Made by a program: the position numbers and the translations under genes
In this document: piece after piece, positions 1-30,386 of the stretch
Position numbering within the stretch: the stretch's first letter is position 1
Layout of the letters: each line of letters opens with the position of its first letter
The notes under the pieces: model-generated
Told to the model about the DNA's origin: nothing
Database searches by the model: none
The model's input: only the letters and a program-made list of their open reading frames with translations
Virus record (IMG/VR): IMGVR_UViG_3300017963_001551
Span: 1 to 30,386 of that record
DNA length: 30,386 nucleotides
Reading direction: 5' to 3' (one strand)
From: a virus

Positions 1-195
1 CAATGGCTCTGCCAGAATGCTAGAACCAATAGTTAGTGCTGGCTCAACAAATCCAGACAATAATCCGCTAGGTTGCTGGTGCGTAGTTATCCCGCTAGAT
101 GATTGCATAGGGGGCGGCTGCTTTGATGCAAGATACTCTTTTATTTCTTGGTCTGTATAACCAGCCCTTTTTGCTGCTTCTCTGTCAAATGCCAT
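1..195 (-). CDS. Phage virion-associated protein, N-terminal part (cut by window edge)
   Basis: An ORF starts at ATG 195-193 and stays open for 65 codons to the left edge, so only the N-terminus is present. It begins MAFDREAAKRAGYTDQEI. A short amphipathic stretch of the form AGYTDQEI is common at the start of large internal or ejection proteins of podovirus-like phages, where it often repeats. The start lies 1 nt past the stop of the upstream gene, which fits a tightly packed operon. A run Pro-Pro-Pro and a Ser/Gln-rich stretch follow at residues 26-42. Function is inferred only from the motif and its position after the tail genes; no catalytic domain is visible in this fragment. Confidence 0.7.
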   Translation of the reverse strand, partial: MAFDREAAKRAGYTDQEIKEYLASKQPPPMQSSSGITTHQQPSGLLSGFVEPALTIGSSILAEPL

Positions 196-196
196 T

Positions 197-1186
197 TTAT
201 CTCTCGAATGATGATAATGGAGGCTTGTTTGCCTGTTTCTTGGCGTCAGCTATTGCTTTTGCCATAGTGTTGGCCGTGGAATGTGGGTCAAGGTATTTTT
301 CTATATTATTCAGGAACAAATTATAGGCGCGCCATTTTAGTTTGACCGTTTCCGGGTGGTCCCAAGGCTTAGGCTTGAATCTATCGGCGGTATTCCTCAC
401 CTCCTCGGGAGGCATCGCTGCGCCGGTTTCTGTTCTAGTTATCGCCTGTATCCCTAGCTCATACGCCGCCCTAAGTCGCCCGGCCTCCTCTGACAAGAAC
501 ATTGCTGATGCGGGGGCAGCATCAATTGTCGCCATTTCAACAATAACACCTCTATTTATATCGCCTTCAGGCGTGAACAAAATAGGCTCTATTGTTGGTA
601 CTTCCGCTTTTGCGGTGTTTATCATTGCTTGCTTGCCAGCAGACTCAGCAGGTCTTGGAGTTTCTTTTAATTGGTATCTGTTGGGGTTACTGATTAAATC
701 TTGTTCTGTCGTGGCTATGCTAGGCATTCTCCCGGTTTGCGTGTCATACAACTTCTTAAGTGTGTCCAAAGGAACACGCTTGTTGGGGTTTACTTGATCG
801 CCAACAATGTTCTGTACTAAAGGTGATTTACCTATTTGCGTAAATTGCTGATAGCTCATATCAGACGGGACAAGGTCAAACTCCTTGGCCTGAAGATAGC
901 GGTTGATATTGGCATCCAGTTTTGGTGATTGTGGCGTTGCCGCTTGCAATAATTGTTGGCCCACATATTCGGGTGCACCCGGCAGCAATCCTTTCAAAAC
1001 TCCTGCTTGTTGGGGGTTAAGGAACGGTTTAATCTCTGGCCCCATTTGGTCAGAGAAAGGATTCGGGATTGATGCTGCTCCTGTTTGTGCCTGGTCAATC
1101 TGCTCAGCTAGCTTTTGCTGCATTAGTTCTCTCTGGGTAGGAACCCCAAACAGTTCGCCAAGCAAAGTACCTTCTAAGAAAGCCAT
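197..1186 (-). CDS. Hypothetical phage structural protein (329 aa)
   Basis: The protein is 329 aa, starts MAFLEGTLLGELFG and has TAGGTAG upstream of the ATG. The N-terminal third is rich in Gln, Pro and Ala, with a helical segment at about residues 19-36. The C-terminal half is charged and mostly helical, ending with a Lys-rich tail. There is no signal peptide and no membrane segment. It sits between a Gly/Gln-rich protein and a gene whose N-terminus looks like an internal virion protein. That position and composition suggest a minor virion or ejection protein of the tail or internal core. I do not recognise a domain, so the role is positional inference. Confidence 0.75.
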   Translation of the reverse strand: MAFLEGTLLGELFGVPTQRELMQQKLAEQIDQAQTGAASIPNPFSDQMGPEIKPFLNPQQAGVLKGLLPGAPEYVGQQLLQAATPQSPKLDANINRYLQAKEFDLVPSDMSYQQFTQIGKSPLVQNIVGDQVNPNKRVPLDTLKKLYDTQTGRMPSIATTEQDLISNPNRYQLKETPRPAESAGKQAMINTAKAEVPTIEPILFTPEGDINRGVIVEMATIDAAPASAMFLSEEAGRLRAAYELGIQAITRTETGAAMPPEEVRNTADRFKPKPWDHPETVKLKWRAYNLFLNNIEKYLDPHSTANTMAKAIADAKKQANKPPLSSFER

Positions 1187-1188
1187 AA

Positions 1189-1977
1189 TTATCTACCTAA
1201 TTGAATGGGCGCAAAGATCCCAGGACTAGCCGTTGTGCCGCTAGATGAGCTTTGCATGATCGGAGAGCCGAGCAAGGAGGAAAACTGTTGCGCGGCGGTA
1301 AATGGTTGCTGCATTTGCGCCTGCTGCTGTGCTTGTTGTTGTGCGCCAATTCCGCCTAAGAAGTTAGCAGGCATCATGCTTGCGCCAAATAACCCTGGTA
1401 CCATACCCAATGCTTGGCCTCTAAGGTCTTGTGCCTGCGTAAAGGCTGGAAGGAATAGCTGATTAAGGGTAGAGCCTAAGTCTCGCTGAAAGGCGTCTGC
1501 GGCTTTTTGAGAGGCTATTCCCGGTCGGGAAGTTGCTCTCCCAGAGGACAACAAAGACCCCCTACGGATACCTGGGATGATATCTTCTCTAAATGTTTGC
1601 CCCATCTGGTCTGCTACACCACTAGCAACAGCTTGATACGGGTCTAGGTTTACATCTCCAGACAAGAGGCTCCCCAGTGCTTGTTGCATACCCTGGACTT
1701 GTGGCTGAAGTCCTCTGGCAGTTTCAGCCCCCATTTGATGTGCTTCCATCTGTAAGGGGTTAAATCCCGCCAATCGGCCCAATTGACCGCTACCAAATAA
1801 CCCTGAAGCCTCGCCAAAGAGTTCCTGCAAGAATGGCAGCTGAACACCCGCTATGCCTGTTTGTGATTGACTACCCCCCGCACCTCCAAAGAGAGCATCC
1901 CGAGTCCCGCCCAGGTTCCCGCCAAGAGTCCCAAGAGGATTTACAGCAAAGTTGCCTATTGAGCTAAATAATCCCAT
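1189..1977 (-). CDS. Gly/Gln/Ala-rich phage virion protein (262 aa)
   Basis: The protein is 262 aa and strongly biased to Gly, Gln, Ala, Leu and Phe. The N-terminus carries glycine-rich hydrophobic repeats (residues 8-35). A Gln-rich run, QQQAQQQAQMQQ, lies at about residues 212-223. Such low-complexity proteins placed after the tail-hub gene are typical of podovirus internal or ejected proteins. They can form membrane-spanning channels, but no such activity can be shown here. It lies 2 nt upstream of the next gene and 6 nt after the 521-aa tail protein. No enzyme motif is visible, and the annotation rests on composition and position. Confidence 0.75.
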   Translation of the reverse strand: MGLFSSIGNFAVNPLGTLGGNLGGTRDALFGGAGGSQSQTGIAGVQLPFLQELFGEASGLFGSGQLGRLAGFNPLQMEAHQMGAETARGLQPQVQGMQQALGSLLSGDVNLDPYQAVASGVADQMGQTFREDIIPGIRRGSLLSSGRATSRPGIASQKAADAFQRDLGSTLNQLFLPAFTQAQDLRGQALGMVPGLFGASMMPANFLGGIGAQQQAQQQAQMQQPFTAAQQFSSLLGSPIMQSSSSGTTASPGIFAPIQLGR

Positions 1978-1983
1978 AATATT

Positions 1984-3549
1984 TTACCTTCTGCCTACTG
2001 GCTGATATTCAATGTCAAAAGAATGGACATTCCAGGCTGTATCTGTGTCAGATTCAAACCGAATCCCAAAGAAACGCCCAGTTACCCTTACATCTAGTTT
2101 GTCGTCTGTTGTTGGGTCGTAACTGTACGTTGTCCACGTATAGCCCTCGCCCTTTGTGTATTCAAATCCCACCTTCACCGTTAGCGCTACATTGGAGTCC
2201 ACTCGTGGATATATTCGGGCAATTCGTTTTATTGTTGTTGGGTCGTCAAGGTCAATGCCTGTTTTCTCAACATAGCTAGTGAAGCTAGACCCATTAAATT
2301 GGTTCGTATTATCCGCTTGGAATAGTTTGGTATTCGTTGGATCGGTGATTAAAAGCTTATTTTCTGTTGGGTTAAACGCACGTTGATTCCAAGCACCCGA
2401 ATCTGTATCCCAGGTGTCGGCATCAGCATCCCAGGTGGTGTTCTCTGAGGGGTCTATAATCCCATATCCGATATACGGGGTGTTCGGAAGCTCACGTACA
2501 GCAAAGGAGTTTTCCTGATAATTCCAGACTAATGCGAGATCACAAAATGTAGAACCTGTCGATGGAAAGCATAGCCAGAGTTCATTTTTGGCATAATTAG
2601 GTACAGTGAAAGACTGATCATAATTGTCAGAATCCAACTGATTAAATAACCACCGTTGCATCCGGCGATTAATAATAGATTCAATATTCGCGCCATCGTG
2701 AGCAACCACGTCACCCGTAGTCAAACAAACATGTCTACCGTAGATTTCAGAAACGCAGTTTGTGGACAAAAGCCCCGATGTTTTGAAAATCTGCTGAAAG
2801 GAGAAAACATCATTCCCGCCTATGTAAGCCATAGACCATGTGGAGTCTGTGGAATACACCATATTATTATTTCTTAGCGGAAGACAATCGACTAGATTCC
2901 CGGCAGACTCGCCAAAGTTGGTAAATCCGGCATCCTCTGATGCGTCGGCTTCATCCCAGGTCAAAGGTACGGCTCCCGCTGCTGCGGAGGTGGACCAACG
3001 CATTTTATGCGGGAAATCAGTGCCGCCCTCCACAGTATAGAGGGCAAGCAAAAATTCCCTAAAAGGTCTTATAACTTTAGCGGTATAGCCTTGATCTTCC
3101 CAGGTAACGCCTGAAGAATAAGTTAATGGAGCTAGATCGGTAGTGCCAGCGACGGGCGTGAACATTTGTGGCGCGTCTACCCCGTTTGTAATAACAGGGA
3201 TTCCTGATATTAGACCGCCTGTCCATAAATTCGCTGAGTTGCCCGTAAAATCTTGATCACCTCCCCCTGACTGCCTTGTTATATTCCAGTGAGTGGTTCC
3301 GTCTGTGAGATAGACTTTGTCTAATCCCGCATATATCCAATAGTATAGCGAAGTGGTTGGAACAGGCAACACCCAATAAGGCGCAACCGTTGGCGGATCA
3401 TAAGCTACTGAATGGCCTTCAAATTTCTGTGCATAACCATTATGAAATCGGATATTCTGGGCATCTGTCCAGGCGTCATCTGGGATATCGTATTCATCAG
3501 GATCATTAATTATCCCTAGATCGCCAATATTTAAAAAGCGCTTAATCAT
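1984..3549 (-). CDS. Phage tail/connector beta-structural protein, P22 gp10-like in position
   Basis: The protein is 521 aa. Its N-terminus has the pattern G-hydrophobic-x-N-D-x-D-E-Y, then PDDAWTDAQNIRFHNGYAQK (residues 23-42). Many phage tail or head-completion proteins share this pattern, where an acidic segment leads into a beta-propeller-like body. The rest is rich in Trp, Tyr, Thr and Asp with alternating beta-strand character and contains a local repeat, TWDADADTWDTDSGAW (about residues 373-388). The start overlaps the stop of the fibre gene (ATGA). The order adaptor, fibre, this gene, internal proteins matches the place of a tail hub or packaged-DNA-stabilising protein. The structural assignment is confident; the exact role is inferred. 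Confidence 0.8.
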   Translation of the reverse strand: MIKRFLNIGDLGIINDPDEYDIPDDAWTDAQNIRFHNGYAQKFEGHSVAYDPPTVAPYWVLPVPTTSLYYWIYAGLDKVYLTDGTTHWNITRQSGGGDQDFTGNSANLWTGGLISGIPVITNGVDAPQMFTPVAGTTDLAPLTYSSGVTWEDQGYTAKVIRPFREFLLALYTVEGGTDFPHKMRWSTSAAAGAVPLTWDEADASEDAGFTNFGESAGNLVDCLPLRNNNMVYSTDSTWSMAYIGGNDVFSFQQIFKTSGLLSTNCVSEIYGRHVCLTTGDVVAHDGANIESIINRRMQRWLFNQLDSDNYDQSFTVPNYAKNELWLCFPSTGSTFCDLALVWNYQENSFAVRELPNTPYIGYGIIDPSENTTWDADADTWDTDSGAWNQRAFNPTENKLLITDPTNTKLFQADNTNQFNGSSFTSYVEKTGIDLDDPTTIKRIARIYPRVDSNVALTVKVGFEYTKGEGYTWTTYSYDPTTDDKLDVRVTGRFFGIRFESDTDTAWNVHSFDIEYQPVGRR

Positions 3550-4316
3550 CCGTTGTATCCATAGCCAACAAGATAAATAGTTATATTCGTGGAGTCATTA
3601 AATGTACTTACCCAATAAGCTTCAAATACCCTAGAAGTTATTGGTACTTTTACTGAAGAAGTTGTTCTTCCCTGCCCGCTACCATTACTATTTGTATATG
3701 TATAAACGGTACTTATTAAGTTATCACCACCAATAGTTTCAGAGCTACCATCATCTCTAGCATAAACAAGAATAGCCCGACCTGTATCAGCGGTATCGCC
3801 TGAACTAACACCCCATGAATCAACTTTAATCTCAATCCAATCAGCATCAGACGGCACACTATCAAGTGCCGTCCAAGTATTAGTAGCGCCTGATCCTGTC
3901 GCACCTATATCCCCACCAACCCACGTTGACTCAGTTAATGAATGAATATTAAATCCTGTATCTGAGACATTCGGATTACCGTTTGCATTATCAGTAAATA
4001 CTGGATTGGCTCCGCTTGGAGGTAATAAAGCAGCAGGAATCTGAGCGCTAGCGTTTAGCTGAACCAATAAGCTAGCCGCATTAAAATTGGCTAATAAGCC
4101 AAAATTACCCACAGTTATTGTATGCTGCGCAATCCCTGAGATCAGGTTCAAGTCAGAAGGTGTAGCTGTTACGGCTCCATTCATATTCGGGAACGTCTGC
4201 TTGATCGTTTTTTTGATCAATCTCAGATGGTCATCACCTTGAGATTTTGAGTCCGTCGCCCCAACAGGATTAGTTGTAACAAGATCGGTTATATAGTCCC
4301 CGGTTTCTAATGCCAT
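3546..4316 (-). CDS. Tail fibre / appendage protein
   Basis: The protein is 256 aa. Its N-terminal signature MALETGDYITDLVTTNPVG, followed by SKSQGDDHLRLIKKTIKQTF at residues 23-42, is a classic anchor module of phage tail fibre and appendage proteins. A linker rich in Asn and Ala follows. The C-terminal 130 residues are beta-rich, with many Thr, Ser, Gly and Trp, and look like a receptor-facing or trimeric beta domain. No chaperone or peptidase motif is visible. An AGGTGAT Shine-Dalgarno precedes the ATG, and the stop overlaps the next start. The protein is short for a full receptor-binding fibre, so it may be an anchor or a short spike. Confidence 0.82.
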   Translation of the reverse strand: MALETGDYITDLVTTNPVGATDSKSQGDDHLRLIKKTIKQTFPNMNGAVTATPSDLNLISGIAQHTITVGNFGLLANFNAASLLVQLNASAQIPAALLPPSGANPVFTDNANGNPNVSDTGFNIHSLTESTWVGGDIGATGSGATNTWTALDSVPSDADWIEIKVDSWGVSSGDTADTGRAILVYARDDGSSETIGGDNLISTVYTYTNSNGSGQGRTTSSVKVPITSRVFEAYWVSTFNDSTNITIYLVGYGYNG

Positions 4317-4324
4317 AGAATCAC

Positions 4325-4936
4325 CTAATTAGCCACAGACATTAGCGGCGAACCGCTAACCTTGCGTTTATTATCTTCTTTCTGAATCATGCGTTTGGCG
4401 TTCTGGTATCTCATCTCCCAGTATTCCCTTTCTTTGTCATTACCAATGTACTCCCATGCTTCCACAAGAGACGCCGACAAAAGAATGTCTGGCGCGTTGT
4501 TTGTAAACCAGTTTGTCGTATTGGAATCGCTTAACGCTGTAGGACGGGCATAATACGTGCCAACTATCGTATAGGTTGAGTCTGGATAAGGGCCAAAAAT
4601 GAAGTTATCCCCATCTTCGCCGATATATTTAGGCACTGAATCGCTGGACCTCGTTGGATAGTTTCGATAAATCCACTCAGCAGACTGCTTTAACAGGGGC
4701 TTGTCTGGACTTCCTGATATACGGGCATGCTTTAATTCAACATAATCGGAGGGCATAGCGGCTACCCCTGAAGCAATCGTGACACTTAACGCGGTTTCCA
4801 TCGTCCTGATGCGTAACTCTCGATAGATTCTATTCTCGCCTAGCGAGATAAATTCAGGCACTCTTGATGTGTGCGCCGTAGAATCTATCCAGTTTTCTAC
4901 CGATGTCTGTAATTCTGAGTAATTGGTGATAGCCAT
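4325..4936 (-). CDS. Head-tail adaptor protein (SU10 adaptor-like)
   Basis: The protein is 203 aa. The start MAITNYSELQTSVENWIDST, then RVPEFISLGENRIYRELRIR (residues 25-44), is characteristic of the small ring-forming adaptor that sits below the portal in SU10-like podoviruses. A conserved-looking beta part contains DGDNFIFGPYPDSTYTIVGT (about residues 108-127), and a C-terminal helix has WEMRYQNAKRMIQKEDNKRK. The start overlaps the preceding stop (TAATG), so translation is probably coupled. Length and motif order fit the family. In the known complexes this protein joins the portal to tail nozzle proteins; that role is taken from the family. Confidence 0.83.
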   Translation of the reverse strand: MAITNYSELQTSVENWIDSTAHTSRVPEFISLGENRIYRELRIRTMETALSVTIASGVAAMPSDYVELKHARISGSPDKPLLKQSAEWIYRNYPTRSSDSVPKYIGEDGDNFIFGPYPDSTYTIVGTYYARPTALSDSNTTNWFTNNAPDILLSASLVEAWEYIGNDKEREYWEMRYQNAKRMIQKEDNKRKVSGSPLMSVAN

Positions 4937-6306
4937 TAAGAAGCCTTCTTGATTTCGGTTTTTGATGCTTTCCAGTTTTTGAAGGATCGGGTTAAGTCTT
5001 TTATCCCGATATCTCGATACAATTTCACAGAGTTAGCCCAAACATATTTTTTGGGATGGAATAGCCAGCCTGTAATCTTAGGCACCATGACCCAGGCCTC
5101 CTTACCTAAAGCCCCAGCTAGTTGAGTCACCGAAGTAGGGACCGCTATCACAAGGTCTAGCTCAGAGACCAAAGCCGCTGTTAGATCGTAATCTTTGATT
5201 TCGGTAATCCACGGAAAGTGATGAACCTTTATGCCGCGAGTCTTTTCAAATTCCGCTACTTCATCCGAGGCGTCATTATATTGAAGTGAAACCCACTGAA
5301 TATCCTTATCTCTCAAAAGATGCGCCATTGATTCTAGCGTTTTCTGTCTGAATTGCTTTCTGGATTGTTTTGTTCCGCCGGTCCACGCGATACCCACCTT
5401 TAGCCCATCGCCAAGAGAATCCAAGAGACCTCTCATGGCCTTTCTCATATCAGAGTCAGCTTTCAGGTAAGGCGTGCCAGGGAAGTCTTCGTTTCTCTTC
5501 CGGTAATACTGCAAAGCCCCAGCCTGGGTAATATAGGCATCCGGTTCTACGTGAGATGGTAGCGCCAATTCAGCCTGCCATCTGGAGCCCGCAACAATCA
5601 CATTCTCAGGAAGGGAGCGCTCCATCAAGCCTTTTAATCTGGGCATACCGTCATAAATGACATATTTACAATTCTTAGCCATATCCTCAAAAACTGAGGA
5701 ATAAATTAGCTCATCGCCTATCCCTTGCTCACCATTAACAATCACGGTCTGTCCCGGCGTACCGTCCCACATCGGAAGGTCGCCATACTGAATATCAGGC
5801 CTTGAGGCATGTCCGACCATTGAGTGATAGTTTTTCCAGCCTTCCTCCCAATCCTGAAGCATTAAGCAGGCAAAGCCTTTTGTTGATTGTCCTACAACGT
5901 AATCAGGATCGATTTCAAGGCACTTGTCTATCCACTCCATAGCCGCATCAGGGTTACACATTTGCAGCTCTAATGAGGCCATGTTCGCCATAGCCGCCAA
6001 GGAATCAGGGTTTAACTCAAGGGCTTTTTCTAAACACCATCGGGTAGCCTTCCAGCCTTCCTCATCGTCTGTTTGGCAGCGGGCAAAGTTTACCCAGACC
6101 TCTGGTCTGTCTGGTGTCATTTTGGCACACCTGGCAAAGGCATTATAAGCCAGCCCTTTTTTGGCAGTTTGTATCATGATTCCGCCAAACAGAAACAATG
6201 CCGGAGCATCGTTAGGATCTTCGTCTAGCAAGTCGTTTACAATATTGAGCGCTTTTTCATATTCGCCTCGCTCATAGGCTTCTTTAGCTTGGATATGTCG
6301 GTTCAT
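4936..6306 (-). CDS. TPR protein fused to a glycosyltransferase-like (GT9/SPINDLY-like) domain
   Basis: The protein is 456 aa with two parts. Residues 1-160 form about four tetratricopeptide repeats, with recurrent A-x-x-Y/F, L-x-x-N/D-P and A spacing (for example KALNIVNDLLDEDPNDAPAL). Residues 180-450 resemble the sugar-nucleotide-binding fold found with TPRs in bacterial glycosyltransferases: VNGEQGIGDELIY near 190-202, VGIAWTGG near 304-311, WVSLQY, and SVTQLAGALGK near 391-401. Known relatives transfer sugars to protein or glycan acceptors, with the TPR part binding the acceptor. It lies between the head-adaptor gene and capsid genes, so a virion or host-surface protein may be the acceptor. 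The domain call is firm; donor and target are unknown. Confidence 0.82.
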   Translation of the reverse strand: MNRHIQAKEAYERGEYEKALNIVNDLLDEDPNDAPALFLFGGIMIQTAKKGLAYNAFARCAKMTPDRPEVWVNFARCQTDDEEGWKATRWCLEKALELNPDSLAAMANMASLELQMCNPDAAMEWIDKCLEIDPDYVVGQSTKGFACLMLQDWEEGWKNYHSMVGHASRPDIQYGDLPMWDGTPGQTVIVNGEQGIGDELIYSSVFEDMAKNCKYVIYDGMPRLKGLMERSLPENVIVAGSRWQAELALPSHVEPDAYITQAGALQYYRKRNEDFPGTPYLKADSDMRKAMRGLLDSLGDGLKVGIAWTGGTKQSRKQFRQKTLESMAHLLRDKDIQWVSLQYNDASDEVAEFEKTRGIKVHHFPWITEIKDYDLTAALVSELDLVIAVPTSVTQLAGALGKEAWVMVPKITGWLFHPKKYVWANSVKLYRDIGIKDLTRSFKNWKASKTEIKKAS

Positions 6307-6614
6307 AGCTTTATCTTATTTGGATTGAGTTTGCGGTTTTCTGCTTTGTTTAGCTGCTTAACAGCATAATCATGCCACCCTCTTGAATAAGGTGGGTGCC
6401 CGCATTGCTGAGACCATTCCAAGACTTTTATTTGCGGTATCGTGCCGACATACCATCGGTTCTTGGTTCTATCCAATTGCCCCTGAGCCCGCATATTGGC
6501 CTCAAGGATCGGATTCACGTCCTGAACCGATTTTATAATATTCTTCCCGGTTTCCGAGTCTGTATAGAAATAATCAGTTATCCCGGTAAATGGGTCATAA
6601 CCTAGCTTCTTCAT
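6303..6614 (-). CDS. Conserved small phage protein next to capsid genes (103 aa)
   Basis: The protein is 103 aa and begins MKKLGYDPFTGITDYFYTD. It continues with a motif resembling VQDVNPILEANMRAQGQLDR (residues 32-51), a pattern seen in small proteins encoded beside the capsid gene of SU10-like and related phages. The middle carries Trp/Tyr-rich segments (NRWYVGTIPQIKVLEW). There is no signal peptide and no enzyme motif. A strong GGAGGACAC site precedes the ATG, the start lies inside the end of the HNH gene, and its stop overlaps the next start. Genomic position suggests a minor head or capsid-associated protein. The exact role is unknown. Confidence 0.72.
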   Translation of the reverse strand: MKKLGYDPFTGITDYFYTDSETGKNIIKSVQDVNPILEANMRAQGQLDRTKNRWYVGTIPQIKVLEWSQQCGHPPYSRGWHDYAVKQLNKAENRKLNPNKIKL

Positions 6615-7231
6615 GTGTCCTCCGTAATATGCTTATGCCTCTTGCCAGTTCTTATTTTTGAAACCATCTGGTCAGATATATTATATCGTTTAGCTATATC
6701 TCTGCCTGTTTCATGACTGAACTTTATATCTCTTATCTGTTCATCAGTTAAAAACTGATTCCATTGCTTGAACGGTCTGCGGTTCCGTTGTTGCTCTGAC
6801 CTGGTGGCCCATCGGCAATTAGATTTCTCATAATTACCATCTGGATCTATGCGATCAATCGTATGCTTATTGGTTGGTGGATCGCCCATATCTTCATAGA
6901 AATTATCGAATACTAACCATCTGTCACAGACTTTAATGCCTCTGCCACCATAATACTTATACCCAGTAGCTTTTGGATTAGAACATCTTTTTTTCATGTC
7001 ATCCCATGATCTATATACCCTGGTATTCGTCATTCCATGTGTAGTCGCTCTTTCTTTTGAAAGGCAGCCGCATGACTTAACCTTTCCTGATGTAAGATCA
7101 AATGAGGCGTTTACCTTTTCTGCCCCACAATCACAAATACAAAGCCATTTAGTTTTATTTTTTATTCTAATCGTATCTTTTACAACTAAGCGGCCAAACC
7201 TCTTTCCTTTCAAATCTGCAATTTTTCTCAT
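6611..7231 (-). CDS. Homing-type HNH endonuclease with N-terminal Zn module and C-terminal HTH
   Basis: The protein is 206 aa. Residues 8-19 (KGKRFGRLVVKD) plus Cys31, Cys33, Cys35, Cys54 and Cys56 form the zinc-binding N-terminal module of phage HNH/AP2-type homing proteins. The nuclease part has YYGGRGIKVCDRW (93-105), then His123-Thr-Ile-Asp126-Arg-Ile-Asp and Asn138-Cys-Arg-Trp-Ala-Thr, the usual H-N-N/H layout. A C-terminal helix-turn-helix (about 161-195, LTDEQIRDI to KIRTGKRH) probably reads DNA. It stands alone between the major capsid gene and a small head gene, a typical free-standing homing site. Its Shine-Dalgarno GGGGAGG lies in a hairpin arm (7238-7268). Confidence 0.9.
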   Translation of the reverse strand: MRKIADLKGKRFGRLVVKDTIRIKNKTKWLCICDCGAEKVNASFDLTSGKVKSCGCLSKERATTHGMTNTRVYRSWDDMKKRCSNPKATGYKYYGGRGIKVCDRWLVFDNFYEDMGDPPTNKHTIDRIDPDGNYEKSNCRWATRSEQQRNRRPFKQWNQFLTDEQIRDIKFSHETGRDIAKRYNISDQMVSKIRTGKRHKHITEDT

Positions 7232-7237
7232 GATAGT

Positions 7238-7268
7238 CCTCCCCAGTACGGCTAATGTACTGGAGAGG
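7238..7268 (-). promoter_or_regulatory. 12-bp hairpin that covers the ribosome binding site of the HNH gene
   Basis: On the minus strand CCTCTCCAGTAC (7268-7257) and GTACTGGGGAGG (7249-7238) pair over 12 bp with a single G-U and a 7-nt loop. The second arm contains the Shine-Dalgarno GGGGAGG, which sits 7-13 nt before the ATG at 7231. No T-run follows, so it is not a simple terminator. In long transcripts coming from the capsid gene the fold should hide the start. Known T4 homing endonuclease genes use similar hairpins to delay translation. Confidence 0.75.
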
Positions 7269-7299
7269 ATACCATTGCTGATAGGTGATCGTCAATCTA

Positions 7300-8262
7300 T
7301 CAAGTTAGGACTTCACCTATTTTTCCGCTCGATGCTTCATTCTTCGCTTCCAAAGTTAGCTCAGTAATCAGCATGGCTCGGTCAGAGTCACCCGTTTTGG
7401 CTAGTGGAGCGGTAGACATACCGCGAAGTTCTGCGATAGCCCAATATTCCATATCCAACAGGTAAATCTGATTGGTTGGCATGAATCGATTTGGCACAAT
7501 TGAATGCTCACCAAAGTCGGAAACATACACATCAGCAGCACCCACAACCGTACCTTGTGACTTCCCGGGTACATCTTTGTATAGCGTTGCGATACCGCTC
7601 AGATTTGACAGTTTACGCTTCATTGCAGAACCGACCATGATCACAGAAGGATCACCGCCATTATCCCAGCAGGATGCGATAACAGTCGCCAAAGGATCTT
7701 CTAACTGTGTTGCAGTAGTGACAGTCAAGCCGGTGCCTGCAACAAACCCAGCGCCACCGCCTGGTGTGGTACCAGTAGATGACATCTTGTGGAAGTTAGA
7801 ACCCAACCAAGCACAAACACCACCCAAAGCGCGGGCTGTAGCCGTGGCGGTAGGTGCATCACGATTCTGAGTGCTTAAAAGCGTTTTCTCAATATCGCGT
7901 TTTAGCTCACGACCACGTTTAGCTAGCTGGTATTCATACTCATCAGACCGGCCCGCCGTATTTACAGCACGCTGAGTACCAGAAACACTGATAACCTTAC
8001 GGAAAATCTGTGTCCGGTTCCCTGGGCGAGTTGTGGCGGCTGCGGCGTCTGCGGTAGCGTCATCACCTTCAAGGTGAGCCACGGAAGTAGCTGCGGCTAA
8101 TGAATCAGTTTGCCATTCATGATTGGTTGCGGTTGCGGTAGTACGTCCGATACCAGAGGCAAAAGGAGTCTCCATCGGAGAGATATCATAAATAACGTCC
8201 GAAAGGTCTTCACGATTACCAATAGCATCAAACGAAGTAAAAGTATTGACCGGTAAAGCCAT
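7300..8262 (-). CDS. Major capsid protein, SU10 type (former DUF5309)
   Basis: The protein is 320 aa. The N-terminal block NREDLSDVIYDISPMETPFA (residues 16-35), followed by TNHEWQTDSLAAA (46-58), is the signature of the SU10-type major capsid family, which adopts the HK97 fold. Later blocks fit as well: GRELKRDIEKTLLS, PSVIMVGSAMKRKLSNLSG and IYLLDMEYWAIAELRGM. The length fits a capsid with no separate prohead protease domain. AGGAGAATAAGTC lies before the ATG. It is directly preceded in the transcript by a scaffold-like gene. The capsid call is firm, and it is the main evidence for the SU10-like morphogenesis module. Confidence 0.93.
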   Translation of the reverse strand: MALPVNTFTSFDAIGNREDLSDVIYDISPMETPFASGIGRTTATATNHEWQTDSLAAATSVAHLEGDDATADAAAATTRPGNRTQIFRKVISVSGTQRAVNTAGRSDEYEYQLAKRGRELKRDIEKTLLSTQNRDAPTATATARALGGVCAWLGSNFHKMSSTGTTPGGGAGFVAGTGLTVTTATQLEDPLATVIASCWDNGGDPSVIMVGSAMKRKLSNLSGIATLYKDVPGKSQGTVVGAADVYVSDFGEHSIVPNRFMPTNQIYLLDMEYWAIAELRGMSTAPLAKTGDSDRAMLITELTLEAKNEASSGKIGEVLT

Positions 8263-8273
8263 GACTTATTCTC

Positions 8274-9317
8274 CTATTGTTTGAATTTTTGTCTAAAAAT
8301 TGCAGCAGCATCCTCCATTGATCCGGTTTGTTTTAGCGTCTTTCTTAGCTGGGCTTCTTTTACACCATTAGCTTCAGTTTTTGATGGACGCTTACCGGGT
8401 TTTAGTACTTTAGGTAAAGGTTTCTTTAATTTCTTCTCCGCTGTTGCCTTACCTTGGTCATACAACATAGCCTTGTAAGCTAAGGTGATCGCAGTGGCAT
8501 CATTGGTGTTAGAGATCACCTCATCAGAAAGCCCTTGCTCTTTGAGGTAAGAAGTAACCTCTTGAGCTACGTTCTCGCTCCATGTGGGAATGTTTTTAAC
8601 AATCTGGTCACGCTGAGCCATAAGATAGGCTTGTTGCTGTTGCTGCATTTCAGCCGCAATCTGCTGGTTTGCCTCAGCTAGTGACTGCTGTGCTACGGCC
8701 TGCAATTCAGAGAATTTCTGTCTGCGTTCTGCCAGCTCTTGCTTGCGAGCCGCGTACTCAGACGGATCATCTTCTCTCAATTCCTGCCAATTAATATTCT
8801 CATACGGTGCGAGAAACTCTTTCTCTAAAGTCTCTAAAAGAGTGTTTTGCTGTTGCGCTATTTGTTGCGATCGCTGAACTAATCCACTTAACGCAGTCTC
8901 GCGTTGTTTTTCTAGTTCGGCGATCTTTTTGCTGCGATTGGTAAGGTTTGCGTCTCCCTGGTATGCGTTTATCAGTTGTTCTAGGTTTACGTCGGATAAA
9001 TCCTCACCGTCCTTAACTCGGAAATTCAAAGACCCTTCTTCGTTGATATTCAACCAGTCAGGCTTTGCACCAATTAATTCGGCAAGTTCTTCGGCTCCTA
9101 GCTCAAGTGATTCGGCTCCGGTATCGGCTCCTTCTACTTCGCTGGTTTCCTGAGCTTCCACCTCGGTGGATTGCTCTTGTTCAGGCTGTTCGGTCTCTAT
9201 GCTTTCGGTAGGTTCCGCCGCCGCCTCTACGGTCTCTTCAGCACCCTCTTGAGGTGCATCAGTAGATTCTTGAAACATCCCTTTGAATTGCTCTGCTGCT
9301 TGTTCCATTGTGCTCAT
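8274..9317 (-). CDS. Capsid scaffolding protein
   Basis: The protein is 347 aa with the usual make-up of a phage scaffold. An acidic, Glu/Pro/Thr-rich and probably disordered N-terminus spans residues 15-75. A long Gln/Glu-rich coiled coil follows at roughly 130-235 (many QQ and AEL heptads). The C-terminus is basic, about 290-347, with KKLKKPLPKVLKPGKRPSK. It lies immediately upstream of the major capsid gene, where scaffolds are almost always found, and no protease motif is present. GGAGGACAGTAA precedes the ATG, and the start overlaps the stop of the 91-aa gene. Composition and synteny support the call; sequence homology is not needed for it. Confidence 0.87.
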   Translation of the reverse strand: MSTMEQAAEQFKGMFQESTDAPQEGAEETVEAAAEPTESIETEQPEQEQSTEVEAQETSEVEGADTGAESLELGAEELAELIGAKPDWLNINEEGSLNFRVKDGEDLSDVNLEQLINAYQGDANLTNRSKKIAELEKQRETALSGLVQRSQQIAQQQNTLLETLEKEFLAPYENINWQELREDDPSEYAARKQELAERRQKFSELQAVAQQSLAEANQQIAAEMQQQQQAYLMAQRDQIVKNIPTWSENVAQEVTSYLKEQGLSDEVISNTNDATAITLAYKAMLYDQGKATAEKKLKKPLPKVLKPGKRPSKTEANGVKEAQLRKTLKQTGSMEDAAAIFRQKFKQ

Positions 9318-9589
9318 TTACTGTCCTCCAGTTTTTGCAAGGCTTGTTTACCATGCGTAATTTCTAACTTAATTGCTCGTTTCATTTCCGACAAAACGTG
9401 ATATTTATTCCAAAGCTCCTCGCGTTCGTCTTTGTCTGCGCTTTTCGTTGATCGCCATTTATCAAGAATATTTTCCTCAATAGCATCAAAGTAATCCTTT
9501 AATATGTTTAGCCGTTCGCCTGCTCTATCGCCTCTAGCGATAACTTCTCTTAGGCCAACATCAGTAGTAGTTCCTCTTCCTCTTCCCAC
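9314..9589 (-). CDS. Small helical phage protein before scaffold (91 aa)
   Basis: The protein is 91 aa, highly charged and mostly helical, beginning MGRGRGTTTDVGLRE. The start is GTG, not ATG: codon 9589-9587 is preceded by AAGGAGGGCACCC, a strong ribosome binding site with good spacing. The first 40 nt overlap the 3' end of the 644-aa gene in another frame, and the stop overlaps the scaffold start, so translation is probably coupled. A gene of this size and charge commonly precedes the scaffold in related phages. No domain is recognised. A role in head assembly is a positional guess. Confidence 0.75.
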   Translation of the reverse strand: MGRGRGTTTDVGLREVIARGDRAGERLNILKDYFDAIEENILDKWRSTKSADKDEREELWNKYHVLSEMKRAIKLEITHGKQALQKLEDSK

Positions 9590-11484
9590 GGGTGCCCTCC
9601 TTCCTTCTTGATGCGTGTTTCTGTGCGCTTGATCTGCGAAGCAAGCAGCTTGATTTTTCTGGGGCTCTTGTCTTTAACAACCTCTTCAACCAAGAGATCC
9701 ATCTGTGATTGACGGTATTCCTCCAGCAACATAAGCAACTGTTGCTGGGTTTCTATGAAATACTGATTCCCGCCGATGATGACTTTGCGACGTTTTGCCC
9801 TCTTTCCTCCGCCTGCCGTTGGCTTTACTGTCTCAACAAGAGACGGATTATTAACATTAGGATTAAATGAGACTAACCGCAGATAACCAGGCGGAATTTC
9901 ACCAACAACCGACCCAACAACGTCCGTCTGAGGCGCGTAGCCTGTTAGGGTTAAAGTACCCGCAGGTGGAACCTCGATTGTTGCTGATACTTGGGCTAGT
10001 TGTGGGGCAAACCCTGTAAGCGCTAAGCTCCCCGCCCCTGGAATGGCAACAACATTACCAGCGATAACCGCGTCTGGAGCATAAGAGAATAAGTTTAAAT
10101 TTCCCGCAGGGGGCGCTTCTGCTGTGTTGCCAACCTTTGCAACACCTGGAGCAAACCCCGTTATAGAAAGCGACCCAACAGGAGGTAGCTGCTCTATCGT
10201 GCCATTAAATGTAACGCTAGGCGTTATGCCTGTTAGAGTTAGCGACCCAATAGGCGGCAGTTCCTCTATTGGGCCACCAGCCGCTGCGGCCTTTATCGCT
10301 ATACTCAACCACTGTCTAGCCGTACCATTTACAGTAGTTGGGAAGCTCATATTATAGCCCAAAGAATCGAATGAGCTAAATGAACCCTCTGAGTGTTTGG
10401 CGTATCCGCTTATATAATCATAGACTTGAACAGCGTTAGAGGTCGAATGATTACTGGCTTCATCCGATGTCCCTGCCCCATCATCTGAGGCAATACCCGA
10501 ACAGCTCTCAGTTGTATCATCAAATGCGCCTATTCCGAGATATACTGGGTCATCCGTCTTTAACGTGTTTACTGTTGGCCCGCCCGTCATGCCTAATATG
10601 ACCGCTTGTGGCTCAAAGGCAGGATCTTCTACGTTCCACGTCCCGGTTGAAGTGGGTGAACTTACAACATCAACCGAAACACCATTTGTGTCGCCGGTAT
10701 CCAAAGACATAGCGATAAAGTAGTCATTGCCTGGACTGTCGGCACCTGTATTGATTGAGAAACCATTAGCATCAAAATCTTGTGCTGTGCCTGCATAGGC
10801 TTGGGAATCACTGAAAATTTGCACCAAACACGCATCATTCCTTGTGATTGTTCCAGCTACAGCCGAAGTCTGTCCTGCTCCGTTGTAATAGGCAACACAC
10901 CCCTGAGAAACAGAGTCCGATGAGTTATTATGCGCAGCACCAAAATTTATAACTGCTTGGGTTCCTATACCTGACGCATTGTAGGCCACGCCAGCGGTTA
11001 AAACTAAATTCGGTTTGAATCCAATACCAGTAAAATCATTAACGCCCGTAGTCGTTAGCTGCAATCTGGAAACATCATAATCAGTGCAGCCCTTAATCAA
11101 TATAACGGTAAGATAATAAGCAAGACCACCGTCAACTGTAGTGAAATCAATGGTTATTCCATTAGTGGCCCATGAGTCAAAATTCCCGGCAACAACCGTT
11201 CCCACACCATCAATATCAACTAATAAAGATGCCCTGGCTGAATCGGCACGATAAGTGTCAGTAGTTCCTTGATTATCCTCTGCACTAGCCGACATACCCT
11301 GAGTCGTTGTGCCGTCAGTAAACGAAATACCGATGATGGAATCATCAGCAGGGTTGTTTGTGGTATTCGCCATTGACGTGATAATAATGGCCGCTTGAGG
11401 CGTGCCAAACCCGCTCGACTCAAAGGATTTTGTCGTTGTGGTTGTTGGCGTTGTGCCGTTTACGACTGCAATTTCAATGGACAT
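9550..11484 (-). CDS. Large repeat-containing beta-rich virion protein (644 aa)
   Basis: The protein is 644 aa with three parts. Residues 1-400 are Thr/Ser/Asn/Gly-rich beta structure with few charges, like fibre or decoration domains. At about 403-546 lie six repeats of 23-25 aa with consensus P-P-x-G-x-L-x-L-T-G-x-A-P-x-V (for example PPAGTLTLTGYAPQTDVVGS). The C-terminal 90 residues are basic then acidic and helical (GKRAKRRKVIIGG to EEEEELLLMLA). The start overlaps the stop of the Kelch-like gene. Similar PAGSLTLTGYAP-type repeats occur in phage virion proteins. It may be a head fibre or decoration protein; its placement before the scaffold suits a head component better than a tail tip. 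Confidence 0.8.
   Translation of the reverse strand: MSIEIAVVNGTTPTTTTTKSFESSGFGTPQAAIIITSMANTTNNPADDSIIGISFTDGTTTQGMSASAEDNQGTTDTYRADSARASLLVDIDGVGTVVAGNFDSWATNGITIDFTTVDGGLAYYLTVILIKGCTDYDVSRLQLTTTGVNDFTGIGFKPNLVLTAGVAYNASGIGTQAVINFGAAHNNSSDSVSQGCVAYYNGAGQTSAVAGTITRNDACLVQIFSDSQAYAGTAQDFDANGFSINTGADSPGNDYFIAMSLDTGDTNGVSVDVVSSPTSTGTWNVEDPAFEPQAVILGMTGGPTVNTLKTDDPVYLGIGAFDDTTESCSGIASDDGAGTSDEASNHSTSNAVQVYDYISGYAKHSEGSFSSFDSLGYNMSFPTTVNGTARQWLSIAIKAAAAGGPIEELPPIGSLTLTGITPSVTFNGTIEQLPPVGSLSITGFAPGVAKVGNTAEAPPAGNLNLFSYAPDAVIAGNVVAIPGAGSLALTGFAPQLAQVSATIEVPPAGTLTLTGYAPQTDVVGSVVGEIPPGYLRLVSFNPNVNNPSLVETVKPTAGGGKRAKRRKVIIGGNQYFIETQQQLLMLLEEYRQSQMDLLVEEVVKDKSPRKIKLLASQIKRTETRIKKEGGHPWEEEEELLLMLA
9845..10275 (-). 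repeat. Six in-frame repeats encoding PPxGxLxLTGxAPxV units
   Basis: Within the 644-aa gene six diverged tandem units of about 69-78 bp encode a 23-25 residue module with a Pro-Pro-x-Gly turn and a Leu-x-Leu-Thr-Gly strand. The last two units are most diverged (PPGYLRLVSFNPNV). DNA identity is low, so the array is old rather than a recent expansion. Confidence 0.85.
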
Positions 11485-12803
11485 TAGACTTTAAATATAT
11501 AGACGTTTTCAGTTGTACCATTAACCCCAATATACGCCTGCTTTGATGGGATATACTGGAATCTACCGTAGGTGCCGTTAGGCTGTTTGGTAGTTGGTGT
11601 TACGGTATTCGATGGGTTTATCGTCACTTGTGTGCAGACCCAGGTATCAGGGTCGATTTCGTATAAATTTACACCACCATTCCATAAAACGAATTTTTCC
11701 CTGACCGGATTAAATATAAATCCGGGAGCTTGCGCGTATTCAGGGAACGCATCGCCTGTGGCCGTTCTTTTTGTCCGTATACCACTGGTTAAATCACAAG
11801 ATACTAAACCGTGACTCGAACCCGTTGAGACCATCATCTGCCTAACAGGATCAATAGCTGCTGTGGTGTAGTTTTCTACATATAACGTAGGACCACCGAT
11901 ATCAGTCCAGGTATTATCTAATGAGTTATATCGTTGCAGTTTGGCATTGTTGTTATTCCCCACCCACACGTAAGCATTACCCGTCGATGGATCATAGGCT
12001 GTGATTGTGCCAGCATCACCGGGATTGAACGGTAGCAGCGTTTTTGTGCCGTCCCAAGTTAATGTTGATAAATCCAACCCAGGACTGACCGGATAGCTTA
12101 ATCCTGTCGGATTTATGCCCTGAACACCAAATGACATTAAAGTGTCAATGCTTTCTAAATAACACAGGGAATTGTAAGAATGGAAAGAGGCTGGGGTATC
12201 GTCTGATTGAAGACCTGAATAAGTGCCAGCGCCACCGGCAAAACTTGGTTCCGTTATTCGTGACCACGAAAGGGAATCAATATCGAACGCATAAACCTCA
12301 TTGCCTGCATAATCCCCATGACCTCCACCCATGACTAGCAATCTATTTCTGGTGGTATCGTAAGCACCGCCTGACCAAGTGGTCATAATAGATGCTGGAT
12401 CGCCAGCCGGAACGGGATCAGGATAGACCGCAGATAAGTTACTTCCAGTAACCTCTAACCAAGTGCCCGGTGCCATAGCATCTATGGCATTAATCGTGCC
12501 TCCCGATAATTCTACAATCCGCGCCTTGACAACCGATTTTGTGTGATAATTAAACATATGCCTCTCTGCGAGCATAAACAGAGAATGAATATAATGCAGA
12601 AACTCACTTTTATTCGGCGCTGCATCTAATTTTCCCTTCAACCAATCCAACTCAGATTCTTCATCAGCCGTGATTGAGAATGTAGTAATGAAATCCTGTC
12701 TGGATATTTTTGTATCAGTCCATTCAACAAATGCCGCCCAGAATTGATGGACGGGAAGTCTTGGCCTTTCAAGACCGGATAAACGATCTAATATGCTCAT
12801 CAT
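11484..12803 (-). CDS. Kelch/galactose-oxidase-like beta-propeller protein with helical N-domain
   Basis: The protein is 439 aa. Residues 1-105 are helical and charged, without a signal peptide, and look like an anchor. From about residue 140 a propeller begins. The blade WSGGAYDTTRNRLLVMGGGH (144-163) followed by YAGNEVYAFDIDSLSWSRI is a textbook Kelch blade (GG doublet, then Tyr, then Trp). Later blades repeat the D-P/T-x-x-G-x-x-Y and W-x-x-I pattern to the C-terminus. Galactose oxidase-like catalytic Cys-Tyr residues could not be assigned, so binding rather than oxidation is likelier. In this cluster of appendage genes a glycan-binding role is a reasonable inference. Confidence 0.8.
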   Translation of the reverse strand: MMSILDRLSGLERPRLPVHQFWAAFVEWTDTKISRQDFITTFSITADEESELDWLKGKLDAAPNKSEFLHYIHSLFMLAERHMFNYHTKSVVKARIVELSGGTINAIDAMAPGTWLEVTGSNLSAVYPDPVPAGDPASIMTTWSGGAYDTTRNRLLVMGGGHGDYAGNEVYAFDIDSLSWSRITEPSFAGGAGTYSGLQSDDTPASFHSYNSLCYLESIDTLMSFGVQGINPTGLSYPVSPGLDLSTLTWDGTKTLLPFNPGDAGTITAYDPSTGNAYVWVGNNNNAKLQRYNSLDNTWTDIGGPTLYVENYTTAAIDPVRQMMVSTGSSHGLVSCDLTSGIRTKRTATGDAFPEYAQAPGFIFNPVREKFVLWNGGVNLYEIDPDTWVCTQVTINPSNTVTPTTKQPNGTYGRFQYIPSKQAYIGVNGTTENVYIFKV

Positions 12804-12807
12804 TCCC

Positions 12808-13149
12808 CTATTGGACGGTAAACGTCAAACTCTGCGGATTCCATGACTGATACGTGTGGCTAATAAACGCCTCGCCGATTTTTGCACCGTTTTTTGTTAC
12901 CCATACGCGGCAATGAATAATATCGTTATGATTTACCTCTCTACCGAATATCTCAGTCGTTCCGCTAACGCTTGTTTCAGTGCCAGGGACTGTTCCAACT
13001 CGCGCCTCGGCTCCATCGTTAACCCTGCAATTTGTTTTCATGCTCACATCAGGGTCTGGAAATGGATTCCACCCGATAGTGAAGGAAAACGTATCCGCTA
13101 CAGCCGGTAACGCCGTAAATAATGCTAAAATCAAAATTAATCTATTCAT
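12808..13149 (-). CDS. Small exported protein with signal peptide
   Basis: Start chosen at ATG 13149, because AAAGAGGC lies upstream and the protein then begins with a clear signal peptide MNRLILILALFTALPAVA, likely cut after Ala18 before DTFSF; an upstream in-frame start at 13182 would bury it. The mature part is about 95 aa, beta-rich, with two cysteines (in TNCRVND and IHCRVWV) that could form a disulfide, and it resembles a small Ig- or Fn3-like domain. An exported protein amid virion genes is unusual; it could act on the host envelope. No named family is recognised. Confidence 0.72.
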   Translation of the reverse strand: MNRLILILALFTALPAVADTFSFTIGWNPFPDPDVSMKTNCRVNDGAEARVGTVPGTETSVSGTTEIFGREVNHNDIIHCRVWVTKNGAKIGEAFISHTYQSWNPQSLTFTVQ

Positions 13150-13150
13150 A

Positions 13151-13249
13151 TCAGCTAAGCCTCTTTGTAATACGCTGCTCATAAAGCGTTTTTACCTGCT
13201 CTATTTTCTCATGATTGCGGCTTAACTGTTCCATGCTACACCCCATCAT
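13151..13249 (-). CDS. Possible 32-aa peptide gene in the small gap
   Basis: A short ORF MMGCSMEQLSRNHEKIEQVK and 12 more residues fills the gap between two virion genes. Its stop lies 1 nt before the ATG of the exported protein, an operon-like junction. A third ATG (13234) is preceded by GGGGTG. The peptide is charged and helical. Size makes it uncertain; no family is recognised. Confidence 0.35.
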   Translation of the reverse strand: MMGCSMEQLSRNHEKIEQVKTLYEQRITKRLS

Positions 13250-13259
13250 CGTAAGTGCT

Positions 13260-13697
13260 TTAATTAAGCTCGAAGCAAACAGGATTAGGTGAGATATGTA
13301 ACTCTGTACCCGCTGGGACAGTGATCTCTGCCGTTGATAGCTGCGACCAGCACACCAGAATAGAGGCAGTCTGAGTCATGATTACCGCAAACTTAACATT
13401 GGTCATCGCGGAGCCTGCTGGAGCCGTCCACACAACCGTGTTAAATGTCCACGAATAGGTGGAAGTTGTGGTTTTAACTGACCAGTTCACCGTCAATGGC
13501 CGAATAGTGTAGCCGTTATCTGTGGCGGTTAGCTCGTTAGTTAATTGACCACCTGAAACAAGTGAGGCTGTGGCTGCATTACTAGCAGATGAGTACAGCC
13601 GCATAGTGAATGAGGTGTTCGAGCCGGATAGATCAATAGAGCCACTACCCAAGGCACTCTTAAAATTGTTATAAAATTCCCAGGCAGTAGTTGCCAT
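13260..13697 (-). CDS. Small beta-rich virion/appendage protein (145 aa)
   Basis: The protein is 145 aa. Its pattern, an N-terminal helix AWEFYNNFKSALGSGSIDLS (residues 5-24), then FTMRLYSSASNAATASL and VNWSVKTTTSTYSW, resembles small phage virion proteins of the form F-K-M-x-L-Y-x-S-x-S-N-A-x-x. They are beta-rich and usually annotated as structural. AAAGGGGA precedes the ATG, and only 1 nt separates it from the stop of the DUF115-like gene. No signal peptide is present, which separates it from its exported neighbour. It may be a decoration or tail appendage protein; the precise role is unknown. Confidence 0.75.
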   Translation of the reverse strand: MATTAWEFYNNFKSALGSGSIDLSGSNTSFTMRLYSSASNAATASLVSGGQLTNELTATDNGYTIRPLTVNWSVKTTTSTYSWTFNTVVWTAPAGSAMTNVKFAVIMTQTASILVCWSQLSTAEITVPAGTELHISPNPVCFELN

Positions 13698-13698
13698 A

Positions 13699-14529
13699 TT
13701 ATTCCCCTTTGCCGCCTTCGCGGATCATTGTTGCAATTAAACCAGGACCGTGAACCTTTAAGTTCCAGTCTTGCCCGAATGCTTTTACCATCGTCATGAA
13801 ATCCATTGATTGCTGGACCATCCATGCCGACACTGTGAAGATGTGATCGTTTAGTTTGATTTGTACGCTTTCCTGATTATCCGCGTTTGGCTGGTCATAA
13901 GCATGATGTTTTCCGTCCAGAAAACAGGAATCAAGCCCGAATATCTCAAAGTTTGAATAGCCCATGATTTGCAATAAGCGAATAGCTCTCAAGGCTATCG
14001 TGGACCCGCCCTGAATAGGGACCCATTGATCTGTGTACTCATGGATGATCTCGAACTCCTCTGTTGCATTCATCGCGTGCCAGATTAACACCCGTTGACC
14101 TTCCAGCTTAGCCAGTACCGCAGGGTCACACTGGGAGGCAACAAAATAGGTACACCCCTCAACATCGTGAATGAAGTTCTCATTATTTGGCTTGGCGTCA
14201 AGGAGTACCTGTGCAGAGGGCTTAATGCCGTGATCCAGCAAGGTCTTGACCGTGTTTGCTAGGGCGACAACTTTTCCGCCATTGGCCTGAACTTCCTTTA
14301 GTTCGTCCAGCGTATCAACAAGACTAGGGCCACCAGCCACTAGAGCGACAACTGTATCCTGCTCCTTATGCGGCCATACCTGCGGCAAATCCCGCTTGAG
14401 GTTCGTTACAATGTTTTCCTTGATTTTCTCCGATGGAGTATTTAGGGATGCAAATATCTTTAACCCTAACTCTTCGTACTCTATTTCCTGCCATTCATTA
14501 TCCGATTGAGGTAGCTCGACCTGCTGCAT
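13699..14529 (-). CDS. DUF115 / Maf-like putative glycosyltransferase
   Basis: The protein is 276 aa. VVALVAGGPSLVDTLDELKE (60-79) matches the DUF115 (MAF_flag10) nucleotide-sugar-like motif, and NTVKTLLDHGIKPSAQVLLD (92-111) matches the following block, in which family members read a name-Leu-x-x-x-G-I-x-P-D-x-x-x-x-x-D. The later GGSTIALRAIRLLQIMGYSN, then FEIFGLDSCF (about 172-203), is the family's third block. Cellular members include the motility accessory factors that attach nonulosonic acids to flagellin. The start overlaps the portal's 3' end by 32 nt and has AAGGTGAAACGCG upstream. With two NeuB-like genes nearby, transfer of a nonulosonate is an attractive but untested idea. Confidence 0.78.
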   Translation of the reverse strand: MQQVELPQSDNEWQEIEYEELGLKIFASLNTPSEKIKENIVTNLKRDLPQVWPHKEQDTVVALVAGGPSLVDTLDELKEVQANGGKVVALANTVKTLLDHGIKPSAQVLLDAKPNNENFIHDVEGCTYFVASQCDPAVLAKLEGQRVLIWHAMNATEEFEIIHEYTDQWVPIQGGSTIALRAIRLLQIMGYSNFEIFGLDSCFLDGKHHAYDQPNADNQESVQIKLNDHIFTVSAWMVQQSMDFMTMVKAFGQDWNLKVHGPGLIATMIREGGKGE

Positions 14530-16825
14530 CGCGTTTCACCTTTTTGTTTCCGATTGAAATAATACGTCCTTCGCTGTCCCTTACGATTTCCTTAGACGTG
14601 TTGAGTTCTGATGATAGCCTGTCAATCTCGTCCATCAGATCACTAATTAGTGCGTTTGTCGCGCCCATAGCCTCTTTCGGTGCGTCTTTCATTTGCGCTT
14701 CCAGCAGATCGGTCTGTGAGGAAAGATCCGCCTTGTATTGCTCTATAGCTAGCTTGGCAGAGGCTTCATTGCGATCAATAATCTGCTGCTGCTGTTTTAA
14801 TTGCGCCTCTAGCTCTGCTGAGCGAGCAGACATTTGGGCCTTTATCTCATTGTTCTGCGTGTCTGACATTAGCTTAGCTTCAGCCAGCTCATTTTTTATC
14901 CGGTCAACCTCGGCCTTGGCCATGTTGGTTTGTGCGGTAACTTGTAACTGTTGAGACTTTATTTGTGCTTCTAGTTCGGCCTTTTGAGCGTCTAGTTGAA
15001 TCCGCTGCATTTCTACCTGCCGCTTGTCAGCCTCTATCTGCTGATTGGATTGAATCAGCATCATATTAGGATCAGGCTGGGGCGGGGCCGGGGGTATTGT
15101 TTGCGGATCAGTGAAGGCCATTTGAGGCGAAGGATGAGACATTAACTCGGCAAACCGTTTACCCGTATCATAGAGGTTTTGAGGTGTAGCAAACCCCATC
15201 TGTAGGGCTTCCACTTGCTTTTGCCATAACGCGTCAAGATTAGCCAGATTCTCTCTGGACCCCTTAACCCCAAGACCTACTTTGACTGTAAAATTTGTTC
15301 TTTCGCGCCATTCTGTAGGATTGACCGGAACCCAATCATTTCTTAGCTTGACGATTTCCTCTTTATGTCCATGCTTTCTAGCCAGCTCATGGAGGTCCCT
15401 AAATAAGCCCTTTACGCCGGTTTCAGCAAAGATACGAGCAATCATCTCCACCTTGGCCTTGGCTTCCTGCATCATGCCCATAACAACGCCAGTGTTAGCT
15501 TGCGCTAATACGTTAGGATCAAGCTGGGCCTGGAAGTCGCCAACACGTTCATTCTTGAGCTGGTCAGTCATTTCAAAGAGAGTAAAGGCTTGAGCCGGAA
15601 GGCCGCTAGACTGTCTTTCTAACACTGCATCATGAGGACTTCCATCAACCGCACGCAACCCAAACGGCTTAGAGGTTAGAAGGTCATCAACATTAACCTT
15701 ATTCTCATCATAATAGGTGGTCCCGTTAATTAGTTGATTAACGTTATCCATGTAAGACCGGAACAGCCCGGTCCTGATTTCTTGTAAATCCTTCAGGATA
15801 TCGGCAATCGATAGTCCAAAGAACTTATGAGTCAGAATAATAGGCGTAATTGCGTTAAATGGAACCTGGTCAACTTCCTCATACTCAATGAAGTCGCCGC
15901 TCCTAAACACCTTTAATAGTTCGGCAACTCCGTCACCGTTCTGATCTACGCGAATATATCCCTCAACAACAAAGACCTTACGCATTTGCTGGTTGATTGT
16001 GTCGGTGTAGGTGTCCTCATCAGATAAATGATATCGAGACTGGTTTTCCTCGGTATCGGGAATGTCCTCTACAGCCATCTGCTCTATATCAGACTCGGAG
16101 TAACCCATCTCCCGTAGTTCAGAGATCGTGTAAGTAGTTTTATGGGCGGTAAATCTCGCCTTCTTGGGGTCTACAGAGCATGCATCATTGGAGATTAGAA
16201 ACTCTTCTGGAGGCATAACCTCAATAAGAATGTCCTTCTTTTCTTCGGTACGGATAAACGTGGCATTGTGTAGTGTGATGGGTTCGCCAGTGTCTAAGAC
16301 GTCCTGCTCTTTCTCGTACTCAATGAGTTCTAAGTCGTCCTGGGTATTGAGGTACTGGAACTCTACATCTGTCAGATCCTTGTAGGATTCTCTGGTTTGC
16401 TTCTCGCCTTCCTCAACATAGTGCTTTGTAATGCCGTTCTTCTGTAGCAGCGCATCTTTAAACCATGAGTATAGGATAAGAAATCCATTATTCTTTTTAT
16501 AAAATACGTGGTTTAGGTAGTCTGTTTCCTGTTCGGCTTGCTTCTCATCTTCAGGCCCTACGGGCTCAATATCCACTGCTGAGTCTGCATCGGTGAAGAT
16601 TCGGATTAATGAGGGCAAGATCCACTCGATAACGTCCATGACATCACGAGTCTGAACCTGGGATCGGCCTTCCATCTCCGTTCCCATAGGCTCGGCAAGA
16701 TAGCGCTCCATCGCTGTTGATCGCTCATCTGATAGCTCGCCAGCCCACTCTCCCATAGCCGAACTGTATTCAGCGTCGAAGATTGCTTTTAGCTCTACAT
16801 CTGAGAGCGATTTTTTATCAGCCAT
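14498..16825 (-). CDS. Portal protein (SU10/P22-like)
   Basis: The protein is 775 aa. Residues 10-110 carry the N-terminal wing with DVMDVIEWILPSLIRIFTD (62-80), a hallmark of podovirus portals. DNGDGVAEL-like DQNGDGVAELLKVF (near 297) and HKFFGLSIADILKDLQEIRT (near 334-353) fit the portal core. The region from about 585 to 740 is a very long Gln/Glu-rich coiled coil, the barrel-like extension seen in SU10-type portals. It lies two genes after TerL, with a GT2 and a NeuB gene inserted between them. The ATG at 16825 has only a weak Shine-Dalgarno. The call is firm. Confidence 0.92.
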   Translation of the reverse strand: MADKKSLSDVELKAIFDAEYSSAMGEWAGELSDERSTAMERYLAEPMGTEMEGRSQVQTRDVMDVIEWILPSLIRIFTDADSAVDIEPVGPEDEKQAEQETDYLNHVFYKKNNGFLILYSWFKDALLQKNGITKHYVEEGEKQTRESYKDLTDVEFQYLNTQDDLELIEYEKEQDVLDTGEPITLHNATFIRTEEKKDILIEVMPPEEFLISNDACSVDPKKARFTAHKTTYTISELREMGYSESDIEQMAVEDIPDTEENQSRYHLSDEDTYTDTINQQMRKVFVVEGYIRVDQNGDGVAELLKVFRSGDFIEYEEVDQVPFNAITPIILTHKFFGLSIADILKDLQEIRTGLFRSYMDNVNQLINGTTYYDENKVNVDDLLTSKPFGLRAVDGSPHDAVLERQSSGLPAQAFTLFEMTDQLKNERVGDFQAQLDPNVLAQANTGVVMGMMQEAKAKVEMIARIFAETGVKGLFRDLHELARKHGHKEEIVKLRNDWVPVNPTEWRERTNFTVKVGLGVKGSRENLANLDALWQKQVEALQMGFATPQNLYDTGKRFAELMSHPSPQMAFTDPQTIPPAPPQPDPNMMLIQSNQQIEADKRQVEMQRIQLDAQKAELEAQIKSQQLQVTAQTNMAKAEVDRIKNELAEAKLMSDTQNNEIKAQMSARSAELEAQLKQQQQIIDRNEASAKLAIEQYKADLSSQTDLLEAQMKDAPKEAMGATNALISDLMDEIDRLSSELNTSKEIVRDSEGRIISIGNKKVKRDAAGRATSIG

Positions 16826-16863
16826 TTATTTTCTCATTCATTATCATCAATTTCACTGCGAGA

Positions 16864-17069
16864 TCATTCCCTACCTAACATCTTGATAATATCTTCATCA
16901 AAGACCACAAAGTTACTTGTCCCTTTCCCGCCTTCTCTGGACATTTGATCTAGGTAGCGGATGCCTTTTAGGACATTTCCCTGTTTAATTTCTCAAGATC
17001 ACGCATATTCTTCTCTTCGAGAAGTTCCCCTATAAGGGGCTGTCTTAATTTTGAGCCAATACTAGCCAT
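16864..17069 (-). pseudogene. Small conserved-looking phage gene read in two frames (frameshift)
   Basis: ATG 17069, which overlaps the NeuB stop, opens a frame coding MASIGSKLRQPLIGELLEEK and 13 more residues, and stops at TAA 16970-16968. Shifting by -1 before that stop gives an open frame E-I-K-Q-G-N-V-L-K-G-I-R-Y-L-D-Q-M-S-R-E-G-G-K-G then TSNFVVFDEDIIKMLGRE to a TGA at 16866-16864. The second half is plainly protein-like and in good codon use. The product of both frames would be about 70 aa. No canonical slippery heptamer is visible between the last usable codons (AAA TTA AAC AGG GAA ATG). So it is either a broken gene, a base error or an atypical programmed shift. The position, just before the portal, is where small phage genes often sit. 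Confidence 0.65.
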
Positions 17070-18000
17070 TTATAATATCCAAGTATTTATGGGGTTTTGT
17101 GGCACGTTTGCCTATTATTTTTGTTCTAGGCGTTTCAGGTCGAAGGTAAATTATATCGTCCTCTGTAATAGGTGCGCCCTGCTCTATCTCTCTAGCGGCA
17201 TAAGTACCGCGTCTCATTTGTGTTCTCATGTCGTATTCAGCCTCAACCGGCTTTCTATCGCCCATCATGGCATCAATTCGACTGCATTGCTTAACAAGAC
17301 GCCGCATTTGTTCAGGGCTTGCAGACAGTGAGTGGTCGCCATAATCAAGATATGGTCTGTCGGTAAAGTGTTTCTCTAACGTCTTCGCACCCATTGCATA
17401 AGCCGCAAGACAGGCAGTAATGCCTTTAGTATGGTCAGAGTAGCCAATCCGGGGACATAAGGTAGCTAGTTTAGGAATAACCCCCAGATTGGCGTCCTCG
17501 TCTCTCGTCGGGTAACTGGATACACACTGCATTAAGGTTAAATTACCTCTTGTGACCAACTTAGAGGCTAGGTCGATCTCTCGATAGGTTGCCATACCGG
17601 TTGATAAGATAATCGGCTTACCGTATTCGTTGGCCTTTCTGATGAGCCGGTCATAAGTAAGATCACCTGAGGCTATCTTGATTAAATCCATCCTTGGTGC
17701 GTACTTCTCCAGGGATTCCTCATCAAAGCATGTGGTAAGAAAGCCAACTTGCTTATAGATACAATATTTAATGATTGCATCCCATTGGTTGTCAGAAAAC
17801 TCCAACTCCTTAAATCGTGTGTATTGCCGATCATGCCCTTTTGCTTGAGGTAGCGCCTTAAGTGACGGGTGAACAAGGTTCTCTGCCTTGTATGTCTGGA
17901 ATTTAACGTAATCCACACCGCAATCAGCGGCTAAATCAATTAATTCCAGGGCTTTCGCCAATGACCCGCCGTGATTTCCCCCAATTTCTGCGATTATCAT
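17062..18000 (-). CDS. NeuB/SpsE-family nonulosonic acid (sialic-acid-like) synthase
   Basis: The protein is 312 aa. The family condenses phosphoenolpyruvate with a 6-carbon amino sugar to give a nine-carbon acid. Family hallmarks are present: AEIGGNHGGS (4-13, Glu5), VKFQTYKAENL (32-42, Lys33), LIKIASGDL (106-114, Lys108), YSDHTKGI (187-194, His190) and LEKHFTDR (208-215, His211), then a SAF/antifreeze-like C-terminal domain with RRGTYAAREIEQG (263-275). The domain set is complete though a little short (usual 330-350 aa). GGAGGACGC precedes the ATG, which overlaps the GT2 stop. Which acid it makes (sialic, legionaminic, pseudaminic or other) cannot be told from sequence. Confidence 0.88.
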   Translation of the reverse strand: MIIAEIGGNHGGSLAKALELIDLAADCGVDYVKFQTYKAENLVHPSLKALPQAKGHDRQYTRFKELEFSDNQWDAIIKYCIYKQVGFLTTCFDEESLEKYAPRMDLIKIASGDLTYDRLIRKANEYGKPIILSTGMATYREIDLASKLVTRGNLTLMQCVSSYPTRDEDANLGVIPKLATLCPRIGYSDHTKGITACLAAYAMGAKTLEKHFTDRPYLDYGDHSLSASPEQMRRLVKQCSRIDAMMGDRKPVEAEYDMRTQMRRGTYAAREIEQGAPITEDDIIYLRPETPRTKIIGKRATKPHKYLDIING

Positions 18001-18626
18001 GCGTCCTCCTGCTCTTTTAGGATTCGGGTGCGGGCCTCTTCCCTCTCCCGCAGGTTGGAGGACATAGAACCGTCGTGTTGACGGTAAAAATAGAGAGGCA
18101 GTGCTAGCCGCGACACCCGAAACTGTTTACGGAATCGTAGCCAGAAATCAAATGATTCCTGATATTCCAGTGTTTCGTTGTAGCCACCCAATACCTCCCA
18201 ACAGTCCTTGCGGTACATCACACCGCAAGCGTGTTCTAGGTCATCATTGGGTAAATGTTCTAAATGATGGACTGAATATCCATCACCTTTCTCTTCATAA
18301 GACTTCCAGTAGTCACACCATACGGCATCAATACCGGGATGCCGGTCAAAGTAGCCAACCTCTACCTCGACCAGATTAGGCTCTATCCAATCGTCTGCAT
18401 CGATACGGATAATGTACTCACCTGTTGCAGCTTTAATCCCTTGATTGCAAGCATGAGCCAGTGTGCCGTCACAGTAAATGTCTGCTTTGACGTCCTTTGT
18501 GCCATTAGCAACAACAATAGTCTCAAGATTTGGGTACGTCTGTTCCTTTAGACTTTTTAGCGCTATTGGTAGCAGGCTTAGATACTTTGGATGCACCACC
18601 AGTACCACGCTTACTTTCGGTTTCAT
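17997..18626 (-). CDS. Family 2 glycosyltransferase (GT-A)
   Basis: The protein is 209 aa. The N-terminus KVSVVLVVHPKYLSLLPIAL (4-23), then LKEQTYPNLETIVVANGTKD (26-45), and the metal-binding RIDADDW (74-80) are the GT2 fold's first half. A later CDYWKSYEE and FDFWLRFRK (about 159-167) continue it. The acceptor half is short, and no membrane segment is present, so it is probably a soluble transferase. The first 104 nt overlap the 3' end of the 71-aa gene in another frame. Its stop overlaps the NeuB start, so the two are translationally coupled and probably work together. Donor and acceptor are unknown. Confidence 0.86.
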   Translation of the reverse strand: MKPKVSVVLVVHPKYLSLLPIALKSLKEQTYPNLETIVVANGTKDVKADIYCDGTLAHACNQGIKAATGEYIIRIDADDWIEPNLVEVEVGYFDRHPGIDAVWCDYWKSYEEKGDGYSVHHLEHLPNDDLEHACGVMYRKDCWEVLGGYNETLEYQESFDFWLRFRKQFRVSRLALPLYFYRQHDGSMSSNLREREEARTRILKEQEDA

Positions 18627-18738
18627 TGAGATCGACCATTAATTGATGAATGACATTGTGGATATCAATAAAGCTTTGCTTTAGCTCCGCAATATCGGCC
18701 TCTAACCGCTTTAATCTTAACGCTGCTCTAGTGCTCAT
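18523..18738 (-). CDS. Small coiled-coil phage protein (71 aa)
   Basis: The protein is 71 aa. Residues 1-40 (MSTRAALRLKRLEADIAELK, and on) form a likely coiled coil. The C-terminus is Lys/Ser/Thr-rich and probably disordered. TAGGAGGACAC lies right before the ATG, a very good ribosome binding site, and it starts 8 nt after the TerL stop. Such short coiled-coil proteins are common between terminase and portal. The tail half overlaps the N-terminus of the GT2 gene in another frame by 104 nt, which is long for this operon. No domain is recognised. Confidence 0.72.
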   Translation of the reverse strand: MSTRAALRLKRLEADIAELKQSFIDIHNVIHQLMVDLNETESKRGTGGASKVSKPATNSAKKSKGTDVPKS

Positions 18739-18746
18739 GTGTCCTC

Positions 18747-20165
18747 CTAAATAACTTTGTAGTCCGGCTGCGGGCTCGGACCTTTCCTCTTTTTGTTCAT
18801 TTGTACAGCAAATGACATCATTAGACTGTCGGCCAGATTAGGCGAGGCTATCTTGTGCCTGGTCTTCATGGCCTCTTTGGTCATAATCTGTATCCTACCA
18901 CTACCGTTTGGCACCAGAGGTATCCGACAAAGCTCGGACCTTAGCTTGGTTAAGTGGCTAATATCACTTGATAGAGAGATCATGTCATCAGGGTCAATAT
19001 ACTCCCCTTGTGATGCCCTGTAAGCGTTATAGAACCTATCTCTTAGTCCCCAGTAGTATTGGGCTCGTTTGTTCTTAAACGTCTCTATGTTTGTCCTACG
19101 GCTGTGAGGCGAGTCCTCTGCTGGCTGATAAACAGCATCAGGGTAATCTACACCCTCGCTCCCTTTGAACATCTGATGTTCTATTTTGGGGAGGGATTTG
19201 TTTATTTGTCTTTTGAGCGAGACTCCAAGTCCGTCGGCATCCCAGAGGAAGTAATCAGCCTTAACTTGGAGCGCGTAGTCTGTTGCCCAGTCGCAACCTT
19301 CGTTGACGTCGCCAGTTTCGAGGTCTTTAACCTCCTTAAAGACAACTCCATGTCGATAAGCGAGACCCTTAGCGTCTCCGCCGAGGTCTGAAGGGTCGTG
19401 AGTGACGACTTTAAGTCCACGAGGCTTGAATCCAATTTTCTCATGGAGGTTAATAGCTGCATCAAACCACTCTGGGAGGATGATGGAGTTCTCAATTTGG
19501 TCACTAAATGCGCCCTCCCATATATGGTCATATTCCGCCCTGGGCTTGTGTTTCAAGTCCCAGAGCCTCTCCTGCTCAAGATTCTCTGGAAACCAGGGAT
19601 TGTCCGTATAGTTGACCTTAACAATTAAGTGTAGGTCATCCTCGTAATAACCATCCTTCTCTATCTTATCCAGATAAGGCACGATGAACCGCTGACTCAT
19701 TGGGTCTTCACTGGCCTGCGGATTGAGGGAGAACCATATCTCAGCATCTTCCTCTCGCAGCGTGGGGGTTAGCTTCTCTAGTGATTCTTTAGAGATAGCA
19801 TGGGCCTCTTCTACCCAGAAATACTTAAACCCATGCATCGACTTGATAGCGTCTGGGTTTCTAGCTAATCCCTTAAACTTGAATACCCCACCACTAGAAT
19901 GAGCTATATCGGCTTTTTGTACAGTAAACCCTTCTAATCCTAGCCTTTCTATCTCATGACTTAGAAGAGAGTGAACAGAATCTTCAATGGAGTTCTGCAT
20001 TTCACGGAAACAACCTACTTTGGCTGATTCTGTTTGCGCCTTCATCAAGAGAAGGTCTGCAAAGGTTTGCGACTTCGCGCCACCCCTACCGCCAAGAGCT
20101 ATTTTGAATCGCTTTTTCTTGGTTAAGAACGGTTCAAGCTTCTGAGGTATCGTTATCTGAGGCAA
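18747..20165 (-). CDS. terL: Terminase large subunit
   Basis: The protein is 472 aa. The ATPase domain has Walker A GGRGGAKS (25-32) and Walker B YFWVEEAH (115-122). The C-terminal RNase-H-like nuclease has the acidic residues in THDPSDLGGDAKG (255-267, Asp257), LWDADGLG (308-315) and SPNLADSLMM near the C-terminus. It packages DNA into the prohead as a motor. The start is TTG at 20165, in-frame with the ITIPQKLEPFL segment typical of the family start; no ATG is available before Walker A. The start overlaps TerS by 32 nt. The Walker A form with GGRGG resembles the PBSX/Terminase_3 group. The call is firm. Confidence 0.94.
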   Translation of the reverse strand: MPQITIPQKLEPFLTKKKRFKIALGGRGGAKSQTFADLLLMKAQTESAKVGCFREMQNSIEDSVHSLLSHEIERLGLEGFTVQKADIAHSSGGVFKFKGLARNPDAIKSMHGFKYFWVEEAHAISKESLEKLTPTLREEDAEIWFSLNPQASEDPMSQRFIVPYLDKIEKDGYYEDDLHLIVKVNYTDNPWFPENLEQERLWDLKHKPRAEYDHIWEGAFSDQIENSIILPEWFDAAINLHEKIGFKPRGLKVVTHDPSDLGGDAKGLAYRHGVVFKEVKDLETGDVNEGCDWATDYALQVKADYFLWDADGLGVSLKRQINKSLPKIEHQMFKGSEGVDYPDAVYQPAEDSPHSRRTNIETFKNKRAQYYWGLRDRFYNAYRASQGEYIDPDDMISLSSDISHLTKLRSELCRIPLVPNGSGRIQIMTKEAMKTRHKIASPNLADSLMMSFAVQMNKKRKGPSPQPDYKVI

Positions 20166-20517
20166 TGACTTTAACTGTCCAATTAGTATCTAAGGTCTTA
20201 CCGCCTGATGTCACGTCCTGCTTATCGTGATAACCGTGCTTACCAAGCGCCAACTTAACAATATTAGAATTAAATGCACCTCTTAGGCCTTGATTCATTA
20301 AAACTTGATGCTGCTTAGCATTAATTTTCTCTAATATGTCAGAAAACTCTTTCTTTTCTTCCTGGCTTGACCAGTCATAAATGGTTTCACGTGAAACGCC
20401 TAACACTAAAGAAAGGCCTACAACGCTAGGCATTACATCTCCCGCGCTCTCATAATCTGAGAGATAAGAAAGAGACTTATCAAGAATTTCTTGATTGTAT
20501 TTAGTGGGTCTTGCCAT
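20134..20517 (-). CDS. terS: Terminase small subunit (P22 gp3-like)
   Basis: The protein is 127 aa. MARPTKYNQEILDKSLSYLS starts it as in P22 gp3-like packaging proteins, which begin M-x-R-P-x-K/R-Y. A helix-turn-helix follows (VGLSLVLGVSRETIYDWSSQ, residues 33-52). It recognises DNA and feeds the TerL motor. The NSNIVKLALGKHGYHDKQD segment (83-101) matches the family's later helix and linker. It lies just upstream of TerL with a 32-nt overlap. The upstream ribosome binding site is weak. The family call rests on N-terminal motif, length and synteny. Confidence 0.9.
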   Translation of the reverse strand: MARPTKYNQEILDKSLSYLSDYESAGDVMPSVVGLSLVLGVSRETIYDWSSQEEKKEFSDILEKINAKQHQVLMNQGLRGAFNSNIVKLALGKHGYHDKQDVTSGGKTLDTNWTVKVIASDNDTSEA

Positions 20518-20551
20518 AGTGTTTTTAGATACTTATACCAACCTAACCTTA

Positions 20552-20899
20552 TTATGTATTATCTGGTTGATTAGTCAAGTTTTCTCTTAATTTTTTTCTC
20601 GCTTCCTGTATTGAGGCTCTAGCTTTGTGCCGGGATACCTCAAGCTCTTTGGCTATTCGTCTCTCTGAATAGTTCATTATGTACTTGCCAGCCAATGCGT
20701 CCCTCAAGACACCTTCAAGAGATATTATTTCCTCGTTTAACCGCCATACCCTGCGATTGGGCCAATAGTTAGGCACGTATATTGTGGTAGCCCTAACAGT
20801 CACCTCCTTACTCCATGCGGGCTGTAGAGAGATTTCGGCCTCTTTTAGTATGGATTGTGCCCACTCTCTCAAAAGTGCATCAAGCTCCGAATCCCGCAC
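20552..20899 (-). CDS. HTH DNA-binding protein, possible late regulator
   Basis: About 115 aa. Start placed at GTG 20899 because AAGGAG sits 7 nt before it; a TTG at 20902 is the alternative. The C-terminal third, NYSERRIAKELEVSRHKARA then SIQEARKKLRENL, is a helix-turn-helix of sigma-70-region-4-like form. Small HTH proteins directly before terminase genes are often late-gene activators or antiterminators in phages, and this one has no packaging motif. The start overlaps the end of the cytidylyltransferase gene. No family name can be given; the regulatory role is inferred from HTH and position. Confidence 0.75.
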   Translation of the reverse strand: MRDSELDALLREWAQSILKEAEISLQPAWSKEVTVRATTIYVPNYWPNRRVWRLNEEIISLEGVLRDALAGKYIMNYSERRIAKELEVSRHKARASIQEARKKLRENLTNQPDNT

Positions 20900-21530
20900 C
20901 AATTATCTCCTTGAGTGTTGGAGGTTTCCCTTTGTAGTACTCATAAATAGCTTGGATCGCTTTTAGTTGCTCCGGGTAGTCCACAGTAAAACTAAGAGTA
21001 TCATCTAGCCCGCCTGGAACCTCTAATATTGTCGGCAAGGTCTGTAGATCGTACGTCATATACTCCGTGTCTATGCTGGTTCCATCGGCCTTTAGGTCAT
21101 CGTGCAGGCTTCTGAGCGCTTCAGTCTTGACTATCTCGCACTTGGTTCCTGCTGGCATATCGACAGCCCTGGTATAGTCTGGGTTTACGCTTAGGTGTTC
21201 CTCTACCATTTTTAGCATCATATCCGGGTCTGTCAGCGGGTTGTCTCCTGTTACTCTGATGATGTTTGCAGCCTGGTGCTTGTCGGCTACAGCCAGGAAT
21301 CGCTCCATTACATCATTTTCTGAGCCCTGATAAACCTCTATCCCTGCCATTCTACAGGCGTCTGCCAGAACACGGTCATCCTTATGGGTAGACGTGCAAA
21401 GTACGGCCTTTAATCCTGTTGGCGCTAGTCTGTCGAAAAGTCTCAATATTAGCTGTTTGCCATATAGGTTTGCCAATGCCTTGCCGGGGCATCGCTTAGA
21501 CTTCATTCTCGCTGCGACACAGATAATCAT
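20880..21530 (-). CDS. SpsF/NeuA-like cytidylyltransferase
   Basis: The protein is 216 aa. ARMKSKRCPGKALANLYGKQ (7-26) is the CTP-binding loop of the CMP-sugar synthetase family (R-x-x-S-x-R-x-P-x-K), and RVTGDNPLTDPDM (92-104) is the second motif with the metal-binding Asp. These enzymes link CMP to acids such as KDO, sialic or legionaminic acid. SpsF-like members are shorter than NeuA, in keeping with this size. The start overlaps the stop of the mini-NeuB gene (ATGA), a pairing also seen in sps clusters. Activation of a nonulosonate made by NeuB is a sound inference, but the substrate is untested. Confidence 0.85.
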   Translation of the reverse strand: MIICVAARMKSKRCPGKALANLYGKQLILRLFDRLAPTGLKAVLCTSTHKDDRVLADACRMAGIEVYQGSENDVMERFLAVADKHQAANIIRVTGDNPLTDPDMMLKMVEEHLSVNPDYTRAVDMPAGTKCEIVKTEALRSLHDDLKADGTSIDTEYMTYDLQTLPTILEVPGGLDDTLSFTVDYPEQLKAIQAIYEYYKGKPPTLKEIIGAGFGA

Positions 21531-22123
21531 AGAGATCTTTCGGCCTCGCGGATAAACTTCACAAACGCCTTAAATTCATCCGGCTCTAGTGCTGAGCACC
21601 AGTCCTTTGACTTCTTTTTTAACTCATCCCTATTCAAACAGATGTGCTTCTCTATCATTGCAGCGCCACGCTCTATCGCTATAGCCGGAGCAGCAAAAGC
21701 CCAAGGAGAACCAACAGGAGAGTGATCTGCATACCCATATCCAGGCCCTACTTTATGTAGCAATGAAGCCTCAATAGGCGTTGGGTACATCTGATGCCCA
21801 ACTATGGGATAGCCCTCCCACATTTTATGTTTAGCGTTAATTGGATCATAACCATCGATTTCATCCATCCAAGAGCAACAAAAACTCTTTGACCACCCCC
21901 CGTAATATTGTCCAATTAGCTCACGATAAGCACTGAATATCTTTTTCCAACCACTTTTGGGGATACATTTATCCATCATGTGGGAGAAATCACCCTCTTC
22001 AGGGCTCCAGACCTGGACCTTTACCCCATCAGCTCCCGCGTTATACGCCTCCCTTATTAGCTCCAGGCACAGATCCGGGCTTCCCATGTGAGCGCTGGCT
22101 ATCTCTGCGATTATCGTCGTCAT
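21527..22123 (-). CDS. Miniature NeuB-like protein (about 198 aa, barrel only)
   Basis: Start chosen at ATG 22123, with AGGAGAGGACAG just upstream; an in-frame start 33 nt earlier would add a basic tail with no ribosome binding site. It has the NeuB entry AEIASAHMGS, KVQVWSPEEGDF (Lys like Lys33 of the long homologue), YADHSPVGS and MIEKHICLNRD (two ligand His), then EPDEF as in the family. It lacks the middle block with KIASGDL and LSTGM, and the C-terminal SAF domain. So it keeps Glu, Lys and both His but misses several barrel elements. It may be an altered or degraded synthase, or a related enzyme. Stop overlaps the cytidylyltransferase start. Confidence 0.78.
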   Translation of the reverse strand: MTTIIAEIASAHMGSPDLCLELIREAYNAGADGVKVQVWSPEEGDFSHMMDKCIPKSGWKKIFSAYRELIGQYYGGWSKSFCCSWMDEIDGYDPINAKHKMWEGYPIVGHQMYPTPIEASLLHKVGPGYGYADHSPVGSPWAFAAPAIAIERGAAMIEKHICLNRDELKKKSKDWCSALEPDEFKAFVKFIREAERSL

Positions 22124-22229
22124 CTGTCCTCTCCTTTTTGGGCTTACTGGTACCAAAGGCCTTCTCCCAGTTCGATCTAATCTGATCCTCTGGAACCTGC
22201 GCGGGCCTCCTATTGTCTCCCTTGCTCAT
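22041..22229 (-). CDS. Small phage protein of NWEKAFG type (62 aa)
   Basis: Start at ATG 22229, whose ATGA overlaps the radical SAM stop; an upstream start would add 8 residues within that gene. It begins MSKGDNRRPAQVPEDQIRSN then WEKAFG. The pattern of a short basic lead, then Asn-Trp-x-x-hydrophobic-Phe-Gly, is common in small phage proteins. The C-terminus is Arg/Gly/Asp-rich and overlaps the mini-NeuB start by 83 nt in another frame. Function is unknown. It separates the radical SAM gene from the NeuB-like gene and may be an original phage gene into which the sugar cassette was placed. Confidence 0.68.
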   Translation of the reverse strand: MSKGDNRRPAQVPEDQIRSNWEKAFGTSKPKKERTDDDDNRRDSQRSHGKPGSVPGANKGGV

Positions 22230-23077
22230 TTGTAGCTTGCCCCTACCTGGCAATCATCACAAGGAAATCCTCTAGTAGGATCTTCGGCCATCCGTCTTAG
22301 AGATGCCATACGCTCACCATTCCAAATATCAATTAATGGGCTCTTGTTATAGTCGCCAATGGGATACTCGTTATTCCAGTTGCCACAGCAACCAAACACT
22401 GTGCCGTCCCACGCAACAACCAGCCGCTGAAACGGCTGTGGGCACTTCTTCCGCTTTGTCTTGTTAAGCTGTCTCATGGGCCTGAAAGAATAGCTATCGG
22501 CCTTAAATACCCTCTTTAGCATGTCTATTTCTCGCTCATTCGAGGCTTGTACGGTCATTTGTACAATAGTTTCAGGCTTGTTGGTTTTGTGGTAATTCAA
22601 GAATTCCATGTTATTTACTAGCTTATTGAAGTCACCCTTTACCCTAATGGCTTCGTATGTTTCCTTGGTGCCTCCATCAATAGACACAATCAGCTTATCT
22701 AAGCCTGAATCAATCAGCTCCTTGATTCTGTGCTTTGAAAACGAGGTGAAGTTAGTGTTTATCATTATTTCAGTATATTTTAACTTCTTTGCCAGCTTGA
22801 TCATTGGAATCAGGTGTTTGCTCAAGCCCGGTTCACCGCGAAAGTTCAACTTGATTGATTTTGCGCCGTTAGCTCTAGCCTCTTTAATGGCTTTCTCTGC
22901 CATGCTTCTTGGCATCATGCCCTGCATGGAGTCGTCAAAAGACCCATCACCGAAAGGACACATGGTGCATGCTAGCTGACATTTCCCCGCTAATTCGATA
23001 TCAATATGCACAGGGAACCTTCGCTTGTAGAAAGGAGATATATTGAATAAGAATCGATACCACCAATACTTAATCAT
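22226..23077 (-). CDS. Radical SAM protein with SPASM-like C-terminus
   Basis: Start chosen at ATG 23077, which overlaps the epimerase stop (ATGATTAA) and has TGGAGTGG upstream. The protein is about 283 aa. CQLACTMC gives the 4Fe-4S CxxxCxxC motif (Cys33, Cys37, Cys40), and KSIKLNFRGEPG (near 72-83) is the SAM-binding GE region. The C-terminus CPQPFQRLVVAWDGTVFGCC and the later CDDC pair form a SPASM-type domain with extra iron-sulfur ligands. SPASM radical SAM enzymes modify peptides, proteins or sugars. In this operon it lies between sugar genes, so a role on the sugar or its acceptor is inferred. Substrate unknown. Confidence 0.88.
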   Translation of the reverse strand: MIKYWWYRFLFNISPFYKRRFPVHIDIELAGKCQLACTMCPFGDGSFDDSMQGMMPRSMAEKAIKEARANGAKSIKLNFRGEPGLSKHLIPMIKLAKKLKYTEIMINTNFTSFSKHRIKELIDSGLDKLIVSIDGGTKETYEAIRVKGDFNKLVNNMEFLNYHKTNKPETIVQMTVQASNEREIDMLKRVFKADSYSFRPMRQLNKTKRKKCPQPFQRLVVAWDGTVFGCCGNWNNEYPIGDYNKSPLIDIWNGERMASLRRMAEDPTRGFPCDDCQVGASYK

Positions 23078-23849
23078 TGAACCACTCCACTGTTTGATCC
23101 AGACCATCCCATAGCCCTATCTTGGGCTCCCATCCCAAATTCTGCATTGTCCTGGTAATATCTACAGGGTTAGACCTTACATCACCCTTTGATGGAGGGT
23201 TATGTGCAACCCTCTTGCCCGCCTTCTTTGCTATTGAATACGCCACTTGATTGATCGAGGTTTGAATCCCGGTGGCCACGTTTAAAACTCCGGTAATATC
23301 TGAATCTATCGCTAAATCTATAGCGTCCACGACATCATAAACATGGATAAAATCTCTGGTCTGATACCCATCGCCATTTACCACGATCTCCGGTGATTTG
23401 ATCATTGAAGTAACTACTGAGGTCTTGTTTTCAGAATGTGGCCCATAAACGTTTGAGAACCTCAATGAAAGGGTTCGGATATCAAAAGCTTCCTTGTAAG
23501 CAGCCATATAAGCCTCGCCACCTGCCTTCCCTGCTGCATAGGGTGACGTTATCTTGTTGACGCTGCCGCTTGATGCGTAAATCACCCTGCCTACCCCTGT
23601 TCGCCTTGCGGCCTCTAATACGTTTATAGTACCCAAAGCGCCATGAGAGAAATCATGAATAGGATCATCAATAGACTGAGGAACGCCAGGGCTAGCCGCC
23701 AGATGGATAATGCACTCATGACCCATAACAGAATCACATAAATCCTCTAAACTCCTGATGTCATCGCCATTCAAAATGTCGTATGAAACCCCGCCGTAGC
23801 GCTCAATAAAATTAGTCCCTATAAACCCGTCTCCGCCTGTAATTACCAT
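23070..23849 (-). CDS. NAD-dependent sugar epimerase/dehydratase (extended SDR)
   Basis: The protein is 259 aa. TGGDGFIGTN (4-13) is the Rossmann G-x-x-G-x-x-G NAD motif, YASSGSV (91-97) holds the catalytic Ser, and SPYAAGKAGGEAYM (102-115) holds Tyr104 and Lys108. RFSNVYGP (about 128-136) and QTRDFIHVYDVVDAI are the usual UDP-sugar SDR blocks. It is short for a UDP-glucose 4-epimerase (about 310-340), and the N-terminal strand is trimmed. The start overlaps the SQD1-like stop by 7 nt. It probably works on a nucleotide sugar in the same pathway, but 4-epimerase, dehydratase or reductase cannot be separated here. Confidence 0.86.
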   Translation of the reverse strand: MVITGGDGFIGTNFIERYGGVSYDILNGDDIRSLEDLCDSVMGHECIIHLAASPGVPQSIDDPIHDFSHGALGTINVLEAARRTGVGRVIYASSGSVNKITSPYAAGKAGGEAYMAAYKEAFDIRTLSLRFSNVYGPHSENKTSVVTSMIKSPEIVVNGDGYQTRDFIHVYDVVDAIDLAIDSDITGVLNVATGIQTSINQVAYSIAKKAGKRVAHNPPSKGDVRSNPVDITRTMQNLGWEPKIGLWDGLDQTVEWFND

Positions 23850-24931
23850 TTTACCCTCGGCATAATTTGGTCGTTAACAATCTCGCCCTTGAACTCGGAC
23901 ACGTATTCAAGCATGGATTTAATATCCTCGCGCCTCAAGTAGTGCGGCTCTAATCCCATGTTCATCAGGGAGTCATTTTTAACATTATAATAGTGGTCTT
24001 CTTTTTCTTTCCGAGGATTTTGTATGTGGTCAATCTTGACATCAAGCCCCGAATCATTACCCACCTCATAAATAAGGTTGGCTATCTGGTTGATAGACCA
24101 AGACTCTGTGAATTGATTAAACACCCTAAACTCCCCCTCTCCGGCCGGGTTTTCAATGGCCAACCGAATACACTTTAATGTGTCCCTGAGATTTAATATG
24201 CCTCGGGTTTGGTTGCCTTTCCCATACACTGTTAGTGGATGCCCCGCCACTGCTTGTACAATAAACCGATTCAGGGCAGTGCCAAAAACGTCATCATAGG
24301 TAAACCGGGGTCGAACATCGTCTGATTCATGCCCCCATACAAATCCTTGGTTTAAGTCCGTAACCCGTAACCCCCACACTCGCGAAGCGAAGGCCAAAGC
24401 ATCTGAATCATGGACCTTTGATAGGTGGTATATACTGAAGGGGGATTTTGGATATAGCATTCTATCCGTTCTGCCGTTATGCGTAACATCAAGATACCCC
24501 TCTTCGATATCAATATTGGGTGTACCATACTCTCCGAGAGTCCCTAGCTTTATTAGGTGCGTTTTAGGTGAGAATTCTTTTAGGGCATAAATAATATTTA
24601 GGTTCCCCTTGATATTATTCATAATGGTTTTCATGCCCTGCTTGCGATCAGCCATTGAATAAGGGGCTGAGGGGATCTCGGCATAATTAATAATTACGTC
24701 TGGCTGAATACGCTTGACTAAGTGGCTGATGCTCTCCCAGTTTGCAACATCAATAAATACGGGATCAAGTTCGTTTAACTCTACGTCACTATGCAGATAG
24801 TGAATATCATTGCTAACAAGCAAATCCCGCTTTAAAAGGTTGTCTACCGCGACTACAGTATGATCTCTCGCTAAATCAATACATGTAGGCAACCCAAGAT
24901 ATCCATCTGCGCCTAATACAATAATCTTCAT
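23843..24931 (-). CDS. sqdB: UDP-sulfoquinovose synthase homologue
   Basis: The protein is 362 aa. The SQD1/SqdB pattern is striking: GADGYLG (7-13), IPSAPYSM (86-93), KLGTLGEYGTPNIDIEEGYL (128-147), THNGRTD (150-156), YHLSKVHDS (168-176), TDLNQGFVWG (191-200), HPLTVYGKGNQTRG (231-244), GEFRVFNQFTE and MGLEPHYL. Thr131, Tyr168 and Lys172 fall 14 residues before Thr145, Tyr182 and Lys186 of plant SQD1, so the catalytic set is kept. The enzyme makes UDP-sulfoquinovose from UDP-glucose and sulfite. AAGGAGGACAA lies right before the ATG, a strong site. No sulfoquinovosyltransferase of the lipid type is seen in the window. Confidence 0.92.
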   Translation of the reverse strand: MKIIVLGADGYLGLPTCIDLARDHTVVAVDNLLKRDLLVSNDIHYLHSDVELNELDPVFIDVANWESISHLVKRIQPDVIINYAEIPSAPYSMADRKQGMKTIMNNIKGNLNIIYALKEFSPKTHLIKLGTLGEYGTPNIDIEEGYLDVTHNGRTDRMLYPKSPFSIYHLSKVHDSDALAFASRVWGLRVTDLNQGFVWGHESDDVRPRFTYDDVFGTALNRFIVQAVAGHPLTVYGKGNQTRGILNLRDTLKCIRLAIENPAGEGEFRVFNQFTESWSINQIANLIYEVGNDSGLDVKIDHIQNPRKEKEDHYYNVKNDSLMNMGLEPHYLRREDIKSMLEYVSEFKGEIVNDQIMPRVKW

Positions 24932-25134
24932 TTGTCCTCCTTACGCATCCAGCTAGAACACGTATCCTTGTCCAAGAAAGGGTATCCTGCTGTTACCCCC
25001 TGCAAACACTCCCAACCATTTACTGCCTGCTTCTTGTGTGATTTTACCGAAAAAACACAATTAAAACAGCCATATTTGTTGTTTTCTTCCCGCTCTATTA
25101 TCTTTGAGGGGTCGCCGTATTGGTTCTTATACAT
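24928..25134 (-). CDS. Small Cys-rich phage protein (68 aa)
   Basis: The protein is 68 aa and begins MYKNQYGDPSKIIEREENNK. Four cysteines in CFNC, then ECLQG and TCSSW, look like a small zinc ribbon. The YGDPSKIIER start occurs in small phage and prophage proteins of unknown function. The stop overlaps the SQD1-like start (ATGA), and the start overlaps the HNH gene's stop, so it is bracketed by coupled genes. There is no clear Shine-Dalgarno, as expected for a coupled start. No function can be given. Confidence 0.72.
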   Translation of the reverse strand: MYKNQYGDPSKIIEREENNKYGCFNCVFSVKSHKKQAVNGWECLQGVTAGYPFLDKDTCSSWMRKEDK

Positions 25135-25546
25135 CTATCAAGTGAGGCGCGTTCTCTATGCACCATGCCTCCAAATCCTTATAAGCCTCTAAATAGTCGG
25201 GCTTTTGTACTTTCCACTTGTTCTCTGAGCACCAATCCCAGGTATCCGGCTTGTGCTCTTGTAGCCACTCCGAAAATGCTAGAGGAGCCTTGTGGGCTGA
25301 TAGGTTTGGGCAAAACTTGTGATGCTTAGAACAAAGACCGATGCCATTTTCTATCCTGTGCCTTGTGGCGGTATTGGCTCTGGTGATAAGGTGGTGAGCC
25401 TCGACATTACCCGAACAAGCTTCTCCAACAGCGCAAGATGGGTAAATCTCATGTATCACCTTTCCCCATAGCCCATCCGCTTTTGTTTTCCAATACTTGG
25501 ACATCGGGTTGTCTTTTTTCTTCTGAAGGTTGCTTTTTTTCTTCAT
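25127..25546 (-). CDS. HNH nuclease-like phage protein
   Basis: The protein is 139 aa. A basic, Lys-rich N-terminus leads into a compact HNH site: Cys38, Cys44, AHHLITR (His51-His52), NGIGLCSKHH (Asn67, Cys72, His75-His76). This is the zinc-bound beta-beta-alpha-metal form seen in small phage nucleases, some of which act in recombination. It has no Zn module, AP2 or HTH like the homing-type HNH at 6.6-7.2 kb, so it is a different type. Its upstream site is weak. The fold is clear; the DNA substrate is unknown. Confidence 0.8.
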   Translation of the reverse strand: MKKKSNLQKKKDNPMSKYWKTKADGLWGKVIHEIYPSCAVGEACSGNVEAHHLITRANTATRHRIENGIGLCSKHHKFCPNLSAHKAPLAFSEWLQEHKPDTWDWCSENKWKVQKPDYLEAYKDLEAWCIENAPHLIDV

Positions 25547-25574
25547 TGTCTTATTTTAGGCTAACTTAACGATA

Positions 25575-25594
25575 CACGCGATCTTTGGCGCGTG
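25575..25594. repeat. Inverted repeat CACGCG/CGCGTG upstream of the HNH gene
   Basis: Arms of 6 bp flank an 8-nt centre, 29 nt upstream of the HNH start. On the minus strand TAAAAT follows about 17 nt downstream, so it may be an operator or a promoter-linked element. No T-run follows, so it is not a terminator. Confidence 0.4.
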
Positions 25595-25682
25595 ATCTTG
25601 GTGTTAGCCACCGGCACTGACCTTCAAATCTACGTCCGGCACAATCGCCTGCGGCTTGAAAATCACTTTGTAGTGGTAGGCA

Positions 25683-25955
25683 CTATCGCCACGCCATCAT
25701 ATTAATCTTGTTTCTTGGGTCTGCCATTAAGTCTTTAATGGTGAATAGTTTCCTCTCCCGCCTAAAGCTACGAACTCCGCAGGATTTAGGATCTTGTCGT
25801 GCTCTCTCGACAGACTCAATAATTCTCACTACATCTAGCTTGCACTTCTTATGCCCACAGTGACATTTAAACAATCCTTTGTCTCGCCACCTACTGCCGT
25901 GTATCTCAACCATTTCCACAAATTCTAAATAGTCGAATCTGTCTCCTTTCTCCAT
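25683..25955 (-). CDS. Hypothetical small protein, possibly C-terminally frameshifted (90 aa)
   Basis: The protein is 90 aa and begins MEKGDRFDYLEFVEMVEIHG. It holds KCHCGHKKCKL (about 30-40), a possible Cys/His metal site, then charged helices. A GGGGGAGG sequence lies very near the ATG, giving short spacing. After its TAG (25685-25683) a +1 frame stays open to TAA at 25606-25604 and reads GDSAYHYKVIFKPQAIVPDV and more in good codons. So the original gene may have been about 115 aa with a longer C-terminus. No domain is recognised. Confidence 0.6.
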   Translation of the reverse strand: MEKGDRFDYLEFVEMVEIHGSRWRDKGLFKCHCGHKKCKLDVVRIIESVERARQDPKSCGVRSFRRERKLFTIKDLMADPRNKINMMAWR

Positions 25956-25963
25956 GCCTCCCC

Positions 25964-26152
25964 CTATCGCTTGCCTATCGTATCCATCCCAAAAGCGTCT
26001 ATTAGCGCCGCTATATCAGGATAACGGGCTCGTTTTTGATCTATTAGCTCATCAAAGCAAGGTTCACATATTAGAGAATCCTTATACTCAAAGCTCTCAT
26101 CAAAGTCTGAATCTATATGATTCTCACAGATTTTACAGATAAACATACTCAT
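25964..26152 (-). CDS. Small zinc-ribbon-like protein (62 aa)
   Basis: The protein is 62 aa. CKIC (6-9) and CEPC (29-32) give two CxxC pairs 19 residues apart, typical of a short zinc ribbon, with acidic residues between and a helical C-terminus. GGAG lies 9 nt before the first ATG. It is part of a row of small Cys-rich early-type proteins. Function unknown. Confidence 0.7.
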   Translation of the reverse strand: MSMFICKICENHIDSDFDESFEYKDSLICEPCFDELIDQKRARYPDIAALIDAFGMDTIGKR

Positions 26153-26196
26153 TTATAACTGCTCCATAAAGGGACCGTTGGCCCTTTATCTCGATG

Positions 26197-26412
26197 TTAT
26201 CTGTATCGTGCGTTTGCATTAGCTTCAGCAATAACACAATCAGCACAGAAATATTCGCCATCCATAGAAAAAGGATCAGTTCTTCGCCAATAGTGCTGTT
26301 TGTTTGGTTCGTCGCATTTTTCGCACTCATCCCCATCCGGGCCAAATTCACATTTTGTGAATCCGGTCATGCGCATTGCATCTTCAAGAGATACAGATAA
26401 CAAATCGTTCAA
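26197..26412 (-). CDS. Small Cys-rich protein with TTG start (71 aa)
   Basis: The protein is 71 aa and starts at TTG 26412-26410, chosen because a near-perfect Shine-Dalgarno AAAGGAGGT lies 7 nt upstream and no ATG fits. It holds CEFGPDGDECEKC (about 21-33) and CADC (56-59), a likely zinc site. A 72-aa frame on the same strand in another phase (26133-26351) is hydrophobic and was set aside as a shadow. The protein belongs to the run of small metal-binding proteins in this early region. Function unknown. Confidence 0.72.
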   Translation of the reverse strand: MNDLLSVSLEDAMRMTGFTKCEFGPDGDECEKCDEPNKQHYWRRTDPFSMDGEYFCADCVIAEANANARYR

Positions 26413-26457
26413 AATCGACCTCCTTTCAGTCGGCGCTTTACCTCAACCGTTATATTG

Positions 26458-26784
26458 CTAGTCATAATAAATACCTTCTACGACTGTTCGCTCCCTGAAC
26501 ACCCGCCAAAACTCAGCCTCTTGTTCTGGTGTGAAGGGCCTTTCTTCCTGTCCTTCGTACTGGCCTATAAATTCCTTGAAGACGTGGTAAACCTGTAATA
26601 CTGAGCCCAAATCAAGAAATCCATCAACCACTTTCCCCGCAGGAAGTTGAGGGTGCTGGCCCGTCATTACTGACAATCTTCGAACTGATTTAGCCCAATA
26701 GGGATATGTGCCCCGTTTAACCTTGGTTTTGCTTAAATTCCTGTTTCGAGCAAAGAATATGTTCTTAACGTTTTCGTTTCTCAT
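26458..26784 (-). CDS. Hypothetical early-region protein (108 aa)
   Basis: The protein is 108 aa and begins MRNENVKNIFFARNRNLSKT. AAAAGGAGGGCAC lies directly before the ATG, a strong site. It is mixed alpha/beta with a basic N-terminus and an acidic C-terminus (PEQEAEFWRVFRE). It has no cysteine motif, signal peptide or membrane segment, unlike its neighbours. No domain is recognised. It is the first gene after the gene-free 400-bp region to its right. Confidence 0.68.
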   Translation of the reverse strand: MRNENVKNIFFARNRNLSKTKVKRGTYPYWAKSVRRLSVMTGQHPQLPAGKVVDGFLDLGSVLQVYHVFKEFIGQYEGQEERPFTPEQEAEFWRVFRERTVVEGIYYD

Positions 26785-27191
26785 GTGCCCTCCTTTTCCA
26801 TAAACATAAAACAGTTAGGCAAGTAAATCTAATTGAATATTTTTATAGGGTATTAGCTGAGGTTATGATTGCTCTCTCCTTTCTCCAGACAATAGAAAAC
26901 CTAACCCGTGGCATATCGGATATTTCGCCGCCAAGTGGTGTTTATGGCCAATACTCCGGCACAGACCGCTTTTTATGGTAGCTGGCTTGGCACCAGTTTT
27001 ACCGGCTCGGGTTGCACTCTTTCGAGTGGCCGTGTTTACTCTTCCACGACTTCAAGCCCACGAATCAGTTCACATTGTCTGATCCCCTGGATGTTATCCA
27101 GACTCAGGAAATTCGGTTCCCCTTCCCTATTCTTGATTACGCTTAGGCTCAAAAAAGGCCAGCAGATAGTTAGGGTTATCAGCCCATAGAG
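26785..27191 (-). other. 407-bp gene-free stretch with several GC-rich hairpins on the minus strand
   Basis: No convincing ORF occurs here. On the minus strand the following pair: CGAAT (27115-27111) with ATTCG (27065-27061); CTGGAT-AAC-ATCCAG (27101-27087); GGCTTG (27058-27053) with CGAGCC (27009-27004), which encloses CGTG/CACG (27048-27031) and CACTC-GAAA-GAGTG (27028-27015), a GNRA-capped stem. A good Shine-Dalgarno, AAAGGAGAGAG near 26880, has no usable start codon after it. The stretch may hold a structured RNA or the trace of a lost gene. A T6 run near 27155 could end transcripts from the 51-aa gene. Confidence 0.4.
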
Positions 27192-27347
27192 TTAGGGCTG
27201 GTCTACTGTGTCTAATGCGGCCTGCAATACCTGCTTCATTGATGCCCAGCTTGACACATAGGCATCAATATCAGCCACGCCAGTAAAAATACCAACGTCC
27301 ACCGCTTTCTTCATTGCGGCTATTAGCATCTCTTCTGTGACTTCCAT
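27192..27347 (-). CDS. Small phage protein (51 aa)
   Basis: The protein is 51 aa and reads MEVTEEMLIAAMKKAVDVGI and on. Start at ATG 27347 with TTGGAGACAG upstream; an open frame reaching further right would run through a terminator hairpin and is not credible. It is helical with an acidic start, like many short phage proteins of the EVTEEM type. It stands directly behind a structured leader with a terminator (27361-27431), so its expression may depend on readthrough. Function unknown. Confidence 0.68.
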   Translation of the reverse strand: MEVTEEMLIAAMKKAVDVGIFTGVADIDAYVSSWASMKQVLQAALDTVDQP

Positions 27348-27360
27348 TTTCTGTCTCCAA

Positions 27361-27481
27361 TAAAAAAAGCCCCTAAAGTAGTGGTGTTCGACTGAGGTAC
27401 ACAGGGAACCTCCACCACTCTTTAAGAGCCTTTTAATCCTATGTGTTTTGTGGTCAGGCCGAGTCGAAACGGTTATCTGAC
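27361..27481 (-). ncRNA. Structured leader or small RNA ending in a terminator hairpin
   Basis: From about 27481 the minus strand shows a hairpin GGTCAG/CTGACC (27482-27477, 27457-27452). A long terminator stem follows: CTTTAAGAG-side arm AAAG+AGTGGTG (27423-27413) with CACCACT+A+CTTT (27386-27375), inner stem GAGGT/ACCTC, then T7 (27368-27362). The first hairpin's loop holds TTCGACT, which complements AGTCGAA in a bulge of the terminator stem (27393-27387), and ACACA (27446-27442) complements TGTGT in the terminator loop (27403-27399). A TATAAT at 27493-27488 puts the start at the first hairpin. Either an attenuator for the 51-aa gene or a free RNA of about 120 nt. Confidence 0.65.
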
Positions 27482-27487
27482 CGTTCA

Positions 27488-27515
27488 ATTATAATACATC
27501 TGCGCTATCATGCAA
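27488..27515 (-). promoter_or_regulatory. Sigma70-like promoter for the structured leader
   Basis: On the minus strand a perfect -10 TATAAT occupies 27493-27488. TTGCAT stands 16 bp upstream as a weak -35. The predicted start, 6-8 nt downstream, coincides with the first base of the GGTCAG hairpin. Confidence 0.55.
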
Positions 27516-27552
27516 CCCTAGGGTGAGAAGCTCCTCTGTTGTTTTGCCAAAG

Positions 27553-27765
27553 CTACACGCCTCTAGGGGAAACCTCAAGGGGCGTATCTACTTCCACGTC
27601 AACAACCCTGTAAATCCAAGGAGAACCGCCTGCCGAACAATTTTCAGCGTATCGCTCAGCAACACTCCTGCTATCGAATGCAGCCATATTTCTCCATCCG
27701 CCCATGCTTCCGTTTTCACGAGTGTACTGAACCAAGGCAACCAATTCTTCAAATGCGTTATCCAT
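27553..27765 (-). CDS. Small phage protein (70 aa)
   Basis: The protein is 70 aa and begins MDNAFEELVALVQYTRENGS. AAAGGAGAAATGAG precedes the ATG, a good site. The middle is GGWRNMAAFDSRSVAERYAE, and the C-terminal part YRVVDVEVDTPLEV is strand-like. This alpha-then-beta layout is typical of small phage proteins of unknown role. No Cys motif or membrane segment is seen. Confidence 0.7.
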   Translation of the reverse strand: MDNAFEELVALVQYTRENGSMGGWRNMAAFDSRSVAERYAENCSAGGSPWIYRVVDVEVDTPLEVSPRGV

Positions 27766-27814
27766 CTCATTTCTCCTTTAGTCACTTATGGGGCAACCAA
27801 GCCCTGTGATTAAT

Positions 27815-27982
27815 TCAACCCTCTTCTGCTAAATCTAGGTAACTTTTAGCTACCAAAAACAAGAAAATCCCAAGTGCCCCACTGGGGACTAACAATCCAA
27901 ACAGTAGAGAGGCTATAGCAAAAATCAGGAAAAACTTATCTGATCTGTGATAACGCCTAAGAATCTCTTTCCATTCCATCAT
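27815..27982 (-). CDS. Small membrane protein (55 aa)
   Basis: A 55-aa ORF MMEWKEILRRYHRSDKFFLI and on, with AAGGAGAAG directly before the ATG at 27982 (a second ATG follows at 27979). Residues 17-45 are strongly hydrophobic (FFLIFAIASLLFGLLV, then GALGIFLFLVA), enough for one long or two short membrane segments, with a basic N-terminus and an acidic tail. It could be an inner-membrane protein, for example an accessory or holin-like protein, but holin identity cannot be claimed. Confidence 0.72.
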   Translation of the reverse strand: MMEWKEILRRYHRSDKFFLIFAIASLLFGLLVPSGALGIFLFLVAKSYLDLAEEG

Positions 27983-28010
27983 CTTCTCCTTGTCAGTCTA
28001 TTGGGGTTGA

Positions 28011-28847
28011 TTAATCAGCAAACTTGGTGTTTTCATCAATTTGAGAGTTATCAGTTACCTTTATTTTTTCACCATCTTTAGGTTTTATTCTGATAAATAT
28101 CTTATCAAACCCAACTACGGGGAAAAGGTAATCAGAGTCTTCGCTTTCTAAAAACTCACCGTCCCATTTCCACGTTGAATCCTTTGCTTTTATCTCTACC
28201 CCTGGTCTTAGGCTAGACAGAAAAACTGCTCGACCAACATAGTCGATTTCTTCTAACCGTTGACTCTCTTCTGGGTATCGCTTGATAAACGAATTGAATA
28301 TATCTGGAAAATATATTTTTAAATCTTGAAGAAATTTAGGGACAACATCTTTTTGATATGACTTTATTTCCCCACCCATCATTGCTTCTGGCCTAAAGTT
28401 GACAATATCTAAGATTAACTCATCTGTGAACAGGTGAATCGGGATAAATGGAGAACCAGAAACGAAAAGGCTGGAATGCCTGTTAAGTGGCAGCTTCTTA
28501 TTCATATCCATATGGGCATATGGCAGGAATATGCAATCGCCAATTTTCGCTATTCTTCTTGGCGCAGTTTTTAACTTGAAAAGCGCGTGTTTATGCTCTT
28601 TCTTTTTGCCTGATATCCATGAAGAATATTTTCTGGCTCTTTGTGTAAAACCATCCTCTCTTGATACTTTACCAAACCGACAAGATGGGCCAATGAAATT
28701 GGCCACATTTATACATGTCTTTTCTTTATAGAAGTCGCAGCTATCTTTCTGCGAGCAAAAGAATTTCCTGCATTCCGCCCTATCTTTTTGATGCTCCTTA
28801 AAGATTGATCTGTGCGGCTCATAAATTGAAACATTAATTAATTCCAT
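28011..28847 (-). CDS. Hypothetical Cys-rich early protein (278 aa)
   Basis: About 278 aa; start at ATG 28847, which overlaps the stop of the 50-aa gene (TGATG) and has AAGGAG upstream. Residues 15-60 hold five cysteines (in CRKFFC, SCDFYKEKTC and SCRF), a likely metal-binding head. The rest is mixed alpha/beta with basic patches such as KKKEHKH. No signal peptide or transmembrane segment occurs. Compared with its neighbours it is large for this region. I do not recognise a family; a host-takeover protein is possible by position only. Confidence 0.72.
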   Translation of the reverse strand: MELINVSIYEPHRSIFKEHQKDRAECRKFFCSQKDSCDFYKEKTCINVANFIGPSCRFGKVSREDGFTQRARKYSSWISGKKKEHKHALFKLKTAPRRIAKIGDCIFLPYAHMDMNKKLPLNRHSSLFVSGSPFIPIHLFTDELILDIVNFRPEAMMGGEIKSYQKDVVPKFLQDLKIYFPDIFNSFIKRYPEESQRLEEIDYVGRAVFLSSLRPGVEIKAKDSTWKWDGEFLESEDSDYLFPVVGFDKIFIRIKPKDGEKIKVTDNSQIDENTKFAD

Positions 28848-28999
28848 CACTTCTCTCCTTTTCTCAGTTTCCTCGCAAACGCCCGTAGGATCTCTGTATG
28901 CTCTTTTCTAGCCCATAGGTATACCCTACAGTACCCTTCTGACTTCATGCGTTTAACGTACCTGGCTGTACGCTCAGGGGCTGTTTTGTCTTTAGTCAT
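28847..28999 (-). CDS. Small basic phage protein (50 aa)
   Basis: A 50-aa ORF MTKDKTAPERTARYVKRMKS then EGYCRVYLWARKEHTEILRA. The ATG overlaps the stop of the 77-aa gene, and its stop overlaps the next start (TGATG). Small proteins of form K-x-x-E-R-x-x-R-Y-x-x-R-x-x-x-x-G are common in phages and plasmids and often bind nucleic acid. It is strongly basic. Function unknown. Confidence 0.7.
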   Translation of the reverse strand: MTKDKTAPERTARYVKRMKSEGYCRVYLWARKEHTEILRAFARKLRKGEK

Positions 29000-29225
29000 C
29001 GGTCTTAGCCTTTAATCGCGCATTTTCTTCCTGCAATCGGTTGACATAATTGGCCAGCTCTCGAGGAATTTCTAGGCGCTTTATTTTTTCTGTGGGCCGG
29101 ATTCCATCAACACCCTCAATGTAATCAAAATCATCTATTGGACAATCAATAAAATATCTCTGTCTAGCAAAAGGTGGGCTGTCATTGCCATCCGTAAAAC
29201 AAATAATATTAAAGTTGTTCATCAT
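28992..29225 (-). CDS. First gene of the leftward operon, hypothetical (77 aa)
   Basis: The protein is 77 aa and begins MMNNFNIICFTDGNDSPPFA. AGGAGAGAG lies before the double ATG. The C-terminal third (ELANYVNRLQEENARLKAKT) is a coiled coil with a leucine-zipper-like pattern. It is the first gene after the leftward promoter at 29249-29277, so it is likely expressed early and strongly. No domain is recognised; the coiled coil suggests self- or partner-binding. Confidence 0.72.
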   Translation of the reverse strand: MMNNFNIICFTDGNDSPPFARQRYFIDCPIDDFDYIEGVDGIRPTEKIKRLEIPRELANYVNRLQEENARLKAKTDD

Positions 29226-29248
29226 CTCTCTCCTCTGTTGTTGAATAC

Positions 29249-29277
29249 ACTATACGTCAGCCGCTTACAGTAATCAA
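29249..29277 (-). promoter_or_regulatory. Leftward sigma70-type promoter for the long operon
   Basis: On the minus strand TTGATT (29277-29272), a 17-bp spacer and TATAGT (29254-29249) form a good consensus promoter, with its start about 20 nt before the 77-aa gene's ribosome binding site. It is divergent from the rightward promoter at about 29306-29334. Confidence 0.72.
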
Positions 29278-29290
29278 GGTTATCTGCACT

Positions 29291-29305
29291 GGTATTTTTT
29301 ATACC
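29291..29305. promoter_or_regulatory. Palindrome GGTAT-N5-ATACC between divergent promoters
   Basis: A perfect 5-bp inverted repeat with a T5 centre lies between the -35 regions of the left and right promoters, the right place for an operator. A half-site GGTAT also overlaps the rightward -10. Confidence 0.5.
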
Positions 29306-29334
29306 CTTTAAATATTGTTTATGGGTGGTATAAT
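29306..29334 (+). promoter_or_regulatory. Rightward extended -10 promoter
   Basis: TGGTATAAT (29326-29334) is a perfect extended -10 box (TGn plus TATAAT). The -35 is weak (CTTTAA or TTTAAA), which an extended -10 can offset. Start predicted at 29340-29341, just at the first helix of the RNA that follows. Confidence 0.75.
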
Positions 29335-29339
29335 GTACG

Positions 29340-29616
29340 AAGTCGCGCAGACTTAAACAGCGCTAGCCGACTGTAGGTGAAACTCGACGACAACGGAAGG
29401 CCTTTGGTGAGCCTTGGCAGCAAATTCCCGACGAGAAAACGCCGTAGACGTGCGGGGGAATGGGTAGATCGAAATGCTACCGCCGGAAGCATAACCGGCA
29501 TATCAAAAACAGACATAGTTTCCGATATAAAGGATTTCTTATGTCCAAAACCCTGCCTAGCAGGTATCCTGAATACAGGATGAATAATACGCCCCTCAAA
29601 TCGAGGGGCTTTTTTA
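29340..29616 (+). ncRNA. Unidentified structured non-coding RNA of about 276 nt
   Basis: No credible ORF fills this promoter-to-terminator unit. Helices found by eye: AAGTC (29340) with GACTT (29350), its loop GCGC matching GCGC at 29360, a pseudoknot; AAGGC/GCCTT (29397, 29411); ATTCCC/GGGAAT (29424, 29456); GGTAG/CTACC (29463, 29477); GCCGG/CCGGC (29482, 29495); GACATA/TATGTC (29512, 29540) with inner TCC/GGA; CCTGC/GCAGG (29552, 29560); TCCTG/CAGGA (29567, 29576); and the terminator stem. No tmRNA, RNase P, 6S or group I hallmark was recognised. It may act in trans or regulate the genes to the right. Identity unknown. Confidence 0.72.
29591..29616 (+). terminator. Rho-independent terminator of the structured RNA
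   Basis: GCCCCTC (29591-29597) pairs with GAGGGGC (29603-29609) over a 5-nt loop, followed by T6 (29610-29615) on the plus strand. A textbook strong terminator. Confidence 0.92.
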
Positions 29617-29696
29617 TTTCCCTACGCTACTTGCGTACATATAAATCCTACTTATGCCCTATCAAATCTTTTCATTAGACGCATCTTTTGTGCTTT

Positions 29697-29709
29697 GCTA
29701 ACTTGTATC
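29697..29709 (+). repeat. Direct repeat GCTAACTTGTATC, copy 1
   Basis: The 13-mer lies 25 nt upstream of the DUF6948-like gene's start, in a promoter-like place. An identical copy lies at 30347-30359 in the spacer after the repeat ORF. Confidence 0.6.
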
Positions 29710-29734
29710 ACAGAACACAACAAAGGAGAAAGGA

Positions 29735-30103
29735 ATGAGCAAGCCAGAAACAATTAAAATTGATGATGTTGAATATGTGCGAAGCGACAGCAACCAATTA
29801 GCTAGGCCTGTCGAGGGTTTGAAATATTGCGTTATTCGCACTTACTCGGCTGGAGTGCATATCGGCTTTGTTGAAGAATTCGGAACCAAGCAGCCACAAT
29901 ACGCCAAGCTCCTAAAATCTCGCCGATTACACTACTGGAATGACGCAGCCAGCTTATCTCAGGTAGCAATGGATGGCGTGGGCGAGACATCGCGCATAGC
30001 AATGGAATTACCAGAAATTGAACTAACCGATGTGATTGAAGTTATTCCCTGCTCTGAAGAAGCCGCCGAATTTTTCCAGAGGGCAAAAGCATGGAAAAAG
30101 TAA
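29735..30103 (+). CDS. DUF6948-like phage protein
   Basis: The protein is 122 aa and starts at an ATG with AAAGGAG upstream. The pattern TIKIDDVEYV (5-14), YCVIRTYSAGVHIGFVEEFG (31-50), then RRLHYWNDAASLSQVAMDGV (63-82), matches the small beta protein family DUF6948 found in phages. Its role is unknown. It is the first rightward gene after the structured RNA's terminator. Its last 13 bases overlap the start of the Gly-rich repeat ORF, a neighbour pairing I believe recurs in phages. The family call is from motif memory, not from a search. Confidence 0.75.
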   Translation: MSKPETIKIDDVEYVRSDSNQLARPVEGLKYCVIRTYSAGVHIGFVEEFGTKQPQYAKLLKSRRLHYWNDAASLSQVAMDGVGETSRIAMELPEIELTDVIEVIPCSEEAAEFFQRAKAWKK

Positions 30104-30351
30104 ATCTATGCAGTATGCGTAATTGCGAAACTGGTGGCTCTGGCGATGGCTCTGGCTATGGCTATGGCTATGGCTATGGCTATGGCTATGGCTCTGGCGA
30201 TGGCTATGGCTGTGGCTATGGCTCTGGCGATGGCTATGGCTATGGCTCTGGCGATGGCTCTGGCGATGGCTATGGCTCTGGCGATGGCTCTGGCTATGGC
30301 TCTGGCGATGGCTGTGGCTATGGCTCTGGCGATGGCTCTGGCTCTGGCTAA
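30091..30351 (+). CDS. Gly-Tyr/Ser/Asp dipeptide-repeat ORF
   Basis: The ORF has 86 codons. After MEKVNLCSMRNCETG it is only Gly alternating with Tyr, Ser, Asp or Cys (GSGDGSGYGYG and on) to the stop at 30351. The ATG overlaps the preceding stop; a later ATG at 30115 is the alternative. The DNA is a hexamer repeat, so all frames are long, and only this one keeps the Gly-rich peptide and a phage-like start. The product would be unfolded. Such ORFs are seen beside DUF6948-like genes in phages. Whether protein is made is uncertain. Confidence 0.6.
   Translation: MEKVNLCSMRNCETGGSGDGSGYGYGYGYGYGYGSGDGYGCGYGSGDGYGYGSGDGSGDGYGSGDGSGYGSGDGCGYGSGDGSGSG
30130..30350 (+). repeat. Hexanucleotide tandem repeat (GGC-TAT/TCT/GAT units)
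   Basis: About 36 imperfect copies of a 6-bp unit GGCTNT or GGCGAT run nearly to the end of the repeat ORF. Variation falls on the second codon (TAT, TCT, GAT, TGT), which suggests slip-strand expansion with selection or constraint on the Gly codon. Confidence 0.92.
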
Positions 30352-30359
30352 CTTGTATC
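30347..30359 (+). repeat. Direct repeat GCTAACTTGTATC, copy 2
   Basis: This copy overlaps the end of the repeat ORF and precedes a gap that runs off the window. It may mark the next rightward gene's control region. Confidence 0.55.
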
Positions 30360-30386
30360 CCGTATGGTGTATTTAACGCTAAGTTA

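Follow-up and report, generated by a model that had tools for sequence, protein, structure and literature searches.

A candidate phage leader RNA with complementarity to the bulge and loop of its own terminator

Layout of the locus and its closest described counterparts

Terminator-type leaders, such as attenuators and the expression platforms of riboswitches, comprise a promoter, a structured leader and an intrinsic terminator, followed by the ribosome-binding site of the controlled gene. The late leader of lambdoid phages (pR'-6S RNA-tR') consists of a short RNA that starts from one promoter and is ended at a terminator located before genes. Phages also encode the noncoding RNAs ROOL and GOLLD, which use kissing contacts and among which many GOLLD RNAs are reported to exceed 800 nt (PMC12286853).

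We analyzed a 30,386-base virus record (IMG/VR IMGVR_UViG_3300017963_001551), the whole of which is referred to here as the window. Its source is apparently a tailed phage, judging from a portal (PHROG 1216), a terminase large subunit and a major head protein that match known phage families; among the matches listed, podovirus-like phage portals resemble its portal at 31–38% identity. The minus strand carries nearly all of the clear genes in the window. On that strand a predicted leader RNA and its candidate −10 element occupy positions 27361–27493, flanked upstream by a 70-aa gene that ends at 27553 and downstream by a 51-aa gene that starts at 27347. The genes that precede them encode 50, 77, 279, 55 and 70 aa.

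The predicted leader resembles a terminator-type leader in that an intrinsic terminator is found directly before the ribosome-binding site of the 51-aa gene. It differs in that it displays no base-exclusive antiterminator above chance; what is matched by upstream sequence is instead the unpaired bulge and loop of the terminator. A search of Rfam recognized no known ligand-binding domain in the leader. Its layout, with a candidate promoter, a short RNA and a terminator before a gene, also resembles that of the lambdoid late leader, but the only Q-like protein among those scanned (20552–20902; PHROG 79, E 1.3e-4, a weak match) is encoded 6.5 kb downstream of the phage leader rather than just upstream of it. 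That protein could not be aligned to the annotated Q protein of the relative MW202481.1, and searches of PHROGs and/or Pfam with four of the five upstream neighbors (those of 77, 279, 55 and 70 aa) gave no match to Q. In common with GOLLD and ROOL, the leader would be a phage-encoded noncoding RNA that uses kissing contacts (in this case predicted ones); those RNAs are large and have Rfam profiles, whereas the leader is ∼120 nt in length and matches no Rfam family. Our literature search, which covered titles and abstract openings, brought up no report of a leader with complementarity to both the bulge and the loop of the terminator that ends it.

Several additional features of the window were recorded. 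A second candidate noncoding RNA on the plus strand (29307–29617) has a promoter-like site (TTTAAA-16-TATAAT, matching at 10 of 12 positions) and extends through ∼277 nt without a clear gene to a strong terminator (GCCCCTC-AAATC-GAGGGGC-TTTTTT). Its fold has a z-score of −3.06, its only Rfam match is sub-threshold (anti-hemB, 25.9 bits versus a threshold of 49.5), and it is similar to the phage leader at the 3' end. The 279-aa protein (28011–28850, minus strand), for which searches of Pfam and PHROGs gave no match, is related to proteins encoded on two contigs (∼110 and ∼106 kb; 36 and 38% identity) and, at 32% identity, to a protein of Bacillus phage Eldridge. Cargo genes, encoding a radical SAM protein and a nucleotide-sugar epimerase, are located before the terminase (22226–24931, minus strand), and the end of the record (30081–30386) contains 16 overlapping copies of short tandem repeats, with 12- and 18-bp spacing, that sit in a low-complexity reading frame. 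A region of ∼370 nt between two minus-strand genes (26785–27150) holds no convincing gene and has an ordinary fold (z −1.55). Within it, positions 26869–26886 on the minus strand (GGAGAAAGGAGAGAGCAA) are closely similar to the ribosome-binding site and start of a DUF6948 gene (assigned from Pfam) on the plus strand (GGAGAAAGGAATGAGCAA, 29725–29742) but lack an ATG, and are perhaps a decayed gene start.

A predicted short RNA ahead of a 51-aa gene

A preliminary description of this DNA had placed a perfect TATAAT before the RNA, a T7 tract at its end, and a 51-aa gene behind it, and all three elements are present. The TATAAT lies at 27493–27488 on the minus strand, which the preliminary description had left unstated, and is separated by a 16-nt spacer from a candidate −35 element identified by eye (TTGCAT, 27510–27515), which agrees with TTGACA at 3 of 6 positions. 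Considered alone the TATAAT is no evidence for a promoter, because 16 such sequences occur in the window as compared to 24.0 expected by chance, and it is missing from the calls of a simple promoter scan because its best −35 element has only those three matches. We infer that the RNA begins near 27484–27481, at a 5' hairpin (‘H1’; 27452–27482) that, in the minimum free energy (MFE) fold, is formed by GGUCAG/CUGACC and CCG/CGG stems and an 8-nt loop (−11.8 kcal/mol). The RNA would then be ∼120 nt in length, comprising H1, a 17-nt linker, a terminator hairpin and the T7 tract, transcribed as U7 (27368–27362). The terminator hairpin (27364–27434) has 27 basepairs and a predicted energy of −32.8 kcal/mol alone; the same fold contains a 7-nt bulge on the 3' side of its stem (27387–27393) and a 9-nt loop (27399–27407). 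The MFE of the leader (133 nt) is −44.4 kcal/mol, with a z-score of −4.38, and a 124-nt version gives a z-score of −3.96; in each case 0 of 200 shuffled sequences folded as well. A 9-codon reading frame that starts with GTG inside the terminator (27402 on) follows a GGAGG found by eye, which is paired in the stem.

The 51-aa gene (27192–27347, minus strand) starts with an ATG located 14 nt past the U7 tract, behind a GGAG ribosome-binding site (27355–27358, assigned by eye) that is only 3 nt past the same tract. The gene looks coding: its frame has a codon score of 0.332, which exceeds the 95th percentile (0.309) for 50-codon stretches read in frame from the clear genes of the window, and the other two frames score −0.149 and −0.049. 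Extension of the gene in frame through the leader (to a TTG at 27488) was considered and rejected, with a codon score of −0.055. A second terminator-like hairpin followed by T6 is positioned directly after the gene (approximately 27151–27205; −22.3 kcal/mol at 27156). For the minus strand, the promoter scan listed nothing promoter-like from the terminator to the start codon, and because the gene starts so close behind the U run with no evident promoter of its own, its expression probably depends on transcripts that read through the terminator. The encoded protein is predicted to contain two helices; it has no match in Pfam or PHROGs and no relative in the viral and genome collections searched, and comparison of its predicted fold with BFVD gave no match at E 0.001.

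The same elements could be viewed as a stand-alone phage small RNA of ∼120 nt, also raised in the preliminary description, that acts on host or phage RNAs while the 51-aa gene receives only leak-through transcription; internal contacts would either compact such an RNA (through the H1 loop and the terminator bulge) or hide its loops. An RNA that starts at the first hairpin, as predicted, and ends in U7 would form a complete unit, its fold is as strong as the z-score above indicates, and with its compact form, 5' hairpin and strong U7-tailed terminator it resembles terminator-ended small RNAs. It departs from those RNAs in that its exposed segments are matched within the same RNA. When four exposed segments were compared to 39 start regions of the window, the best pairings of none passed the 1% background and two equaled it. 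A pure small-RNA unit has no need of the real-looking, promoterless gene 14 nt downstream. We consider the small-RNA reading possible, if somewhat doubtful, and a close rival of the terminator-controlled leader proposed below.

Complementarity of the leader to the terminator bulge and loop

The central observation of the preliminary description, that the loop of the first hairpin complements a bulge in the terminator stem while a second segment complements the terminator loop in a nested arrangement, was borne out in each part by computed pairings. The first match (‘contact A’) joins UUCGACU in the H1 loop (27462–27468, minus strand) to AGUCGAA, which constitutes the whole of the 7-nt bulge (27387–27393), through seven Watson-Crick pairs (−7.5 kcal/mol). 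The second (‘contact B’) joins ACAUAGG in the linker (27438–27444) to CCUGUGU in the terminator loop (27399–27405), through seven pairs that include one G-U and engage 7 of the 9 loop bases (−9.3 kcal/mol). The order along the RNA is A...B...B'...A', and the borders of the matches coincide exactly with the edges of the bulge for contact A and nearly exactly with the loop for contact B.

This complementarity is far above chance and statistically exceptional. Permutation of the unpaired letters produced both contacts, each of at least 7, in 0 of 50,000 trials, while contact A alone appeared at a frequency of 1.2e-4 and any contact of at least 7 (allowing G-U pairs) at 0.025. Across 240 terminator-like sites drawn from the window and 26 loci, the leader ranked first by its two contacts (−16.8 kcal/mol versus −7.6 for the next site) and again by its best single contact (−9.3 versus −7.4 kcal/mol). 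Permuting the upstream letters 100 times at each of 256 sites gave energies no lower than −9.7 kcal/mol, with 0 of 25,600 permutations reaching −16.8. The two sets of sites follow one selection rule, the 240 being those of the larger set that contain a segment pair of at least 4 nt; six relative phages (portal 33–38% identity) served as controls, and the sites are partly dependent, since L004 and L005 overlap the species of the window and the rows of L010 and L014 are identical. The leader itself was chosen by eye out of 30 kb, and its margin over the controls is large.

These results bear on a rival account of the locus, in which the hairpin is an ordinary strong terminator of the upstream early operon and the matches are either accidental or a decayed, imperfect inverted repeat, and in both cases functionless. 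A possible remnant of such a repeat can be drawn (TTCGACT..ACACATAGGA versus TCCCTGTGT..AGTCGAA), nested contacts are what one decayed inverted repeat would be expected to leave, the selection by eye noted above weighs in the same direction, and no relatives were found that show conservation. Against an ordinary terminator stand the empty outcomes of both permutation controls, a rank of 1 among 240 sites, and matches that stop exactly at the bulge borders and nearly so at the loop, and we regard it as unlikely.

The search for relatives covered RNA families, nucleotide sequence and neighboring proteins. Rfam returned no match at the gathering threshold in the whole window and, up to E 5 across positions 26700–28100, only one sub-threshold snoRNA match that lies outside the leader; blastn against phages and plasmids found no relative of the leader. 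Exact patterns from the leader, searched in IMG/VR and GTDB, gave 0 matches for three of four patterns. The fourth, a 17-mer, matched five loci (L017–L021) that hold no covariance-model match and were taken as chance occurrences rather than as relatives. The covariance model (‘R1’) was built with a single sequence entered twice, which makes its empty answers weak; in 27 sources it recovered only the window, including one weak match (E 1.6) to this hairpin on the opposite strand, and it matched 0 of 15 records. The whole records containing the two distant relatives of the 279-aa protein (L002 and L003; 36 and 38% identity) hold no match to the model. Relatives sought via the 51-aa, 108-aa and 70-aa proteins were not found in these collections, and a search with the portal yielded two contigs from the species of the window (L004 and L005), both of which end short of the leader.

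Energetics, reach and a proposed mode of control

The preliminary description had also suggested that the RNA could switch between terminator and readthrough forms. The complementarity and nested order on which that suggestion was founded hold, but a classical base-exclusive switch does not follow from them. In the terminator fold the contact bases all remain unpaired, and the contacts therefore do not compete with the terminator for them. The best alternative fold containing both contacts has an energy of −21.1 kcal/mol as compared to −44.6 kcal/mol for the terminator fold, a deficit of 23.5 kcal/mol, and a full-length fold that contains only contact B reaches −25.2 kcal/mol; neither represents an antiterminator that shares bases with the terminator and approaches it in stability.

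In a classical attenuator, the linker would pair first with the loop region and displace the apical 5' strand of the terminator. Predicted folds of nascent prefixes agree with this to a point: linker-loop pairing is present in prefixes of 84–100 nt (mean 0.69–0.82), and the terminator takes over at ∼102 nt. In 589 of 2000 cases, however, permuted linkers equaled or improved upon the natural linker-loop pairing at 100 nt, so by this test the nascent pairing is no designed antiterminator. With the energy deficit of contact B at full length, and with neither a ligand domain nor a leader peptide identified and no match in Rfam, we find a base-exclusive attenuator very improbable.

The ability of the two contacts to form within one molecule was estimated from a rule of thumb of 2.8 Å per basepair and 6 Å per nucleotide. 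Contact A is reachable in cis beside a closed terminator, where the 17-nt linker needs to cover ∼62 Å to the bulge. Contact B is out of reach in cis while the stem is closed, with ∼3 nt of linker available to span 27 basepairs; if the lowest 6–7 pairs of the terminator are open, the estimated reach becomes 60–66 Å versus a stem of 56–59 Å, and the contact fits. The predicted cost of opening the lowest 6 or 7 pairs, 7.7–10.4 kcal/mol, is similar in size to the energy of contact B (−9.3 kcal/mol); these figures exclude the pseudoknot entropy, which would count against that contact.

The limit on contact B in cis would not apply in trans, which raises the prospect of a symmetric dimer, in which each RNA copy binds the bulge and loop of its partner with its H1 loop and linker. 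Among phage RNAs, ROOL and GOLLD are known to form homo-oligomers through kissing loops (PMC12286853). Against such a dimer, contact A is already possible in cis, and an unconstrained dimer fold opens H1 instead, for a gain of ∼9 kcal/mol (−98.3 versus 2 × −44.6 kcal/mol). We think this arrangement distinctly improbable.

We tentatively favor the reading that a phage gene is controlled here by a terminator in its 5' leader, and that the 5' part of this RNA would grip the terminator through tertiary contacts. RNA polymerase that starts at the TATAAT or arrives from the upstream operon would produce the ∼120-nt RNA and in most cases stop at the strong terminator. Expression of the 51-aa gene would be limited to readthrough transcripts, the 14 nt before its start leaving no room for a promoter. 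The H1 loop and linker, being matched to the bulge and loop, would grip the terminator tertiarily: contact A would fold H1 back on the bulge, beside a complete terminator, and contact B could form in cis only as long as the terminator stays open at its six or seven lowest pairs. If contact B formed with RNA polymerase still close by, the base of the hairpin would be held open and readthrough would be favored; if it did not form, the terminator would close. The direction of this effect, and the action of any trigger upon it, are likewise inferred from the predicted geometry. The more specific proposal that the bulge and loop are docks for the H1 loop and linker, that the second dock requires an open base, and that the contacts set readthrough mechanically is itself a speculative one, which we put forward with low confidence.

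Were the contacts found not to form, the locus would show that complementarity of very low probability may be present in a terminator and yet have no function, which would call for caution. If they do form, the leader would provide a ∼120-nt, easily synthesized intrinsic terminator that is controlled by a tertiary grip rather than by strand exchange, and mechanical docking, if true, would represent a form of transcription control distinct from that of base-exclusive attenuators.

Follow-up and report, generated by a model that had tools for sequence, protein, structure and literature searches.

The window, as we call the whole 30,386-nt stretch of DNA analyzed here, is a partial virus record from IMG/VR (IMGVR_UViG_3300017963_001551). 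The element described below lies in a divergent gap of 510 nt, bounded by a leftward gene (28992-29225) and a rightward DUF6948 gene (29735-30103). Its features are as follows.

28992-29225, minus strand: divergent small gene forming the left boundary of the intergenic region; a search for relatives found none
29307-29334, plus strand: predicted sigma-70-type promoter (TTTAAA, 16 nt, extended -10 TGGTATAAT)
29340-29616, plus strand: predicted non-coding transcript of about 275 nt (promoter and terminator, no coding signal, fold z -2.81)
29340-29354, plus strand: 5' hairpin AAGTC-GCGCA-GACTT, whose loop could pair with GCGC at 29360-29363
29364-29425, plus strand: conserved core of 62 nt, UAGCCG-CUG-UAGGUGAAACUCGACGACAACG-AAGGC...GCCUU-GG-CAG; counterpart at 3408-3467 of a second contig, L068
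29397-29415, plus strand: hairpin AAGGC/GCCTT within the core; AAGGT/ACCTT with another loop in L068
29424-29459, plus strand: three-way element closed by ATTCCC/GGGAAT, predicted by folding
29461-29588, plus strand: row of stable hairpins, predicted by folding (z -4.07); no counterpart in L068
29591-29609, plus strand: intrinsic terminator stem GCCCCTC/GAGGGGC, followed by T6
29735-30103, plus strand: DUF6948 gene, 3' of the terminator (PF22253, E 5.6e-23)

A predicted transcript in a divergent gap

The first-pass annotation of this DNA had read the gap as an extended -10 box followed by roughly nine short helices, no credible ORF and a strong terminator, and this outline held up. The -10 element TGGTATAAT contains TATAAT at 29329-29334 with TGG 5' of the box, a weak -35-like TTTAAA lies 16 nt upstream, and transcription is predicted to start at about 29340. 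TGGTATAAT is the top-scoring promoter-like site of the region; the number of promoter-like sites there is at the chance level. At the other end, the GCCCCTC/GAGGGGC stem runs directly into TTTTTT, 119 nt short of the DUF6948 gene. Coding signal is absent from every frame of the gap: on a codon-usage score trained on this genome, which gives the flanking genes +0.22 to +0.29, the frames score +0.04, -0.22, -0.18, -0.18 and -0.31 per codon.

The predicted fold of 29340-29616 (MFE -86.4 kcal/mol, z -2.81) consists of some nine short local helices, and only 2 of 200 shuffled sequences were as stable. When 304 segments of 200 nt were scanned on both strands (mean z -0.52, sd 1.20), the plus-strand segment 29401-29600 ranked second (z -3.95). 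The stability is uneven. With the terminator excluded, 29461-29588 reaches z -4.07, whereas the first 121 nt (29340-29460) give z +1.17; the excess stability of the RNA thus comes from its 3' hairpin row. That row is built from GGTAG/CTACC, GCCGG/CCGGC, GACATA/TATGTC, CCTGC/GCAGG and ATCCTG/CAGGAT. As the earlier annotation had pointed out, AAAGGA (29529-29534) and ATG (29541-29543) fall within one hairpin, the GACATA/TATGTC hairpin at 29512-29545.

A core shared with an N4-like phage

Scanning 2.9 million viral contigs for one 15-mer, GAAACTCGACGACAA, returned 81 stretches, which is about the number expected by chance according to our estimate. When the flanks of these stretches were scored for similarity to the RNA, L068 stood out (z 4.1), and two more viral-contig scans, run with different segments of the core, again led only to this contig. 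The other pattern hits (of 81, 7 and 32) were chance matches or shared protein-coding DNA, leaving L068 as the only real one. Direct blastn comparison of the two contigs gave a single significant segment of 37 bp with 2 differences (E 3e-10), and tblastx of the window contig against L068 gave nothing. Neither program detected any other similarity, so that, within the sensitivity of these comparisons, the two phages are unrelated outside this segment. The window belongs to a phage with an SU10-type portal; on the 6.3-kb contig L068, the genes have their matches in N4-like (Schitoviridae) phages, with a gp44-like ATPase 61% identical to its counterpart in Vibrio phage VBP47.

Both copies of the core read TAGCCG[A/C]CTGTAGGTGAAACTCGACGACAACG[G/A]AAGG, continue through a variable loop and end in CCTTGGCAG[C/G]AAA. 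They differ at 14 of 62 columns, and 10 of the 14 make up the apical loop and closing pair of the AAGG-N/N-CCUU hairpin. The closing pair is C-G in the window and U-A in L068, one compensatory change, and the loop differs in length by 2 bases. The 22-nt stretch UAGGUGAAACUCGACGACAACG is invariant and has little internal pairing. Sharing this stretch and the AAGG-N/N-CCUU hairpin, the window and L068 copies make up a two-member candidate family. A reading frame through the segment (VKLDDN) meets a stop in L068 in addition to the 2-nt change in length, which excludes protein coding for the shared segment. The broken frame and the concentration of differences at a single hairpin loop and the pair that closes it suggest selection on the core as RNA, although in pair statistics, computed from two sequences, half of the shuffles reached the observed covariation score.

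Of the RNA's 276 nt, only some 62, or perhaps 90, are conserved. Immediately beyond the core, the helix closing the next domain (UUCCC/GGGAA in the window, AAAGU/ACUUU in L068) may also be shared, as may TTAAAC[A/G]GCG upstream, and the loop letters GAGA.AAC...GUA.AC of the element at 29424-29459 are possibly common to both contigs; these resemblances are suggestive only. The hairpin holding AAAGGA and AUG belongs to the non-conserved 3' half. A GCGC/GCGC pseudoknot that had been annotated at the 5' end is compatible with the sequence, but it comprises only 4 bp, and no counterpart was found in L068. The homologue search proposed along with that annotation did produce a relative, but one that keeps only about 62 nt, the 3' hairpin row being without a known relative.

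The neighboring genes are not conserved. In the window the core lies ahead of DUF6948, and in L068 it sits in a 358-nt gap that runs from tRNA-Gln to tRNA-Tyr, with tRNA-Tyr following the core. The annotated genes of eight isolated N4-like phages leave no such gap at the corresponding position, and a model of the core finds nothing in their complete records. Upstream of tRNA-Gln, L068 has a further 266 nt without an ORF (2868-3133), containing two similar hairpins, GGGTGT[G/A]AGGCCC; we found no relative of this segment in phages, and it and the core might be parts of one larger RNA.

Further searches and known phage RNAs

Across 60 loci, the core model gave 91.4 bits for the window, 86.2 bits for L068 and 29.5 bits for the next best; as it was built from the window and L068 themselves, the two high scores define the family rather than test membership. 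Weak hits of 18-30 bits (L137, L284, L285, L286, L288) appear to be coding DNA or chance, and short matches in two genomes (G003, G005) are chance. Applied to about 1,500 sampled prokaryote genomes, a set that offers no known positive as a control and in which lytic phages are not expected, the model found only two matches, at 28-29 bits, both resembling coding DNA. An exact 25-mer scan of the viral contigs returned none, and a scan of genome contigs contained no true homologue among the matches listed (at least 117 stretches). BLAST collections of phages, plasmids and E. coli, queried with the RNA and with the core, held no relative; the matches obtained there were to the terminator hairpin or to coding DNA.

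Known families were compared as well. Rfam 15, against which the first annotation had proposed to check the RNA, has 0 matches in the window at curated cutoffs, and ARAGORN detects no tRNA or tmRNA in the window, in keeping with the earlier failure to recognize a tmRNA by eye. The 5' part (29336-29470, 135 nt) has no Rfam match even at E<=10. Hits well short of the cutoff, with E from 0.001 to 8, were obtained for 29501-29618 (anti-hemB at 25.9 bits, where 49.5 are required; Phe_leader; a toxic sRNA), and these are due to the terminator hairpin and adjoining hairpins. The sole match of L068 at the curated cutoff is a tRNA. A CAGAGAC-like string in L068 raised the idea of a group I intron, which no Rfam hit supports, and titration of CsrA was set aside on a count of GGA motifs that is, by eye, near expectation.

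Two phage RNAs whose function is unknown, GOLLD and ROOL (the latter from phages or prophages), are often located near tRNA genes or islands, and some GOLLD RNAs carry tRNAs in their linker (PMC12286853). The L068 copy, lying between tRNAs, is similar to GOLLD as a phage-encoded structured RNA near tRNA genes, and the same setting recalls ROOL. GOLLD, however, is often longer than 800 nt, compared with about 275 nt for the window RNA, and the covariance model of its conserved 3' region (RF02032) has no match at E<=10 in either the window or the L068 record. The ROOL model (RF03087, 574 positions) likewise gives no match at E<=10, a result with which cmscan agrees, in a search where no control genome matched either.

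An abundant ncRNA of phage ICP1, about 800 nt long, comes from an ORF-less gap between gp139 and gp140 (PMC7567579). Like the predicted RNA in the window, it is a stand-alone non-coding transcript from an ORF-less gap away from tRNAs. It is considerably longer, and similarity to the core is absent at E<=10 from the phage collection, in which we assume ICP1 to be present. The window RNA thus resembles GOLLD, ROOL and the ICP1 ncRNA in kind, not in sequence. In phage HK022, the put antitermination RNA forms a structured 5' end on an early transcript and precedes a terminator and early genes. Compared by description only, it shares with the window RNA its place 5' of a terminator and genes; the L068 copy inside a tRNA cluster does not fit this model. 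The original proposal of an undescribed structured RNA representing a new class therefore stands in part: no Rfam model matches at curated scores, nor do the GOLLD and ROOL models, and the core is kept at a non-coding place in an unrelated phage, but what we have is a two-member candidate family rather than an established class.

A candidate small RNA gene and its alternatives

We favor, with a probability of roughly 0.6, the view that the element is a small non-coding phage RNA gene, served by a predicted promoter and terminator of its own and belonging to a new two-member family defined by the 62-nt core. A new RNA family probably shows itself here for the first time. The transcript would act in trans as a structured RNA. 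A short helix (CUG/CAG, alternatively GCC/GGC) and the AAGG-N/N-CCUU hairpin would frame UAGGUGAAACUCGACGACAACG, a candidate binding site for a conserved partner, presumably a phage or host protein or RNA, while the 3' hairpins and terminator would supply stability and a defined end. The copy in the N4-like phage, lying between two tRNA genes, is presumably freed by tRNA processing, which could set its ends. Counting against an RNA gene are the small membership (two), the lack of conservation in the 3' half and the chance-level result of the promoter scan.

Bases that are non-coding and show 2 differences in 37 between otherwise dissimilar phages point to strong constraint or to repeated transfer of a useful module. 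Such an RNA would be a compact addition to the few structured phage RNAs known near tRNA clusters, and the small size of the core allows direct testing by pull-down, chemical probing and deletion. More tentatively, the family may exist either free-standing or within tRNA clusters, its 22-nt loop capturing a partner of wide conservation, such as a component of the host machinery for translation or tRNA processing, and so serving the same takeover or protection function in unrelated phages.

The position of the RNA ahead of DUF6948 raises the alternative of a cis-acting leader or attenuator, in which the terminator stops transcription, translation of a short ORF through the terminator lets polymerase reach DUF6948, and the hairpin gates the start. 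The parts for this are present: a good ribosome-binding site and AUG (29529-29543) lie within the hairpin, and the 45-codon frame they open (MSKTLPSRYPEYR...) stays open through the terminator, with the DUF6948 gene starting 119 nt past it. Yet the codon usage of this ORF is non-coding (-0.18 per codon), the conserved core is elsewhere in the RNA, and we did not find the core in or near relatives of the DUF6948 gene. Since the core precedes DUF6948 in one phage and a tRNA gene, within a group of tRNA genes, in the other, a free RNA is more likely than a leader that acts on nothing but the following gene, and we consider such a leader unlikely.

An antisense or sponge small RNA, whose conserved single-stranded stretch pairs with host or phage mRNA, would account for 22 invariant nucleotides with little internal pairing. 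Gene start sites within the window nevertheless offer no target beyond chance, and complementarity to the rRNA of E. coli, which may not be the host, equals that of shuffled sequences. We think this explanation improbable, and a protein partner or a host RNA is what remains for the free RNA that we favor.

Because 29340-29460 has no excess stability (z +1.17), the core could also be a conserved DNA site, such as a protein-binding, origin or recombination site, and its high letter-by-letter conservation is in line with this. The clustering of changes in a loop and in the compensatory pair closing its hairpin argues otherwise, as do the locations of the two copies, one inside a tRNA cluster and the other just 3' of a promoter; we think a DNA site very unlikely. 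That the gap is mere spacer with chance helices between promoter and terminator is hardly credible: random sequence contains many short helices and promoter-like sites are as frequent here as by chance, but conservation in an unrelated phage contradicts this for the core, and the z of -4.07 speaks against it for the 3' half, which could still be such spacer if homologues lack it.

Other records of the phage and observations elsewhere in the window

Two other IMG/VR records (L022, L023) come from the same phage, at about 99.9% identity, and neither covers the RNA region. A third (L037; IMGVR_UViG_3300017971_000788, 1-8000) overlaps the window by 2096 bp at 100% identity and extends it 5.9 kb leftward; there is no tRNA in the extension. 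In L016, a gene that starts MSKPETIKIDDVEYVR is immediately preceded by a strongly folded intergenic stretch (4782-5000, z -4.98), which contains a long GTGGTGGGGTAGGGAT.../...ATCCCTACCCCACCAC stem and is possibly another phage RNA. Upstream of a DUF6948 relative, 4620-4990 of L008 has z -2.96. Neither stretch has a match in Rfam.

The DUF6948 protein itself begins with a motif, IKIDDVEYVR (window 29735-29805), that is common to small phage proteins (L012-L019) unlike the remainder of it. Near the end of the record, at 30131-30350, lies a long hexamer-type repeat (GGCTATGGC/GGCTCTGGC/GGCGATGGC) with several open frames, which is probably the reason why the contig ends there. Far upstream, 17062-24931 holds a cluster that by eye resembles genes for nonulosonic (sialic-type) acid synthesis and sugar nucleotides, including a radical SAM/SPASM protein, identified with Pfam, at 22226-23107.
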